From assembly GCF_007992175.1 (NCBI RefSeq), contig NZ_BJZT01000044.1:1-64000 (forward strand): a stretch of DNA of 64,000 nt. Reading direction: 5' to 3'. The stretch is from Methylobacterium haplocladii (GTDB taxonomy: Bacteria > Pseudomonadota > Alphaproteobacteria > Rhizobiales > Beijerinckiaceae). The notes beneath the pieces were generated by a model, which worked only from the letters and a program-made list of their open reading frames with translations, searched no databases and was not told the origin of the DNA. Numbering within the stretch: the stretch's first letter is position 1; each line of letters starts with the position of its first letter. Both the position numbers and the translations under genes were made by a program. Shown here one piece after another: positions 1 to 64,000 of the stretch.

Positions 1-281
1 GTAGCACGACCCAAATTATTGACGCGGCAATCTACTAAGTCATTGATAAAACTTAGAAGCATTTCTCGTATTTCTAACGTCTATATTTTGATTGGCTCGC
101 TCTTTTAAGCGTAGTCACTCATATTTCAATTATTTCGCATTTTCACAATATCTTGGATCACTGGCATCCCCCGATGCCGCTGCGGGTGATGATCGGCGCC
201 GGCCGCTTGGTGTGGTGAAGCGGTGTGTCGGCGAGAATGCCTTGTATCGAACGGACGCTGCAGGTGGAGACGAACCTTGGA
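1..281. other. left edge, no gene seen
   Basis: The first 170 bases are AT-rich compared with the rest of the window and carry no convincing reading frame. A short rightward frame from 92 overlaps the end of the gene at 282-1106 and has no family resemblance. The stretch is probably intergenic DNA downstream of that gene. Confidence 0.4.
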
Positions 282-1106
282 TCATGTCAGCGCGCGACCT
301 AGTGCTGTCATCTGTCGTGCTAGCGGAACGAAAAGCTGCAGGTTGACGTAGGCCTGCTCACGGCTGGGGGGAGGCGACGCACTCGGGTGACCCGCGTCGT
401 TCCGAGCGGCACGGATCACGGCCTGGATCTGCGTGAGGTTGGTGTCGAGGTCTTCGAAATCCCGCTTGGGCTTCAGCGACGATCGAAGAGGAGCCAGCGC
501 TTGGTTGAACTTCGTGATCCTCGTTTTGATGAAGCGTTCGTTCGATACGCCCTTGAAGGTCGAGCCGTGCGCCACGCTGCTCTCGGCCACTTCCGTGAGC
601 CGGATGAACTCGGCTTCGGCAGCAGCGCCCAGCATCACGGCCGTTGCCAACATGCAGCCCGCGTAGAAGCTAGCGACAGCTTCTTCGACGTACGTAACGG
701 CTACGTCGCTGATTTCCGGAGCGGCCTCGCGAAGCATGCGGACGTACCCGGCGATGTCGTGAAAGCGGTGCGGCGTGCCAATCGCGAGCGTATTGCGGCC
801 GAAGTGGCTCAGTCTGAAGAACGGCCAACCAGGGTTCGAGGAGTTGATGCCGAGCGTGATGTAGCCTTGCCGGAACAGGTCCCAGAAGACGTCTCGCAGG
901 AGTTCGGCATCATGCGGGTCCGCACGAGGAGCATCCCCGAAGATCGAGCCGCTGGATCCGCGTTCCCGTGCTGCAGGTGCGAGTCGCTCGGCCACCGCAG
1001 AGACGAGCGACATCCATTGGTCAGGTGGGCCCTGGCCAAAGCCTTTCGACGGTTGCAGCAGCGAGTCCACGACAGCTTCGCGGACCTCTTCGTAGCTATG
1101 CGGCAT
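282..1106 (-). CDS. HEPN-motif hypothetical protein
   Basis: This encodes 274 residues that I do not recognise as a named family. The C-terminal third is helical and contains R-N-D-A-G-H at residues 235-240, which fits the RNxxxH signature of HEPN domains. HEPN proteins are often RNases in toxin-antitoxin and abortive-infection systems. The N-terminal half (residues 1-120) looks like a separate helical domain. The gene starts 12 bases downstream of hipA on the same strand, so it is probably the third gene of the hipBA operon. The RNase function is inference from the motif and context; a HEPN domain with a non-nucleolytic role is also possible. Confidence 0.6.
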   Translation of the reverse strand: MPHSYEEVREAVVDSLLQPSKGFGQGPPDQWMSLVSAVAERLAPAARERGSSGSIFGDAPRADPHDAELLRDVFWDLFRQGYITLGINSSNPGWPFFRLSHFGRNTLAIGTPHRFHDIAGYVRMLREAAPEISDVAVTYVEEAVASFYAGCMLATAVMLGAAAEAEFIRLTEVAESSVAHGSTFKGVSNERFIKTRITKFNQALAPLRSSLKPKRDFEDLDTNLTQIQAVIRAARNDAGHPSASPPPSREQAYVNLQLFVPLARQMTALGRALT

Positions 1107-1118
1107 GTCCGTGCGGCT

Positions 1119-2417
1119 TCAGAAGTTTGGGACTGGGACTGGCGCTTCATCCGCATCGATATCGTCACGCCACTGGAAGCCCGGATAGACGAAGGCATTC
1201 GCTATCTGCTCGCAGTCGGCCGGTATCACTCCGAGCGAACGGCAGGTGTTGTACCAAGTATTCTCGACGATCGATCGCATCTCATCGATGAGGGACGAGG
1301 CCTCGTCCCACTCGTAGCCGAATCGAGCACACTCCGTCAGCAGATTGTCCCTAGTGGCAACGCGACCTTGATCGCCCACGACCATGGCCAGCGTTCTTCC
1401 ATCCTGCGCAATCATCGGAGTTGGCACGAGGTCGTAGGCGGGCGCGAGACGCCATCCACCGGCATCCGCGATCAAAGCATGGTTGCGAGGATGGTCGTCA
1501 ACGTTCGAGATCAGTGCGTTGAAGACCACGCGTCGGAACAGTTCGCGGCGCGAGTTGGCCTGGTCGATATCCGTCCTTCGAAGTTCGTCGGCCAGAAGAG
1601 GGTAGGACCAGCGCGTACGGTCCGCGGAACTCTCGCTAGCGTCGAGGAACGTGACGGCGCTGATCATACGGTGCCGCAGATAGCCATCATCGACCCTCTC
1701 GCGATCGAAGCGCTTCACGAAGAGCACGGGACGCCCCCCCACATCGACGATCTTTGATCTCGAGGCGGAAAGACCGCAGCTTAGCGCCAATTCCAACATG
1801 GCGTGTTCGACGCGCGGGTTGTCCCATGCATCGTCTGGACGCGTGAATTTGGCGAGCCAGAGGCCTTCTTCATCTTCGACGACGGTTTTGGGTCGAGCGC
1901 CACCCATCGACGTTCCCAGAAGATGAAGCTTCTGGACTTGCTGTGCGACGATCGGGTCGGGAACCGGCTCCTTTTTCAAAAGCGCATCGGATGTCTCAAG
2001 CAATTCAGGAAGCTGCAGTGTCCGATTGAACTGCCAAAGCGGGGCTGGTGGCACCGAGTTCAGACCGAATGCCAGTGCTCCTGCCCGATCGTCCGGCGAA
2101 TACAGGAGGTATTCGAGTTCATTCAGTTCGCCGCCGAATTCGCGTTCTATGATCAGCCGCCCCCAACGATCGGGGGCGGCATCCCGTAGAGATGGGAAGA
2201 TGGCACTCGTGCCGGCGTACTGCTTCACCTTGTTGTCGAGCACTGCCAGGCGCCCCGGATCCAGCGGCACGCAGTTGGGTCGAGCGAGATAGCTGTTTCC
2301 GTAGACGAACTGGCCGACTTGGTTTCCCTGGTGGTCGCTGGAGACCTTCAGCCGGGCGGCCACAACCGGTTCGGTTGTCTCAGGCAGAGTGACATAAACG
2401 TAGCATTCAGAAGTCAC
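1119..2417 (-). CDS. hipA: HipA-family serine/threonine kinase toxin
   Basis: This 432-residue protein has the normal length and layout of HipA: an N-terminal small domain (residues 1-110) and a PI3/4-kinase-like C-lobe. The Gly-rich P-loop-like segment SMGGARPK is at 170-177. The catalytic NVDDHPRN is at 305-312 and the metal-binding Asp lies in APAYDLVP near 329. HipA kinases phosphorylate translation factors such as glutamyl-tRNA synthetase and cause growth arrest; HipB neutralises them and they co-repress the operon. The start overlaps the end of hipB by 11 bases, indicating translational coupling. All the key residues seen are intact, so it is probably active. The actual target cannot be told from sequence. 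Confidence 0.92.
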   Translation of the reverse strand: MTSECYVYVTLPETTEPVVAARLKVSSDHQGNQVGQFVYGNSYLARPNCVPLDPGRLAVLDNKVKQYAGTSAIFPSLRDAAPDRWGRLIIEREFGGELNELEYLLYSPDDRAGALAFGLNSVPPAPLWQFNRTLQLPELLETSDALLKKEPVPDPIVAQQVQKLHLLGTSMGGARPKTVVEDEEGLWLAKFTRPDDAWDNPRVEHAMLELALSCGLSASRSKIVDVGGRPVLFVKRFDRERVDDGYLRHRMISAVTFLDASESSADRTRWSYPLLADELRRTDIDQANSRRELFRRVVFNALISNVDDHPRNHALIADAGGWRLAPAYDLVPTPMIAQDGRTLAMVVGDQGRVATRDNLLTECARFGYEWDEASSLIDEMRSIVENTWYNTCRSLGVIPADCEQIANAFVYPGFQWRDDIDADEAPVPVPNF

Positions 2418-2748
2418 TGCTTAGCCCCTCTGTCGAGGTGCGCGCACGTGTCCTCGCTCCCGATGCTTCGAAAGCTTTACCGACGGCGTCTTTATCAGGA
2501 GCTCCAACCTCGGCGATCTGATCCGTGAGCCCATATGCCCAAAGAGCAGCCGCATAGGTACTCGCAGTAACAGTCGGATCGCCCCGCTCGACTTGGGACA
2601 AGGTTGTTCGATGTACGCCGATTCTGCTGGCGATAGCCTCGAGCGTTTCGTTGCGGCGCAACCGTGCGGTTTTTAGGTTGGCGCCGAGCCGACGCAAGGC
2701 TTGGCTGGCCTCATAGGGGAGTGGGTTGCTGTGGGAGCTCTTACGCAT
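2407..2748 (-). CDS. hipB: HipB-like XRE antitoxin/repressor
   Basis: This is a 113-residue protein with a Cro/CI-type helix-turn-helix at about residues 20-75 (recognition helix around VHRTTLSQVERG). A basic, probably disordered C-terminal tail follows. HipB dimers bind operators and hold HipA inactive. The gene precedes and overlaps hipA in the usual antitoxin-first order. The four 20-bp inverted repeats just upstream (2754-2884) are its likely binding sites. It is somewhat longer than E. coli HipB (88 residues) because of the tail, which in HipB proteins is often the proteolysis signal. Confidence 0.88.
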   Translation of the reverse strand: MRKSSHSNPLPYEASQALRRLGANLKTARLRRNETLEAIASRIGVHRTTLSQVERGDPTVTASTYAAALWAYGLTDQIAEVGAPDKDAVGKAFEASGARTRARTSTEGLSSDF

Positions 2749-2753
2749 CGCAA

Positions 2754-2884
2754 ATGTCGCTTATAAACGACGGTAACCCGTCTGATGTCGTTTTTAACTG
2801 ACATGAGGCGCAAATTCAAGCCTCAGATCGCGGATGTCGGCTGCAATCGACATTAGCGAGCTTTATGTCGCTTTTGACCAACAT
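2754..2884. promoter_or_regulatory. four HipB-type operators
   Basis: Four 20-bp sites share the pattern ATGTCG-N8-CGACAT. They lie at 2754-2773, 2785-2804, 2834-2853 (perfect) and 2865-2884. Their starts are 31, 49 and 31 bases apart, so they form two pairs separated by about three helical turns. The 6-8-6 architecture matches that of the E. coli HipB operator (half-sites separated by 8 bp), although the bases differ. The array covers the region just upstream of hipB. Autoregulation by HipBA is inferred. Confidence 0.75.
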
Positions 2885-3083
2885 GTGCGATGCGACCACC
2901 GAAATACCAAGCTGCCGACATCAGGATCGACGGACGCGAGTCGAGCCGACGAAGTGACGGGCGGCATTCGATCCGTAACCGACACGAGATCACGTTTCGG
3001 TCTAATGTCGGGATGGTGTCGTGGTCCGACTTTCTCCGCGAGCATAGCTTCCACGGCAACGCAGATGCCGACGGAGGCGGAAC

Positions 3084-3779
3084 ATGGCGACGGCCACTCT
3101 GATGCTCTCTCCCAATCTACTGGCTTTCTGGGTGAAGGCCCTTCGAACGGCTTCCAACTGGTCGCAGGAGGCGCTTGCCGCTTCGGCCAACGTCAACGTC
3201 CGCACCGTGCAGCGCGTCGAGACGGGACAACCGACGACCGTCACGACCCGCCGCGCTCTGGCGAGAGGCTTCGGCTACGACAATGTCGATATCTTCGACG
3301 ATCCTACCTTCATCCAGACCGTTCAGGGGATGATTGCCGACGCGCGGAAGGCTGACAAGGAGACGCTGGCGGAACAGTTTCCGGACCACGTCCCGGTGCC
3401 CGTCTCGATCGTGGAGAGCGGGTCCGAGCTTGCCCGCATGGTCGACGAGGCGGGTGCAACCCTGCTCCATTGCGACGACGAGGCCCCTCAGGAGGCTCAG
3501 GAGCTCGCCGCCGGCATGTTCGACCTGATGCGGGATCTCGTCGACGTGTGGGACGACATCTCGTTCACGGAGAGGCGCCGCTACCGCGAGGAGTTGGAGC
3601 GGCTGAAGAACGAGCTCGAAAGCTTCGACCTTCGACTCTTCTGGGCCCTTCGATCGACGAAGATGGTCGGCGCCAACTGGCCGGACAAGTCACCGATGCC
3701 CATCACCATCGGGTATCTGACGATCGTGCCCAAGGAACGGGAACTGCGCGAGATCCTGGCCCCCAAGCAGCTCATGTGA
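3084..3779 (+). CDS. XRE-family regulator, metalloprotease partner
   Basis: This is a 231-residue protein. Residues 10-65 form a clear helix-turn-helix of the XRE type (SQEALAASANVNVRTVQRVE). The rest has an acidic middle segment and a charged helical region near residues 150-185. Its stop codon overlaps the GTG start of the next gene (ATGTGA), so the two are translationally coupled. XRE regulators next to Zn-peptidase-like proteins are a recurring phage or stress switch (ImmR/ImmA type), which is the likely role by analogy. Which promoter it controls is not visible. Confidence 0.7.
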   Translation: MATATLMLSPNLLAFWVKALRTASNWSQEALAASANVNVRTVQRVETGQPTTVTTRRALARGFGYDNVDIFDDPTFIQTVQGMIADARKADKETLAEQFPDHVPVPVSIVESGSELARMVDEAGATLLHCDDEAPQEAQELAAGMFDLMRDLVDVWDDISFTERRRYREELERLKNELESFDLRLFWALRSTKMVGANWPDKSPMPITIGYLTIVPKERELREILAPKQLM

Positions 3780-4876
3780 CACGCCGGTCGGCGCCCACCC
3801 CCTTTCTCGACTTCATTGCCGGTTCGAAGGACAGATCCTTGGACAGTGCCGACACTTCCTCAACCCTCACCGACCGGTTGCCGCCGGAAACCCTACCTTC
3901 GGTCTTCAACGTCTCCTTGAGGGGATGGCCATCGGAGGAAGAGGCCGATGCCCGCGAACTGGGTGGTGGGGTTTTGGCTTTGGCGAAATCCATTTCCCGT
4001 CGGCTCGATCTCAGCCGGCTCGAGGCAATCGTCATCGCGATGAACTACGAAGAGGCGCTTGCAAGCCTCGAACGGGGCGAAGGTATCGCGCCGACCGTAC
4101 CGACATCCAACGAGTACGGGCAAGGCGGTGCCATGTCGTGCCTTGTCGTTCGCGACGACGAGCCTTGGAGCGTCGTGGTGATCTGGGCGCCTTTGCTACG
4201 GCAGATCCTCGACCCGGAGCATCCCGATCATGGCTTCGCCCTCATGCTGCTCGTCCACGAATTGGTCCACGTCGACGACCTGCGGCTCCTAGGCGGCACG
4301 TTCCCGGGCGGATGGCGCGCAGCCAGAGCGCGTGACGGCCGAGAGCAGGAGCTTCTCCCGTTGGTTCATCCATGCGCATCCGAGTACAGCGCGCAGCGCA
4401 GATCCGCGTGGCTGGTGCCGGAACACGGCCTCCAGCTCCTTGAGATGCTCGGCGAGGCCATGGTGGAGGTGGACGATCAGATTCGTTCGGAGCGACGGCG
4501 ATACCGCCTGCACGGCGACATGCAGACGTTCTGGCCGGTCGTGGTGAGGCGCCTCACGTTCCTTTTCCAGGCGCTCGGCTATGGTCTTGGGCACGCCGAT
4601 TGGGTTGCGCATGAAGCCGAGGAGCATCCCGAACTCGCGAAGCGATACTCGGACAAGCTGGAAGAGCTCGAACGGCTACCGACCGGCTGGTTGATCGAAG
4701 TCTGCCGCGAGGGGGTTCAGCCGTACATGAAGCTCAAGGCCTGGGAGGATCTGAGCGTCTACGATCCGCTGATCGCCATCCTCGAAAAGCTTCTCAACGG
4801 ATACGGGATGTTCACCCGCATCAACGGTGATGGAATGTACGTCGACATGCCCCTCACCGGACTCCACGCTCTCTGA
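3776..4876 (+). CDS. HEXXH putative zinc metalloprotease
   Basis: This encodes 366 residues from a GTG that overlaps the stop of the XRE gene. The motif HELVH, within LMLLVHELVHVDD, lies near residue 165. It fits the zincin HEXXH signature, with His pair and catalytic Glu. I do not recognise the remainder, so the family is unassigned; the third zinc ligand cannot be identified by eye. Coupling to an XRE regulator suggests a derepression module in which the protease cleaves or senses its partner, as ImmA does with ImmR. The frame extends further upstream, but that part overlaps the XRE coding sequence and is an unlikely coding region. Confidence 0.6.
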   Translation: MTRRSAPTPFLDFIAGSKDRSLDSADTSSTLTDRLPPETLPSVFNVSLRGWPSEEEADARELGGGVLALAKSISRRLDLSRLEAIVIAMNYEEALASLERGEGIAPTVPTSNEYGQGGAMSCLVVRDDEPWSVVVIWAPLLRQILDPEHPDHGFALMLLVHELVHVDDLRLLGGTFPGGWRAARARDGREQELLPLVHPCASEYSAQRRSAWLVPEHGLQLLEMLGEAMVEVDDQIRSERRRYRLHGDMQTFWPVVVRRLTFLFQALGYGLGHADWVAHEAEEHPELAKRYSDKLEELERLPTGWLIEVCREGVQPYMKLKAWEDLSVYDPLIAILEKLLNGYGMFTRINGDGMYVDMPLTGLHAL

Positions 4877-5038
4877 GCGCGAGCGAGGTGCTTGTCGGGA
4901 GCTCGATGGCGGAAGCGGAAGGGAGACGCCTCCTGGCGACGCCCGTTCGCGAATCCGACTTCGGCCAGTAGCAGCCGGTCGGCATCTCGCGCGTTGCGGC
5001 GCCGGACATCATCCCGCAGCGAATTCAGAGAGCTTAGA

Positions 5039-5971
5039 TCATGGCCTTGGGGCCCGGGCCTTGGGTGGAGCCTTCGGCGGAGCGGGCTCGCCGAGGAAAT
5101 CGTCAACGCCCACGACGAGATAGTTCAGCTCGAGTGGCTCGCCATCGGCTTTCCGATAGATCTGTCGGGTCGCGCGCTCGAACTCGAAATTCTCCCATTT
5201 CCAGTCCCCGGCGCCCTTCTGGACGATCACGTAGGAGCCGCGCCGCAATCGGACCGACAGATGGCTTTTGTTGAAGTCGAGGCCCAGATCGAACTTGAAG
5301 ACCTTCTTGTTCTTGCTGCGGCCGAGCACCGCCTTCACCACGCCGGTCGCGAGACCGGTGAAGGGCTTCAGGGCCGGCTGGACCATCGTCGCGAGCGCCA
5401 AGCCCTGCTTGAAGGCATCGCTGTTCAGGGCATCCAGGATCACGTCGTCCTCGGAGCTCGATACGTTCACGGTCTCACCCATGAAGTTCAAGCCATCGTC
5501 ACCGATGGTGACGCCCATGAAGATGGGCTTCCCCTGGATCGCCGCTCCTTCGCCGTCTCTCGCTTCGACCGTCAGAGCGAATTTCAGTTCCTCGCTCTCC
5601 CCCGCGACCTGATTGCGGCCCGAGAACTCGCAGAGGATGCGATGCTTCCCGCTACCTGGATAGCTCTGGACGTAGAACCCCTCGAGGGAGATCTTGACGC
5701 GTTTCCCCCTGAGACCCTGATCGGCCTCGATCGCGTTCGCATTAGAGATCCCGACACGGTGCTCATCGTCGGCGTCGACGAAACCGACGACCATACTTCC
5801 GTAGGCCCATTGGTCCTTACCGAGAAACGCATCCCAACCCGCCCCCATACCCTTCACGGCGGCTTCCGCCGCCCTGAAGCGCTCGGCCGACTCTTCGTCG
5901 CCGATGAGCGTCAGATACTCCGCGATCTCCCTGGCGGTTCGCTTGCCGAGGATCAGGTCGTCGTTGGCCAT
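5039..5971 (-). CDS. hypothetical protein beside subtilase/AAA pair
   Basis: This 310-residue protein has no signal peptide or obvious membrane segment and no family I recognise. Residues 50-150 look beta-rich and the C-terminus ends in a Pro/Ala/Lys tail (PPKAPPKARAP). It starts 20 bases after the subtilase gene on the same strand, so it is likely the last gene of the ATPase-protease operon. It could be a substrate, effector or accessory of that system. The function is unknown. Confidence 0.6.
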   Translation of the reverse strand: MANDDLILGKRTAREIAEYLTLIGDEESAERFRAAEAAVKGMGAGWDAFLGKDQWAYGSMVVGFVDADDEHRVGISNANAIEADQGLRGKRVKISLEGFYVQSYPGSGKHRILCEFSGRNQVAGESEELKFALTVEARDGEGAAIQGKPIFMGVTIGDDGLNFMGETVNVSSSEDDVILDALNSDAFKQGLALATMVQPALKPFTGLATGVVKAVLGRSKNKKVFKFDLGLDFNKSHLSVRLRRGSYVIVQKGAGDWKWENFEFERATRQIYRKADGEPLELNYLVVGVDDFLGEPAPPKAPPKARAPRP

Positions 5972-5991
5972 GCTCTGAATGTCCCCGGCTC

Positions 5992-8580
5992 TTAGACGCG
6001 TTCACGCTGCCGCACCTGGACGCGCGCGCGCGATCGGACGTCGGCATAGATGTCGGCTCTCACGTTCTGTCCAACCTCGATCGATACTGCCAAGGCATAC
6101 GGGATCGGCGTGGTCGCGAAATCATCGTGCAGCCCACGCGCCTGGACACCCAGGAAAAGGCCTCCCGAAGGAATGGCTTTGATCTTCTTCGTTCCTTCGT
6201 AGACCCGGTGGAAGGTCGTGCCCCGTCGGCAGTCGTCGGGGTGCGGCTGGATCTTCGGCGAGACGGCATCCCAGAACTTGCGCTTCCCGTTCTCGTCGAC
6301 GAGATCGAGGGTGACGCCCCGGTAGGTCGTCGTGGCGGGATGGATCGGCGTGCACCACGTGAGGGTCATGGTGATCCTCCGCAATTCGCGGCTGTTGAGA
6401 AGATCCTGGGGCACCGGGAGCCGGTATTCGTGCAATTGCTCCGCTGCGATCATGTCGTCGGCAAGCAGCGTGATCCGGTTGGCGTCGCCCTCGAGGACCT
6501 TCGAGACGTCGGGCTGCCCGAAGCCGAGAAACCGCGTGATGGTCTCCCGGCGTCTCCTGCCGCGCTTTGCTTCCGGAGGCGGATAGGCTTGATCGAGAAG
6601 CCTCCCGACGTCGCCCCACCCGCAGCCATGCATGAGAAGCGTCTTCAGCATGACCGCACGCGTGCGCAGACCATGTAGGTTCTGACCGGACTGCGCGACG
6701 AGATCCTCGAGAGTCTCTGCGACGAGGATGCCCGAACGCGTCGCCAGAGCGGCAGCGTTGCTCGTCCCGGTCGACCTGCGCACGTAGTCCAGTGTCGCCC
6801 CGTAGATGTCCGGCGCGGCCGTCTGCGTACCCATCTCCTCGATTTCGTCCCCGGCGAAAGCGAACCCGCTTCCGTGAGGAACCGGTCTCGCGATCTGCCG
6901 ACCTCCCGGCAGGACGACGTCGGGCTTCACCGACCGGTTCACGCCGAGACCGACAGCCGAACAGATATTGGCCGCGGGATACCCGAAGGGATCGACGTGG
7001 GGCGCTGGGCAATTGCCCGAACCGTCGGAGTGGAGCGCCCCTACGGTGACGACATTGACGGCTTCGGCAGGGCTGAGGATGCCCCTCGTCCCTTTTGCGG
7101 CCTCGATGCCTCGAAGAATTTCGACTGCGCGCGCGATCGGATCCGCGCTCTGGAATGCCGCGTGGTCGTCGTAGGCCCCCAAAGGAATGGACGCATGGAC
7201 GTTGCCGGCACTGACGACGAACAGGATCCGATGCTGGTGGCTGAGGTGGTCGAGAAGCTTCGCCCAGGCGGAGGGTCGCCGAACGAAGGGCGCGCTCACG
7301 TCGCAGATCGAATGGTTGAACAGGATGGCTTCGGGAGCCAAGCCATTCTGGCCGACGAGTGCCTTCACGGCCCTGTAGACCATGGCCAGCGGTAGCTTGT
7401 CGCTCGGCGTCGACTCCAAATGGGCGCCCTGTGGTGCCGCGAGAATCGGTACGACCTTCAGAACGCGATCGAACGAAGCCTGCTGGTCGGCCAGATCCCC
7501 GTGAAGAATCAGCGATGCCATGGCGGTGCCATGGAAGCGCGAGGCCACGGGCGCTTGCGCACCGGTCACATCGACCTCTTCGATGTCGATGCGGTTGCGT
7601 AGCAGATCGTGCCCTTGAACAGGGTAGCCGTCGAGCAGCACTGCCAGCGCGGGTCGCGGGTCTGGTGCGGCCGGGACGGGTCGAGTCTGCTTTGCCGAAG
7701 GAGCGGTCGAAGGTGTGATGAACGCGCTCAAGGACTGTGGGCGGATGGTCATGACCATCGGCGCCGCGGCCAAGGCACCGTTACGCTCGGCAACTTCACG
7801 CGCTACCTCTGCCGGGAGCTTCACCAGCACCCCGTGGTACCGGATTTCCGGGATGCTCTCGTGGTCGAGGATTTCCGCATTTTCCGAAGCAAGGAGCTTC
7901 GCCAGATTTTCAAGCGCAGTCTCCTGCCGCTCCTTCGGACCTACGAACCACAGGTCGAATTCAACCTTGATCGGACCTTTGGGGTCGTTCTCGAGGAGGT
8001 TTTGCACGTATGGAGCGAGAGAAGGATCGACCCTGTCCTGCGGCCCCCAGACCCTGACCTCCGAGAGGTAGCCGAACAGGTTCCACCAGCGCTTCGCGAC
8101 ATCCGAAGGCGCATCCTCGCCGGCGGTGTAGCGCTTCCACCAGGCGAGCAGACGCTTGAGCCCTTCGATGGTCGGCATGGTGAGGTAGAGGAGCGACGTC
8201 GATTTGTCGTCGTCCTCGCTGTCCCCGCCGGCGTCTTCGGCCTCCTCTTCGGCCTCCAGACCGCTGGCCTGGATCTCGGAGAGGTAGTCTTCCGCAAGCC
8301 AGTCGAAGCCGCTCTGGGCGGCCGCATCGGCGAACGCTTTGACAGGTCCGAGGACTTCGAAAACCAGCGCGCGCTCCGGCGCAACTGCGGCCGGGTCCAA
8401 GGATACGTCGAGCCCTTGTTCGACTCGAACTAGATCTCTCTCGATCTTTCTGAATTCTTCTCCGCGCCGCTCAGACTGTACCCGGTAGGGAATCTTGCGA
8501 GGAAAGCGAGCTCTTCTTCCCGGCTTTCGGTTTCCGACGTCTGGCTGGCGTTGAATTCTTACGATCGGGCGTTTTGCCAT
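5992..8580 (-). CDS. S8 subtilisin-like protease, IetS-like
   Basis: This is an 862-residue intracellular-type subtilase without a signal peptide. The catalytic triad is readable: Asp317 (LAVLLDGYP), His350 (FHGTAMAS) and Ser607 (TGTSNAA), with oxyanion Asn460 (VSAGN). Residues 1-300 are a non-catalytic region with an acidic stretch near 110-125; residues after 650 form a C-terminal beta domain. It overlaps the preceding AAA+ ATPase gene by about 110 bases. An AAA ATPase plus S8 protease pair is the architecture of IetAS, first described for plasmid incompatibility in Agrobacterium and later listed among antiphage systems. The IetS assignment rests on this architecture. The start ATG lies inside the ATPase gene, and a later start is possible. 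Confidence 0.82.
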   Translation of the reverse strand: MAKRPIVRIQRQPDVGNRKPGRRARFPRKIPYRVQSERRGEEFRKIERDLVRVEQGLDVSLDPAAVAPERALVFEVLGPVKAFADAAAQSGFDWLAEDYLSEIQASGLEAEEEAEDAGGDSEDDDKSTSLLYLTMPTIEGLKRLLAWWKRYTAGEDAPSDVAKRWWNLFGYLSEVRVWGPQDRVDPSLAPYVQNLLENDPKGPIKVEFDLWFVGPKERQETALENLAKLLASENAEILDHESIPEIRYHGVLVKLPAEVAREVAERNGALAAAPMVMTIRPQSLSAFITPSTAPSAKQTRPVPAAPDPRPALAVLLDGYPVQGHDLLRNRIDIEEVDVTGAQAPVASRFHGTAMASLILHGDLADQQASFDRVLKVVPILAAPQGAHLESTPSDKLPLAMVYRAVKALVGQNGLAPEAILFNHSICDVSAPFVRRPSAWAKLLDHLSHQHRILFVVSAGNVHASIPLGAYDDHAAFQSADPIARAVEILRGIEAAKGTRGILSPAEAVNVVTVGALHSDGSGNCPAPHVDPFGYPAANICSAVGLGVNRSVKPDVVLPGGRQIARPVPHGSGFAFAGDEIEEMGTQTAAPDIYGATLDYVRRSTGTSNAAALATRSGILVAETLEDLVAQSGQNLHGLRTRAVMLKTLLMHGCGWGDVGRLLDQAYPPPEAKRGRRRRETITRFLGFGQPDVSKVLEGDANRITLLADDMIAAEQLHEYRLPVPQDLLNSRELRRITMTLTWCTPIHPATTTYRGVTLDLVDENGKRKFWDAVSPKIQPHPDDCRRGTTFHRVYEGTKKIKAIPSGGLFLGVQARGLHDDFATTPIPYALAVSIEVGQNVRADIYADVRSRARVQVRQRERV

Positions 8581-9577
8581 TTTCTTCGTTCGGCCTCGAT
8601 GGCATCTGTGCGAGGCTGAACTGGCGTGACCAGCGATTCAGAACGGAACGAACAGCTTGGCTCGAGTTCAGCGAGCCCTTGGACAGCACTAGACGCCGCT
8701 TCACGTCAAGGTTGAACTGCTCGATTTCGGATATGTTTCGTCCTTGCATCGCCTCCACGTACTGCGCCTCGCTCAGTCCCGTGTCGCCGATCGCTTTCAC
8801 GAGGCGCTGGAAGAGGCGCGCGATCGCATTGCCGCCTGGGGGCGGCAGCTCGATCTTGAGCTCGAAGCGGCGCCATACCGCCCTGTCGAGAAGTTCAGGG
8901 TGGTTGGTCGCGCAGACGATCACGCAATGGCTGGGCAATTCGTCCAGCTGAACGAGGAGCGAGTTGACGACCCGCTTGATCTCGCCGGTTTCGTGGATGT
9001 CCCCGCGCTCCTTCCCGATCGCGTCGAACTCGTCGAAGAAAAGCACGCAGGGGGAAGCGGCGGCGTACTCGATGACACGGCGAATCCGGGACGCCGTCTC
9101 GCCGAGGAAGCTGTCGACGACTCCGTCGTAGCGGACCGTCAGAAAAGGCAGTCCCATCTCCGTGGCGATCGCCTCCGCGAGACTGGTCTTGCCGTTGCCC
9201 GGAGGGCCGACGAGAAGTACGGCGTGTCGAGGCTCGAGCGACTGCGATCGGAGCAGGCTGACCTCGGCTTGTTCCGCCACGAACTCCTGGACGTCTTCCA
9301 CGATGGTTTCGGGCAGGATCAAGTCCGTCAGGCGCCGCCGCGGAGCCCGCTTTACGAGTAGGTCGCGAACCGAGTCGGGTAGGCTACGGGCGCTGGAAAG
9401 CGGCGCCACCGAGGAGGTCTTGGCCGAGCGCGCTGCGGTGCTCAATCTCCGCGCTTCCGAGTGACGTCCTTCGCTCGCGGCTTCGGCAACGAGCAAATCC
9501 ATCGTCCGATGAAGCGCATCGCGATCCCCTCTCGCGCCCGCGTCAACCAGCTTGTGCACCAACTCGCTCCTGCTCAT
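8471..9577 (-). CDS. AAA+ ATPase, IetA-like
   Basis: This is a 368-residue FtsH/Cdc48-type AAA+ ATPase. Walker A GPPGNGKT is at 124-131, Walker B VLFFDEFD at 178-185, and sensor-1 CATNHPE and an arginine-finger-like WRRFE follow. The C-terminus is a Lys/Arg/Ser-rich tail encoded in the overlap with the protease gene. It probably unfolds or delivers targets to the downstream subtilase. I chose the ATG at 9577. The frame opens to 9670, but that would overlap the preceding HTH gene and adds an unpromising N-terminus. IetA-like by pairing and motifs. Confidence 0.8.
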   Translation of the reverse strand: MSRSELVHKLVDAGARGDRDALHRTMDLLVAEAASEGRHSEARRLSTAARSAKTSSVAPLSSARSLPDSVRDLLVKRAPRRRLTDLILPETIVEDVQEFVAEQAEVSLLRSQSLEPRHAVLLVGPPGNGKTSLAEAIATEMGLPFLTVRYDGVVDSFLGETASRIRRVIEYAAASPCVLFFDEFDAIGKERGDIHETGEIKRVVNSLLVQLDELPSHCVIVCATNHPELLDRAVWRRFELKIELPPPGGNAIARLFQRLVKAIGDTGLSEAQYVEAMQGRNISEIEQFNLDVKRRLVLSKGSLNSSQAVRSVLNRWSRQFSLAQMPSRPNEENGKTPDRKNSTPARRRKPKAGKKSSLSSQDSLPGTV

Positions 9578-9608
9578 CGCGGTCGTCTCGCAGGTCGAAT
9601 AGTCGTGA

Positions 9609-9995
9609 TCAAGACGGCGTCCGGCCACTGCCGGTACGGGCAGGATCGGAGCTTTCCGCCTCGTAGGCATCCAAGGCCCGTACCAGATGATGCAGCATGC
9701 CCTTCAGCCGCGCAACGTCCGATTGAGATAATAGCGCAATTTTTTCGCTTTTGTGTTTCGTTTTTCTGCGAGGTGCTGCGTCTTCTTGAGCATCCTCGGC
9801 GCGTTCCAGCCCGACCAAGCCGACGCGGATGGCCGCAAGATTTCGCGCTAGAGCGCTCCCCGATTTCTCGAATCTCCATAACAGCATGTAGGAGACCCCC
9901 AGAGCCTCCGCCGCGGCAGAGACGTTCCCGTCGTGCTCGGCGACGAGTGTTCGAATCTGTGCATGAAGGTCCACGTCGTAGGGAAGCCTCGGCAT
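9609..9995 (-). CDS. small HTH protein of the IetAS-like operon
   Basis: This encodes 128 residues with a Fis/resolvase-like helix-turn-helix at about 18-45 (GNVSAAAEALGVSYMLLWRFE). A Lys-rich segment (RRKTKHKSEK) and an acidic helical C-terminus follow. It lies just upstream of the AAA ATPase on the same strand and is the first gene of that operon. The inverted repeat immediately upstream of its start is a candidate binding site. It is likely the operon's transcriptional regulator, by position and fold only. Confidence 0.6.
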   Translation of the reverse strand: MPRLPYDVDLHAQIRTLVAEHDGNVSAAAEALGVSYMLLWRFEKSGSALARNLAAIRVGLVGLERAEDAQEDAAPRRKTKHKSEKIALLSQSDVARLKGMLHHLVRALDAYEAESSDPARTGSGRTPS

Positions 9996-10000
9996 AAAAC

Positions 10001-10035
10001 CGCAATAACACGACTTAAAAACGAAAACTATTGCG
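10001..10035. promoter_or_regulatory. inverted repeat before HTH/IetAS operon
   Basis: CGCAATA at 10001-10007 is mirrored by TATTGCG at 10029-10035, in an AT-rich stretch immediately upstream of the HTH gene start (9995). The position fits an autoregulatory operator overlapping the promoter. The half-sites are short, so this is tentative. Confidence 0.35.
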
Positions 10036-10104
10036 TTTGACGGACGATCTGCTGAACGGCGCGACCGCTCATGATGCCGCAGGTGGGCGCTCGCTTCATC
10101 GGGA

Positions 10105-10540
10105 TCATGCCGCCATCACGATCGGTAGATCGTCGAACCGTGTCGTGTATCGCAGCGAGCGCATTTCGAACTTCGTCGACCAGCCCCGCTTCGGCGGGAA
10201 CCCGGCGGCTGCCGGAACGACGGAGCTGCGACCGAAGCGTCGAGGGCAGCCATCAATGCCCCACCGTGATTGCGGTCGAGCTGACCCAGGCCAGGAAGCG
10301 CGCGCTGAGACGCCGCCAGCGGCACTAGATCGGTCGTGACGATGCCGGCTTTCGAAAAGCGATAGCCGTCTCGCCAAGTCATTCGAACGCCATGGATGCA
10401 GGCCTTCGCCAGGACCAGGGTGTCGTTGCTTGCTTCAGGCAACGTGACGACGGTCGAGACCGATCGTTGCGGCCGATCGCGATCGTGCTCGGAGGTATGG
10501 AAGAAGACCGTGACGTGATCGGTGCCGAGGGCGCGCTCAC
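10105..10540 (-). pseudogene. umuC: decayed 3' part of umuC (pol V subunit)
   Basis: Two leftward frames together resemble the C-terminal region of UmuC-type Y-family polymerases. One carries VTLPEASNDT, then WRDGYRFSKAGIVTTDL and LMAALD. The other carries WSTKFEMRSLRYTTRFDD and a stop near 10105. In intact UmuC these are contiguous, so a frameshift lies between them around 10200. The catalytic palm and everything N-terminal are missing. The homology fades near 10525-10550, close to an AT-rich stretch that may be a recombination or insertion junction. It is non-functional. Confidence 0.7.
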
Positions 10541-11306
10541 GATAGCAAAATCAAGACCTTATGTGCTAAATCCGACGAATGATCGCGAATGCTCTAGTCC
10601 TTGATTAACTAACTGCGATGAAGCTGAGCCATTGTTTTGGAAAGCACCTTGTCGCCTGCTGCGATTCCGAGCATCGATAGTGTCCCCGACAGCAACTCCG
10701 GACAAACTGTTCCGGTAGAGATGGCTGAAATGACCCGGTTCGACCTCATACCAGCGCTTCTGCTGGAACCAGTGCGTAACGCCTAAGGCACGCCGTCGAA
10801 CCCCCCGTTCGTAGGCGCGCCTCAAGGCCCCTACGACACTTCCCAGCAGAAACGTTCTCCCGCGCCGCGCGAGCGGCGCACCCCGATTGATCCCGGACAC
10901 GGGTGATATCGGTCTCCGCTTCGCCATTCGATCGAGCTTGCAGCGATCGGTCCAGGCGCCGCGGAGCCACTACCGGACCTCCGTGTCCGGCCCTGCTCTC
11001 TAGCCGGCCATTCCGGGCCTTTTCGCCACCACGGCGAAGCCATGCCCGGATTGCGCTCGGAATCCCCCCCGGAAATCTCAGGAGGCCGCCATGAGCGCCC
11101 AATCGGACCATCGACGACGGAGAAGACGGGCAAACCAGCCCACCGGGCCACCACGACCGAGGGCGGCGAGGCCGCCGACCTCGGGAAATGGCCCGGATCG
11201 GAAGGAGGTCGAATGGGTCCGGAAGACCGCAAGCCAAGCACCGCTCCGAATGCGCGAGGGCCACCAAGCGTGTCGGAGCGGGAGCCGGCGACCCGACACG
11301 GACGAC
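10541..11306. other. noncoding stretch left of second tniQ
   Basis: No convincing gene is seen here. An AT-rich patch at 10540-10640 follows the umuC remnant and could hold a transposon end. A leftward 122-residue frame (10559-10927) has no recognisable motif. From about 11080 the DNA becomes Arg/Pro-coding in several frames. A Shine-Dalgarno-like AGGAGG precedes an ATG at 11091, but the product would be low-complexity. The segment at about 11145-11306 looks like a diverged partial copy of the tandem repeat that follows. Confidence 0.4.
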
Positions 11307-11843
11307 GAGCGAAAGGAGGGACCGACGAAGCCGCTCAACTTCGACGACAGACGGCAAGAACGGTGGCCCTGGGCGCGAGGGCCACCACGCCATCCAGGGG
11401 ACAGCCGCGAGGGGTCCTCATCGGCCGGACGAAAGACCGACGGGCTTTCGAGGAGGGCGGAGTGAAAGCGGCCACGACCGGCAGGCGGAAGCCAGGCCGT
11501 TGGCCCCGAGCCAGGGGCCCACCAACGACCGAGGGCGGTTCGAGCTGCCCTCGGTCTCGGCCAGACGATCAGACGAGCGAAAGGAGGGACCGACGAAGCC
11601 GCTCAACTTCGGCGACAGACGGCAAGAACGGTGGCCCTGGGCGCAAGGGCCACCACGCCATCCAGGGGACGCCCGCGAGGGGGTCCTCATAGGCCGGACG
11701 AAAGACCGACGGGCTTTCGAGGAGGGCGGAGTGAAAGCGACCACGATCGGCAGGCGAAAGCCAGGCCGTTGGCCCCAAGCCAGGGGCCCACCAACGACCG
11801 AGCGCAGCTCGAGCTGCGCTCGGTATCAACCGGACGATCAGAC
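11307..11843. repeat. two 268-bp tandem repeats with hairpins
   Basis: Copy 1 is 11307-11574 and copy 2 is 11575-11843; they are about 90 percent identical by eye. Each holds three inverted repeats. One is GGTGGCCCT/AGGGCCACC. One is a GTTGGCCCC/GGGGCC...CCAAC element. The third is a terminal hairpin that differs in sequence but keeps pairing: GACCGAGGGC with GCCCTCGGTC at 11527-11556 in copy 1, and a 28-bp perfect palindrome at 11797-11824 in copy 2. The paired changes suggest selection on structure, either RNA or DNA hairpin. The repeats lie directly upstream of the 42-aa ORF and the second tniQ. Confidence 0.8.
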
Positions 11844-11867
11844 GAGAGAAGGGAAAGGGAGAAGGCC

Positions 11868-11996
11868 ATGTTCGACTACCGACGTACCTCCGCCCCGGCG
11901 GAGATCAACCGGCCCATCACCGAGGACTGCCCGTTCTCGACAACTGCCGGGTCGATCGATCGCTACGGGCAACCGTCCAGGGGACTCCCGTCGTGA
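11868..11996 (+). CDS. 42-aa ORF coupled to second tniQ
   Basis: This is a small frame starting at an ATG preceded by a purine-rich GGGAGAAGG. It ends in TGA that overlaps a GTG start of the next gene (GTGA). The product is hydrophilic with no recognised motif. It may be a leader peptide for translational coupling of the tniQ-like gene. It is too short to be certain it is translated. Confidence 0.4.
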   Translation: MFDYRRTSAPAEINRPITEDCPFSTTAGSIDRYGQPSRGLPS

Positions 11997-14344
11997 GCGC
12001 CGAATTGGCGTCGGACGCCCCGCTGCCGGCGAACGTGTGCGGCCCGCAACCTCTCCCGCACGGCGAGGTTCGGTCCGCTCCTTCGTACGGCTTGGTTCAG
12101 CCTCCGGGACGCCTGGATTCGAAGCCGTCGTCGGGGGGAGGCCCAAGCGGAGCCCGTCCCATCGACAGCTTCGCATCCACGCGTCCCGGAGGCCCCATGC
12201 CCATCGATGCCGGCGATCCCTTCGCCATCATCGGCTCGACCGAACACGCAACCGCTCTCGAGCCCGCACGCAAAATGGTCGGACGAGGCCAGCCGAATAG
12301 TCGGGAACCTCGAGCCTTAGCCATCCCCGTGGTGGCCCAACGATTGGTCTGCGATGATCCGGACCCGTTTGCCGCGATCACCGGCGAGCTTCCGGACGTC
12401 GCAATCCGAGGTGGACCGGGAGCGAAATCTACCGCGAAGCGTACGGCGACGATCCGGTCGACATCCGTCGGACGGGCATCCTCGTCTGCGGGTCGTTCCC
12501 CGAAGTCCGCCGATGCTGCAGCCGTTCCGAAGCCGTGGAAACTTCGCAGGACGCCTTTGCGGGTCGGTGCTCCTGCGGGATGCGAGCCTGCCTACTCCTT
12601 CCTCGAAAGGTTGGCCGCTGGAAACGGCTCGTCCGTCGAATGCCTGGCGCGCGACTACGGGCTTTCGGCGCGCGCGATCGGTATCGGCGACCGAACGGAG
12701 GTCGGTCGTCTGGCGGCCGTAGCGTGCGTCGATGAGAGCGCGCTCTGCAAGGGGACGCCGAGCTACGACCGCACCTTCGATTGGACGCTAGGAGCCGAGA
12801 CGTTCGGGAAGCAGTTCCTCGAACGCGCCCGCCCGGTGGTGTGCTGGCATTGCATCCGAAACGACCGGATCGCCGATGCCGCCGGAAAGGATTCCGGAGT
12901 GCGCAGGAGGGTATGGTGGGACCTGCTTGCACTCCATCGTTGCCCGCTCCACCGAATCCGACTTCACAAGCCCCGCTTCGACGGCGGTCTGGAGAAGGAG
13001 TGTCCCGAGCCGCTCCTCGATGAAGAAGATTGCGCCTGGGAGGCATATGTCCTCGGCCGCCTCGGGTTTGCGGAACGAGTGGATTCGGATCTCCTAGACT
13101 GCTTGAGCTTCGAGAGCGCTTGCGAAATCGTAGCGACATGCGGGGCCGTCTCGACCCACGGAACAGGCCACCGGGCGCGCATCAAACACCTCATCGGCAA
13201 CGCGCCCCTGCTGCGAACAGGCTTTCAGAGCGCCCGATCCCGAACTGATTTTCTCAAGCTGCTCGATCGACTCTGGAAGAATGCCGAAGAACCCGTGAAG
13301 GGGTGGTCGCTGCCGAAGGTGTTCGGTTCGATCTACACCACGATCGACTACAGGAAGGATGACTCTCTCGAGCCGGTCGCATGCACGCTGCGGCAGTTCG
13401 TTGCCGAGAACGTTCCTAGGGCCAGGATCCGAATGACGCTCGGCCGGCGGGGATTGGATTCCACCGTCGTGCCGGGTTGGTACTCGGATGCCGAACTCGA
13501 CGTGAATCCTCGGCGGATGTCGAGGGTCGGCCGTTCACTCGGACTCCTCGGTCCCGAACACGATATGAAGGCGGACGGCGTCCCCGAAGAGGTGGCCACG
13601 AAGATCGTCGGAATGCTCAAATCGACGATCGACGCCAAAGAACTAAAAAAGTCGCTTCAGGTGTCGGAAAAACAATTGCGTCTGATCATGCGCGCCGGAC
13701 TGATCGAGCCGATCCATGTCTTTCAAGGCGCTCAGAGCAACAAGCACTTGTTCTCGAAGAATTTGCCTAACCGGTTTCTGGAAAGTCTGATGGGCGACGC
13801 GCCGATACTCAAACGAGCGCAAGACGATTGGCAGACAATTTTCGCCGCCAGCACGCGCGGCACCTGCCTGACAGCACTCCTAAAAGCGCTGCAGGATGGA
13901 ACTCTGCGAGCGAAGTGTCGCCTGAAAGATGTTTCAGGCATACCTGCGATCCTTATCTCGCGAGCAGATGTCCAGGCCCTCCGCCTAAGCCTTGGCAGGG
14001 TCTATGATTGTATAACCAAAGACGAATTCGGTGCGCGGATCGATCTGCATCCCCATACGGTAGGAAGTTTTATAAATCGAGGCATCATCAAGCCTCACGT
14101 GAAGGAGCAAAGCAAGAAAATCTGGATTACCGAAGAAGAATTCCGAAAATTTGATGCCAATTTTGTGCTTGGATCAAAACTTGGTAAATTTATGGGCATA
14201 TCCAACAAAATGCTGGGAGCTGCACTCAAGAAAGAGCATGGAATCATTGCCGTCATGCTGCCCGATAACAATGTAACAACACTCTATCGAAGGGCAGATC
14301 TTTTGAAGGCTGGCCTGCCGATGCCGAGCGTCTACACCGGATAA
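11993..14344 (+). CDS. tniQ: TniQ/TnsD-like target-selection protein 2
   Basis: This gives up to 783 residues from the GTG at 11993. The first 175 residues are low-complexity and the true start may be later. A TniQ domain begins near 180 (PWKLRRTPLR, then YSFLERLAAGNG). It holds one zinc-ribbon half, CWHC at 284-287 with CPLH at 317-320. The second Cys cluster of the other TniQ is missing. From about residue 540 several helix-turn-helix-like repeats follow (LQVSEKQLRLIMRAGLIEP, DLHPHTVGSFINRGIIKP), the usual target-DNA-reading part of TnsD/TniQ. The 3' third is visibly richer in A/T than the 5' part, suggesting a mosaic. It converges on and overlaps the end of the first tniQ by 13 bases. Confidence 0.78.
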   Translation: MSAELASDAPLPANVCGPQPLPHGEVRSAPSYGLVQPPGRLDSKPSSGGGPSGARPIDSFASTRPGGPMPIDAGDPFAIIGSTEHATALEPARKMVGRGQPNSREPRALAIPVVAQRLVCDDPDPFAAITGELPDVAIRGGPGAKSTAKRTATIRSTSVGRASSSAGRSPKSADAAAVPKPWKLRRTPLRVGAPAGCEPAYSFLERLAAGNGSSVECLARDYGLSARAIGIGDRTEVGRLAAVACVDESALCKGTPSYDRTFDWTLGAETFGKQFLERARPVVCWHCIRNDRIADAAGKDSGVRRRVWWDLLALHRCPLHRIRLHKPRFDGGLEKECPEPLLDEEDCAWEAYVLGRLGFAERVDSDLLDCLSFESACEIVATCGAVSTHGTGHRARIKHLIGNAPLLRTGFQSARSRTDFLKLLDRLWKNAEEPVKGWSLPKVFGSIYTTIDYRKDDSLEPVACTLRQFVAENVPRARIRMTLGRRGLDSTVVPGWYSDAELDVNPRRMSRVGRSLGLLGPEHDMKADGVPEEVATKIVGMLKSTIDAKELKKSLQVSEKQLRLIMRAGLIEPIHVFQGAQSNKHLFSKNLPNRFLESLMGDAPILKRAQDDWQTIFAASTRGTCLTALLKALQDGTLRAKCRLKDVSGIPAILISRADVQALRLSLGRVYDCITKDEFGARIDLHPHTVGSFINRGIIKPHVKEQSKKIWITEEEFRKFDANFVLGSKLGKFMGISNKMLGAALKKEHGIIAVMLPDNNVTTLYRRADLLKAGLPMPSVYTG

Positions 14345-16227
14345 CGGCCTTGAATATCCGATGGTGCGGAACGCTCCCGCGCCTTCATTTGAGGGGTCTT
14401 AAGATAAATCTCACAGGAGCGGTCGAATAGACGGATTTCGATTTGCCCGCGAACAGCCAATTCGATCGCGGGTCTGCAACCTGCTGCCGTCAGTCGGGAA
14501 AGAATCGCCCTGGCGCTCGTCGACCGAGATCGGGCGAGCTCCGTGGTCGAAACGAAGCGGCTTCCGAACTGTTCGACATCTCTTCTATCCAGTACGCGTC
14601 GACCCCGGCTATTCTCGCCGACCGGAATGAGGCCGGTGCCGGCAATCAATGCCAGTCCGTATTGGCGCATGCGAAGGATACGGCCCGCTTCGGAAAGTGT
14701 GACCTGGGGAAGCTCCCGCACGCGACATGCCTCGACGATCCCTGTCGTTGGAACGAAGATCCGTTTGAATCCCGGGCCGGCCTCCAGCTGTCCGATCGGA
14801 GCGAGGCGTCCCTCCAGCAAAGCTCGGCAGAGAGGTACGATGCCGACACTGCGCGCGGCCGCGGCCAGACAGGCGGACCCTTTCGGAGGCGAAGCGACGA
14901 ACGGAGCACGTCCGGCCATTTTCCCGAGAATGGCCTCGACTGCAGCGGGATCGAATCTCGGAAATGCAGAAGCGGTCTGGCCTAGAGGATCGAGAGGAAG
15001 GATCTCCGCTTCGACAAGCTTGCGGACCGAGGCCGGTGTGATGCCGACACGTTTCGCGAGCGCGTTCACGTCGACGAGGGTCTCAAGCCGCTTCGCCAGC
15101 ATCTGGACCTGGCGGCGGTCGACGGTGGGACGGCATCGATCCTGAAGTTCGCATCTAAGACCCGCCGCTTCCAAGACCGCGACAGTTCGCTCCCATCCGG
15201 AGCCGAATAGGAGCTTGGCTTGGCTCGCCGAGATCCGATCCGGGACAGGGGACGATCCGACATGTCGATCCCAGCCCTGCCAGGAGATCCGATGACGCCG
15301 GACGACGTTCGCGATCCTCTCGGCCATCCATGATTGGAGACGACCCTTGGGGAGGCGGGAGAACCAGCAGTAGAGCTGCCCGATCTGCACGCGTAGCTGG
15401 TCTAGACGCCCCGGCGCCGCCAACAGAAGTTCGAGCGCTTCCTCGACGCCTTCGGGCCCGCGCTGGATCGCGTGGTAGCCTGCAAGCATCATTTCCGACC
15501 GGCGCTCGGTTGGAAGTCTACCGAAGCGGACGTCGCGACCCGCCGTGAGACAGCAACCGAGCCTCTGCATCAGGTTTACGGCATCCCCGAGCGGCAGACC
15601 GTCCAGAACCGGATCGAAGATCCGAGGCAGGCCCCCGAGTCTTCCGACGACGTACCGTTCCGCCGCCAGGGTACTGGATGGCACCTCGATACGCGCAACC
15701 CGGGCCAGATCGGCTCCGCACATGCAGGAAGTGCAGCTGGCCTGCCCGATCCTGTTCGTCCGCGAGCATTCCGCACAACGATCGAGAAGCCGGATCGCAT
15801 GAAGCGGGCACGAGATGAGGGCCGCGACCGACCACCAACCACGAAGATGAAGAGGTCTCCTCGAAGAGCCGTAGCTCCGACCTGAATCATCCGCCCAGCA
15901 CCCCACGCAGAAGCGCTGTCGGTCATAGAGGATCTGCGACGGTTGAAAGGCCTCGCCGCATAGGATCACACCCCCGGTCTCGCTGGCCCTGGGTGTGAAC
16001 CAATCGATGCGTTCGACGATCGCCGGGTCGAGGATCCGTGCCAACGCCGACGTCGTGCCGTGCGTGAGATCCTTCATCCGGATGCCGCGACTGGCGAAGG
16101 TCGATCTCCGCCAGTCGTAGCCGTTCGCCTCGACGAGCCTGAGCGTGTAGCCGCACGCCGTTTCGCCGAGGATGTAAGGGGGCCGGATCGGAAAGATCAC
16201 GGCCCCCTGCTCTGGGTAAGGGCTCAC
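14332..16227 (-). CDS. tniQ: TniQ/TnsD-like target-selection protein 1
   Basis: This is a 631-residue TniQ-family protein that links the TniB/TnsC ATPase to a target site. The N-terminal TniQ domain spans about 10-175, with two zinc clusters: C107/C110 with C140/H143, and C151/C154 with C165-C170. Residues 320-631 hold four helix-turn-helix-like units (VDVNALAKRVGITPASVRKL and similar), as in TnsD proteins that read an attachment site. The GTG start overlaps the tniB stop in a GTGA junction. The frame opens upstream to 16659, but that part is shadow of tniB. It is the last gene of the transposition operon. Confidence 0.9.
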   Translation of the reverse strand: MSPYPEQGAVIFPIRPPYILGETACGYTLRLVEANGYDWRRSTFASRGIRMKDLTHGTTSALARILDPAIVERIDWFTPRASETGGVILCGEAFQPSQILYDRQRFCVGCWADDSGRSYGSSRRPLHLRGWWSVAALISCPLHAIRLLDRCAECSRTNRIGQASCTSCMCGADLARVARIEVPSSTLAAERYVVGRLGGLPRIFDPVLDGLPLGDAVNLMQRLGCCLTAGRDVRFGRLPTERRSEMMLAGYHAIQRGPEGVEEALELLLAAPGRLDQLRVQIGQLYCWFSRLPKGRLQSWMAERIANVVRRHRISWQGWDRHVGSSPVPDRISASQAKLLFGSGWERTVAVLEAAGLRCELQDRCRPTVDRRQVQMLAKRLETLVDVNALAKRVGITPASVRKLVEAEILPLDPLGQTASAFPRFDPAAVEAILGKMAGRAPFVASPPKGSACLAAAARSVGIVPLCRALLEGRLAPIGQLEAGPGFKRIFVPTTGIVEACRVRELPQVTLSEAGRILRMRQYGLALIAGTGLIPVGENSRGRRVLDRRDVEQFGSRFVSTTELARSRSTSARAILSRLTAAGCRPAIELAVRGQIEIRLFDRSCEIYLKTPQMKARERSAPSDIQGRYPV

Positions 16228-17300
16228 GCCGTACGCGCCTTCTTTTCGTAGGTCGGGTCGGACGGCTTGCCGGTGAGGGAACCGCGCGTGCGCATGGGGA
16301 GGTTCGGCCGGCTGTGGCGCCGGGTCGCCTGCTGCGGCCCCTTCGGCTGGTCGAAGGGGTTCGTCCTGTCGCCGGTGGGCTTCAGGACGTCGTGTGCGTA
16401 GCCGAGCCACTGCCCGTCGATGCGCCCGACCCCCGCTTCGAGCGAGTGCTCCAGCGCGATCGAGAGCAGCCGGGTCACGCGACCGACGATGCCGCCCGTC
16501 GAGGCATGAATCGCGCCTGCCAGCTTCGGATCGGCCAGATTCCAGGGCTCCGACAGGTCCATGCCGGCTTCCAGGTCGACGAGAAACTCGCGGAGCGGCT
16601 TCTGGTCGGCCTCGTCCGCACCCCAGCCGAACGGGACCAGAGGAAAGCGGTGACGGCACCGGCGGTCGAGCTGCGGGTTCGCATCGACGGGCCTAGCCGC
16701 CACCGGCATCCCGCTGAGGACCATCTGGACCTTGGTCTCGACCAGGATGTCCTTGACGAGCTCCGACAGCTCCCAGACCACGGTCTCGTTCTGCGAGACG
16801 AGGTGATGGAACTCGTCGATGAACAAGACGCGCGTCTTCTGCCCGACGAGCTGGACCCTCAGGCGATCCAGGACCTGATGGCGATGGAGGTTCCTGGGTA
16901 CCTCGGCACCCAAGGCCCGCAGGATCTGCGTGGCGAGCGCAGTGGTGGACCGGGAGCTCGGGGCGTTGACGAAGATCGCCGACCGCTCGTCGCCCTCGGG
17001 GCCGTCCGGGATATGGAGGCCGTTGGGCGTGATCCGCGGCGGGCGACCGGTATCCTCTTCGATCCGCGCGTATTCCTCGCGGATGAACTGGCGCATGATC
17101 GTCGTCTTGCCGGTACCGGCGGCACCGGTGAGCAGGACGAACGAGCCGGGCTCGTTGCGGTCGTAGGCACGGCCGAGCCGGTGAATGGCTTTGACGCCCT
17201 CCACCAGATCAGGATGGCTCTCGACGAGCTGCCGCTTCATGCGCGTCAGCACGACCTCGGCTTCGGGGGACAGGGGGCGGAACTCAGGCAAAGTCGACAA
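16224..17300 (-). CDS. tniB: TniB/TnsC-like AAA+ transposition regulator
   Basis: This is a 358-residue AAA+ ATPase of the TniB/TnsC class. Walker A GAAGTGKT is at 59-66 and Walker B VLFIDEFHHL at 158-167. A sensor segment VQMVLSGMP follows, the typical Tn7-like regulator order. Such proteins assemble on target DNA and activate the transposase. A TTG start overlaps the tniA stop (17284-17300), and the end overlaps the tniQ start. The last 45 residues are a basic disordered tail, a likely contact with TniQ or TnsA. Confidence 0.92.
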   Translation of the reverse strand: MSTLPEFRPLSPEAEVVLTRMKRQLVESHPDLVEGVKAIHRLGRAYDRNEPGSFVLLTGAAGTGKTTIMRQFIREEYARIEEDTGRPPRITPNGLHIPDGPEGDERSAIFVNAPSSRSTTALATQILRALGAEVPRNLHRHQVLDRLRVQLVGQKTRVLFIDEFHHLVSQNETVVWELSELVKDILVETKVQMVLSGMPVAARPVDANPQLDRRCRHRFPLVPFGWGADEADQKPLREFLVDLEAGMDLSEPWNLADPKLAGAIHASTGGIVGRVTRLLSIALEHSLEAGVGRIDGQWLGYAHDVLKPTGDRTNPFDQPKGPQQATRRHSRPNLPMRTRGSLTGKPSDPTYEKKARTA

Positions 17301-19575
17301 AGGTGGCGCTCCTGTTGCGGCGGGGCATGACGACGGCAGCGTCCACGACGGCAGCAGTCGGCATCTCGGTGTCGGCGACCGCGGGCGCGCCGGAAGCAGG
17401 CGGCGCCGCGTCGTCGGTCGTCGAAATGGGGTTCACGTCGTCGTCGACTTCCGTCTCGACGACCTCCTCCGGCGGTACGCCGGCGTCGGGGTCGGCCTCG
17501 GCTTCCTGCAACGACGGCGTCGGCGGAGCGGGAAGGCGAGGCCTTTCGGCCGGCACGAGCTCGTACTCGGCGGTCACCACGCCGTCCTCGAACTCGTCCC
17601 TCGCGTCCTCCATGCCGATGAAGGCGTGGAAGTCGTGCTTGATCTCGGCCAGGGGATCGACCTTGGCGGCCAGGAAGCGGGCGGCACGGTTCGTGACCCG
17701 CTTCGACGCCCTACGGTTGTTCATCTCCTCCTGGGGCGCGCGCAGCAGCCGCTTCGCCGCGTCCATGTCCGCCTGGGTCACGCGCTCGTTGGCCTTCCGG
17801 CGCGAGCGGGCCTCGGCCCGGATGACGAGATGGTCGTGACGGGTACGGCCGCGAGCGTCCGGATCCGACGCGGCAAGCGTGATCCAACGGCCGTCCGGAC
17901 CGAGCAGGTATCCGCGACCGACATCCATCGCGTCGATCTTGAACTGGTACTTGACCTTGCCGGGACCATGTCGGTCCAGCAGCGCCTGAAGCTGTTCCGA
18001 GCCGTGGCCGTAGAACAGACCCATCCACTCGATGCCGGTGTGCTGGACCGAGACGACCTTGGTCGACGAGATGAGGGGGATCAGCTGGTCGACCGAAGGT
18101 GCCATGTCGACGTGATGAACGTCGGCGAGCTTCCTCCACTTCTCGGCGGGAGTGTCGTCGATACCCTCGTGCCACTTCCGCATGAAGACGTCGCAGAGAT
18201 ACTTGCAGGCGGCCCAATTCGCCTGCTCGAGCGTGAGCTTGGCGTTGCCGGCTGCGTCGTACTCGGGCCTGCGCCCGCCATTCTTGAACAGGCTCCCCGG
18301 CATGCCGCTGAACAAGGTCTCCTTGAATTCGCGGATCTGGCGTTCGACGATCCCCTTGAGGTCGGGACGGCCGGCCGGCGTGTGCAGCAGGCGGATGCCG
18401 AGCTGGCCCGTCGCCATGATGAGGTCTGCGGAGCGGTAGTCGGCGCCCTGGTCGGTGAAGACCTTGCCGGGCTTGCACGTCCCCAGGAACGGATGGTCGA
18501 TCCCTTCCAGGTTCGCGAGCCAGGTCTTCGGCATCATCGACATCCGGAGAGCCTCCTGGATGGTCGGGTAGCCCTCCTCCAGACCGACGTAGAAGCCGAT
18601 GATGGCGCGGGTCGCCAGATCGACGACGATGGTCAGGGTGACCTGCTTGAAGCGCAGCCCCGTCAGCGGGCAGCGCACCACGATCGGCAGCTTCGTGGAG
18701 TCGATCTGGACAGCCTCGCCCGGGCGCTGGTAGCGCGGCCCGCGCCCCTTGATGCGATACTTGCGGTCGGCGTCCTGCGGCCCGTCGCGATAGTAGGTCT
18801 TCTCGCGCGACTGGATGTCGGCGATCGTCCGGTAGAAGGCCTGGATGTCGGGCACGGCGGACTCGACCTCGGCCTCATCCTTCCCATGCTGGCGCGCGAC
18901 CCTGCGGATCTCGTCGCGGACCATGCAGAAGATGTCGGTCGCCCTGGGGCGTTCGGACTGCAGATACTGAGCGACCGCGAAGCGGTTCATGATCTCGTAC
19001 GCCGGCGCCCACAGGCGCGGCTTGCGGTTGCCCTGGTGTTGGCGCTGCGGGACGAGGGCCGACAGGCAGCCACCCGACAGCTGGTACCGGCGATACCAAT
19101 TCAGGAGAGCGGCTCCGCTCGGCGCGTCGTCCACGCCGTTCGGCTCGATGACCTTCGCCACGCGGCGGCACAGCAGGTCCAGCGGCTTCGCCTGGAGGAC
19201 GATGCGCGAACGCTTCTTCGTCTGGGAGGGGCGATACTGCTTGAGACGGCTCATGTTCCGCAGCGACAGCCCGAACTCGAGCGCGCGGACGTAGCGATGG
19301 CGACGCTTGGCGATGGCCTGCTGCTCTTCCGTGAAGCTCGTGATGTCGCGGCGCATGTCCTCGATGAGCTTGGCCGGAAGGCCCTTGCCGGCCTGCGGTT
19401 CGATGCGAAGACGCTGGTCGAGCCAGAGCTTCGTCAACTCGTCCCACCTGTAGGGTTTGGACGCGCCGCCGCCTTCGGGCTTCAACGCGATGCCGTTTTC
19501 GAGAAGGGTGGTGGGAGAGAAGCGAACGCCGTCGATGATGACGACATCGTCCTGGGTCAGGCGAAACGGGTTCAT
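17284..19575 (-). CDS. tniA: TniA/TnsB-like DDE transposase
   Basis: This is a 763-residue retroviral-integrase-type transposase. The catalytic triad is Asp292 (VQIDSTKLP), Asp375 (KVFTDQGADYRS) and Glu411 (GIVERQIREF), with spacing close to Tn7 TnsB. Residues 1-60 form a short module (VVIIDGVRF...WDELTKLWLDQRLRIEP) that recurs as separate proteins upstream. Residues 80-200 are the DNA-binding HTH region. After 480 comes a Mu-type beta-barrel, then a proline- and acid-rich tail that probably contacts TniB. The start ATG is preceded by a GAGAGG ribosome site within a leader repeated twice more upstream. Confidence 0.93.
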   Translation of the reverse strand: MNPFRLTQDDVVIIDGVRFSPTTLLENGIALKPEGGGASKPYRWDELTKLWLDQRLRIEPQAGKGLPAKLIEDMRRDITSFTEEQQAIAKRRHRYVRALEFGLSLRNMSRLKQYRPSQTKKRSRIVLQAKPLDLLCRRVAKVIEPNGVDDAPSGAALLNWYRRYQLSGGCLSALVPQRQHQGNRKPRLWAPAYEIMNRFAVAQYLQSERPRATDIFCMVRDEIRRVARQHGKDEAEVESAVPDIQAFYRTIADIQSREKTYYRDGPQDADRKYRIKGRGPRYQRPGEAVQIDSTKLPIVVRCPLTGLRFKQVTLTIVVDLATRAIIGFYVGLEEGYPTIQEALRMSMMPKTWLANLEGIDHPFLGTCKPGKVFTDQGADYRSADLIMATGQLGIRLLHTPAGRPDLKGIVERQIREFKETLFSGMPGSLFKNGGRRPEYDAAGNAKLTLEQANWAACKYLCDVFMRKWHEGIDDTPAEKWRKLADVHHVDMAPSVDQLIPLISSTKVVSVQHTGIEWMGLFYGHGSEQLQALLDRHGPGKVKYQFKIDAMDVGRGYLLGPDGRWITLAASDPDARGRTRHDHLVIRAEARSRRKANERVTQADMDAAKRLLRAPQEEMNNRRASKRVTNRAARFLAAKVDPLAEIKHDFHAFIGMEDARDEFEDGVVTAEYELVPAERPRLPAPPTPSLQEAEADPDAGVPPEEVVETEVDDDVNPISTTDDAAPPASGAPAVADTEMPTAAVVDAAVVMPRRNRSATFVDFA

Positions 19576-19720
19576 GCAAAACCTCTCTGTTCACGCTCCT
19601 CCTCGGAGCGCGTTGCGGTGGATTGGAAGGAAGGAGCGATCGGTCGGCGTCCGACCGGGAGACCGATGCAGTCGATCGACGGCGAAGGGCTCGGCGGTCG
19701 CGAACGACGGTCTCGGCGAG

Positions 19721-19996
19721 CTAGTCCGGCGGGTATTCAGCCTTCGGACGGTGTCCGACCTCGGGACCGGCGCACGTGCCGGAAGGCGACGCGACGGCCG
19801 ACGCCGTCGCCGAAACGGCATTCCATCGGCCGGAGCACTCGTCGGACACGAACCGAATGCCGAGCTGCGCGCAGGTCGCTGCAAGGCTGTCCGAGCGGTA
19901 GTCGGCGCCCATATCCGTCACGATCTTGGACGGCCAGCACACCGCCATCGCGGAATGGTCGATACCGGGTGCGCGGGGATGGCGGCGCGGGTTCAT
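19721..19996 (-). pseudogene. tniA remnant: leader fused to DDE-core piece
   Basis: This frame of 91 codons starts with the tniA leader and MNP. After eight residues it jumps into a segment matching TniA residues 359-398 (IDH, then KIVTDMGADYRSDSLAAT and QLGIRF), including the second catalytic Asp. The N-terminal module, HTH region and first Asp are absent, and the rest runs out of homology after FVSDEC. It looks like a duplicated tniA with a large internal deletion. It could still be translated as a short peptide, but cannot be a transposase. Confidence 0.7.
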
Positions 19997-20120
19997 GCAA
20001 GACCTCTCTGTTCACGCTCCTCGGTGGGAGCATGCTGCGACGGGAATGCGGTTCGGCATGTTTCGCAGGCACCGCGGCGGCGTCCGATCGGACGGAGCAG
20101 TGCCGGGCGGGCAGAAGGCT

Positions 20121-20312
20121 TCAGCAGGAGGCGGGGACGATCCGCATCCGCTTCTCGAGCCACAGGGACATGAGCTCGTCCCAGCCGAAAGGATTGGGCG
20201 AGCTTACGATGTCGGAGCGCAGCAGGATGCCGTCCTCCAGAAGGGCGGTCGGCTTGAGGCGGATGCCATCGATCACGACGACGTCGGCGTCGGTCAGGCG
20301 GAACGGGTTCAT
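20121..20312 (-). CDS. stand-alone TniA N-terminal module, 63 aa
   Basis: This encodes 63 residues that align end to end with TniA residues 1-60. The starts MNPFRLTDAD and MNPFRLTQDD match. Then come VVVIDGIRLKPTALLEDGI against VIIDGVRFSPTTLLENGI, and WDELMSLWLEKRMRI against WDELTKLWLDQRLRI. The shared leader supplies the ribosome site. Identity is high yet differences are scattered and conservative, so this is a maintained gene and not a fresh fragment. In known families the transposase N-terminus contributes to DNA-end binding or assembly, so a free copy might compete with TniA or nucleate its assembly. That role is inference. Confidence 0.72.
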   Translation of the reverse strand: MNPFRLTDADVVVIDGIRLKPTALLEDGILLRSDIVSSPNPFGWDELMSLWLEKRMRIVPASC

Positions 20313-20462
20313 GCAAAGCCTCTCTGTTCGCACTCGTCGTCGGAGCGCGTTGTTGGTGGGGTGATGGGTCAACGGCGCCTACGCGATACGACCGGACCGG
20401 GTGCTTCGCCGGGCGGCGTCGCTGGTCCTATCGATCGGTTCGACCGCCGGCGGCGCCGTCGT

Positions 20463-20798
20463 TCAGTTCAGGCGCCGCGAGCGATCGGACGGAGGACCGA
20501 ATTCGAGAAGGAGGACCGAGGCGCTCGTACCGGCATCCTCGTCGGCCAACTCGACGACGGCCGATGCCATTCCGGCGCGCCCATGCTCGATGTGCAGGCG
20601 TTCTTCCGAGCACAAACTTCCAAGAGCGTCCCAGGACAGGAACCGGACCAGGCCGCAGCCTTCGGACCGGACTTCGACCCCGTCCTGAAGGGTACGGATA
20701 GAAATGAAGCTGAAGCCGTCTACGACGAGGCTGTCTCGTTCGGTCAGGTTCACCGAGAGGAGGGAGCTCAGGGCGGTCGGAAAGCTGAAGGCATGCAT
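20463..20798 (-). CDS. TniA-N-like small protein, 111 aa
   Basis: Residues 17-70 repeat the TniA N-terminal pattern in diverged form: a beta segment (SLVVDGFSFISIRTLQDGVEV) followed by a helix (LSWDALGSLCSEERLHIEH). About 35 residues follow it with no motif I know. The gene is in the same direction and operon as tniA. Similarity is to spacing and the hydrophobic/acidic pattern rather than to long identical runs, so membership in the family is moderately sure. Confidence 0.6.
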   Translation of the reverse strand: MHAFSFPTALSSLLSVNLTERDSLVVDGFSFISIRTLQDGVEVRSEGCGLVRFLSWDALGSLCSEERLHIEHGRAGMASAVVELADEDAGTSASVLLLEFGPPSDRSRRLN

Positions 20799-20908
20799 CC
20801 GATGGGTCCTTCCGGGTTCTGTTCGATCGATCGGCGCAGGCCGAGGCGATTGGGACGATGGCGCTCGGCGCAGATCGCGCCGAGTGGCCGGATGGATGCA
20901 GACCGCCG

Positions 20909-21603
20909 TCAGGCGAAGCTGTTTTCGTGCGTGAAGCGATGGGTCTTCCAGGGGTAGGCCAAAGGGCGCCATCCCCTCCGAGCGAAGCTATCGAGAAGGT
21001 CGGCAACAAACGGCCGGTCGCCGTACGTGCGCAGATGCTCCCTATACTGGAAGAATTCACGGGCCTCGCAGTCGGCGAGGCGAAGAACGTGGCGAATGCT
21101 TTTGCGTAACCTGTCCGCCGGGCTGGTTGCCCGATATTTGTATGCGCAGGACGTGACCTTGCGGGATATTCCCCAGCGGACCGGATCGGACAGACGGCTG
21201 GCGTTCCCGACGATGTGATCGCTGCCCTCGTACCGATCGAGAGCGCGTTCGAACGTCAGCATCCTTCCGTCGGACGAGAGCTTGCCGCGAAGAGCACACG
21301 GTAAGCGACGCCAAGCCCAGGATCCGGCTTCGTCCAGCAACGCCTCGACAGACCGGCAGCTGCCGAAATGCGCACGCTTCGAAAGCCAGAGCTCGGCAAG
21401 GTCCACACACCAGAGGACCTGCGTCCTGGTGAAGTCGAGGGCACGCAGAATGATGCTGAGCCCCTTCGAGCGTACCTTCCAAAAGCGGCCGTCGATCAGG
21501 ACGAGCTTGTGCTTTTCGAGGGTGCCGACAGCTTCGAGGCCGGCCATCATCCGACGCGTGCCGATCGATGCGGCGTCGAACTCGTTCGGCAGATCGGAGT
21601 GCA
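20909..21603 (-). CDS. TniA-N-like protein with long extension, 231 aa
   Basis: This encodes about 231 residues from the ATG at 21603. The module is at about 32-80: LVLIDGRFWKV, then VDLAELWLSKRAHF. A segment DEAGSWAWRRLP matches EEPGSWAWRRPN in the protein from 22909, so these two share more than the core module. The remaining 120 residues are basic and helical with no recognised domain. The upstream sequence CCGAAAGGCGAAACC is close to the leader of the 22909 gene. Its role is unknown; a regulatory or assembly partner of the transposase is plausible. Confidence 0.62.
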
Positions 21604-21770
21604 TGGTTTCGCCTTTCGGTTCGAAAACGAGGATTCGAGAGGGATGGAGAACGATCCGACGCGGAGACGCGGAGAGCATCCGCGCCGCCAGCGCTCCCTC
21701 GGTCAGCCGAGGGGCGGCGGGACGAGAGCGGCTCGCAATCGCGTTGCGATCGGCGGCCTCGGGCGGACCC

Positions 21771-21944
21771 TCAGCAGGCCCAGGATCCGAATTCGATCCG
21801 CGTCCGCTTTTCGAGCCACGAGATCATCAGTTCGTCCCAGTGATCGAGAGCGGCTGCGCCACCTTCGGAGGTGAGACTGACCGGTTCGGTCGTGCCGTCG
21901 TTGCGGACGTCGTCGTGCAAGCCGGTTTCAATGGACGCGTTCAT
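21771..21944 (-). CDS. TniA-N-like minimal protein, 57 aa
   Basis: The 57-residue product keeps only the C-terminal helix of the module, HWDELMISWLEKRTRIE at about 34-50, close to the 63-aa protein's WDELMSLWLEKRMRI. The N-terminal 30 residues lack the VxIDG strand. The ATG follows AGGAATTGC. It may be a shrunken relict of a family member or a functional miniprotein. It sits between two larger family members in the same direction. Confidence 0.5.
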   Translation of the reverse strand: MNASIETGLHDDVRNDGTTEPVSLTSEGGAAALDHWDELMISWLEKRTRIEFGSWAC

Positions 21945-22069
21945 TGCAATTCCTTCGATGCCTCTTGTCGGGCGAGCGCTGCGCATCGAAACCGAGCGAG
22001 CGAAGACGGTGACGATGGACGGAATCGGTTCGCTGCAAGGCAGACCGCCGCCCCTATTGCCGACCAAGG

Positions 22070-22909
22070 CTATCGCCCGATCGGCAGGCACAGCTCTTCG
22101 GGGATCAAAGCGTTGCGGACGTGCCAGCGGCACTTTCCCAGCAAGGTCTGCTCGAGATAGTCGGCGATGAACGGCCCGAAACAGCGTTCGAAACGCGCCT
22201 TGCCCTCGTGCCAAGCCTTGATCAGATCGGCCTTCCGGTACGCCGTCCGGTAACTCTCGTCCTGCAAGCGGACGAAGATCACTTCCTCGCCGTTCCAACG
22301 CCCCCGACCCGTTACGAGGCAACGGAACCGATCTACGACGGGGATATCGCGGTGCGGGACCTCGCCGATCCTGATCCCGTCGAACAGGATGTCGTCGGAA
22401 TCGGTGCCGTGCCGAAAGGCGGACTGCGCAAGCGACATGGCACGAGCGGAAACATCGGGCTTGCTCGCTGCCGTCGCATGCCGTGCCGGTTCGAAGAGCC
22501 CGTCGAGTGCGTTCTCGACGTCCAGCTCGTCGTTCATGCCGGAGACCAGATCGTATTCAGAATCTCCCCTCATCCAATTCGGCCGCCGGCGCTGGGCGTG
22601 GTTCGGGCGCCTCCAAGCCCAAGATCCGGGTTCCTCCAGCAGCTCCTTCACAGAGCGGAAGCATTCGAAGTGAGCTCGGCTAGTCAGCCAGAGTTCGGCC
22701 AGATCGGTCCGGGTGAACACCCTCGCGGTATTGTCCCGCATCGATTCGAGCAGGACGAAGTCGAACCCGGTACACGTGACCGTCCAGAAGTCGCCATCGA
22801 TCATCACGCGATCGCTTTCGCGGAGACTGGCGACGGAGCGCATACCCGTCAGCATCTCGCGCAACTCGATCGCTATGGCCGAAAATTCATAGTCAAAAAG
22901 GGATTTCAT
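22070..22909 (-). CDS. TniA-N-like tandem-module protein, 279 aa
   Basis: This is a 279-residue protein with two copies of the module. The first is at about 36-85 (DRVMIDGDFWTV, then TDLAELWLTSRAHFE). The second is at about 195-245 (DRFRCLVTGRGRW, then RKADLIKAWHEGKARFE). Between them is EEPGSWAWRR and an acidic linker. Upstream AAACCGAAAGGTCGG precedes the ATG. It is the largest member of the family between tnsA and tniA. By analogy with the TniA N-terminus, a DNA- or transposase-binding scaffold is possible; nothing more can be claimed. Confidence 0.62.
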   Translation of the reverse strand: MKSLFDYEFSAIAIELREMLTGMRSVASLRESDRVMIDGDFWTVTCTGFDFVLLESMRDNTARVFTRTDLAELWLTSRAHFECFRSVKELLEEPGSWAWRRPNHAQRRRPNWMRGDSEYDLVSGMNDELDVENALDGLFEPARHATAASKPDVSARAMSLAQSAFRHGTDSDDILFDGIRIGEVPHRDIPVVDRFRCLVTGRGRWNGEEVIFVRLQDESYRTAYRKADLIKAWHEGKARFERCFGPFIADYLEQTLLGKCRWHVRNALIPEELCLPIGR

Positions 22910-23012
22910 AGTCCGACCTTTCGGTTTGTATTCGAGAATACTGGGCGCTCGATGGATGGGGACGGGGCGCCGGCGATCGCAGGGCATTCCGCGATCGTCG
23001 TAGCGTCACCGG

Positions 23013-23735
23013 TCAGTCGACGAAGGTCGGCTGGACGAGCGCCTTGGCGTCGAGCGGGCGCTCGAGGTTCAGGTCGACCTCGTTGCGCATGTGGAGCCGC
23101 AGGATGGCCTGGAAGGCCCTGGGTCCGATCCCAGCCGCCTCCCTCACCTCGGCGACGGACAGGACCGAAGGAGCGGCCTCCTTCAGGACTTTGCGGACCC
23201 GGTCGAGCGCCTCGACGTCCTCGAGGGGACCGGACTGGTCGAAAAGAAGCTCCGCGTTGGAGAACCGCGGCTGGCGACGGATGTCCTCGTCGGTCCAGAC
23301 TTCGTAGCTCAGGCCGCGCTGCCGGAAGGCGGCCTTGATCAAACCAAGCTCTTCGGACAGCGCATCGGCCACGGCCTTCGGCTTGACCTGGATGTAGACG
23401 GGCTTCGGAACGAACCTGCGCATCACCGCAAAATCCGGGATGTGCACACGCCACTGCGAAGTGCGAGGATCCCACCAGTGGAACCTGATCGGCTGCGGAC
23501 GGACGCTCGTCGTGATGCCGTCGGACCGGGTCAGTACGAGAAAGTCGTGCTCGAGCAAGGACTCGAACTCGATTAGACCTTCCTTGGAGGACCGCCGCTT
23601 CCCGGTCGGTGCCATGAGGTTGTCGAGATCGAACCAGGGAACGACACCGCAGAAGCTCCTGCGGTTGGTGGCCTTATCGGCTTTGCGGACGCCGCGGACG
23701 CGGGCCAGGTTCTTCGGGGTGAAGGCGATGTTCAT
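23013..23735 (-). CDS. tnsA: TnsA-like transposon-end endonuclease
   Basis: This is a 240-residue protein with a PD-(D/E)XK nuclease core. The acidic residue is Glu62 (LLEHDFLVL), with Asp101 (HIPDFAV) and Lys118 in QVK (YIQVKPK), matching the Tn7 TnsA triad in order and spacing. The C-terminal part (about 170-230) is a winged-helix-like TnsA C-domain. TnsA cuts the 5' ends, allowing cut-and-paste movement with TniA. It shares the operon direction with tniA but is separated from it by the small-gene series, which is unusual since tnsA and tnsB are normally adjacent. The frame extends upstream, but the ATG at 23735 fits the family start. Confidence 0.88.
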   Translation of the reverse strand: MNIAFTPKNLARVRGVRKADKATNRRSFCGVVPWFDLDNLMAPTGKRRSSKEGLIEFESLLEHDFLVLTRSDGITTSVRPQPIRFHWWDPRTSQWRVHIPDFAVMRRFVPKPVYIQVKPKAVADALSEELGLIKAAFRQRGLSYEVWTDEDIRRQPRFSNAELLFDQSGPLEDVEALDRVRKVLKEAAPSVLSVAEVREAAGIGPRAFQAILRLHMRNEVDLNLERPLDAKALVQPTFVD

Positions 23736-23944
23736 CGACGCATCTCCACGTTGTCGAGGGCGGGGCTCGGCTCCGGAGGCGGGACGACAGGCGTCCCGCA
23801 CTCCATGGTGGGCGACCGGTCCTTCGGGCACGGCCGGTTGGGACCGCTCGCGGGTCTGGTCGTTCGATCTTCCCTGCCGCCACGCTTCGCGTGGTCTCGG
23901 ACGACCTCGACCGCATGGCCGAGGAGCCTGTCGGGATGGAGCGG

Positions 23945-24730
23945 TCAGCGCGCTGCATTGGATATCTCCTGAAGGTTTCGGCGGATCTCGTTTTCGAGCT
24001 CCTCGAAGGCCGGCCGGATCGAAGGATCGATCCTGCATTGCGCGCTCGTTCGGGGACCGGGAGGCCAAACCTCGACATCTCGATAGCTCGGCCGATCCGA
24101 GAGGTCGGAAGCGCTCGGCTGCCTCGAAGCCATGGTCGGCTGGCGAAGACTCACGACCCGAGCCTGGACATCCTGCCGATCCGCCGCGACCCGCGTTCGC
24201 GGATCCCGTTCGTGAAGCTCCGAACCGCCGAAACGCTGTCCGCCGGCCTTGCAGGGTGCGGGCGGCTTGAACGGAACCTCGCAGTCCCGTTCTTCGGAGG
24301 GCTTCTTGCGGTTGAATGCTTCGGCCAGGACTTGACCGAGGGTGCGGTCATCCCGCTTGCGGTGAGGCGGCTTCCCGGTCGCGTCCTCACCCTCCGGCGG
24401 CTCGGCAGGATGCAAGGTCGCGATGAGGTCGTAATCCACTTCCCGCCCGCCCTCGGACGGCAGAAGCCAGTCGTCGACCTGATCGTTTCCCTTGCGGCTC
24501 CGGGCTACAAGCTCCCAGTATCCGTCCTCGATCAGCTGCTCCGACGGGACCTCGAAGTCCTTGCGAAGGTACGCGACCAGGGCCACGATCGCCTCGATCT
24601 CGACGTGCTCGCGTCCCGAACGCCGCATGAAATGGACGGCCTCGGCATAGGCACGGTGTCGTGCGCGGTCGTCGGCGACGGAGGGAACGGTCGTCGCGGC
24701 TGCATCGAATTCGAAGGAATGCTGGCCCAT
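23945..24730 (-). CDS. hypothetical protein upstream of tnsA
   Basis: This is a 261-residue hydrophilic protein. The N-terminal 100 residues (HMRRSGREHVE-like helix, then LVAYLRKDFEVPSEQLIEDGYWELVAR) look folded. Residues 110-240 are rich in Pro, Arg and acidic residues and probably disordered, and a charged helix ends it. No family is recognised. It is co-directional with tnsA, 210 bases apart. Operon position suggests an accessory role in transposition, but this is only context. Confidence 0.5.
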   Translation of the reverse strand: MGQHSFEFDAAATTVPSVADDRARHRAYAEAVHFMRRSGREHVEIEAIVALVAYLRKDFEVPSEQLIEDGYWELVARSRKGNDQVDDWLLPSEGGREVDYDLIATLHPAEPPEGEDATGKPPHRKRDDRTLGQVLAEAFNRKKPSEERDCEVPFKPPAPCKAGGQRFGGSELHERDPRTRVAADRQDVQARVVSLRQPTMASRQPSASDLSDRPSYRDVEVWPPGPRTSAQCRIDPSIRPAFEELENEIRRNLQEISNAAR

Positions 24731-24809
24731 GGCGAAGTCTCCGGTGTCGTTTCTGCTGAAGGCAGCCGCTCCGCCATGTTCGGCAGGAGCGGCGATCGGG
24801 TCCGCAGGA

Positions 24810-24977
24810 CTAATCTTGGTCGCCGTCGGACCAGGGCATGGGGCGTGCGGGCGACCAGCGTTCGATCAAAGGATCGATGTCCGGACGTCGCATGAGCTCG
24901 GCCTCGCGACGCAGAAATTCTGCGAGTTCCCAGCTGTCGGAATGCTTCATGTGGCGGAAACGAAAATCGAACGACAT
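24810..24977 (-). CDS. 55-aa hydrophilic protein, first in tns operon
   Basis: This short frame has 55 codons and a good ribosome site: GAGAGGCTTTCC, similar to the repeated tniA leader, ends at its ATG. The product is charged (KHSDSWELAEFLRREAELM as a helix, then Pro/Trp-rich) with no known domain. It begins the leftward gene run that continues through tnsA to tniQ. The leader similarity argues that it is really translated. Confidence 0.45.
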   Translation of the reverse strand: MSFDFRFRHMKHSDSWELAEFLRREAELMRRPDIDPLIERWSPARPMPWSDGDQD

Positions 24978-25650
24978 GGAAAGCCTCTCAATCTGATTTC
25001 GATGAGCAAGAAGCCGATATCTATCGACTGTATTGCCCGACTCCGTAGCCCGGATCGGATCGTAGACTTATCGGAAATTTCAGACCGCTCGGAGAGTGTA
25101 GTCTTCGCTAAGAAGACAAGACACAATTCGATCGTGATTTGAAATTACTCGGGGTTTTCCGGGTGGACGTCGGGGATGAAAGAACGTCGAAACCGAAATG
25201 CCGAAGGCCGAAATGTCGTGGAGCCGAAGGGGAGACCAATGGGACCGGACGACGGAGGCGTCCGGTGGGTGGCTTCCAGGGGCCTGGACCTGTTTCGCGA
25301 AAACGGTCGTCTGGCTGCCCAGCGAGTGAATTCGCCTGCTCGCGGCGAGGTCACTCTACGCTTCGGGACCTGTCTCGGTCGGAAGCGCGGTGGGGGCGTC
25401 CCTTCGGAAAAGCTTGGGCGGCGGCTCTAAGGCTCGCCGAAACTGGTTCGACGGCAGGCCTTAGGAGGCGGCGCGGGCGCTGTCCCGAAGGGACACTGGT
25501 GGCAATTCGAACCGGGTCATGACAACCGTCTTGGTCAAGCTGAACCGTCTTTGCCGGAAGCTGAGCTTGAACGCAAGCTTCGATCGATGCCTTCGATTTA
25601 CTATGGTTTATAAAGAACTACTACATCTGAACAGATTTTGAAATTCTTGG
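24978..25650. other. probable promoter region and noncoding DNA
   Basis: No well-supported gene is found here. The right half is AT-rich (25560-25650). A small stem-loop, GTCTTC-GCTAA-GAAGAC, lies at 25101-25117. The leftward transposition operon must start within 24978-25150, but no clear -35/-10 pair can be assigned. A rightward 84-codon frame at 25176-25430 has a segment that looks protein-like (VRWVASRGLDLF), but no start signal or homology could be supported. Confidence 0.4.
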
Positions 25651-26301
25651 TCACACAGAGATACTTATACTGTTCTGCGGATTTGCTGCCGCTGCGCTCG
25701 CCGGGAGCGGGCGGCTTTGTCCGCGACGGAGGCGTACGGTGATGTCCGGCGACAATGGCGAACGAATTTCGACTTCGGCCTGCCCGGCGCAGATCACGGC
25801 GAGAACGATATCGACGCTTTCGGCGGTCTCGGAACGAACGCATTCCATGAGCCGACGCAGCGGAAGGCCTGAGGAATGCTGGTCGAGCAATCCAAGGATG
25901 CGGAAGCGGTCTCCGTGTGAGACCGGAGTGTTGCGGCAGGCCCAGATGCCGCGTGCCGTCGAGCATCTGGGCTCGGACAGGACAAAGGATCGTGCGAGCA
26001 CCATGGTGTCCGTCGCACAGGGCATCGTGAAATCCGACGCCTCCCGGACTGCGATCAATCGGCGGCGCTGGCCGCCGAACCAGACGAACACTTCGAACGG
26101 ATCCTGACCGCGTTGGCTCGAGGTAGCTTGCTCGATGGCGGCAACGGCCGGGTCCAGCGTGGCCTGGATCAGCAGGTCCCGATGCCACCTTTGGGGATAG
26201 GATATGGCCCCGATGGTCTTGCCGGATCGAAATCCAGGACGTTCGGTCGGCCGCGACGCGTGGGCATCGTTTTCGGCCGCAGATACGCTCTGTGGTGACA
26301 T
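25651..26301 (-). CDS. TnsA-like protein lacking catalytic residues
   Basis: This 216-residue protein has the outline of TnsA. A helix HRDLLIQATLDPAV (40-53) stands where TnsA has LEHDFLVLTRSDG. A beta segment FVWFGGQRRRLIAVREASD follows, and then a winged-helix-like C-half (GDRFRILGLLDQHSSGLPLRRLM). The catalytic Glu is replaced by His40, and neither the PD nor the QVK position is visible. It is probably a nuclease-dead paralog that might keep a TnsC-binding or regulatory role. The match is structural impression, not strong identity, and a different family is possible. Confidence 0.5.
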   Translation of the reverse strand: MSPQSVSAAENDAHASRPTERPGFRSGKTIGAISYPQRWHRDLLIQATLDPAVAAIEQATSSQRGQDPFEVFVWFGGQRRRLIAVREASDFTMPCATDTMVLARSFVLSEPRCSTARGIWACRNTPVSHGDRFRILGLLDQHSSGLPLRRLMECVRSETAESVDIVLAVICAGQAEVEIRSPLSPDITVRLRRGQSRPLPASAAAANPQNSISISV

Positions 26302-26621
26302 GGTCTCGACTCCACCTTCACAGGGCGATCGAAACCTCGAACCGGAAGGTGGCGGCTCGGAAGTCGGCTAGCAGGATGCGGTTTGCGGCATGTTCGGGAT
26401 TTCCGGCAGGTCGTAGTCGTGGACCTCGTTCCGACGTCGGCGCTACCGATCGATAGCAGATGAGCATCCGCAGAAAAGGCCAAAACGGCCTTCTTGTCTT
26501 CTTTTGTTAGCCAAACTGCGGAAAGCAAGGATTACGATGATATCTTGCAGATAATCGAAAATTCTTGACCTGAGATTATTCTTGATATGACTCCGCGCGC
26601 GCCGACAGACTTCTGGGAAAC
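26302..26621. other. intergenic, AT-rich, one hairpin
   Basis: No gene is supported between the TnsA-like gene and the HTH gene. The segment at 26440-26600 is AT-rich. It contains the hairpin annotated at 26476-26500 and otherwise no feature I could assign. Confidence 0.4.
26476..26500 (+). terminator. possible terminator hairpin
   Basis: AAGGCC (26476-26481) pairs with GGCCTT (26487-26492) around a 5-base loop. A pyrimidine/T-rich run CTTGTCTTCTTTTGTT follows on the plus strand. No plus-strand gene ends just upstream, so it may act on leftward transcripts from the HTH gene as well, where the following T-run is poorer. Confidence 0.35.
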
Positions 26622-26954
26622 TCAGGACGACGTGCTGCGACTGGCAGCGGTCGCCAGCCAGGCCTGGATGCTCCGCACGAACGCTTCCCGACGCTCGGGG
26701 CCGGCGGCCCCAGCCAGTCGATCGAGCTCGCCGAGCACGGCGCGACGGAACGCATCCGGCCCGGGATCTCGATGCGGGGCATCGAACGGCCTTTCCACCA
26801 GCATCATCAGATCGAGCAGGCGTTCGATCTCCGGCGGAGGTCCCGAGGCCGCCCAGTTATGGATCGTGCGGAGAGCGAAGCCGTGCTCCTCCGCAAAGCC
26901 GATCTGGGTTCGGCCGAGCAGTTTCAGTCTGGCCTTGAAGCTCGGCCCGTCCAT
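26622..26954 (-). CDS. small helix-turn-helix protein
   Basis: This encodes about 110 residues. Residues 6-45 resemble a Cro/CI-type HTH (RLKLLGRTQIGFAEEHGFALRTIHNW). The rest is helical and ends in an Ala/Ser tail. It is transcribed divergently from the 318-aa gene at 27219, with about 260 bp between them, which fits a regulator of that promoter. The ATG at 26954 is chosen; an in-frame extension to 27005 adds no HTH features. The target is unknown. Confidence 0.5.
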   Translation of the reverse strand: MDGPSFKARLKLLGRTQIGFAEEHGFALRTIHNWAASGPPPEIERLLDLMMLVERPFDAPHRDPGPDAFRRAVLGELDRLAGAAGPERREAFVRSIQAWLATAASRSTSS

Positions 26955-27218
26955 GATTGGCAGTCGGATGTCAGGCCAACGAGTTCGTTGCCCATAGCAT
27001 GGCATTGCAGCCCCGCTTCTTCCAGTGATCCGTTCCTTCGGTGTCGCGGTCGGCGATCTCCGTCGTTCCTTCGCAACCCCCGCGAGGCAGAACCAGGATT
27101 ATGGAAATTGTCCGAAGAACCACCACGGAGGAAGCCATAAACTTCTGAGAAGAAACGCTTTTGCGATTTTCGTCGCTTTCCGCAAGCATGATGATTCGAC
27201 CTATCGGAGGCCAGGATC

Positions 27219-28175
27219 ATGCTGGACGGGGATGCAGGATATCCGGACGACGTTTTCGCCGCGAAGCCGGGCGCTCGCGCGAGCGCGAATGCGTCAGCCG
27301 GCGCATTCGATCGGCCGGTCACCTTCACCGAGATGTGCATTCTGGCCGGCGTCCGGAGTTCGCTCGCTTCGCGGCAGGTCTGGAATGCGCTCTGCGCCGC
27401 GGCGGTCAGAGGCGAAGTCCCCAGCTTGAGCAGCGTTCCGGTCCGGATGATCGCCTACGCCAGCGACGGCGACCGCTTCCGGATCCATGGCGAGGACGCC
27501 TTCAAGGTCGTCGAGCCCTTCGGTTCGCTTGTGCGGCAGGTCGAGAAGCGTTCAGCTCGGGAATACGAGCGCTTCGACTCCGAAACCCATGGTGACTGGC
27601 TCGGGCGCCGTGCGGTGGCCGACGCGCTCGGCGACGGGATGACGGACGAACTATTGGCCGATGTCTGGTTCAAGCTCGGCGACGACATACGGAATGGACG
27701 GCGAAGCCGGATCGGCGTCGCGGCAATCCGCACGAAGCTCCTCGTGCATCATGGCGATCGCACCAGGGTCTTCGTCCATCGGAACGATCTCGGAAAGCTC
27801 GACTGGCGAAACTATGTGGGCGACCGTCGCTTCATGTCGCCCCGCCAGGTCGTGGACCACTTCCGGGAGCGCGATCTCTGGCTGGGGATCGTCGCGGACT
27901 GGCTCATGCCGAGCGTCAAGCGCCACTGCGAGCTGACCGGTCGCCTCGTCATGCAAGGCGTCCCGCTCGGACAGGTCGTCGTTCCCACGCGCCAAGGCTT
28001 GCGGATGCGCATGCCGGCGGCATCGCTCCAGACGGTCGAAAGCCTCGTACTCCAAGCGAGCGAGCGCCGCATCGCCAGGGATATCGCTCGCGTGACGAGG
28101 GAGGACGCGGATTCCTATCTGGTCTCCGATCACGAGCTTGAACGTCCAAGCACCATCTCAATGGTTCCGGCATGA
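27219..28175 (+). CDS. 318-aa protein of unknown function
   Basis: This is a 318-residue soluble protein with no recognised domain. Its ATG follows GGAGGCCAGGATC. Several helix-beta units recur through it, and a helical MSPRQVVDHFRERDLWLGIV segment near 205 resembles the HTH repeats at the TniQ C-termini. It lies between the degenerate TnsA-like gene and the protease operon and may be transposon cargo or a transposition accessory. Function cannot be assigned. Confidence 0.5.
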   Translation: MLDGDAGYPDDVFAAKPGARASANASAGAFDRPVTFTEMCILAGVRSSLASRQVWNALCAAAVRGEVPSLSSVPVRMIAYASDGDRFRIHGEDAFKVVEPFGSLVRQVEKRSAREYERFDSETHGDWLGRRAVADALGDGMTDELLADVWFKLGDDIRNGRRSRIGVAAIRTKLLVHHGDRTRVFVHRNDLGKLDWRNYVGDRRFMSPRQVVDHFRERDLWLGIVADWLMPSVKRHCELTGRLVMQGVPLGQVVVPTRQGLRMRMPAASLQTVESLVLQASERRIARDIARVTREDADSYLVSDHELERPSTISMVPA

Positions 28176-28442
28176 TGGGCCGCCCGTTTGCAGCGGCGTG
28201 ATGGAGGCGCCTTTCGAGCAACCAGTGCTGAAGACGACCGTGTGGGACGTCTGTGGACGAGCATCGATCCAACTAGCATAAGTTCCTGCTTTGTTCTATT
28301 TCGCATACATCGCCTATGAAGCAGGCGATCTCCCGAAGGCGGCGTCCGCGGAGTGCTCGATCCGATCGAGCCGGCCACGTCGATCATCCGATCCAGCCAT
28401 TCCGCTGACGGCCGTGCCCAGTCCGGCCGGGGGAGACGCTTT

Positions 28443-30587
28443 ATGTTCGACAGCCCAATCTCCAAGACGATCGACGTTCCTGCTGGAGAAGCGCCGGCAG
28501 CTGCCTCGACCGATCAACTCGCGCGCGCTTTTCTCAAGGCGCTTGCCCAGAAGGAGCGCGAGCGTTGGAAGCACGGGGCCAAGGAAGCCTCCAACGCCTC
28601 ATTCGTCGACGACGATGACCCGGTCGAGAAGATCATCGCTCAGGACGAGCCCGACAGGCAGGCGCAGCACGTTCCGGTCCCTCCGGGCCGTGCGCTGACC
28701 GCCGTCCTGGTCGCTCGCGCCATCGAAGCGGATTCGGATGTTCTTCGCCGGCTGCGCCGCGAAAACCCGGTCGTCGTCATCGCCACCCACATGCCGGAAC
28801 TGATCGATGCGACGCGCTACGTGGTCGAGAAATGCGCTCTTCCGACCGACACCTTCGTCAAGGACTTGAACGGTTCGAAGTACCATGACCTCAGACGCAG
28901 TGAGGTCGGTCTCGTCGTCCGGGACGGGTCCGGCAGGGAGCATAATCCCGACACCGGCAACGCTGCCATCGGCGCCGCGCTTCACGCCGGAGCCGCGCTC
29001 ATCGGGATCGCTCCAGATCCGAAGCGTCAATTGCCGAGGGACCTCCTGCGCTCGGCGGAACATCGCCTCGTTCTGCCGCCTATCGATCATGGCGCGATCG
29101 CGCTGATGGTCGAGGCCGTCACGGGCGGCGTCCCGACGCGTCGGCTCGATGACGCGCTGCTCCGGACCCTGGACATCGGCGATCTTCCGGTCGCGCTCCG
29201 CAATGTGCGTTCCGCAGACGATGGCATCGACGCGATCGCGCGCGTCCTGTCGCAGAAGGCCGACTACCTCGAGTCCGGCCCCTCGCTCGACGAACTGCAT
29301 GGCTACGGGGCAGCCCGGGATTGGGGCCTGGCTCTCGCACAAGACCTAAACGACTATCGCGCCGGCCGCATCGATTGGTCCGATATCGACAACCGCGGAC
29401 TTCTCCTGTCGGGTCCGCCCGGTGTTGGGAAGACGAGCTTCGCCAAGGCGCTGGCGAAAAGCGCCCGCGTCCCGCTCGTCGCGACCAGCGTCGCGGAGTG
29501 GAATAGCGCCAACTACATGAGCGGAACCCTTCAGGCGATCCGGGAGGCCTTTTCTCGCGCGCGGGCGCAGGCGCCCTGCCTGCTCTTCATCGACGAGCTC
29601 GATGGGATCTCGGACAGAACGCAGATCCGGGGGGAATACGTCCAGTACTGGACGCAGATCGTGAACCTCTTCCTCGAATTGCTCGCCGGCGTCGAGGAAC
29701 GTCCCGGGGTCGTGGTCGTCGCCGCGACGAACCATCCCGATCGGATCGATGCCGCCGTCAAAAGGGCCGGTCGCCTCGACCGCGAGATCGCGATCGAGAA
29801 GCCCGACGTCGCCACGCTCGATCGGATCTTCCGCCATCACCTTGGGGCGGAGACGTTGCCGGACATCTCGCTGGCTCCAGTCGCGCTCGCCGCCCGCGGC
29901 CGCACTGGGGCCGATGTCGAAAGCTTCGTCCGCCGTGCACGCGGCCGGGCTCGCCGCGGCGGCCGCGAACTCCTCCTGGCCGACCTAATGGCCGAGGTCC
30001 GGGACGACGCTCCGCAACTGTCTTCCGACGACCGTCGCCGGATCGCCATCCACGAGGCGGGCCACGCGGTCGCATGCCGGGCGCTCGGCTTCCATGACGC
30101 GATCGTCGACGTGTCGTTGAGCGATGCAGGCGGCCTGCTCGTCATGACGCAGCAGATCACCGGCTGTTCGACGCTACCCCAGCTCGAAGCGATGCTCACG
30201 GTGATTCTGTCCGGTCGCGCGGCCGAACGGATCTGCCTCGGCGAGGCTTCGATCGGCGCCGGAGGACGCGCGAACTCCGACCTGGAGCGTGCGACGACGA
30301 TCGCCCGGGATATCGAGGCAAGGTATGGGCTCGGCGCCTTGGGTCCGGTCCTTGTCGACGTCTCCGCCACCGACCTGCTCATTCCCAACGGGCTACTCGA
30401 GCAGGTGGCGAAGCGACTGCGGGCGGCCGAGGAGCGCGCCCGCGTGCTCCTCGAGGACCATCGGAAGCAGGTGGAGGCAATCGCAGCAGCTCTCGAAGCC
30501 GAGGGCTATCTGGCCGGTGCCGAGATCGAACGGCTTCTGGCTACTGCCGCTTCGCCGAGCACTCCCAATTCGGAAGGGAGGCGGTGA
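28443..30587 (+). CDS. soluble FtsH-like AAA metalloprotease
   Basis: This is a 714-residue protein that combines an AAA+ domain and an M41 zinc-protease domain. Walker A GPPGVGKT is at 324-331 and Walker B LLFIDELD at 380-387. The zinc motif HEAGH is at 537-541, and SDLERATTIARDI carries the distal Asp ligand. Unlike housekeeping FtsH it has no N-terminal membrane anchor. Instead the first 290 residues contain a novel helical region (about 90-290) with no family I know. The ATG at 28443 is preceded by GGGGAGACG. It overlaps the next small gene and probably forms a three-gene operon. Its position inside the transposon region suggests cargo; a proteolytic defence role is speculation. Confidence 0.85.
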   Translation: MFDSPISKTIDVPAGEAPAAASTDQLARAFLKALAQKERERWKHGAKEASNASFVDDDDPVEKIIAQDEPDRQAQHVPVPPGRALTAVLVARAIEADSDVLRRLRRENPVVVIATHMPELIDATRYVVEKCALPTDTFVKDLNGSKYHDLRRSEVGLVVRDGSGREHNPDTGNAAIGAALHAGAALIGIAPDPKRQLPRDLLRSAEHRLVLPPIDHGAIALMVEAVTGGVPTRRLDDALLRTLDIGDLPVALRNVRSADDGIDAIARVLSQKADYLESGPSLDELHGYGAARDWGLALAQDLNDYRAGRIDWSDIDNRGLLLSGPPGVGKTSFAKALAKSARVPLVATSVAEWNSANYMSGTLQAIREAFSRARAQAPCLLFIDELDGISDRTQIRGEYVQYWTQIVNLFLELLAGVEERPGVVVVAATNHPDRIDAAVKRAGRLDREIAIEKPDVATLDRIFRHHLGAETLPDISLAPVALAARGRTGADVESFVRRARGRARRGGRELLLADLMAEVRDDAPQLSSDDRRRIAIHEAGHAVACRALGFHDAIVDVSLSDAGGLLVMTQQITGCSTLPQLEAMLTVILSGRAAERICLGEASIGAGGRANSDLERATTIARDIEARYGLGALGPVLVDVSATDLLIPNGLLEQVAKRLRAAEERARVLLEDHRKQVEAIAAALEAEGYLAGAEIERLLATAASPSTPNSEGRR

Positions 30588-30781
30588 TGTTCGCAATCCC
30601 TCCGGAGGGCCCCGAACTCGGCGAGCTGCAGCCGCTCGCCGAAGCGATCGACGAACTCTGCGAGATCCTCGGCGGCGAGCGGGAGCTCGTCATCGAGGGC
30701 TTGGCGGAGATCATCCGTCGCCGTGCCGCTTTCGAAGTCGCACGGCGGCAGGTCGAGATGGGAGGCGGTCGCGATGCCTGA
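30584..30781 (+). CDS. small partner of FtsH-like protease
   Basis: This encodes about 65 residues from GTG 30584 (or ATG 30587), overlapping the protease stop. It is acidic, helical and without known motif: GELQPLAEAIDELCEILGG, then EGLAEIIRRRAAFEVA. Its stop overlaps the start of the next gene at 30774. Tight overlaps on both sides argue for a coupled complex or adaptor of the protease. Confidence 0.6.
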   Translation: MMFAIPPEGPELGELQPLAEAIDELCEILGGERELVIEGLAEIIRRRAAFEVARRQVEMGGGRDA

Positions 30782-31172
30782 CCCCATCCTACTTCTCGCC
30801 TCGGAGATCGGCTCCAAACTGCTCATCGATGACGAATACCTGCGGCCAGGGTTCTTCGATCCCGGGTCTCCCATGGAGAAGGAGCCGCTCGCGTCGGAGA
30901 TGCTGGCGATCGCCGAGGGCCGCGAACCCACACAGGACGGCCTCGCCGGCGCGCCGATCCTCGACGACTGGTGGCAGGTCGCGCATCCGCTCTGGGGGTA
31001 CGTCGTGCTGCTTGGCCGAGTGACGGGCCATCCGTTGCTCGGCAACGCCAACATCCACACGAGCGCCCTCCGAGCCATCGCCCTCGATCTCACATGGGCG
31101 CGCACGACGTCGCGGCTCTATCGACTCGGCATTCCGCGCCTCGCAGGATCGCCGCCGAGCACCACATGCTAG
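30774..31172 (+). CDS. DUF6634-like hypothetical protein
   Basis: This is a 132-residue protein with the core LDDWWQVAHPLWGYVVLLGRVTGHPLL. Near its end is TSALRAIALDLTWARTTSRLYRLG. The arrangement reminds me of DUF6634 proteins found in alphaproteobacterial accessory regions, but that is memory, not a search. It begins inside the preceding small gene, the third member of the FtsH-like operon. Function unknown. Confidence 0.55.
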   Translation: MPDPILLLASEIGSKLLIDDEYLRPGFFDPGSPMEKEPLASEMLAIAEGREPTQDGLAGAPILDDWWQVAHPLWGYVVLLGRVTGHPLLGNANIHTSALRAIALDLTWARTTSRLYRLGIPRLAGSPPSTTC

Positions 31173-31229
31173 GCCGAACACACGGGGTTCACTTCCACGA
31201 TCGAACGGTGAAGGCATGACGGACATCCC

Positions 31230-31868
31230 CTATCGGAGCGCCCTCATCATCGGAGGAGGGTCCGGCATCAGCGGATCCCTGAGCGGCCCCGGCTTCATGC
31301 GGCCGGCCTCGTCGAACTCCTTGTAGGCCATCGGCACCGAGGACTGGTTCGGGATCGTGATCATCCGCATCCAGCGCCCGAGGACGCGGAGCGCGTTCAC
31401 GGCGTTGAAGCTCTGGGATCCGCCTGACACCTGCATCACTGCGAGGGTGCGTCCCTGCGTCGGGCGCACCGAGCCCTCGCTCAAGGGCAGCCAGTCGACT
31501 TGGCTCTTCATGACACCGGTTAGGCTGCCGTGCCGCTCGGGGCTGACCCAGATCTGCCCCTCGGACCAGATCGAGAGCTGCCGGAGCTGCTGGACCTTCG
31601 GATGGTCGGCCGTAGCGTCGTCCGGCAGCGGCAGCCCGTGCGCATCGTAGATGCGGACCTCGCCGCCCATCGCCTCCAGCAGACGCGCCGCCTCGTAGGC
31701 CAGTAAGCGGCTGAACGACCGCTCCCGCAGCGAGCCGTAGAGGATCAGGAAGCGCGGGGCATGGGTGAAGGGCGTCGATGCGTGGACGCGCTCGGCGGTC
31801 GGGATTTCGAAGTGGGCCTCGGAGAGGTTCGGCATCCCGTCGACGAAGGGCTGTTGGGGCTTGTCCAA
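31230..31868 (-). CDS. arsH: ArsH-like flavin reductase, short C-terminus
   Basis: This encodes 212 residues of an NADPH-dependent FMN reductase. The motif [20 protein letters not shown] is the FMN phosphate loop; [20 protein letters not shown] and [18 protein letters not shown] follow. ArsH oxidises or reduces trivalent organoarsenicals. It is divergent from arsR. Family members usually run to about 230-240 residues with a conserved tail after MKPS-YYDR. Here similarity ends at MKPGPLRDP near 31285 and a 15-residue unrelated end follows. The C-terminal tail, helical in ArsH, is lost, probably because of a rearrangement where region 2 begins. The start is TTG 31868; an ATG at 31835 is an alternative. 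Confidence 0.82.
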
Positions 31869-31886
31869 GGCGTCGCCATCCTCTAC

Positions 31887-31906
31887 GTTTCAACAAACAT
31901 TGAAAC
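31887..31906. promoter_or_regulatory. ArsR operator
   Basis: A perfect inverted repeat GTTTCAA-N6-TTGAAAC sits in the 50-bp gap between the divergent arsH and arsR starts. The position and TTCAA/TTGAA core fit an ArsR binding site from which arsenite releases the repressor. It would control both directions. Confidence 0.75.
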
Positions 31907-31918
31907 AATGGATCAATC

Positions 31919-32278
31919 ATGGACGAACGGCAAGCCGTCGCTGCCTTCGCGGCCCTGGGACAGGAGAACCGGTTCCGGGTCGTGCGCGCGCTGGTCACCG
32001 CCGGGCCGGACGGGCTGGCGGCCGGCGTGCTGGCGACCGAGATCGGCGTCTCGGCCACGAACCTGACCTTCCACCTGAAGGAGCTCTCCCACGCTGGGCT
32101 CATCCAGTCCCGGCGCGAGGGCAAGTCGATCATCTACAGCGCCGCCTACGAAGGCCTGTCCGACCTCATCGCCTTCCTGATGCGCGATTGCTGCCAGGGC
32201 CGGCCCGAGGTCTGCGCCCCGGCGGTCGCCGCCCTGGCCGCCTGCGATTGCCCTCCCGGAGACCTCGCCCATGTCTGA
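31919..32278 (+). CDS. arsR: ArsR-type arsenic repressor
   Basis: This is a 119-residue winged-helix repressor. The HTH is at about 35-65 (ATEIGVSATNLTFHLKELSHAGLI). Cys residues CC near 90 and further C...CDC near the end are the likely As(III) thiolates, as in the ArsR forms that use C-terminal cysteines. It starts beside the operator, is followed by arsC with an 8-base overlap, and heads the arsenic operon. Confidence 0.9.
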   Translation: MDERQAVAAFAALGQENRFRVVRALVTAGPDGLAAGVLATEIGVSATNLTFHLKELSHAGLIQSRREGKSIIYSAAYEGLSDLIAFLMRDCCQGRPEVCAPAVAALAACDCPPGDLAHV

Positions 32279-32798
32279 TCGCGTCTACAACGTCCTGTTC
32301 CTCTGTACCGGCAACTCGGCCCGCTCGATCCTCGCCGAGGCCATGTTGAACAAGGAGGGGCATGGGCGCTTCCGGGCCTTCTCGGCCGGTAGCCAGCCCA
32401 AGGGGCAACCTCATCCGCTCGCCCTGCAGATGCTCGCCGAGACCGACTATCCGACCGAGGGCCTGCGTTCGAAGTCCTGGGACGAGTTCGCTACGCCGGA
32501 TGCCCCGGTCATGGATTTCGTCTTTACCGTATGCGACAACGCGGCCGGCGAGGCCTGCCCCTACTGGCCCGGCCAACCGGTGACCGCGCACTGGGGCATC
32601 GAGGATCCCGCCGCCGTCGAGGGCTCGGAGATCGAGAGGAAGACCGCCTTCGTCACCGCCCAGCGGTTCCTCCGCAACCGTATCGCCGCCTTCGTGGCGC
32701 TACCCCTCGGCAGCCTCGACATGGTCGCTCTGTCGTCGAAGGTCCGCGAGATCGGCCAGCAGGAAGGCGCCGCGTCGCGCCGCCCGGAGGTCGCGTGA
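32271..32798 (+). CDS. arsC: thioredoxin-type arsenate reductase
   Basis: This is a 175-residue low-molecular-weight phosphatase-type ArsC. The active-site loop is CTGNSARS (C-x5-R-S) near residues 13-20, with the Asp/Cys pair FTVCDNAAGEACP near 88 providing the redox cysteines. It reduces As(V) to As(III) for export. It overlaps arsR and abuts the second arsenate reductase. Confidence 0.92.
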   Translation: MSDRVYNVLFLCTGNSARSILAEAMLNKEGHGRFRAFSAGSQPKGQPHPLALQMLAETDYPTEGLRSKSWDEFATPDAPVMDFVFTVCDNAAGEACPYWPGQPVTAHWGIEDPAAVEGSEIERKTAFVTAQRFLRNRIAAFVALPLGSLDMVALSSKVREIGQQEGAASRRPEVA

Positions 32799-33223
32799 TG
32801 GACGTCGTGATCTACCACAACCCGGCCTGCGGAACGTCGCGCAACACGCTGGCGATGATCCGCAATGCCGGCCTCGAGCCGCATGTGATCGAGTACCTGA
32901 AGACCCCGCCGGCGCGCGCGCTCGTGAAGCAGCTTCTCGCCCGGGGAGGCCTGACGGTGCGCGATGTACTCCGGCAGAAGGGCACGCCCTTTGCCGAGCT
33001 CGGCCTCGCGGATCCCGAACTGACCGACGAGCAGCTGCTCGACGCCATCGAGGCCCACCCGATCCTACTCAACCGCCCCATCGTCGTCTCGCCCAAGGGC
33101 GTGCGCCTGTGCCGGCCTTCGGAAGCCGTGCTCGATCTCCTGCCCGTCCAGCAGGGCGAGTTCGTGAAGGAGGACGGCGAGCGCGTCGTCGACGAGCACG
33201 GCCACCGCGTCGCCACCGCCTAA
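32798..33223 (+). CDS. arsC: glutaredoxin-type arsenate reductase
   Basis: This is a 141-residue ArsC of the Spx/glutaredoxin class, unrelated in fold to the preceding one. The catalytic Cys12 is in YHNPACGTSRN, and the arginines in LNRPIVV and VRLCRP match the family's R60/R94/R107 set. It uses glutathione/glutaredoxin. The ATG overlaps the previous stop. The two reductases in tandem may cover different reductant pools. Confidence 0.92.
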   Translation: MDVVIYHNPACGTSRNTLAMIRNAGLEPHVIEYLKTPPARALVKQLLARGGLTVRDVLRQKGTPFAELGLADPELTDEQLLDAIEAHPILLNRPIVVSPKGVRLCRPSEAVLDLLPVQQGEFVKEDGERVVDEHGHRVATA

Positions 33224-33232
33224 GGCATCGCC

Positions 33233-34297
33233 ATGTCCCTATTCGAACGCTACCTGACCGTCTGGGTCGGGCTCTGCATCGTGGCCGGCGTCGCCCTCGG
33301 CCACGTGATGCCCGGCTTCTTTCAGGCCGTCGGCTCGGCCGAGATCGCGAAGGTGAACCTGCCGGTCGCGCTCCTGATCTGGCTCATGGTCATCCCCATG
33401 CTGCTCAAGATCGACTTCGCCGCGCTCGGACAGGTCGGCCGGCACTGGCGCGGCATCGGTGTGACGCTGTTCATCAATTGGGCCGTCAAACCCTTCTCCA
33501 TGGCCCTGCTAGGCTGGCTGTTCATCGGCTGGCTCTTCCGGCCCTATCTGCCGGCCGACCAGATCGACAGCTACATCGCCGGCCTGATCATCCTGGCGGC
33601 CGCGCCCTGCACGGCCATGGTGTTCGTCTGGTCGAACCTTTCCAAGGGCGAGCCCCACTTCACGCTCTCGCAGGTCGCGCTCAACGACGCGATCATGGTG
33701 GTGGCCTTCGCGCCGATCGTCGGCCTTCTGCTGGGGCTTTCGGCCATCACCGTCCCTTGGAGCACCCTGGTTCTCTCGGTCGTCCTCTACATCGTCATCC
33801 CGGTTATCATCGCGCAGCTCGCGCGCCGCGGTCTCCTCGCGGCCGGCGGACAGGCCGCCCTCGACCGGCTGCTCGGAACGCTCGGCCCGGTCTCGCTCGT
33901 CGCGCTGCTGACCACCCTGGTGCTGCTCTTCGGCTTTCAGGGCGAGCAGATCCTGGCCCAGCCGGCGGTGATCGGGCTCCTGGCGGTCCCGATCCTGATC
34001 CAGGTCTACCTGAACTCGGGACTGGCCTACCTCCTGAACCGGATTGCCGGCGAGGAGCACTGCGTCGCGGGTCCGTCTGCGTTGATCGGCGCTTCGAACT
34101 TCTTCGAACTCGCGGTCGCCGCCGCCATCAGCCTGTTCGGCTTCCATTCCGGGGCGGCGCTCGCCACGGTCGTCGGCGTCCTCGTCGAGGTGCCGGTCAT
34201 GCTGTCGGTCGTCTGGATCGTGAACCGCAGCAAGGGCTGGTACGAGCGGGGCGCCACCCGCAATGCCGCGCTGAAGACCGTCGCCCGTGACGCCTGA
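33233..34297 (+). CDS. acr3: Acr3-type arsenite efflux permease
   Basis: This is a 354-residue membrane protein with about ten hydrophobic segments. The Acr3 signature AAPCTAMVFVWSNL (essential Cys) is near 128-141. The second conserved segment NDAIMVVAFAPIV is near 152. It exports As(III). It follows the reductases at 10 bases and overlaps the MFS gene. Confidence 0.93.
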   Translation: MSLFERYLTVWVGLCIVAGVALGHVMPGFFQAVGSAEIAKVNLPVALLIWLMVIPMLLKIDFAALGQVGRHWRGIGVTLFINWAVKPFSMALLGWLFIGWLFRPYLPADQIDSYIAGLIILAAAPCTAMVFVWSNLSKGEPHFTLSQVALNDAIMVVAFAPIVGLLLGLSAITVPWSTLVLSVVLYIVIPVIIAQLARRGLLAAGGQAALDRLLGTLGPVSLVALLTTLVLLFGFQGEQILAQPAVIGLLAVPILIQVYLNSGLAYLLNRIAGEEHCVAGPSALIGASNFFELAVAAAISLFGFHSGAALATVVGVLVEVPVMLSVVWIVNRSKGWYERGATRNAALKTVARDA

Positions 34298-35465
34298 CGC
34301 CGCCGGCGGTCGGGCGCGCCTGACCGTCATCTCGGCTCTCGGCGTCGTCGAGATCCTCGCCTGGGGCTCGTCCTTCTACCTGCCGGCGGTCGTCGCCGGA
34401 CCCGTTGCGGCCGATACCGGCTGGCCCCTGGCCTGGGTGGTCGGCGGGCTGTCCATCGGACTCCTCGTAGCGGCCTTCGCATCGCCGCGGGTCGGGGTCG
34501 TCATCCAGCAGCGCGGCGGCCGGCCAGTGCTTGCCTGCGCTGCCATCCTGCTGGCTGCAGGTCATGTCGTGCTCGGCCTGGCGCCGGCCCTGCCGATCTA
34601 CCTCGCCGGCTGGCTCCTGCTCGGTCTCGGCATGGGGTGCGGCCTCTACGATCCCGCCTTCGCCACCCTCGGTCGCCTCTACGGCGCGGAGGCGCGCCCG
34701 GCCATCACGACCCTGACGCTCTGGGGCGGATTCGCCAGCACCGTCTGCTGGCCGGTCTCGGCCTTCCTCGTCGAGCATGTCGGGTGGCGCTCCACCAGCT
34801 TCGCCTATGCCGGGCTTCACCTTCTCGTGACGCTCCCGCTCGTTCTCGGCCTCGTCCCGAAGGCGCCGGCGCCGGACGATGCCAAGCGCAAGACGAGCCA
34901 GGAGATCGAATCTCTGACCTCCCGCGAGCGCCGGGCGTTCCTCCTGATGGCCGGCGTCCTGATCCTGGGCGGCACCGTGATGGCGCTGGTCTCCGTGCAC
35001 CTGATCACCCTGCTTCAGGCCCGCGGCGTCGCTCTATCTGCGGCGGTCTCCTACGGGGCGCTCATCGGACCGTCGCAAGTCGGGGCCCGCGTTCTGGAGA
35101 TGGCGAACAAGGGCCGCCATCACCCGCTTTGGACTCTGACCGTGGCCATGACGCTGGTTGCATTCGGGCTGGGCATCCTCGCGGCCGGCGTGCCGCCGGT
35201 CGGGGTCGCTCTCGTGCTCTACGGAGCAGGCAATGGCATCTATTCCATCGCCAGGGGCACCGTGCCGCTCGCCCTGTTCGGCCCGGCCCGCTACCCTGAG
35301 CTGGTCGGCCGGCTGGCGCGTCCGGGCTTGATCGCCCAAGCGCTCGCTCCGTCGCTTGGCGCACTGGCGCTGGCGTACGGAGGGCCCGACTCCGCGTATG
35401 TGTTGCTCGCGGCCCTAGCGATAGCGAATGTCGGGATGGCAATTGCCTTGTGGGGCACCCGCTAG
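34287..35465 (+). CDS. MFS exporter, ArsK-like
   Basis: This is a 392-residue major-facilitator protein with 12 predicted helices and no extra domain. It starts at GTG 34287, overlapping the end of acr3, so it belongs to the arsenic operon. MFS exporters in this position include ArsK (arsenite/antimonite) and ArsJ; the absence of an adjacent gapdh gene argues against ArsJ. The ArsK-like call is by context. Confidence 0.8.
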   Translation: MTPDAAGGRARLTVISALGVVEILAWGSSFYLPAVVAGPVAADTGWPLAWVVGGLSIGLLVAAFASPRVGVVIQQRGGRPVLACAAILLAAGHVVLGLAPALPIYLAGWLLLGLGMGCGLYDPAFATLGRLYGAEARPAITTLTLWGGFASTVCWPVSAFLVEHVGWRSTSFAYAGLHLLVTLPLVLGLVPKAPAPDDAKRKTSQEIESLTSRERRAFLLMAGVLILGGTVMALVSVHLITLLQARGVALSAAVSYGALIGPSQVGARVLEMANKGRHHPLWTLTVAMTLVAFGLGILAAGVPPVGVALVLYGAGNGIYSIARGTVPLALFGPARYPELVGRLARPGLIAQALAPSLGALALAYGGPDSAYVLLAALAIANVGMAIALWGTR

Positions 35466-35494
35466 AGCGTCCGATACGCGGCCCATATTGCCTC

Positions 35495-35525
35495 TTGACC
35501 TTCCAACGATGGTAAGCGCTACCTA
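35495..35525 (+). promoter_or_regulatory. CueR-type promoter of cus operon
   Basis: TTGACC at 35495 is followed by the half-palindrome ACCTTCC...GGTAAGC (35498-35517). This is a weaker version of the two clear CueR sites at 42611 and 49693. Such MerR-type promoters have a 19-bp spacer with the operator between -35 and -10. It precedes the cus accessory genes. Confidence 0.6.
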
Positions 35526-35602
35526 GGCCGCTCCGGCACCTGTCGGACTGCGATTGAAGCAGCACGCTTCATCCCGATCTCGATCACTGGCATCATGGTT
35601 TC

Positions 35603-35995
35603 GTGACGTTCTGGCTCGCCTTGCGGCGGCTGCTCCCGCTTCTGGCGGTCGTCAGCCTCGCCCTCTCGCCGGTGGCCGCATCCGCGGCCGCGCCGGGAAT
35701 GCGCACGCTCGTCAGTATGCCGGGTCACATGATGGCGATGCCGGACGGTGAAGCGAGCGGCGCAGCGGCGGCCATGGACGAGATGCCCTGCTGCCCGCCG
35801 GACGATCCTGCTGCGCCGGACTGCTCCAAGAACTGCCCTCTCTTGGCTCTCTGCTTCGCGAAGGTTGCGACAGGCCTTCCGACCGGCTTCGGCCTTCCAG
35901 CGCGGATCGGCGTCGTGACCGGACCCACCTGGAGCGTGGCAGCCGACTTCGACAGTCTCGCTCAGGCCCCGTCGCCCGAGCCTCCTCGATCCTGA
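35603..35995 (+). CDS. secreted Cys/Met-rich hypothetical protein
   Basis: This is a 130-residue protein with a signal peptide (about 1-28, LLPLLAVVSLALSPVAASA). A Met/His patch MPGHMMAMPDG and a Cys cluster CCPPDD...DCSKNCPLLALC follow, as in copper-regulon periplasmic proteins. It starts at GTG 35603 and leads the operon after a CueR-type promoter. Metal binding is likely but not proven; no family name can be given with confidence. Confidence 0.6.
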   Translation: MTFWLALRRLLPLLAVVSLALSPVAASAAAPGMRTLVSMPGHMMAMPDGEASGAAAAMDEMPCCPPDDPAAPDCSKNCPLLALCFAKVATGLPTGFGLPARIGVVTGPTWSVAADFDSLAQAPSPEPPRS

Positions 35996-36077
35996 ACCCG
36001 ATGCCGCCGGCGACTTCGCCGGCACGGTGACGCGCGTCCGCGCGTGGCCATCCATCGCGTTCAGGAGACAAGATCCG

Positions 36078-36472
36078 TGACGAAGAACATATTCGCGCGC
36101 GCCATCGCGGCCGCGCTGCTCGGCGCCGTCCTCGCCGGGCCGGCCTCGGCCGACACCAAGGATTACGAGTTCCAGCTCATCCGACAGGAGGCCAAGGTCG
36201 GAGAGGCCATGCTCGAAGTCCGCTTGGTCGACAAGCGGACTTCGAAGCCAGTGCCCGACGCCGTGATCTTCGCCAAGCGGATCGACATGGCGCCAGACAG
36301 CATGGAGGAGATGACCTCGAAGATCGAGCAGGTCTCTACGGTCGAGCCCGGCGTCTACCGCTTCAAGGCGAAGCTCACCATGGCCGGCGGCTGGCGGCTC
36401 TCCCTCGGTGCCAAGGTCCAAGGCGAGACCGGCACCGTCGAGGGCAAGCTGGTCCTCAAGGCCGTCAAGTGA
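36078..36472 (+). CDS. YtkA/FixH-like periplasmic protein
   Basis: This encodes 131 residues from GTG 36078, preceded by AGGAGA. A signal peptide (about 1-25) is followed by a beta-sandwich with the EVRLVDKRTSKPVPDAVIF and TMAGGWRLSLG motifs of YtkA-like domains. These occur next to CusBA and copper chaperones. Its stop overlaps the GTG of cusB. Confidence 0.72.
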
Positions 36473-37935
36473 GCCGGGCGGCCTGGGCCGTCGGGACCCT
36501 CGTCGCGCTCGCGACGGGGGTTTTCGGGTATGGCGCGGGACGGGAAGGCAGTCCCGTTCCGGCGCTCGTCGGGCAGGCGCGGGGCCAGTTCGCGCACTGG
36601 CTCCCCGGCAACGCAAACGTTGTGGTCCCGCCGCCCGCGAAGGCGTCCGGCCCGGTGGTCTACTACCAGGACCCGGACGGCAAGCCGGCCTACGCGGCCA
36701 ACCCTACGTCGACCGCGGACGGACGCGCGTTCCGCGCCGTGCACGCGAGCGAGGATGTGCGCTTCGACGCCGACGAGCCGGAACCAGAGGCGGGCACGGA
36801 GGCGTCCGCCGCCACCGGGGCCAAGCGAATCCGCTTCTACCGCAACCCGATGGGTCTGCCGGACACCTCGCCGACACCGAAGAAGGACTCGATGGGGATG
36901 GACTACCTCCCCGTCTACGAGGGCGAGGACAGCGACGACGGCACGGTCAGGATCTCCCCCGGAAAACTTCAGCGCACCGGGGTGCGGACGGAGGTCGCCG
37001 CGAAGCGCGTGCTGTCGATGCCGATACGCGCGCCGGGCGCCATCGAGGAGGACGAGCGGCGGATATCCGTGATCGCGATGCGCACCGACGCCTTCGTCGA
37101 GAAGGTCGAGGGCGTCACCACCGGCGATCACGTCCACAAGGGACAGCCGCTCATGCGCCTGTTCTCGCCCGAGATGAACGCGGCGGCCGCGCAGTACCTG
37201 ACGGGCATCGGCTACGAGGGTGCCCGGCGTCGCCTGGAGAACCTCGGCATCCCGCCCGAGGTCATCGACGAAATCGAGCGAACCCGGAAGGTGCCGGCGA
37301 CCATCACCTGGTCGGCGCCCCGCGACGGCGTCGTCGTCGAGCGCAACGTCTCCGACGGCATGCGTGCCAAGTCCGGCGATACCCTGTTCAAGCTCGTGGA
37401 CCACTCCCGGGTCTGGGTGCTGGTCGACGTGACGGAGCGTGACCTCGCGGCCGTCGCCGAGGGTCAGAGGGCGACCGTGCGCGCCAGGACGTTCCCGGAT
37501 CGCGCGTTCACCGGAACCGTGACGCGGATCTACCCGCACCTCGCCATGGGCACGCGTACGGCCCGCCTGCGGATCGAGCTGCCCAACCCGAACGGAGACC
37601 TGCGCCCGGGGATGTTCGCCGACGTCGACATCGCTACCGGCAGCGACAGGTCGGTGGTCGCCGTGCCGGACGACGCCGTCATCGACACCGGCACGAAACA
37701 GGTCGTCCTCGTCGACAAGGGAGACGGTCGCTTCGAACCGCGTCCGGTCCGGCTCGGCACCCGCGGTGATGGCTACGTCGAAATCCGGGACGGCATCGCC
37801 GCCGGCGACCGCGTCGTGACCGCGGCCAACTTCCTGATCGACGCCGAGAGCAACCTCAAGGCCGCCCTGCAGGGGCTGTCGGAGCCGAAGCCCGATCCCG
37901 GTCCGCAGGCCGCGGCTGAGGGGAAGGCGCCATGA
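36469..37935 (+). CDS. cusB: CusB-like periplasmic adaptor with metal domain
   Basis: This is a 488-residue HlyD/CusB adaptor. Residues 1-25 form a membrane anchor. A heavy-metal-binding motif with YRNPMGLPDTSPTPKKDSMGMD near 124-145 carries Met ligands, and a degenerate first copy near 65-85 (YYQDPDGKP) precedes it. The barrel-sandwich and coiled-coil follow, with VLVDVTERDL and the membrane-proximal end. It overlaps cusA by 4 bases (ATGA). The adaptor links CusA to an outer-membrane channel; no cusC gene is seen, so one must come from elsewhere. Confidence 0.9.
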   Translation: MSRAAWAVGTLVALATGVFGYGAGREGSPVPALVGQARGQFAHWLPGNANVVVPPPAKASGPVVYYQDPDGKPAYAANPTSTADGRAFRAVHASEDVRFDADEPEPEAGTEASAATGAKRIRFYRNPMGLPDTSPTPKKDSMGMDYLPVYEGEDSDDGTVRISPGKLQRTGVRTEVAAKRVLSMPIRAPGAIEEDERRISVIAMRTDAFVEKVEGVTTGDHVHKGQPLMRLFSPEMNAAAAQYLTGIGYEGARRRLENLGIPPEVIDEIERTRKVPATITWSAPRDGVVVERNVSDGMRAKSGDTLFKLVDHSRVWVLVDVTERDLAAVAEGQRATVRARTFPDRAFTGTVTRIYPHLAMGTRTARLRIELPNPNGDLRPGMFADVDIATGSDRSVVAVPDDAVIDTGTKQVVLVDKGDGRFEPRPVRLGTRGDGYVEIRDGIAAGDRVVTAANFLIDAESNLKAALQGLSEPKPDPGPQAAAEGKAP

Positions 37936-40900
37936 TCGCCCGCCTGATCGCCTGGTCGGCCCGGAATCTGGTGCTGATCCTGATCGCGACCGTGTTCGCC
38001 GTCGGGGCGGGTGTCTACGCGCTGCGGACCCTGCCGCTCGATGCCATCCCCGACCTCTCGGACGTCCAAACCATCGTCTACACCGAATACCCGGGACAGG
38101 CGCCCCAGGTGATCGAGGACCAGGTCACCTACCCGCTGACCACAGCGATGCTGACGGTGCCGAAGTCGAAGGTGGTGCGCGGCTTCTCGTTCTTCGGCGT
38201 ATCGTTCGTCTACGTCATCTTCGAGGACGGCACCGACCCGTACTGGGCGCGCTCGCGGGTGCTCGAATATCTGAACACGGTGGCCAAGCGCCTGCCGGCG
38301 GGCGTGACCCCGACCCTGGGACCAGACGCGACGGGCGTGGGCTGGGTCTACCAGTACGTGATCGTCGCGAAGGAGCGGACCCTCGCCGAGCTCCGCTCGC
38401 TCCAGGACTGGGTCGTGCGCTTCGGGGCGTCCCGCGCCGAGGGCGTGGCCGAGGTCGCGGGCGTCGGCGGCTTCGTCAAGCAGTACAACGTCGTGGTCGA
38501 CCCGAACCGCCTGCGGGCGCAGGGGATCACCCTCTCCAAGCTCCGGGATGCGGTCCGGTCGAGCAACGCCGACGTCGGCGGCCGGACCGTCGAGCTGTCG
38601 GAGTTCGAGTTCGTGGTCCGGGGACGGGGCTACCTCAAGAGCGTCGCGGACATCGAGAGCATCGTCCTCAAGACCGAGGCCGGCACGCCGCTTCGGGTCA
38701 AGGACGTCGCCCGCGTGGAACTCGGCCCCGACGAGCGCCGGGGCATCACCGAGATGAACGGAGACGGCGAGGTCGCCGGAGGGATCGTCCTCCAGCGGTT
38801 CGGGGCCAACGCCCTCGACGTCATCGAGGGTGCCAAGGCCCGGCTCGCCGAGGTCGCGAAAAGCCTACCGTCGGGAACCGAGATCCTGCCGGTCTACGAC
38901 CGCTCGCATTTGATCGAGGCGGCCATCGAGACGCTCAAGGGCACGCTGATCGAGGAGAGCGTCATCGTCGCCCTCGTCTGCATCGCGTTCCTGCTCCACG
39001 TTCGAAGCGCACTGGTCGCGATCCTGATGCTGCCGGTCGGCATCCTGATGGCGTTCGCGGGCATGAAGGCGCTGGGGCTGGGTGCCAACATCATGAGCCT
39101 CGGCGGCATCGCCATCGCGGTCGGCGCAATGATCGACGCGGCCATCGTGATGATCGAGAACGCGCACAAGCACCTGGAGCGGGCGCCGCCGGACAAGCCC
39201 CGGGTCGACATCCTGATCGAGGCCGCGAGCGAGGTTGGACCGTCGCTGTTCTTCTCGCTCCTGATCATCACCGTGAGCTTCCTGCCGATCTTCACCCTGG
39301 AGAGCCAGGAGGGGCGCCTGTTCGGGCCGCTCGCCTTCACCAAGACGTTCGCGATGGCGGCGGCGGCGGTGCTGTCCTTGACCCTCGTCCCCGCCCTGAT
39401 GGTCCTGTTCGTCCGCGGACGGATCATCCCCGAGCACCGCAACCCGGTGAACAGATTCCTGATCTGGCTCTACCGGCCGCTGATCGCCGGCGTCCTCAGG
39501 GCGCGCGTGATCACGATCCTCCTCGCCCTGGGCGTCCTCGCGGCCACGGCGTGGCCGGCGAGCCGGCTGGGGTCGGAGTTCATGCCCGACCTCGACGAGG
39601 GCACGCTGATGTACATGCCGACCACGTTGCCCGGCATCTCGGTGACCAAGGCCGGGGACCTGCTCGCGACCCAGGACCGGATCATCAAGTCCTTCCCCGA
39701 GGTCGCCTCGGTCTACGGCAAGGCCGGCCGCGCCAGCACCGCCACCGACCCGGCTCCGAGCGAGATGTTCGAGACCATCGTCAACCTCAAGCCGAAGGCG
39801 GAGTGGCGGTCCGGCGTGACGGCTGCGAGCCTCAAGGCGGAGCTGGACGCGGCGCTGCAGTTCCCCGGCGTCTCGAATGCCTGGACGCAGCCGATCCGCG
39901 CCCGCATCGACATGCTCGCGACCGGTATCCGAACGCCGGTCGGGATCAAGGTGCTGGGCACCGACCTGACGGTGATGGAGAAGGTCGCCCGGGAGGTCGA
40001 GGCCGTGGTGAAGGCGGTGCCGGGCACGTCGAGCGCCTATGCCGAACGGGTGCAGGGCGGCTACTTCCTCGACATCACCCCCGACCGCGAGGTCCTGGGC
40101 CGGTACGGCCTCACGGTCGGCGACGTCCAGGACGTCATCGCGATGGCGCTGGGCGGCGACAGCGTCACCAACACGGTCGAGGGCCGCGAGCGCTACACAG
40201 TCAACGTTCGCTATCCCCGTGCCTTCCGTTCGAACCCGCAATCCATCGCGAGCGAGGTGCAGGTGCCGATCCCGAGCGGGGGCACGGTGCCGCTCGGCGA
40301 GGTGGCCAAGGTCCAGTTGAACCGGGGGCCGACCCAGATCCGGACGGAGAATGGGCAGCTCGCGGTCTTCATCTACGTCGACGTCACGGGGCGCGACCTC
40401 GGAGGCTACGTCGCCGAGGCGAGGACGGCGGTCGCCAACGAAGTGGCGCTGCCGCAGGGCACGCTCATCCAGTGGAGCGGCCAAGTCGAATACCTCGACC
40501 GGGCGACGGCCCGGCTTAGGATCGTGGTCCCCCTGACGCTCCTGATCGTGTTCCTGCTGCTCTACCTGAACTTCCGGCGGCTGACCGAGACGCTCATCGT
40601 GATGCTGTCGTTGCCCTTCGCACTGGTCGGCGGCGTCTGGCTGATGTGGTGGATGGGCTTCAACATGTCGGTCGCGGTCGCGGTCGGCTTCATCGCCCTC
40701 GCCGGCGTCGCCGCCGAGACCGGTGTGATCATGCTGGTCTACCTCGACCACGCGCTGGCCGAGATCCGCGCCGAGTGCGACCAGGCGGGTCGGCTCCTAT
40801 CGCGAGACGACCTGCGGCGGGCGATCATGGTCGGTGCCGTCGAGCGGGTTCGGCCGAAGATGATGACCGTGGTCGCCATCATGGCCGGCCTACTCCCGAT

Positions 40901-41099
40901 CCTGTGGAGCACTGGCTCGGGATCGGAGGTCATGCAGCGGATCGCGGTCCCTATGATCGGTGGCATGGTCTCGTCGACGGTGCTCACCCTCGTCGTTATA
41001 CCGGCCGTCTACGGCCTCGTGAAGGGTTGGAGCCTGCCCGGAGCCGAGATGCCGACCGAATCCGTCGAACACGCCAAATTGCCCCTGGCCGCGGAATGA
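37932..41099 (+). CDS. cusA: CusA-type Cu(I)/Ag(I) RND pump
   Basis: This is a 1055-residue heavy-metal RND transporter with 12 membrane helices. The three Met residues of the CusA methionine triad are present in their contexts: LMYMPTTLPG, PSEMFETIVNLKP and RIDMLATGIRTP. The proton-relay segment GAMIDAAIVMIENAHK is present. This indicates Cu(I)/Ag(I) rather than Zn/Co/Cd. It follows cusB and precedes a DUF411 protein. Confidence 0.93.
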   Translation: MIARLIAWSARNLVLILIATVFAVGAGVYALRTLPLDAIPDLSDVQTIVYTEYPGQAPQVIEDQVTYPLTTAMLTVPKSKVVRGFSFFGVSFVYVIFEDGTDPYWARSRVLEYLNTVAKRLPAGVTPTLGPDATGVGWVYQYVIVAKERTLAELRSLQDWVVRFGASRAEGVAEVAGVGGFVKQYNVVVDPNRLRAQGITLSKLRDAVRSSNADVGGRTVELSEFEFVVRGRGYLKSVADIESIVLKTEAGTPLRVKDVARVELGPDERRGITEMNGDGEVAGGIVLQRFGANALDVIEGAKARLAEVAKSLPSGTEILPVYDRSHLIEAAIETLKGTLIEESVIVALVCIAFLLHVRSALVAILMLPVGILMAFAGMKALGLGANIMSLGGIAIAVGAMIDAAIVMIENAHKHLERAPPDKPRVDILIEAASEVGPSLFFSLLIITVSFLPIFTLESQEGRLFGPLAFTKTFAMAAAAVLSLTLVPALMVLFVRGRIIPEHRNPVNRFLIWLYRPLIAGVLRARVITILLALGVLAATAWPASRLGSEFMPDLDEGTLMYMPTTLPGISVTKAGDLLATQDRIIKSFPEVASVYGKAGRASTATDPAPSEMFETIVNLKPKAEWRSGVTAASLKAELDAALQFPGVSNAWTQPIRARIDMLATGIRTPVGIKVLGTDLTVMEKVAREVEAVVKAVPGTSSAYAERVQGGYFLDITPDREVLGRYGLTVGDVQDVIAMALGGDSVTNTVEGRERYTVNVRYPRAFRSNPQSIASEVQVPIPSGGTVPLGEVAKVQLNRGPTQIRTENGQLAVFIYVDVTGRDLGGYVAEARTAVANEVALPQGTLIQWSGQVEYLDRATARLRIVVPLTLLIVFLLLYLNFRRLTETLIVMLSLPFALVGGVWLMWWMGFNMSVAVAVGFIALAGVAAETGVIMLVYLDHALAEIRAECDQAGRLLSRDDLRRAIMVGAVERVRPKMMTVVAIMAGLLPILWSTGSGSEVMQRIAVPMIGGMVSSTVLTLVVIPAVYGLVKGWSLPGAEMPTESVEHAKLPLAAE

Positions 41100-41115
41100 G
41101 AACAGGAGACCGACC

Positions 41116-41592
41116 ATGACAGAGACGACGAATACGTCGCGCCGTGCCGTGGTCCTGGGCCTGGCGGCATCTGTCGCCTTCGGGCGCCATGCCCTGGCGC
41201 AAGGGCTGCCCACGGTTGCCGTGACCAAGGACCCCATCTGCGGTTGCTGCGAGAAGTGGGTCGCCCACCTGCGGGAGAGCGGCTTCTCGGTGACGGTGAC
41301 CGTGGGTCCCGTGAACCCCCTCAAGGTCCGCCTCGGGCTCCCGCGGGACCTCGCCTCCTGCCACACCGCCCAGGTCGGCGGCTACGTCGTCGAGGGTCAC
41401 GTCCCGGCAGGGGCGATCAAACGCCTGTTGGCGGAAAGGCCCCAGGGCACCGGGTTGGCAGTTCCGGGGATGCCCGCCGGCTCGCCCGGCATGGAGGTCG
41501 AGGGCATGGAGCCCGACGCCTACGACGTCGTCCTGTTCGGGCCGGCTGGACGAAGCACCTTCGCGCGATATAGGGGCGGCATCGCACTCTGA
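41116..41592 (+). CDS. DUF411 copper-linked exported protein
   Basis: This is a 158-residue protein. The N-terminus has twin arginines followed by a hydrophobic run (SRRAVVLGLAASVAFG), compatible with Tat export. The DUF411 signature CGCCEKW is at about 41-47, with SCHTAQVGGYVVEGHVPA later. DUF411 proteins occur with copper and mercury efflux genes and probably bind metal; activity is unknown. Confidence 0.85.
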   Translation: MTETTNTSRRAVVLGLAASVAFGRHALAQGLPTVAVTKDPICGCCEKWVAHLRESGFSVTVTVGPVNPLKVRLGLPRDLASCHTAQVGGYVVEGHVPAGAIKRLLAERPQGTGLAVPGMPAGSPGMEVEGMEPDAYDVVLFGPAGRSTFARYRGGIAL

Positions 41593-41685
41593 GACGTGCC
41601 CGAATCCATCATCGGTGGACGACCCGCCATTCCACTCGGCAAGGCCGATCCGCCTTGCCGCTCGAAACCGGCGATACCCATTGGC

Positions 41686-42300
41686 TCAGCGCATGGTCGG
41701 CGTGGAAGGCTCGTCCTCTTCCACGACAAGCTTCGGCACCTGAGGAAACACGACGCCGTCGTATACATCCCTCATGCGGAGGCTGACGCCGACGTTCGGT
41801 AGGTCGACTTCCGCGTCGAGGCCCTCGACGGTTCGGTGCGACCAAGAGCCATCCGACGCCCGGGACCACAGCTTGGCCAACGCTTGGTTGGGTTCCACAA
41901 GCAGGATGTACTCCATGCCGGTCACCGCCTTGTACTCATCGAGTTTTTCGAAGGCATCGAAATCGCGAGTGCTGGGTGACAGCACTTCCACGACGAGCCT
42001 CGGCCCGGCCGCGAGGGTCGAGTTAGGCCTGCGGTTCCCGCAATCGAGCCCGACGTCCGGTCGCCTGATCTGATCGGGTCCCGTTTCGACGGCACCGTCG
42101 CCGGTGAACGGGCGGCACCCGGTCCCTCGGGTCTGGCTCTTCAACTCGCTGACGATGTTGACGACGATGTCGTCGTGCACGTTCCTGGCGCCGGCCATCA
42201 TCTGCGGTCGGCCGCACACCAACTCGTAGAGATGCGGTTGGGTCTCCTGCCAATCGAAGAATTCCTCGATTGTCAGGTGGCGATGGGCAGGCTCAGCCAT
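41686..42300 (-). CDS. Uma2 family (DUF820) putative endonuclease
   Basis: This is a 204-residue protein of the Uma2/DUF820 family. The nuclease-like core reads RRPDVGLDCG, then RLVVEVLSPSTRDFD, that is PD...(D/E)xV with Glu, and DEYKAVTGMEYILLVEP. These proteins resemble PD-(D/E)XK nucleases and are abundant in cyanobacteria and actinobacteria; their role is unclear. It runs opposite to the surrounding copper genes. Confidence 0.8.
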   Translation of the reverse strand: MAEPAHRHLTIEEFFDWQETQPHLYELVCGRPQMMAGARNVHDDIVVNIVSELKSQTRGTGCRPFTGDGAVETGPDQIRRPDVGLDCGNRRPNSTLAAGPRLVVEVLSPSTRDFDAFEKLDEYKAVTGMEYILLVEPNQALAKLWSRASDGSWSHRTVEGLDAEVDLPNVGVSLRMRDVYDGVVFPQVPKLVVEEDEPSTPTMR

Positions 42301-42418
42301 TTCGATAGCCTCGTGAGATGACCGCAGGATACACCTGGAGGGCGCCACCCCGCAAACGTGGCCCCCACCCTTCATCGTGGACGCGTGGTGGCCCGAGCTC
42401 CAGCGCTCCGGGCGATAA

Positions 42419-42592
42419 GGCGACCTGATCTCGGACCTGCATCTCTGGCGCCTCGGCCCCGGTCCCGTCGGTGCCATCGTCTCCGTGGTGACCGCCCAGG
42501 ACCGGAATCCCGACTTCCATCGTCGCCTGCTCGGTGGTGTCGGCAACCTCTCGCACCTGACGGTCGAGGTCCGCGACGAGGTCCATCCGTAA
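42419..42592 (+). pseudogene. C-terminal remnant of DmeF-type CDF transporter
   Basis: A 57-codon frame ends at TAA 42590-42592. It reads DLISDLHLWRLGPGPVGAI, then VVTAQDR and HLTVEVRDEVHP, which is the cytosolic C-domain of DmeF/CDF exporters (SDLHVWRVGPG in the family). An in-frame stop lies just before it and no membrane part is present upstream. It is probably left from a deleted divalent-metal exporter. Confidence 0.65.
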
Positions 42593-42607
42593 TCGCCGGG
42601 CATGCCC

Positions 42608-42638
42608 TTGACCTTCCCACTATGGGAAGCCCCATTTC
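42608..42638 (+). promoter_or_regulatory. CueR promoter/operator of copZ operon
   Basis: TTGACC (42608-42613) is followed by CTTCCCA-CTA-TGGGAAG, a perfect 7-bp inverted repeat at 42613-42629. This is the standard CueR operator, placed between -35 and -10 as in MerR-type promoters. It is nearly identical to the copA promoter at 49690. It lies 30 bases before the copZ start. Confidence 0.85.
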
Positions 42639-42668
42639 GACATGACGCCACCCCACGGGAGAGCCGTC

Positions 42669-42884
42669 ATGTTCCAGATCAAGGTTGCCAGGATGAACTG
42701 CGGCGGTTGCGCCAAGTCGGTCACCCGCGCGATCCAAGCCGTAGACACCGGTGCCACTGTCGCGGTCGACCTCGCCGGCGGGACGGTCGCGATCACCAGC
42801 CATGCCGGAACGCCGGCCGGGCGCTTCGTCGACGCCGTTCGTGCCGCCGGCTACGGAGCGGACGCACTGTCCCTCGCGGGATAG
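42669..42884 (+). CDS. copZ: CopZ-like copper chaperone
   Basis: This is a 71-residue HMA-domain protein with the metal motif MNCGGC at about 9-14 (the second ligand Cys of MxCxxC is present). It delivers Cu(I) within the cytosol to CopA or CueR. It stands alone behind a CueR-type promoter, as copZ often does. An upstream in-frame start at 42642 would overlap the operator and is unlikely. Confidence 0.88.
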   Translation: MFQIKVARMNCGGCAKSVTRAIQAVDTGATVAVDLAGGTVAITSHAGTPAGRFVDAVRAAGYGADALSLAG

Positions 42885-42978
42885 ACCGCCGGAAACCTGC
42901 AACCCATGGCCCGGTCCGAGGATTGCTTTCGTCGATCCGGGCGTTTCTCGCGTCTCGAATTTGGTGTACCCAAGTCTC

Positions 42979-43452
42979 ATGAACCTCGACCGGCAACTTG
43001 CGCGCCTGATGGCGGCGATGATCGTGATGATCATCGCCTACGTCTCGCCGTCTGCCGTGCAGGCCCATGAGGGCCATGCCCACCATGGTCACCATCAAGC
43101 GGCCGTGGCCGAGGTCGCGACTGTGCCGCCGGTCGTCCATTCGGTGTCGGCACCGGTGGCGTTGACGAGGGTCCCGTCGGCAATCATGCCGGCGGCCGCA
43201 CCCGAGACCCTCGCGGCTTCCGCCGTCGTCGGATCGATCCAATCCGACGAGCAAGGCAAGGGATGCTGCTCCGGCCCGTGCAAGGGAACCTGCTGCGGGA
43301 CGATGTCCTGCTGCGCTTCCGCCATGCTGACAGGCCCCGTTTCCCTGCCGACGCCGGCTTTCGCGCGCGTCGTCCTGGTTCCGTACGACGTCGCTGGTCT
43401 TCCCGGCGTCGGTCCCGAGGCTCTGCCCAGGCCCCCCCGAACCCTCGCGTAA
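42979..43452 (+). CDS. Cys/His-rich membrane-anchored protein
   Basis: This is a 157-residue protein with a hydrophobic N-terminal segment (about 11-26, MAAMIVMIIAYV). A His run HEGHAHHGHH and the Cys cluster KGCCSGPCKGTCCGTMSCC near 93-112 follow. CopL-like proteins of copper regulons have this composition. Metal binding in the periplasm is likely. It is 95 bp downstream of copZ and co-directional. Confidence 0.65.
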   Translation: MNLDRQLARLMAAMIVMIIAYVSPSAVQAHEGHAHHGHHQAAVAEVATVPPVVHSVSAPVALTRVPSAIMPAAAPETLAASAVVGSIQSDEQGKGCCSGPCKGTCCGTMSCCASAMLTGPVSLPTPAFARVVLVPYDVAGLPGVGPEALPRPPRTLA

Positions 43453-43540
43453 CGAACGGCGCGCCCGAGGCGCGCAACGGTCGGATTCCGTCTGCCTGTC
43501 CAGACGCGCGTCCGATGTTCGAACGTGAGGAAGTCCCACA

Positions 43541-45262
43541 ATGTCGTCTCGATTTGCCGCCGCCCTCGGCGCGGTGGCGCTGGCTGCCGCCGTGTTGGCG
43601 GGGTCCGCCCATGCCCATGACGGGCATGACCATGGCGCAGCCCCGCCGCCCGTCTCCAAATCCATCGCCCCACGGGGCGAGGCCGCCTCGGAGGCGCTCG
43701 AACTGACCGCCATCCCGCGGGACGGGACGGTCGCGTTCTATCTCGACCGCTTCCGCACGAACGAACCCGTCAAGGGCGCAGTCGTAGAGGTCGAGACGCC
43801 TGAAGGTCCGAGGACCGCGACGGAGACGGAAGAGGCCGCCTACGTCCTGAACGCGCCCTGGATGACCAAGCCGGGCCCGCACGACCTCCTCGTGACCGTG
43901 ACGGCCGGCGCCGTGGTCGACGTCCTGACCGTCTCCGTGACGGTTCCCGACACGAAGGCTCCGGCTCCGACGGCTTCCTCAGCTACGCCGTCCGCGATGG
44001 CGAGGGCATCCGACCTGGTCACCGAACTGAAGACCCGCGGCGTCGCCAGGGACCCGGTCCTGATGCTGGCCTCGGGAGGGGCGTTCCTGCTCGGGATGCT
44101 CCTGACTGTGGCGATGCGCGGCCGGCGCCGAGTGCCCGCCGTCGTCCTGACCGCCGTGTTGGTCACGCTGGTGCTGGGCGGGGCCGCCTTCGCCCATGGC
44201 GACGAGGACCATGGAGCACCCGTCCAGGGCTCCGCCCTGATCGAGCCGGCGCAACCGGCGTCGGACCTCGCGCAGAGGCTTCCCGATGGCTCGGTGTTCG
44301 TGCCCAAGCCCACGCAGCGCCTGCTGGTCTTGCGAACGACGATGACCGAGAAGGCGACCTTCCATCGGACGGTCGAGCTGCCGGGTCGGGTCATCCCGGA
44401 CCCGAACGCCAGCGGCGTCGTCCAGTCCTCGGTCGGCGGCCGCCTCTCGCCGCCGCCGTCCGGCCTGTTCCCGCGCCTCGGCACCCGGGTGCGCAAGGGC
44501 GACGTGCTCGCCTTCGTCACGCCCCCCGTCCAGGCCGTGGACGTCTCCGACATGCGCCAGACCCAGGGCGACCTCGATCAGCAGACCTCCATCGTCGAGC
44601 GTCGGGTCGACCGCTTCCGCAAGCTCGCCGTCACCGGTGCCGTCGCCCAGACCCAGCTCGACGACGCGCTCGCCGAGCTCAAGGGCCTCCAGGACCGCCG
44701 CGCCTCCCTCGACAGGATCCGGCAACAGCCGGAACCCCTGTCGGCGCCCGTCGACGGCGTGATCGCGCAGGCCTCGGCCGTGGCCGGGCAGATGGCCTCG
44801 CCGGGGGCGATGGTCTTCCAGATCGTCGACCCGACCCGCCTCTGGGTCGAGGCCCTGAGCTTCGACGCCCTGACCCCGGCCGGGAACGCGACGGCCCGCT
44901 TCGCCGATGGGCGCACCCTGTCCCTCGTGTATCAGGGGGCCGGCCTCGCCGACCGCAACCAAGCCATCCCGGTCCAGTTCGCGGTGAAGGGCGACACCTC
45001 CGGCCTGCGCGTCGGGCAGTTCCTCACCGTGCTCGCCGGCACCGACGCCGAGCAGTCGGGCCTCGCCCTGCCGCGCGCCGCCGTGGTCCGGTCCGGCAAC
45101 GGGCAGGCCATCGTCTACGAGCACGTCGCCGCCGAACGCTTCGAGCCCCGTCAGGTCCGGGTCGAGCCCCTCGACGGCGCGAACGTGCTCGTCGCCGAGG
45201 GGGTCGGCGCGGGAAGGCGCATCGTCACCGAGGGCGCCGAGCTCCTCGATCAGGTCCGGTGA
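43541..45262 (+). CDS. FixH-like domain fused to HlyD/CusB adaptor
   Basis: This is a 573-residue protein with a signal peptide and a His-rich stretch (HAHDGHDHG). A beta-sandwich resembling FixH/YtkA (about 45-130) is followed by two hydrophobic segments near 175-190 and 205-222. A second His-rich turn HGDEDHGAP follows, then an HlyD-type adaptor (barrel-sandwich and coiled-coil, to the C-end). The fusion of an accessory periplasmic domain to the adaptor is unusual, since normally it is a separate gene like that at 36078. It precedes the RND pump by 12 bases. Confidence 0.82.
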   Translation: MSSRFAAALGAVALAAAVLAGSAHAHDGHDHGAAPPPVSKSIAPRGEAASEALELTAIPRDGTVAFYLDRFRTNEPVKGAVVEVETPEGPRTATETEEAAYVLNAPWMTKPGPHDLLVTVTAGAVVDVLTVSVTVPDTKAPAPTASSATPSAMARASDLVTELKTRGVARDPVLMLASGGAFLLGMLLTVAMRGRRRVPAVVLTAVLVTLVLGGAAFAHGDEDHGAPVQGSALIEPAQPASDLAQRLPDGSVFVPKPTQRLLVLRTTMTEKATFHRTVELPGRVIPDPNASGVVQSSVGGRLSPPPSGLFPRLGTRVRKGDVLAFVTPPVQAVDVSDMRQTQGDLDQQTSIVERRVDRFRKLAVTGAVAQTQLDDALAELKGLQDRRASLDRIRQQPEPLSAPVDGVIAQASAVAGQMASPGAMVFQIVDPTRLWVEALSFDALTPAGNATARFADGRTLSLVYQGAGLADRNQAIPVQFAVKGDTSGLRVGQFLTVLAGTDAEQSGLALPRAAVVRSGNGQAIVYEHVAAERFEPRQVRVEPLDGANVLVAEGVGAGRRIVTEGAELLDQVR

Positions 45263-45274
45263 GGGGGTACGCCC

Positions 45275-48200
45275 ATGTTCAACGTCCTCGTCACGCAGTC
45301 CCTGCGCAACCGGCTCATCGTCCTCGCGGTCGCCGCCGTCTTGGTCCTGTACGGGGCCTTCACGGCGACCAGGCTTCCGGTCGACGTCTTTCCCGACCTC
45401 AACAAACCGACGGTCACCATCATGACCGAGGCGGAGGGATACGCCCCGCCGGAGGTCGAGCAACTCGTCACCTACCCCATCGAGACCCGCATGAACGGGC
45501 TGCCGGGCGTGAGCCGGGTCCGGTCGGTCTCGGGCGTCGGCCTATCGATCGTCTACGTCGAGTTCGACTGGGGCACCGACATCTATCGGAACCGGCAGCA
45601 GATCGCCGAACGCCTGACCCTGGTCCGTGACCAGCTTCCGCCGAACGTCACCCCCCAGATGGGTCCGATCTCGTCGATCATGGGCCAGATCCTGCTGGTG
45701 GCGGTCACCAGCGACACGGCCTCTCCGATGGAGATCCGCGAGGCGGCCGACTTCGTCCTGCGGCCCCGCCTGCTCACCATCCCCGGCGTCGCCCAGGTCA
45801 TCCCCATCGGTGGCGAGGTGCGCCAGTTCCGGGTCAGCCCCAACGTCGCGGCGATGCGCGCCCTCGGCGTGACCAACGCCCAGATGGAAGGGTCGCTTGC
45901 CCAGTTCGGCACCAACGCCGGCGGCGGCTTCACCGACCAGTACGCCCGCGAGTACCTGATCAGGAACATCGGCCGGACCATGAGCCTCGACGACCTGCGC
46001 AGCGTCGTGGTCGCCAACGTCGGCGACGCGCCGGTCTACCTTCGCCAGGTCGCCGATGTGTCCTTCGCTCCGAAGGTGAAGCGCGGCGACGGCGGCTACA
46101 TGGGCAAGCCCGCCGTCATCGTCTCCGTCGAGAAGCAGCCGGACGTCGACACGGTCCAGCTCACCCGCGAGATCGAGACGGCCCTGAAGGAGGTCACGTC
46201 GACCCTGCCGAACGGGATCAAGGCCGACCAGGTCCTCTTTCGCCAGGCCAACTTCATCGAGACCTCCATCTCGAACGTCGAGCGCGTGCTAATGGAGGCC
46301 ATCGTGGTGGTGGCCATCGTCCTGTTCGCGTTCCTCCTAAACGTGCGCACCACGGTCATCTCGTTGACCGCCATCCCGGTCTCGATCCTCGCCACCGCGG
46401 TCGCCTTCCACTTCGCCGGGCTGTCGATCAACACGATGACCCTCGGCGGTCTCGCCATCGCCATCGGAGAGCTCGTCGACGACGCGGTCGTCGACGTCGA
46501 GAACATCTTCCGGCGGCTCGGCGAGAACCGGGCGGCCGGCTCGCCGAGATCCACCTTCGACGTGGTGGTGGCGGCGTCGTCCGAGGTGCGCTCCGGCATC
46601 GTCTACGCGACGATGATCATCGTGCTGGTATTCGTGCCGCTGTTCGCCCTGTCGGGCATCGAGGGACGGCTCTTCGCGCCCCTGGGGCAAGCCTACATCA
46701 TCTCGATCCTGGCGAGCCTCCTGGTGTCGGTGACCCTTACGCCGGTGCTGGCCTACTACCTGCTGCCCGGCCTCAGGAACCTGTCCGAGCACGACAGCGC
46801 CCTGCTGCGCTGGCTCAAGCGCGGCAACGCCCGGCTGCTCGGCGTCGCCTTCCGGCACCAGCGGGTGCTGGTCGCCACCGTCGCCGTCGCCGTGGTCGCG
46901 GCCGGCATCGCGGCCTGGAACCTGCCGCGGGCCTTCCTACCGCCGTTCAACGAGGGTTCGTTCACCGTCAACACGACCTTCAACCCCGGCATCTCGCTCT
47001 CCGAGAGCAACCGGGTCGGCCTCATCGCCGAGAAGCTGCTCCTCCAGATCCCCGAGGTCGCTTCGGTCGGGCGCCGCACCGGCCGGGCCGAGCTCGACGA
47101 GCACGCCGAGGGCGTCCACTCCTCGGAGATCGAGGTCGCGCTCAAGGGGACCGGCCGCGGCAAAGACGCGGTGGTCGCCGACATCCGCCAACGCCTCTCG
47201 GCGCTGCCGCTCTCGGTCAACGTCGGCCAGCCGATCTCGCATCGCCTCGACCACATGCTGTCCGGGGTCCGGGCCGAGCTCGCGCTGAAGATCTTCGGTG
47301 AGGACCTCGACGCGCTGCGGACCGTGGCCAACGATCTGCGGGATCGGATGGCCAAGATCCCCGGTCTCGCCGACCTCCAGGTCGAGAAGCAGGTCCGCAT
47401 CCCGCAACTGGAGATCCGGGTCGACTACACACGGGCCGCCCTCTACGGGGTCCAGCCCTCGGCCGTGATCGAGCAGCTCAGTCGCCTCTCGAACGGTCGC
47501 GTCGTCTCGACCGTGGCCGACGGCTACAAGCGCTTCGACGTCGTCCTGCGGCTGCCCGAGCGCCAGCGCACGACGCAAGGGCTCAAGGACCTGCTGATCG
47601 AGACGCCCTCGGGTTGGGTGCCGGCGCGCCAGGTGGCCGATATCCGCGAGACCGACGGTCCGAACCAGATCCTGCGCGAGAACAGCCGGCGCCGGCTCGT
47701 CGTGCAGGCCAACACCAACGGCCAAAGCGACATGGCCACCATCGTGGCGGCCATCCGCAAGGAGGTGTCGGACGCCAAGCTCCCGCCGGGCTTCTTCGCC
47801 AGCCTAGAGGGGACCTTCCAGGCGCAGGAGGAGGCGAGCCGGACCATCGCGGCCCTGTCCGGGCTCTCGCTCGCCCTGGTCTTCGCCATCCTCTACAGCC
47901 GCTACCGCTCGGCCGTGCTGGCGCTCATCATCATGGGCAACGTGCCGCTCGCCCTGATCGGCAGCGTCCTCGCCTTGTGGCTGGTGGGGCAGCCGCTGTC
48001 GGTGGCTTCGATGATCGGCTTCATCACGCTGACCGGCATCAGCGCGCGCAACGGCATCCTCAAGATCAGCCACTACCTGAACCTGTCGCTGCACGATGGG
48101 CTCCCGTTCGGTCGCGACCTCGTCGTGCGCGGCAGCCTGGAGCGGCTGACCCCGGTGCTGATGACGGCGCTCTCGGCCGGCGTCGCCCTGGTGCCGCTGC

Positions 48201-48421
48201 TGATCGACGCCGCCACCCCCGGCAAGGAGATCCTGCACCCGGTCGCGGTGACGATCTTCGGCGGGCTCATCAGCGCCACCCTCCTCGACACGGTCCTGAC
48301 CCCGGTCCTGTTCCTGCGGTTCGGTAGGGCTCCGCTGGATCGCCTACGCGCCGCACAGGGCGAAACCCCCGACGCCCCTCGTCCCGACGGCGCCAAGCCG
48401 CGTCCGGTCGAGGCGTTCTGA
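45275..48421 (+). CDS. heavy-metal RND pump, non-Cus type
   Basis: This is a 1048-residue HME-type RND transporter with [16 protein letters not shown] as the proton-relay segment. The CusA methionine positions are mostly absent: [19 protein letters not shown] and RLDHMLSG keep only the last one. So it is not a typical CusA; the substrate is not clear, though it lies inside the copper regulon. The C-terminus is a Pro-rich tail. It pairs with the adaptor at 43541. Confidence 0.85.
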
Positions 48422-48448
48422 ACCCACCCCCGAAAACGGAGAAAACCG

Positions 48449-48814
48449 ATGATTCCCTGGAGAATGGCCTTGGCGGCGAGCGCGCTGCTCGCGTTTCCCG
48501 TCTGCGCCCATGAGGCCGACGGCAGCAACGGCGGCCGGGTCACGGACGCCGGCAAGTTCCATGTCGAGCTCGTCACCAAGGATAGGACCGTCGACGTCTA
48601 CGTCCTCGACGGCGACGAGAAGCCCGTCCCGGCCACCGGCTTCAAGGGCACCGCGATCCTGGTGGTCGACGGCAAGCCCGCCCGAGTCGCCCTGGCCCCG
48701 GCCGACGGCGTTCGCCTGACCGGCACCTCCGAGGTTCCGCTCACCCCCAAGCCAAAGGGCGCGGTGCAGCTGACGGCCCCCGACGGCTCCACCGCCAGCG
48801 GCAAGTTCGACTGA
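48449..48814 (+). CDS. small secreted protein of RND operon
   Basis: This is a 121-residue protein with a signal peptide (about 1-21, WRMALAASALLAFPVCA). The mature part is a beta-rich domain (KFHVELVTKDRTVDVYVLDGD). It resembles periplasmic accessory proteins of RND efflux loci and follows the pump by 27 bases. The metal role is inferred from position. Confidence 0.65.
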   Translation: MIPWRMALAASALLAFPVCAHEADGSNGGRVTDAGKFHVELVTKDRTVDVYVLDGDEKPVPATGFKGTAILVVDGKPARVALAPADGVRLTGTSEVPLTPKPKGAVQLTAPDGSTASGKFD

Positions 48815-48855
48815 GCGGCTCGGTCCCAAACCTTGCAAACAGAAGGAACACCATC

Positions 48856-49254
48856 ATGAGAAATCCGAAGTTCGTTCTCGCCGCGCTCCTGTCCCTCAGC
48901 CTGGCCGGGTCCGCCCTCGCGCAGGGCATGAAGGACCACGGCGCGATGTCCGGCAAGGAAATGGGGTCGATGGGCTCGATGAAGCCCGACCCGAAGGACG
49001 ACGCCTCGACCAAGGATTTCAAGGCCGCCGACATGGCGATGATGAAGAACATGGACGTCGCCTACACCGGCAACCCGGACGTCGACTTCCGCCTGCACAT
49101 GATCCCGCACCACAAGGGCGCGGTCGACATGGCCAACGTCGCGCTGAAGCACGCCAAGGACCCCGCCACGAAGCAGATGGCCCAGAAGATCATCGACGAT
49201 CAGGAGAGGGAGATCGGCGAGATGGAGGCTTGGCTGAAGAAGAACGCGAAGTAG
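48856..49254 (+). CDS. DUF305 copper-binding periplasmic protein
   Basis: This is a 132-residue protein with a signal peptide (1-23) and a DUF305 core with HMIPHHKGAVDMANVALKH at about 82-100. Met/His-rich segments flank it (MKDHGAMSGKEMGSMGSM). DUF305 members such as CopM bind copper in the periplasm. Its last 65 bases overlap the convergent cueR gene end. Confidence 0.82.
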   Translation: MRNPKFVLAALLSLSLAGSALAQGMKDHGAMSGKEMGSMGSMKPDPKDDASTKDFKAADMAMMKNMDVAYTGNPDVDFRLHMIPHHKGAVDMANVALKHAKDPATKQMAQKIIDDQEREIGEMEAWLKKNAK

Positions 49255-49675
49255 GGCGCCCGGTGCATGGGCCGGAGGGCGGCACCGGGCCGGCCTCCAG
49301 CCCCGCGATGATAGGGCAGTCCGGGCGTTCGTCGCCGTCGCAGGAGAGGGCAAGGCCGCGCAGGACGCCCGCCATCTCCTGAAGATGGCGGGCCTTTCCT
49401 TCGAGTTCTCCGATGTGGCTCAGGGCGAGGGCCTTCACCTCGGCGCTGCTGCGGCCGGGGTCGCCCCAAAGGCCCAGGAGCACCCGGATCCGTTCCAGGG
49501 GAAAGCCGAGGTCCCGTGCCCGCCGGACGAAGCCGAGCCGGTGCACGTCCTGCGGGCCGTAATCGCGGTAGCCGCTGTTCCGGCGGTCGGCACGGGGCAC
49601 CAAGCCGATGCTCTCGTAGTGTCGGATCATCTTGGCCGAGACGCCCGACGCCTCCGCGGCCTGCCCGATGTTCAT
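49190..49675 (-). CDS. cueR: CueR-type copper-responsive activator
   Basis: This is a 161-residue MerR-family protein. The winged HTH ([21 protein letters not shown]) is at 1-21, followed by the dimer helix. The metal loop CDGDERPDC (Cys-x7-Cys, as in CueR) lies near 114-122. The tail is Ser/Pro/Arg low-complexity because the frame continues into the convergent DUF305 gene. It is divergent from copA and would act on the three CueR sites in this window. ATG 49675 is preferred; an upstream ATG at 49687 would overlap the operator. Confidence 0.88.
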
Positions 49676-49689
49676 GGCAATCCCCATGG

Positions 49690-49720
49690 TTGACCTTCCC
49701 ATGATGGGAAGCCGCAAGCC
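49690..49720 (+). promoter_or_regulatory. CueR promoter/operator of copA
   Basis: TTGACC (49690-49695) with CTTCCCA-TGA-TGGGAAG at 49695-49711, a perfect 7-bp inverted repeat. It stands in the gap between the divergent cueR and copA starts, so CueR can regulate copA directly. The spacing fits a long-spacer MerR promoter. Confidence 0.87.
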
Positions 49721-49751
49721 GATAGGCAATACGAACCGTCAGGAACCCGAC

Positions 49752-52172
<2,421 letters not shown>

Positions 52173-52318
52173 AAGAAGGGACGCGGCTCAAGATCATCGC
52201 GCCATGACTCTGGAGGGGCAGGCTTCGGCGGCGGTCGTCATGACGAAAGTCGGATGGTCCGGCCGAGGTCCAGCTCTCGCCTCCGTGATCACGGTCGGCT
52301 GTTCGGACCGTCTGATCC

Positions 52319-52489
52319 TCAGATCAATGTACCGATCCAATAGAGGAGCAGCACGGCCGAGGGTATCAGCAACACGGCCATCAGGAACGACCGCGCGGCG
52401 GCCTTGCGGACATGCGGTCTGACGCCGCGTCGACCGCCTCCACCGGCGCCCCAGACCGCGTTTCGCCGAGCGAGCTTCTTGCCGGTCAT
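52319..52489 (-). CDS. possible 56-aa small membrane protein
   Basis: A 56-residue frame has a very basic N-terminal half (GKKLARRNAVWG...RRGVRPHVRK) and one hydrophobic helix near the C-terminus (FLMAVLLIPSAVLLLYWIG). This is compatible with a single-pass inner-membrane microprotein. There is no homology to support it and the start is uncertain. Confidence 0.35.
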   Translation of the reverse strand: MTGKKLARRNAVWGAGGGGRRGVRPHVRKAAARSFLMAVLLIPSAVLLLYWIGTLI

Positions 52490-52553
52490 CGATTTGATAC
52501 CGCGATGCGCAACCCAGCCGTTCCATGCCATGGAGCCCTGCCGGCGCCACCCG

Positions 52554-52748
52554 TCATTTTCTGGTTTCTCTCGGCCGCTCCGTTGGACCACCTTCCACGG
52601 AGGCCGCCGCGGCGTCTTCGCGGAGGCCGGAGATAGCCGCGTAGAGGGTCCGGACGAGCGCGGCGACCTGACTTGCCGGAAGGGCGTTGTTGGCCACGTA
52701 GACCTGCGCGATCCTGGTCGCGAGCCGGATGTTGTTGTCCTTCGACAT
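52554..52748 (-). CDS. MucR N-terminal-domain-only protein
   Basis: This is a 64-residue protein matching the N-terminal oligomerisation region of MucR/Ros regulators (IAQVYVANNALPASQVAAL, then LYAAISGL). It lacks the following zinc-finger DNA-binding domain and ends in a short Pro/Arg tail. It might modulate full-length MucR by mixed oligomers; this is inference. It is co-directional with the secreted gene at 52757-53365. Confidence 0.6.
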   Translation of the reverse strand: MSKDNNIRLATRIAQVYVANNALPASQVAALVRTLYAAISGLREDAAAASVEGGPTERPRETRK

Positions 52749-52756
52749 GACGGCGT

Positions 52757-53365
52757 TCACTTCGGTGCATCTGAGGATGGATAGGGATGTCCCATGCCGA
52801 GGGACGGACCGGCCCGTGCAAGAGCGGGGTCTCTCAGCAGATCGGTCAGGTGGTTTTCGACGGGGTGGCCGGTGGCGTCGCGGTGGCTTGCCGAGCACGC
52901 AGCCAAGTCCGGGCCCGACGCGGACATCACCAGTTCGAGGGTTCCGTCCGCCATCGGGCGCGTTGCCAGAAACGCCCGTCCCGACGGCCACTCCAGCGAG
53001 CCGGGGACTGGGCCTGGGCGCGGGTCGCCATAGCGCCGCACGCCCTCTCGCCGGACCGCCTCCCAGGCGGACGCGGAGGCCGCCGCCCCGAGCGGACGCC
53101 CCACCCAGACCACCTGTTGCAGGCCCTGCTCGCGGCAGACGACCAGGACGACCTCGACGGTACCCGGCCCCGCGGCCAACGGCCGGTCGTGGAAGTAGTA
53201 GAGACCCGTCAGGTTGGCTTCGCGGTCGACCATCGAAGGCCGGTCGACACGCTCGACCGGTCCCCAAGCCAAGCCGAAGGGAGCGGCGGCGACGATCGGG
53301 TCCTCCGCGGTCGCCATCGTGGTCGATGCCGCCAGCGCGATGAGGAACGGCCACCGTCGCGGCAT
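52757..53365 (-). CDS. secreted hypothetical protein of czc cluster
   Basis: This is a 202-residue protein with a signal peptide (1-20). No known domain is recognised; it has a beta-rich central part and a single Cys pair (VCREQG, LAACSAS). It follows the CzcA-type pump, with its start 4 bases after that gene's stop, so it is a probable operon member. The function is unknown. Confidence 0.6.
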   Translation of the reverse strand: MPRRWPFLIALAASTTMATAEDPIVAAAPFGLAWGPVERVDRPSMVDREANLTGLYYFHDRPLAAGPGTVEVVLVVCREQGLQQVVWVGRPLGAAASASAWEAVRREGVRRYGDPRPGPVPGSLEWPSGRAFLATRPMADGTLELVMSASGPDLAACSASHRDATGHPVENHLTDLLRDPALARAGPSLGMGHPYPSSDAPK

Positions 53366-53369
53366 CGCG

Positions 53370-56300
53370 TTACTCCGCCGCCTTCAGGCGCGCCGGCGCG
53401 ATTTCGGGCGGTCGCTGGGCCACCTTGGGGACGGCGACCCTGCCGAAGCGGGCGTAGAGCGCCGGCAGGACCACCAGGGTCAGTAGGGTGGCGCTGATCA
53501 GGCCGCCGATGACCACGGTTGCCAGCGGCCGCTGGATCTCCGCACCGGTCTCCGTGGCGATGGCCATCGGCACGAAGCCGAGGGAGGCGACGAGCGCCGT
53601 CATGGCGACCGGCCGCAGCCGGGTCATGGCTCCCTCCAGGATGGCCTCGCGCTTCGGGCGGCCTTCGGCCACCAACTGCTTGATGAAGGTCAACATGACG
53701 AGGCCGTTCAGCACCGCCACGCCCGAGAGCGCGATGAAGCCGACCGCGGCCGGCACCGAGACCGGCATCCCGCGCAGCCACAGGGCCACGATGCCGCCGG
53801 TCAGCGCCAGTGGCACCGCGCTGAACACGAGCAACGCGTCGCGGGGGCTGCCCAGCGCCGAATAGAGCAGCAGGAAGATCAGGAAGAAGCAGACCGGCAC
53901 CACGACCATGAGCCGCCGCTTCGCCGAGGCGAGGTTCTCGAATTGCCCGCCCCAGGTCACGTAGTAGCCCGGCGGTAGCTGCACCGAGGGTCCGACCTTC
54001 GCCTGCGCCTCCGCGACGAGCGAGCCGATGTCGCGGCCGCGGACGTTGGCGGTGACGACGACCCGGCGCTTGCCGTTCTCGCGGCTGATCTGGTTCGGCC
54101 CCTCGGTCACCGAGAAGGAGGCGACCTGCTTCAGCAGCACCGAGGCCGCCCGGCCGCCCGGCCCGGGGGGCAGCGGTACGGGGATGTTCTCCAGCGCCTC
54201 GCGGTCCTCGCGGACCTTGTCGGTCAGACGGACGACGATCGGGAAGCGGCGGTCGCCCTCGAACACCACGCCCGCGTCCTTGCCGCCGATGGCCGCGCCC
54301 ACGACGTCCTGGATGGCCCCCGTGCTGAGCCCGTAGCGGGCGGCCTCGGCCTTGTTGATCTTGATCTCCAGGAAGGGCAGCCCGGCGGTCTGTTCGACCT
54401 TGACGTCCTCGGCGCCGTCGATGCCGCGCAACGTCGTGGCGACCTGGTTGGCCGCCTTCAGCATCGGCTCGAACTCCTCGCCGAACACCTTCACGGCGAG
54501 GTCGCCACGGGTACCTGCAAGCAGCTCGTTGAAGCGCAGCTGGATCGGCTGGGAGAATTCGTAGACGTTTCCGGCCAGCTGCCCGACCGCCTTCTCGATC
54601 CGCTCCTGGAGCTCGGCCTTGGAGAGCTCGGGTTCGGGCCATTCCTCCTGCGGCTTGAGGATGACGAAGGTGTCCGACGAGTTCGGCGGCATCGGATCGG
54701 AGGCGACCTCCGCCGTGCCCGTCTTGGAAAAGACGTAGGCGACCTGCGGAAACTTCGAGATCGCCTGCTCGACCTTGAGCTGCATCGCCTGCGACTGTGT
54801 CAGCGACGTCGAGGGAATGCGCGTGGCGTTCAACGCGATGCTCTTCTCGTCGAGCTGCGGGATGAATTCGGTCCCGAGCCGGGTGAACAGGATTCCGGCG
54901 CCGACGAGGAGAATCAGTGCCCCGCCGACGAAGGCGAACGGCGCCCGCATGGCCGCTCCGAGGACCGGACGGTAGACAGCCTTCAGCGTCCGGATGATGA
55001 GGTTGTCCTTCTCCGTGACCTTCCCGGTGATGACGATGGCGATCAGCGCCGGCACGAAGGTCAGCGAAAGCACGAAGGCCGACACGAGCGCGATGATGAC
55101 GGTGAGCGCCATCGGCTCGAACATCTTCCCTTCGACGCCCGTGAAGGTCAGGAGCGGCACGTAGACGAGGATGATGATCGCCTGTCCGTAGAGCGAAGGC
55201 TTGATCATCTCCTCGGCCGAGGCCCTGACCGTCTGCAGGCGTTCCTCGGTGTCGAGGGGGCGTCCGAGTTCGTGCTGTCGTTCGGCCAAGTGGCGTAGTG
55301 CGTTCTCGGTGATGATGACCGCCCCGTCGACGATCAGGCCGAAGTCCAGCGCCCCGAGGCTCATCAGGTTCGCCGAGATCTTCGCCTCGACCATGCCGGC
55401 CATGGTCATCAGCATGGCGACCGGGATGACGAGCGCGGTGATGATGGCGGCCCGGATATTTCCGAGCAGCAGGAACAGGATGACGATGACGAGGGCCGCG
55501 CCCTCGGACAGGTTCTTGGCCACCGTCCTGATGGTCGCCTCGACGAGGCGGGTCCGGTCGAGCACGGTCTGCACCTCGACGCCGGGAGGCAGGGCCTTCC
55601 GGATCTGCTCCATGCGCGCGTCGACGGCGGCGGCGACCGTTCGGCTGTTCTCGCCGATCAACATCAGGGCCGTGCCGATCACGACCTCCTGCCCGTCCTC
55701 GCTGCCGGAGCCGGTGCGGAGGTCGCGCCCGATCCGGACCTCGGCGATGTCCTTGATCCTGACCGGCACCCCGCCGCGGGTGGCGACGACGACGGTCTCG
55801 ATGTCGTCCATGCCCTCCAGGCGGCCGGCGGCGCGCACGACGTAGCCCTCGCCGTTGTCCTCCAGGTAGCGGGCGCCCTGGTTGGCGTTGTTCGTCTCCA
55901 GCGCCCGGGCGACGTCGGCGAAGGAGAGGTCGAGCGCGGCGAGCTTCGTCGGGTCCGGCTGGACGTGGTACTGCTTTTCGAAGCCGCCGATGCCGTCGAC
56001 GCCGGCGACCCCTGGCACGGTCTTGATCTGGGGACGGATGATCCAGTCCTGTACGGTGCGCAGGTAGGCGGTCTGTTCCAGCGCGTTGCCGAGCCGCTGC
56101 CCCTCCGGGGTCAGGTAGCTGCCGTCCGGTTGCCAACCCGGCTTGCCGATCCCCGAGACCTTGCGCTCCCCGGGTTTCGCGTAGTGGATCGACCACATGT
56201 AGATCTCGCCGAGACCCGTGGAGATCGGACCCATGCTGGGCTCGGCGCCCGGGGGCAGGTCCTGTTTGACCTGGGCCAGACGCTCGGCGACCTGCTGGCG

Positions 56301-56618
56301 GGCGAAGTAGACGTCGAGCTTTTCCGCGAAGACCGCCGTGACCTGCGAGAATCCGTTCCGCGAAAGCGAGCGCGTGTAGTCCAGTCCCTTGATGCCGGCG
56401 AGCGCCGTCTCGACCGGGTAGGTGACCTGCTTCTCGATATCGACCGGCGAGAGCGACGGCGCGGTCGTGTTGATCTGCACCTGGTTGTTGGTGATGTCGG
56501 GCACGGCGTCGATGGGCAGCATCGTCACCGCGTAGCCGCCGAAGGCGGCGGCGAGCAGGGACAGCAGCAGGACGAGCCAGCGCTGGTTCACGGAGAAATC
56601 GAGGATGCGGGCGATCAT
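53370..56618 (-). CDS. czcA: CzcA-type Co/Zn/Cd RND pump
   Basis: This is a 1082-residue HME-RND transporter. GLIVDGAVIITENALRHL carries the proton-relay Asp. At the metal-site contexts it has ATRIPSTSLTQSQ, PPNSSDTFVILKP and RFNELLAGTRGDL, that is, without the CusA methionine triad and like CzcA. It probably exports Zn, Cd or Co from the periplasm. It pairs with the adaptor at 56628. Confidence 0.88.
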   Translation of the reverse strand: MIARILDFSVNQRWLVLLLSLLAAAFGGYAVTMLPIDAVPDITNNQVQINTTAPSLSPVDIEKQVTYPVETALAGIKGLDYTRSLSRNGFSQVTAVFAEKLDVYFARQQVAERLAQVKQDLPPGAEPSMGPISTGLGEIYMWSIHYAKPGERKVSGIGKPGWQPDGSYLTPEGQRLGNALEQTAYLRTVQDWIIRPQIKTVPGVAGVDGIGGFEKQYHVQPDPTKLAALDLSFADVARALETNNANQGARYLEDNGEGYVVRAAGRLEGMDDIETVVVATRGGVPVRIKDIAEVRIGRDLRTGSGSEDGQEVVIGTALMLIGENSRTVAAAVDARMEQIRKALPPGVEVQTVLDRTRLVEATIRTVAKNLSEGAALVIVILFLLLGNIRAAIITALVIPVAMLMTMAGMVEAKISANLMSLGALDFGLIVDGAVIITENALRHLAERQHELGRPLDTEERLQTVRASAEEMIKPSLYGQAIIILVYVPLLTFTGVEGKMFEPMALTVIIALVSAFVLSLTFVPALIAIVITGKVTEKDNLIIRTLKAVYRPVLGAAMRAPFAFVGGALILLVGAGILFTRLGTEFIPQLDEKSIALNATRIPSTSLTQSQAMQLKVEQAISKFPQVAYVFSKTGTAEVASDPMPPNSSDTFVILKPQEEWPEPELSKAELQERIEKAVGQLAGNVYEFSQPIQLRFNELLAGTRGDLAVKVFGEEFEPMLKAANQVATTLRGIDGAEDVKVEQTAGLPFLEIKINKAEAARYGLSTGAIQDVVGAAIGGKDAGVVFEGDRRFPIVVRLTDKVREDREALENIPVPLPPGPGGRAASVLLKQVASFSVTEGPNQISRENGKRRVVVTANVRGRDIGSLVAEAQAKVGPSVQLPPGYYVTWGGQFENLASAKRRLMVVVPVCFFLIFLLLYSALGSPRDALLVFSAVPLALTGGIVALWLRGMPVSVPAAVGFIALSGVAVLNGLVMLTFIKQLVAEGRPKREAILEGAMTRLRPVAMTALVASLGFVPMAIATETGAEIQRPLATVVIGGLISATLLTLVVLPALYARFGRVAVPKVAQRPPEIAPARLKAAE

Positions 56619-56627
56619 GTCCGGCCC

Positions 56628-57996
56628 TCAGTGGTCGTGATCGGCTTCGCTCTTTCCGAGCTCGGCCTTGAGAAGGAAGGTGTTTTCGACCGCGAACTCT
56701 TCGCCGGCCTTCAGGCCCGAGACGACCTCGAAGGCGTCGTCGTCGGAGCGTCCGAGCTCGACCTCGCGCTTCTCGAAGCCTTCTTCGGTGCGCACGAAGA
56801 CGACGCGCTTTCCCTCGACCGTCTGCAGGGCCGATTTCACCACGCGCACCGGGACCTGGTCGGTGGCGATCTCGACCTCGGCGGTGACATAGGTGCCGGG
56901 CCGCCAGGCCATGCCCTTGTTCGGCAGAGCGACGACGACCCTGGCGGCGCGGGTGTCGGCGTTCAGGAGCGGGCTGACGAAGATCACCTTGCCCCGTTCG
57001 TGGCGTTCGGCGCCCTCCTGGCTCGGCGTGACGGTGACGTTCGCGCCTTCCCTGACCTTCGCGAGTTCGGAGGTCGGCACCGAGAGCTCGATCCAGACGG
57101 TGGAGAGGTCGGCGACGGTGTAGACGTCGGACGGGTCGCCCTCCTTGCCCACCGCCGTGCCGACGTCGACCTTTCGCTCGACGATCCGCCCGGAGAGCGG
57201 GGCGCGCAGCTCGTATTGGCGAAGGGTCGAGGTGTTCGGGGTGGTCTCGTCCTGCTTGGCAAGCTTCGCCACCTCCGCAGCGTTCAGCCCGAGCGCCGAG
57301 AGCTTCTGACGGGCGAGGTCCTGCCGCAGGGTCGCCTCCGAGTAGACGGCCTTCGCATTCAGGAAGGCCGACTCGGCGGAGATGCGCTTGTCCCAGAGCG
57401 ACTGCTGACGGTCGAAGTTCGTCTTCTCCAGTTCGGCCTTCACGGAAGCGGTCAGGTACTCGCTCTTGGCGTCGGCGACCTCGCGGCTGTCGAGGACGGC
57501 GACGACGTCGCCCTTCTTGACGTCGTCGCCCAGGCGCTTGCGCATCTCGGCCACCGTGCCGACGACCCGGGCCGGCACTCGCGCGATCCGGTCGGTGTCC
57601 GGCGTGATCGTGCCGGGCACGAGGATGTGCCGGGAGAGCGTCCCACCCTCCGCCCTGGCGACCTTGATGTCCTGGTTCTCGATCTGCTCGGCGGTCATCT
57701 TGACGTGGCCTTCCTCGCCCTCCGCCTCGGAATGCTCATGCTCGCCATGGGCGTGCCCCTCCTTGGGCTTCGCGGCCGGTTTGGCGTGGTCGTGGCCGTC
57801 GTCCTCGGCATGCCCGGCACCACCGGCCGGGGCCTCGGCGGACCTCGCGGCGTCGGGACCGGCGGCGAACGTGAGCGCGGTCGGTGGAAGGCCGGCCGAG
57901 GCCAGGAGGCCCCTGACGAAATCGGAAACGGCGGGAACGGCGGCGCCCACCAGTACGCCGGCGGCTACCAGGAAGACGGTCAGGAATATGCGCATG
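56628..57996 (-). CDS. czcB: CzcB-type periplasmic adaptor
   Basis: This gives about 455 residues from ATG 57996 (a longer start at 58043 exists). One membrane segment (IFLTVFLVAAGVLVG) is followed by a His-rich stretch (HAEDDGHDHAK and HAHGEHEHSE) and an HlyD barrel-sandwich/coiled-coil adaptor. The C-terminus ends in ADHDH. The His-rich spacer is typical of Zn/Co/Cd adaptors. Its gene is 9 bases from the pump gene. Confidence 0.88.
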
Positions 57997-58119
57997 GATG
58001 CCTGCTCGGGCTGCCCGGCCGCCGATAGCGGCATGTCGGGCATTCGCGGTCGATCACGTGGGAAGGCGACCCGGGCCGGCCGGCCACGGGTTTAGGACGC
58101 GCGCTTTCGCGGCGTCACC

Positions 58120-58503
58120 TCAGGCGCGTGGTGGCCGTGGCAGGCGGTCGGGAGAGATCGAGGAAACGGTCTCGGAGACCCGGGCGTAGGACGGACGCGT
58201 GGCGTCCTGCGGTGATGCCTGCTCGGAGACGGTCACACCCACGGCGATGTGGCAGCCGCAATGGACGTGGCAGGTCAGACCCGGGTCACCTGCCTGGTCC
58301 GTGCCGGATGCCGCGTTCGAGACCAAGGACAGCTCGGTCAGGTCATGGCCTTGGTGGCCCTGATGGAAGGCGAAGTCCTCGGCGATGCAGACGGTCGGCG
58401 TGGCGAGCGCCAGTGCCAGGACGAGCGCGAGCGAGCGGGCGGCGGTTGCCCACCATCCCGTCATCGCCCCGAAGGCCCTATGGCGTCGCGCCGAAAGCAT
58501 CAC
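58120..58503 (-). CDS. exported His/Cys-rich hypothetical protein
   Basis: This is a 127-residue protein with a long hydrophobic leader (SLALVLALALATPTVCIA) and a histidine-cysteine cluster, HQGHQGHDL and CHVHCGCH. It resembles small metal-binding periplasmic or membrane proteins placed before czc operons. It has the same direction as czcBA. Family unassigned. Confidence 0.6.
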   Translation of the reverse strand: MMLSARRHRAFGAMTGWWATAARSLALVLALALATPTVCIAEDFAFHQGHQGHDLTELSLVSNAASGTDQAGDPGLTCHVHCGCHIAVGVTVSEQASPQDATRPSYARVSETVSSISPDRLPRPPRA

Positions 58504-58656
58504 GGTCCTTATGTGCGATTCAGGGGCTTCGTAACAAGCTGCGGTCGTATGGCGTGGTGAAGGCTTCCGTGGCCTGCGGATGCCTGAACGGCGGCTTCAC
58601 CCCCTATTCAAACGCATCGGCACACTTTGGAGCGATATGCAGAGGGATCTCGATCC

Positions 58657-58887
58657 ATGAAACGTCATCTTTCCGCCCTGGCGACGGCCGTCCTCGCTTT
58701 GACGCCCGTGGCTGCGTCGGCCCAATACTACGGCTACGAATCGCCTCATCATCATCACGAGGAGGTTCGCCGCTACCATCACGGCGATCACGACCACGTG
58801 GAGGTTCGTCGCCATCATCACGGTCACTGGGATGAGGACCGCCACGGCTTTGAACGCCACCATCATCACCACGACTTCGACGATTGA
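58657..58887 (+). CDS. His-rich secreted protein
   Basis: This is a 76-residue protein with a signal peptide (1-23, LSALATAVLALTPVAASA) and a mature part dominated by His (SPHHHHEEV, HHGDHDHVEV, RHHHHHDF). It starts at ATG 58657 after AGAGGGAT. It probably binds and buffers zinc or nickel outside the cytoplasm. It is divergent from the surrounding genes. Confidence 0.68.
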   Translation: MKRHLSALATAVLALTPVAASAQYYGYESPHHHHEEVRRYHHGDHDHVEVRRHHHGHWDEDRHGFERHHHHHDFDD

Positions 58888-58998
58888 GAATGGCGCTGCC
58901 CGGTGGGTGCCCGCTCCGACGTGAGATCGGAGCGGGCGTATCCGCGGTGTGTGAGGGGGTGGATCACACCACGGATGACTGTCCTCGCCGGAAGCGAC

Positions 58999-59067
58999 CT
59001 AAGCCAACGCGTAGCCGATGCCCGCGGCAAGGATTGCGAAGACCACGAGGAGGGGCAGCATCCGCAT
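58999..59067 (-). CDS. possible 22-aa transmembrane microprotein
   Basis: A tiny frame, MRMLPLLVVF followed by a Gly/Ala-rich helix ending in YALA and TAG, would make a single membrane helix. It lies 40 bp downstream of the His-rich secreted gene on the same strand. No ribosome site stands out and chance cannot be excluded. Confidence 0.2.
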   Translation of the reverse strand: MRMLPLLVVFAILAAGIGYALA

Positions 59068-59107
59068 GGCACCGCCCCGGTCGTCCGCCCCCAGCTGAGG
59101 GGTGGCC

Positions 59108-59365
59108 TTACTTCTTGCCGGGCTTGTCGTGGCTGTGGCCATGGGCATGTCCGTCGTTCTCGGAGTGAACCGGCTTGCCGTCCGGACCCTTCTGCTGTGC
59201 CTCGCTCACCCGCGGGTCGTCCCGGTGAAGCGGCCCCCCAGACACGCCGCCGGTATTCGGGACCGCCCGCTCCGGGTTCGAGGCGTTCCCGTGTCCGTCG
59301 ACCGCCAGGGCTGGGGTCGCGGTCAGCATCGCGGTGGCGAGAGCGGCGGCGAGGATGCGCTTCAT
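59108..59365 (-). CDS. His-rich secreted hypothetical protein
   Basis: This is an 85-residue protein with a signal peptide (1-21, LAAALATAMLTATPALA). The mature hydrophilic part ends in HSENDGHAHGHSHDKPGKK, a probable metal-binding tail. It lies downstream of the two-component genes on the same strand. No domain is recognised. Confidence 0.62.
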   Translation of the reverse strand: MKRILAAALATAMLTATPALAVDGHGNASNPERAVPNTGGVSGGPLHRDDPRVSEAQQKGPDGKPVHSENDGHAHGHSHDKPGKK

Positions 59366-59463
59366 GGGTCTGTCTCCTGTTCGGGGCGACCAAGTCGGCC
59401 GCGTCGAAGCCTGAGATAGACGAGCCCTTTGTCTCCGAATCGCCGGGATCGTGACGAAGTGTG

Positions 59464-60798
59464 TCAGCCCAGGCCACCCGCGCGGGGCAGCCGGATCTCC
59501 GCTCGCAGCCCGCCCTCCGGTCGGTTCGACAGGCCGAGGGCGCCGCCCTCCGCTTCGATGCCGCGTTTGGCGATGGTCAGGCCGAGACCGGTCCCACCGG
59601 TGTTGCGGTTGCGTGATCCCTCCAGCCGGGTGAAGGGCTTGAAAGCCCGCACGACGTCCTCCGGGGCGATGCCGGGGCCGTCATCGTCGATCTGAAGGAT
59701 CAGCGTGGCCTCCTCGATGGTCAGGCCGATCCGGACCCGCGTCCCGTAGCGCACGCCGTTATCGACGAGGTTCTCCAACGCTCGCCGGATGGCGACGGGC
59801 CGCACGGTCGCCAGCGCCCGGCCCGGCCCGTCGTAGGTGACGTCCCGCCCGGAATCGGCCGAGGCGTCGGCGACACCCAACAGGACGCTCGCCACGTTGG
59901 TGACCTGCCGTGCCTCTGGATCGGCGTCCCCGCGCAGGTACGAAAGGGTCGCGTCGACCATGCCCTGCATGTCGTCGAGGTCGGCTGCCATGGCCCGCCG
60001 CTCCTGCGGGTCGTCGGCCCGGTCCAGCCGCAATCGGAGGCGTGCGATCGGCGTGCGCAGATCGTGCGAGACGGCTGCCAGGGCCTGGGTCCGTTCTGCG
60101 ATGAGTTCGTGAATGCGCTCCTGCATGGCGTTGAGGGCCTGCCCGATACCCCGGGTCTCATCAGGGCCGACCTCGGGGACCGGCACGACGGTCCCGTGCC
60201 CGATCCGAGCGGTGGCGCGGGTGAGGTCGCGCAGCGGTCCTGCGATTTGGTGCGTCAAGACGACGGCGGCGGCCCCGACGAGGATCGCCATCGCCGTCGC
60301 AAGGTATGCCCAGGGCGCCTGACGCACCAAGCTCGGCGCATGTGCCGAGCGGAAGGTCAGCAGGCTTTTGTCCGGGAGGGTCACGACACCGCGGAGGTCA
60401 GGCTGGTGAAGGGGGTCGTCCTGCACCTCAAGGGTCAGGGCGAGGTCCGGACCGAGCACCGGTTCGAGGTCCAGGAGACGGACGCGAAGGTCCCGGAGCG
60501 CGGGATCGGACGGCGTGGCCGGACCGGTCGATCCCGGTGCCGTCCAACCAATCTCGAAGTGGTTCGAGGAAAGGGCCCTCGCCTCCGTTCCTCGCTCGTC
60601 AGGCGCCCGCCTCAGGATCGCCTCACGCGCCAGGACGAGTTGCCGGGCGACCTCGATGGCGAAGGCGTCGTCGGCGGCGGCCACGGCGGAATATCGGTAG
60701 AGCAGCAGAGCCCCGCCATGGACCAGGAGCACAGCCAGGAGCAGGACGGCGACGGTACGCCCCTCGAGGCTGCGTGCGAGACCTGACAGGCCCCTCAT
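59464..60798 (-). CDS. sensor histidine kinase
   Basis: This is a 444-residue kinase with two membrane segments (about 15-32 and 162-182). A periplasmic loop with HQPDLRG lies between them. A HAMP linker follows, with the H-box AAVSHDLRTPIARL (His245) and then the N, G1 (DDDGPGI) and G2 (GGTGLGLTIAK) motifs. Its ATG overlaps the response-regulator stop (ATGA). It probably senses envelope metal stress given the cluster, but the signal is not shown. Confidence 0.9.
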   Translation of the reverse strand: MRGLSGLARSLEGRTVAVLLLAVLLVHGGALLLYRYSAVAAADDAFAIEVARQLVLAREAILRRAPDERGTEARALSSNHFEIGWTAPGSTGPATPSDPALRDLRVRLLDLEPVLGPDLALTLEVQDDPLHQPDLRGVVTLPDKSLLTFRSAHAPSLVRQAPWAYLATAMAILVGAAAVVLTHQIAGPLRDLTRATARIGHGTVVPVPEVGPDETRGIGQALNAMQERIHELIAERTQALAAVSHDLRTPIARLRLRLDRADDPQERRAMAADLDDMQGMVDATLSYLRGDADPEARQVTNVASVLLGVADASADSGRDVTYDGPGRALATVRPVAIRRALENLVDNGVRYGTRVRIGLTIEEATLILQIDDDGPGIAPEDVVRAFKPFTRLEGSRNRNTGGTGLGLTIAKRGIEAEGGALGLSNRPEGGLRAEIRLPRAGGLG

Positions 60799-61544
60799 GA
60801 GCGCTCGACCTTGGCGGCCAGCATGTAGCCCGAGCCGCGAATGGTCCTGATGACGGGCATGGCGCCCTCCGGGGGTTCGAGCTTGCGCCGGAGACGGCTG
60901 ACCAAGGTGTCGACGCTGCGGTCGGACGGTGCCGCGAGACGGCCGCGCCCCATCTCCAGGATCTGCTCGCGCCCGAGCACACGCCCCGGATGCTCCAGAA
61001 AGACGAGGAGCAGGTCGTACTCCGCCCCCGACAGGTCGACGACGGCTCCCTCGGGGTCGGCCAGGACGCGGCTGCGCAGGTCGAGCCGCCAGCCGGCGAA
61101 AGTCAGCGTCTCCGCCCTCGTCGCGGCCGTCGGCGTCGGTGCGATGACCGCCCGACGGAGCAGGGCACGGATGCGGGCGAGGAGTTCCGGACGCCCGAAC
61201 GGCTTGGCGACGTAGTCGTCGGCCCCGAGCTCCAGGCCGAGCACCCGGTCCGCCTCCTCGTTGCGTGCGCTGAGCATGATGACCGGGAGGGTGCCCTTCG
61301 CCCGCAACGCCCTCAGCAGATCGAAACCGGATGGGCCCGGCAGCATGACGTCGAGCAGAACGAGATCGACCGCGGTATCCGAGAGGAGCGACCACATCTC
61401 GGCGCCGCTCCGGCAGGCAGAGACCCGGTAGCCGCTCTCACGCAGGATACGTGCGACGAGCACGCGCATGCCGTCGTCATCCTCGACGAGCAGGATATGG
61501 GCCGCTTCGGCGGCCGGCGGAACCTTCCCGGTTTTCGGAACCAT
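60795..61544 (-). CDS. OmpR-type response regulator
   Basis: This is a 249-residue regulator. The receiver domain (about 15-130) has Asp65 as phosphorylation site (LVLLDVMLPG) and Lys in KPFG. The winged-helix DNA-binding domain ends with VDTLVSRLRRKLEP and IRTIRGSGYML. It is the first gene of a pair with the kinase. Likely targets are the adjacent czc and transport genes, by proximity. Confidence 0.92.
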   Translation of the reverse strand: MVPKTGKVPPAAEAAHILLVEDDDGMRVLVARILRESGYRVSACRSGAEMWSLLSDTAVDLVLLDVMLPGPSGFDLLRALRAKGTLPVIMLSARNEEADRVLGLELGADDYVAKPFGRPELLARIRALLRRAVIAPTPTAATRAETLTFAGWRLDLRSRVLADPEGAVVDLSGAEYDLLLVFLEHPGRVLGREQILEMGRGRLAAPSDRSVDTLVSRLRRKLEPPEGAMPVIRTIRGSGYMLAAKVERS

Positions 61545-61557
61545 CGATTCCTCCCGC

Positions 61558-62244
61558 TCAGGCGACGGCTTGGTCGAGCATGAGCAGGAGCAGGAAGCCT
61601 GCGAAGAACATCGCCGTCACCCAGGGGCGGTCCTCGATCTCGTGCGCCTCCACAAGGAGCTCCTCGGTGACGAGGTACAGCAGCGCGATCAGGCCGAAGG
61701 CGAGGAAGCCGGCCTGGACCGGCGCTGACAGGGTGGCGACGGGCCCGCCGAGCAGGGCTCCCAGCGGCAGCAGGACGACCAGGCCCGCAGTCAGGCCGAC
61801 CACCTTTCCCTTGGACGTGCCCGAGCCGCCGAGCTCGTTCGCCACCGTCAGGCCGAGGAACAGCACCTCGATGGTCAGGGCGACGGTGAGCAGGATGCCG
61901 GCCTTGGCGCCGGCCGCGAAGGCGATGCCGAGGACGAGGCCGTCGACGAGGATGTCGATGCCGGTGACCGCCATCAGCCCGACGGGTCCCTTGGCCCGCT
62001 TGCCCAGGCTCTTCACGAGCAGCATCGCGGCGACGCCCAGCGCGCCGCCGACGAGCGTCGCAAGCGGCGAGCCGGCGTGCTTGAGGTCCGGCAGGATCTC
62101 CCCGGCCGCGGCCGCGAAGACGACGCCCGCGGCGAAGTGCTGGATCGCGCTGACCAGGACGGGTCCGGGCCGAAGGTTGACCGCGACGGCCGCGCCGACG
62201 ATGGCGGCCGCGGCGGGGATCAGGGTGTAGGCCCATGCCTGCAT
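61558..62244 (-). CDS. ZIP-family metal permease
   Basis: This is a 228-residue integral membrane protein with about 8 helices. The ZIP transport motifs are visible: FAAGVVFAAAAGEILPDL (helix 4-like) and LTIEVLFLGLTVANEL (helix 5-like), with the His-Glu pair in helix-5 context partly replaced. It likely moves Zn or another divalent metal. It is co-directional with the two CDF genes upstream. Confidence 0.78.
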   Translation of the reverse strand: MQAWAYTLIPAAAAIVGAAVAVNLRPGPVLVSAIQHFAAGVVFAAAAGEILPDLKHAGSPLATLVGGALGVAAMLLVKSLGKRAKGPVGLMAVTGIDILVDGLVLGIAFAAGAKAGILLTVALTIEVLFLGLTVANELGGSGTSKGKVVGLTAGLVVLLPLGALLGGPVATLSAPVQAGFLAFGLIALLYLVTEELLVEAHEIEDRPWVTAMFFAGFLLLLMLDQAVA

Positions 62245-62252
62245 GGTCGGCC

Positions 62253-63224
62253 TCAGACCACGTGGTCGGGAGCGAGGGCGCAGGCGGTGTCCGCGCTCGT
62301 CTCGACCTGGAGGGTGACATGCCCGATCCCGAACCCCTCCTTCAGTTCGCTCGCGGCCCGCATCAGGAAGTCGTCGCCGGGATGGCCGCCCGGGATGACG
62401 AGATGCGAGGTCAGAGCGGTTTCGGTGGTGCTCATCGGCCAGACGTGAAGGTCGTGGATCGCGACGACGCCTGGAAGGCCCTGGAGGTGACGGCGGACGG
62501 CGTCCGGGTCGATGCCCGGCGGCACCGCCGCGAGCGACAGCGTCAGGCTGTCGCGCAGCAGCCCCCAGGTGCTCCAGACGATGACGGCGACGATGCCGAG
62601 GCTGACCACGGGATCGAGCCAGGTCCACCCGGTGTAGAGGATGACGAGGCCGGCGATGACCACGCCCGCGGACACGGCGGCATCCGCGGCCATGTGCAGG
62701 AAGGCGCCGCGGATGTTGATGTCCCCCTTGGCGCCGGAGGCGAACAGCCAGGCGGTTATGCCGTTCACGAGAATGCCGACCGCGGCGACGACCATCACGG
62801 TCTTGCCGGCGACCGGGACTGGTTCGCCGAAGCGCTGGATCGCCTCCCAGGCGATGGCGCCGACCGCGACCAGCAGGAACACCGCGTTGAACAGGGCCGC
62901 CAGGATCGACGAGCCCTTCATCCCGTAGGTGTAGCGGGCGCTCGGCGCGCGCTTGGCCAGAACCATGGCGACCCAGGCCACCACGAGGCCGAGCACGTCC
63001 GAGAGGTTGTGGCCGGCGTCCGCCAACAGAGCCACCGAGTTGGCGAGCACGCCGTAGGTCGCCTCGACGGCGACGAACCCGACGTTCAGGGCGATGCCGA
63101 TGGCGAACGCCTTTCCGAAGCTCGCCGGGGCGTGCGCGTGGCCCGGTCCATGGGAATGCCCGGCATGGCCGTCTGACCCGTGGGCCTCGTGATCGTGTCC
63201 GGCGTGTGCGTCGTGCGATGCCAT
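62253..63224 (-). CDS. czcD: CDF zinc/cobalt exporter, CzcD/ZitB-like
   Basis: This is a 323-residue cation-diffusion facilitator. A His-rich N-terminus (HAGHDHEAHG...HSHGPGHAH) precedes six membrane helices. The metal-site residues are LLADAGHNLSD (helix 2) and HMAADAA (helix 5), the His/Asp set for Zn. The C-domain carries LHVWPMSTTETALTSHLV. It overlaps neither neighbour. Confidence 0.9.
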   Translation of the reverse strand: MASHDAHAGHDHEAHGSDGHAGHSHGPGHAHAPASFGKAFAIGIALNVGFVAVEATYGVLANSVALLADAGHNLSDVLGLVVAWVAMVLAKRAPSARYTYGMKGSSILAALFNAVFLLVAVGAIAWEAIQRFGEPVPVAGKTVMVVAAVGILVNGITAWLFASGAKGDINIRGAFLHMAADAAVSAGVVIAGLVILYTGWTWLDPVVSLGIVAVIVWSTWGLLRDSLTLSLAAVPPGIDPDAVRRHLQGLPGVVAIHDLHVWPMSTTETALTSHLVIPGGHPGDDFLMRAASELKEGFGIGHVTLQVETSADTACALAPDHVV

Positions 63225-63260
63225 GGTCGTCCTGTGCAGGTCGTCGGGTGGGTAGAGGGG

Positions 63261-64000
63261 TCACTCGGCCGGCGCGGGAGAGGTCGCGACGGTGCCTTGC
63301 CGATGCTCGGCCCAGGCCTGCCGAAGGATCTGGACGGAGGAGGTCAGGAAGATCCCGGCCATGACCGCCGCCACGATGAGGTCGGGCCAAGCCGTGGCGG
63401 TCCCCCAGACCCCGAGCGCCGCGACCATGACGACGACGTTGCCGATGGCGTCGTTGCGCGAGCACAGCCAGACCGAGCGCACGTTGGCGTCGCCGTCCTT
63501 GTAGCGGCGCAGCAGGAGGACCGATCCGAGGTTCGCGGCCAGCGCCATCACGCCGATCACGCCCATGACCTCGGCCTTGGGCACGCCGAGGACCATCGTC
63601 TCGTAGACGGTGCTGCCGAACACCCAGAGAGCCATCAGGAACAGGGACAGCCCCTTGAACAGGGCCGCCTTGGACCGGACGGCCAGGGACGCGCCGATCA
63701 CCGCGAGGCTCAGGCCGTAGGTCACGGTGTCGGCGAGGAAGTCGAGGGCGTCGGCCTTGAGCGCCTGCGATCCGGCGAGCTGTCCAGCCGCCATCTCGGT
63801 CACGAACATCGCGCCGTTGATGCCGATGACGGTCCAGAGGACGGCCTTGTAGCGGGGGTCGACTCCGTCGAAGACCGGGACGCCGCCCGAGCAGCAAGAA
63901 CCGCCGGCGTGGTTCTCTGCATGCGTAGGCGCGCTCGATTCGGCTGCGTTATGAAGCGCGGGCTTCGCTTCGGTCGTCGAGCCGCAGCAATGGTCGGCCA
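63261..64000 (-). CDS. CDF-like cation transporter, N-terminus cut
   Basis: This reads leftwards off the window edge. The last two in-window bases (TG) would complete a start codon, followed by ADHCCGSTT, a Cys-rich leader (GGSCCSGG) and then membrane helices. The helix-2-like motif is DALDFLAD and the helix-5-like one SRNDAIGN. So acidic/Asn residues stand where the czcD neighbour has His, which suggests a different metal preference. Only the first base of the start codon lies outside. Confidence 0.75.
   Translation of the reverse strand, partial: ADHCCGSTTEAKPALHNAAESSAPTHAENHAGGSCCSGGVPVFDGVDPRYKAVLWTVIGINGAMFVTEMAAGQLAGSQALKADALDFLADTVTYGLSLAVIGASLAVRSKAALFKGLSLFLMALWVFGSTVYETMVLGVPKAEVMGVIGVMALAANLGSVLLLRRYKDGDANVRSVWLCSRNDAIGNVVVMVAALGVWGTATAWPDLIVAAVMAGIFLTSSVQILRQAWAEHRQGTVATSPAPAE

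Follow-up and report, generated by a model that had tools for sequence, protein, structure and literature searches.

The Tn7-like element carried in the window analysed here, which comprises 64,000 nucleotides of a Methylobacterium haplocladii contig, possesses an accessory gene family derived from its own transposase. In Tn7-like elements, the duplication known before as a source of diversity is that of TniQ/TnsD. Five open reading frames (ORFs) on the same strand, located between tnsA and tniA, are related to residues 1-60 of TniA, and comparison of predicted models with solved structures indicates that the module they carry is the TnsB N-terminal domain. In regard to origin and role, our tentative explanation, to which we give somewhat less than even credence, is that free TnsB N-terminal domain proteins originated from duplicated 5′ ends of tniA and, as we infer, would modulate transposase assembly in trans.

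Tn7-like transposons are defined by TnsB-type and TnsC-type genes accompanied by TnsA and/or TniQ (PMC11406308), and such a gene content was found on the minus strand of the window. The gene tnsA (23013-23735, 240 aa) encodes a TnsA-like endonuclease matching Pfam Tn7_TnsA-like_N (E 9e-5) and NCBIfam TnsA_like_Actin (E 4e-11), with 78% identity to tnsA of the related element L034. The gene tniA (17284-19575) encodes a TnsB-type DDE transposase of 763 aa with sequence matches to the TnsB structures 9y7b, 7svw and 7pik, and tniB (16224-17300) encodes a TnsC-type ATPase (Pfam AAA_22 6e-22, TniB 8e-18). Within the operon, TniB and TniQ were thus found by Pfam, TnsA and the rve/DDE core of TniA were below or near the cut-off, and TniA resembles solved TnsB. 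The tniQ ORF as listed spans 14332-16659, with Pfam TniQ (E 2e-6) at residues 157-291. Its real start is probably near 16270, as the start of the TniQ domain lies at about residue 157, and the TniQ proteins of relatives align only downstream of that point (the query having already been trimmed by 130 residues). Gene set and order are the same as in Tn7 and Tn7-like operons (tnsA-tnsB-tnsC-tniQ/tnsD), while the window also holds a second TniQ gene on the plus strand (11993-14344).

The operon differs from that of Tn7 in the spacing of its first two genes. In Tn7, tnsA and tnsB overlap, whereas here 3437 bases (19576-23012) separate tnsA from tniA, in agreement with the approximately 3.4 kb given by the first-pass annotation of this DNA, and the interval contains six ORFs, all on the minus strand and named in reading direction a6, a5, a4, a3, a2 and a1. 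The annotation had counted five, overlooking a1 (19721-19996), which is not an N-domain gene.

The relationship of these ORFs to TniA was assessed with a profile HMM built only from TniA N-termini, with 100 shuffles of each protein as the null. Judged by their sequences, a2, a3 and a6 are clear members of the TniA N-terminal family, a4 is linked to it through a6, and a5 is a partial member. The profile scored 62.8 bits with a2, 30.5 bits with a3 (best shuffle 4.3) and 26.6 bits with a6 (best shuffle 3.4), the best shuffles of the three lying at 2-4 bits, while a5 obtained 8.1 bits (best shuffle 2.5) and a4 7.1 bits, to be read against a best shuffle of 6.9 over any protein. An hhalign comparison of the a4/a6 N-lobes with the TniA N-termini gave P = 1e-6 and a score of 39.5, the best of 40 column shuffles reaching 15.6. 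Furthermore, a genome-wide search with the alignment A4, which contains a2 and a3 and leaves out a6, retrieved the a6 N-lobe with E = 6e-4. The annotation's claim that five co-directional ORFs are related to TniA residues 1-60 is therefore borne out by profile and hhalign alike, as is its observation that TniA itself begins with the module, residues 1-60 being the module's parent.

The individual members show different degrees of elaboration. The simplest is a2 (20121-20312, 63 aa), a free N-domain consisting almost of the bare module, with 57% amino acid identity to TniA 1-60 and, at the DNA level, 73% identity to the start of tniA over 215 bases. In a3 (20463-20798, 111 aa), the N-domain carries additional N- and C-terminal tails, with 43% identity over 54 aa to the TniA of L034. 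The paralogues a4 (20909-21604, 231 aa) and a6 (22070-22909, 279 aa) share 44% identity over 103 aa (E 5e-21), and in both the N-lobe, at about residues 28-85 in a6, corresponds to the N-domain; a4 had been placed at 20909-21603, but its start is at 21604. The a6 protein had also been described as doubled. Its N-lobe copy is clear, but the C-lobe matches so weakly that it is at most a borderline candidate for a second copy (profile 6.7 bits, best shuffle 6.5; hhalign 19.6 against 16.0). A strand with V-x-IDG followed by a helix had been attributed to all five proteins, yet a5 (21771-21944, 57 aa; 55% identity over 31 aa to the TniA of L034) is devoid of the V-x-IDG strand; of the domain, the last hairpin and the helix are all that it retains (WDELMISWLEKRTRIE).

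The sixth ORF, a1 (91 aa), has a different composition. It joins the tniA leader to MNP, a part corresponding to TniA 357-397 and an unrelated tail. The TniA part is 59% identical to the TniA of L034 (E = 2e-12) and contains the second catalytic Asp (TDMGADYRS), and the TniA N-domain profile found no N-domain in a1 (-1.5 bits). Its sequence reads plainly as an internally deleted tniA copy, a deletion remnant.

Structure prediction points in the same direction as the profiles. TniA 1-110 was folded together with eight related sequences, among them a2, a3 and the a4/a6 lobes, and residues 11-60 were well predicted (pLDDT block means 77-87), with strands at 11-14, 17-25, 28-33 and 40-43, a helix at 44-52 and a strand at 56-59. 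The a6 protein was folded alone, with no alignment and with low confidence (mean pLDDT 37.6), and in this model the N-lobe shows strands at 34-37, 40-46, 51-56 and 62-66, a helix at 67-76 and a strand at 82-84, the same b-b-b-b-a-b order as in the TniA N-domain. Among 350,542 PDB chains, the top Foldseek match of both models was 7pik, the TnsB of Tn7. A second structure aligner placed the TniA N-domain on TnsB residues 1-61 with Z 8.0 and an rmsd of 2.4 over 59 residues; other folds in the search reached Z 6-7.4, so that the lead is clear, not overwhelming. The match is convincing because the list is topped by a transposase domain of the same position, while the match between a6 and 7pik serves as support only, its model being alignment-free and of low pLDDT. 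Since 7pik is the best solved match for both the TniA N-domain and a6, the module is, on the evidence of these models, the N-terminal domain of TnsB; sequence profiles gave no link between the module and Tn7 TnsB (hhalign 16.8, null maximum 17.8). The annotation had named unlike folds, or a failure of the profiles to align, as what would speak against its proposal that these proteins come from the TniA N-terminus; a profile match and the same fold were obtained, and profile, hhalign and fold all agree with the proposal.

The array also bears signals of coding and, in part, a leader in common with tniA. All five N-domain ORFs have a positive codon score that is the highest of the six frames in the stated frame, and each has an ATG with an AG-rich, ribosome-site-like stretch 6-8 bases upstream, as read from the sequence. 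The N-lobes of a4 and a6 differ by 0.43, 0.31 and 0.52 at the first, second and third codon positions, the third being highest, as expected under protein constraint. A leader of about 30-40 bases is common to tniA (from about 19610), a1 (from about 20030) and a2 (20297-20340, minus strand), where it is of the conserved tniA type (GAGTGCGAACAGAGAGGCTTTGCATGAACC, aligned by eye), and the same leader precedes tniA in L034 and L035. A search of positions 25800 to 19400 of the minus strand, which include the interval between tnsA and tniA, revealed no terminator-like site. A hairpin with paired changes is visible in the leader before tniA, a1 and a2, and was rejected as a candidate since its fold z-scores of -1.5 to 0 are not significant.

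Comparison with close relatives sets the array apart. In seven relatives with 44-80% identity in TniA, two of them at 80%, tnsA directly adjoins tniA, with gaps of 192 (L034), 196 (L035), 88 (L036, L037) and 92 bases (L053) and overlaps in L042 and L054. The statement that tnsA and tnsB are normally adjacent accordingly holds in all seven (gap 0-196 bases) and in nearly all of the distant relatives examined. Neither a4 nor a6 has a homologue in the genome contigs, viral contigs, plasmids, 298 family genomes or 111 genus genomes, and no orthologue of the array was found in any genome searched; so far as sequence searches reach, the multi-gene array is private to the window element among the elements sampled. 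Several weak matches met in these searches were discarded: one to a4/a6 in G218, among the family genomes, is an unrelated gene; ten-odd genus matches to the a6 C-lobe are one unrelated low-complexity reading frame, the same in each genome; and small matches of L025 and L026 to a5 and TniA are chance or IS481. Likewise, no tniA was found in viral contigs and no free N-domain in plasmids.

In regard to the age of the array, a2 differs from the window tniA by dS 0.62 and dN 0.33, and the window tniA differs from that of L034 by dS 0.57 and dN 0.11. From the similar dS, a2 would have arisen at about the time when those elements parted. At this similar dS, the protein change of a2 is approximately three times that of tniA, and omega on the a2 branch, calculated by hand over 60 codons only, is about 0.77, corresponding to relaxed constraint.

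The array is private, but single free N-domain genes are not. When 111 genomes of the genus were searched with the TniA N-domain profile and the gap before each tniA was then read, 12 other Methylobacterium genomes, representing two further element lineages, proved to have a single free N-domain gene in the tnsA-tniA interval. The encoded proteins have 73 aa in the type of G162, G303, G310, G333, G345 and G377, 70 aa in that of G232, G313, G324, G330 and G383, and 60 aa in G350, and score 27.7, 14.3 and 19.6 bits, respectively, against the TniA-only profile, with shuffles at 6.9 bits at most. The annotation knew of no described system with this layout, and its suggested survey for arrays in other Tn7-like elements yields a divided answer: none was found in the literature and no array elsewhere, yet single free genes occupy the same spot in these 12 genomes. 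The packing is tight in the G310 and G330 types, where the start of the gene overlaps or closely follows the tnsA stop and its end lies 2 bases before the tniA ATG. In the TniA tree, elements with a free N-domain gene occupy three separated places, that of the window and two others well apart from it, each with sister elements lacking the gene, and three gains are therefore the simplest history. Free N-domain genes thus appear, by the sequences, to have arisen separately in at least two element lineages besides that of the window.

The free gene of these elements evolves rapidly. Between the G310 and G330 types it shows dN 0.46 and dS 0.49, compared with 0.06 and 0.25 for tniA and 0.10 and 0.20 for tnsA, and it forms a sharp island of 63-69% DNA identity flanked by genes at 85-99%. 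Its dN/dS of 0.93 over 70 codons is a value that relaxed constraint gives as well. Three species share 3.3 kb of the G330-type element at 100% identity, and the element is therefore mobile with the free gene intact. Directly upstream of tnsA, elements of the G162, G310 and G330 types contain a further TniA-like gene (TniA2) encoding approximately 390-400 aa, homologous to TniA by hhalign (58.4, null 17.7). Its product starts immediately behind the N-domain, no longer has the first catalytic Asp and is without the segment holding the catalytic Glu. Two elements of the superfamily are present in each of the genomes G330 and G345.

Transposase products consisting of the N-terminal part only, such as IS1 InsA, IS911 OrfA and P-element KP, repress transposition, and each derives from a single gene through frameshifting, splicing or deletion. 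As in the window, part of a transposase occurs there as a separate protein able to take the place of the full enzyme on its partner or site, whereas the window has separate duplicated genes, in several copies and in a Tn7-like element, rather than products of a single gene. The N-domain of Tn7 TnsB is known only within TnsB, and here it also forms free-standing genes. In the literature accessible to the analysis, no description was found of free TnsB N-domains, or of Methylobacterium Tn7-like elements in that respect. The dual TniQ/TnsD of Tn7-like elements originated by in situ duplication (PMC10293859), and in the window, too, a core Tn7 gene was duplicated in place and its copies diverged, although in the former the target selector was duplicated and in the latter only the first domain of the transposase.

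According to the explanation that we tentatively prefer, the 5′ end of tniA (leader and about 60 codons) would have been duplicated repeatedly into the tnsA-tniA gap, and the copies would then have diverged, some being extended (a4, a6) and some cut down (a5). The free N-domain proteins would be made together with the transposase and act in trans on TniA or TnsA; the annotation had suggested that they may be competitors, end-binding co-factors or immunity modulators of the transposase. Such a protein could occupy the docking site of the N-domain of a TniA protomer, either on a neighbouring end-bound TniA or on TnsA, and in this way formation of the active complex would be reduced or gated, comparable to the repression that IS N-terminal-only products exert on their own elements. 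Consistent with regulation in trans are the homology and fold of the module, the best-frame codon scores, the leader shared by tniA, a1 and a2, the lack of a terminator, the third-position bias of a4/a6, and, outside the window, the three separated places in the tree, the tight packing and the mobility of the G330-type element with its gene. Because single free genes recur, the front end of the transposase seems to serve a purpose as a separate protein, and regulation of transposition is the most likely one. Against this count the absence of array orthologues from the relatives, the omega of a2 and the remnant a1, all of which also speak for a second explanation: the gap would be a graveyard of tandem tniA duplications with truncations or internal deletions and no function, whose frames have stayed open by chance and through high G+C. 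We regard this as somewhat less likely, yet a serious rival for the window's array. The array is missing even from the two relatives with 80% identical TniA, a1 holds a piece of the catalytic domain, a5 has lost half of the domain, a2 has changed rapidly, and a4/a6 have no homologue in the genomes, plasmids and viral contigs searched. However, a4 and a6 are intact at 231 and 279 codons and so far from TniA that neutral copies would long have been broken, all five ORFs have start signals and coding-type codon use, and free N-domain genes recur independently and are retained in mobile elements elsewhere. Part of the array, a1 and perhaps a5, may be debris.

It is also conceivable, though unlikely, that the free N-domains have a positive, structural and non-catalytic role in the transpososome, either by filling in protomers or by linking TnsA to TniA. 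The transposase would then be heteromeric beyond TnsA and TnsB, and the G310/G330 types would have a split second TniA made up of the N-domain-less, broken-site TniA2 and the free N-domain. The pairing of the two in G162-, G310- and G330-type elements fits such subunits, as does the type I-F3 transpososome, in which half of the TnsB protomers are purely structural (PMC13228271); the window element, however, is without an intact TniA2, and close relatives persist without any free N-domain. We consider it quite improbable that rapidly evolving free N-domains act as self/non-self tags, which would stop an element from being moved by the transposase of a relative in the same genome, or would mark occupied sites (immunity). 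The high dN of the free gene relative to tniA and tnsA, its island of low identity and the two superfamily elements in G330 and in G345 would suit tags, but the dN/dS of 0.93 is also expected from relaxed constraint, and dS of the free gene is raised too (0.49 against 0.20-0.25). A broader proposition, which we hold to be rather unlikely, is that some Tn7-like transposases are heteromeric in a new way, with free, fast-diversifying TnsB N-domains (in one lineage also a split, catalytically broken second TniA) as dedicated non-catalytic subunits that choose which protomers assemble at the ends, lock and key for each element, the window array being an extreme expansion.

These alternatives touch on the open question of how Tn7-like transposases limit their activity and distinguish the ends and partners of their own element from those of related elements, which bears on CRISPR-associated transposon tools. 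If the TnsB N-domain has indeed repeatedly evolved as a free protein, its docking partner is worth finding, and nature would already provide, in the free proteins, small regulators of Tn7-like transposition. Because free genes recur in three lineages, the question lends itself to direct testing.

The surroundings of the operon offered some further observations. Tn7-like transposons characteristically possess distinct left and right ends with TnsB binding sites and a 5-bp target duplication. L034 and L035 have a common block of 14.5 kb that breaks off at both sides, and element ends with clear terminal repeats were found neither in the window nor in this block. L037 has a flank in common with positions 60544-63912 of the window, a likeness which is probably due to common metal-resistance cargo and is no proof of the same insertion site. 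Upstream of tnsA, gene x (23945-24730) was considered as a derivative of the TniA DNA-binding domain and rejected (hhalign 13.7, null maximum 17.4); the gene is conserved at this position in L034 and L035.

Just upstream of tnsA, the elements of L022, L105, L106 and L109, loci in other genomes with a free N-domain gene (a separate small gene for the TniA N-terminal domain, between tnsA and tniA), carry a TniA-like second gene, located at 13087-14790 in L022, at 2071-3759 on the plus strand in L105, and on the reverse strand in L106 and L109. This gene, of about 390-400 aa, is devoid of the N-domain, has lost the first catalytic Asp and misses the catalytic-Glu segment. In two element types sharing 90% identity in TniA, the TniA-like second genes are 49% identical, and a weaker relative is present in L108.

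In the window, a minus-strand gene of no assigned family (23945-24730) lies upstream of tnsA. It had no match in the Pfam search, and its origin as a TniA derivative was ruled out by hhalign. Its identity to the genes in L034 and L035, related elements with tnsA directly beside tniA, is 33-35%, with a strongly conserved core (24492-24649).

The transposition genes of L034 and L035 are flanked by an 87-base inverted repeat (79%; copies at 7380-7465 and 18627-18712 in L034), possibly representing the TniA-binding ends. A related copy is present in the window at 10718-10803, and no second copy was found at 24500-28500. In the window, a second TniQ-family gene (11993-14344, plus strand; Pfam TniQ, E 3e-6) is convergent with the operon tniQ; relatives L034-L037 likewise carry an oppositely oriented second TniQ-like gene. 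The window stretch adjoining its second tniQ (10600-11700) is repetitive, with a 129-base direct repeat (95%) in copies about 270 bases apart.

Regarding other genes, a subtilase-family peptidase (862 aa) beside an AAA ATPase (399 aa) on the minus strand (5992-9670) looks like a candidate defence module; a HipA-like gene (1119-2417) lies close to this pair. A 318-aa gene of no assigned function (27219-28175) adjoins a plus-strand gene for an FtsH-like protein (28353-30587) with AAA and peptidase M41 domains and a long N-terminal region. The cargo-like block at 31000-63900 includes, according to the ORFs read, genes resembling those for arsenate reductase, CzcA/CusA-type efflux proteins and metal P-type ATPases, and positions 60544-63912 share 83% identity with DNA flanking the related L037 element.
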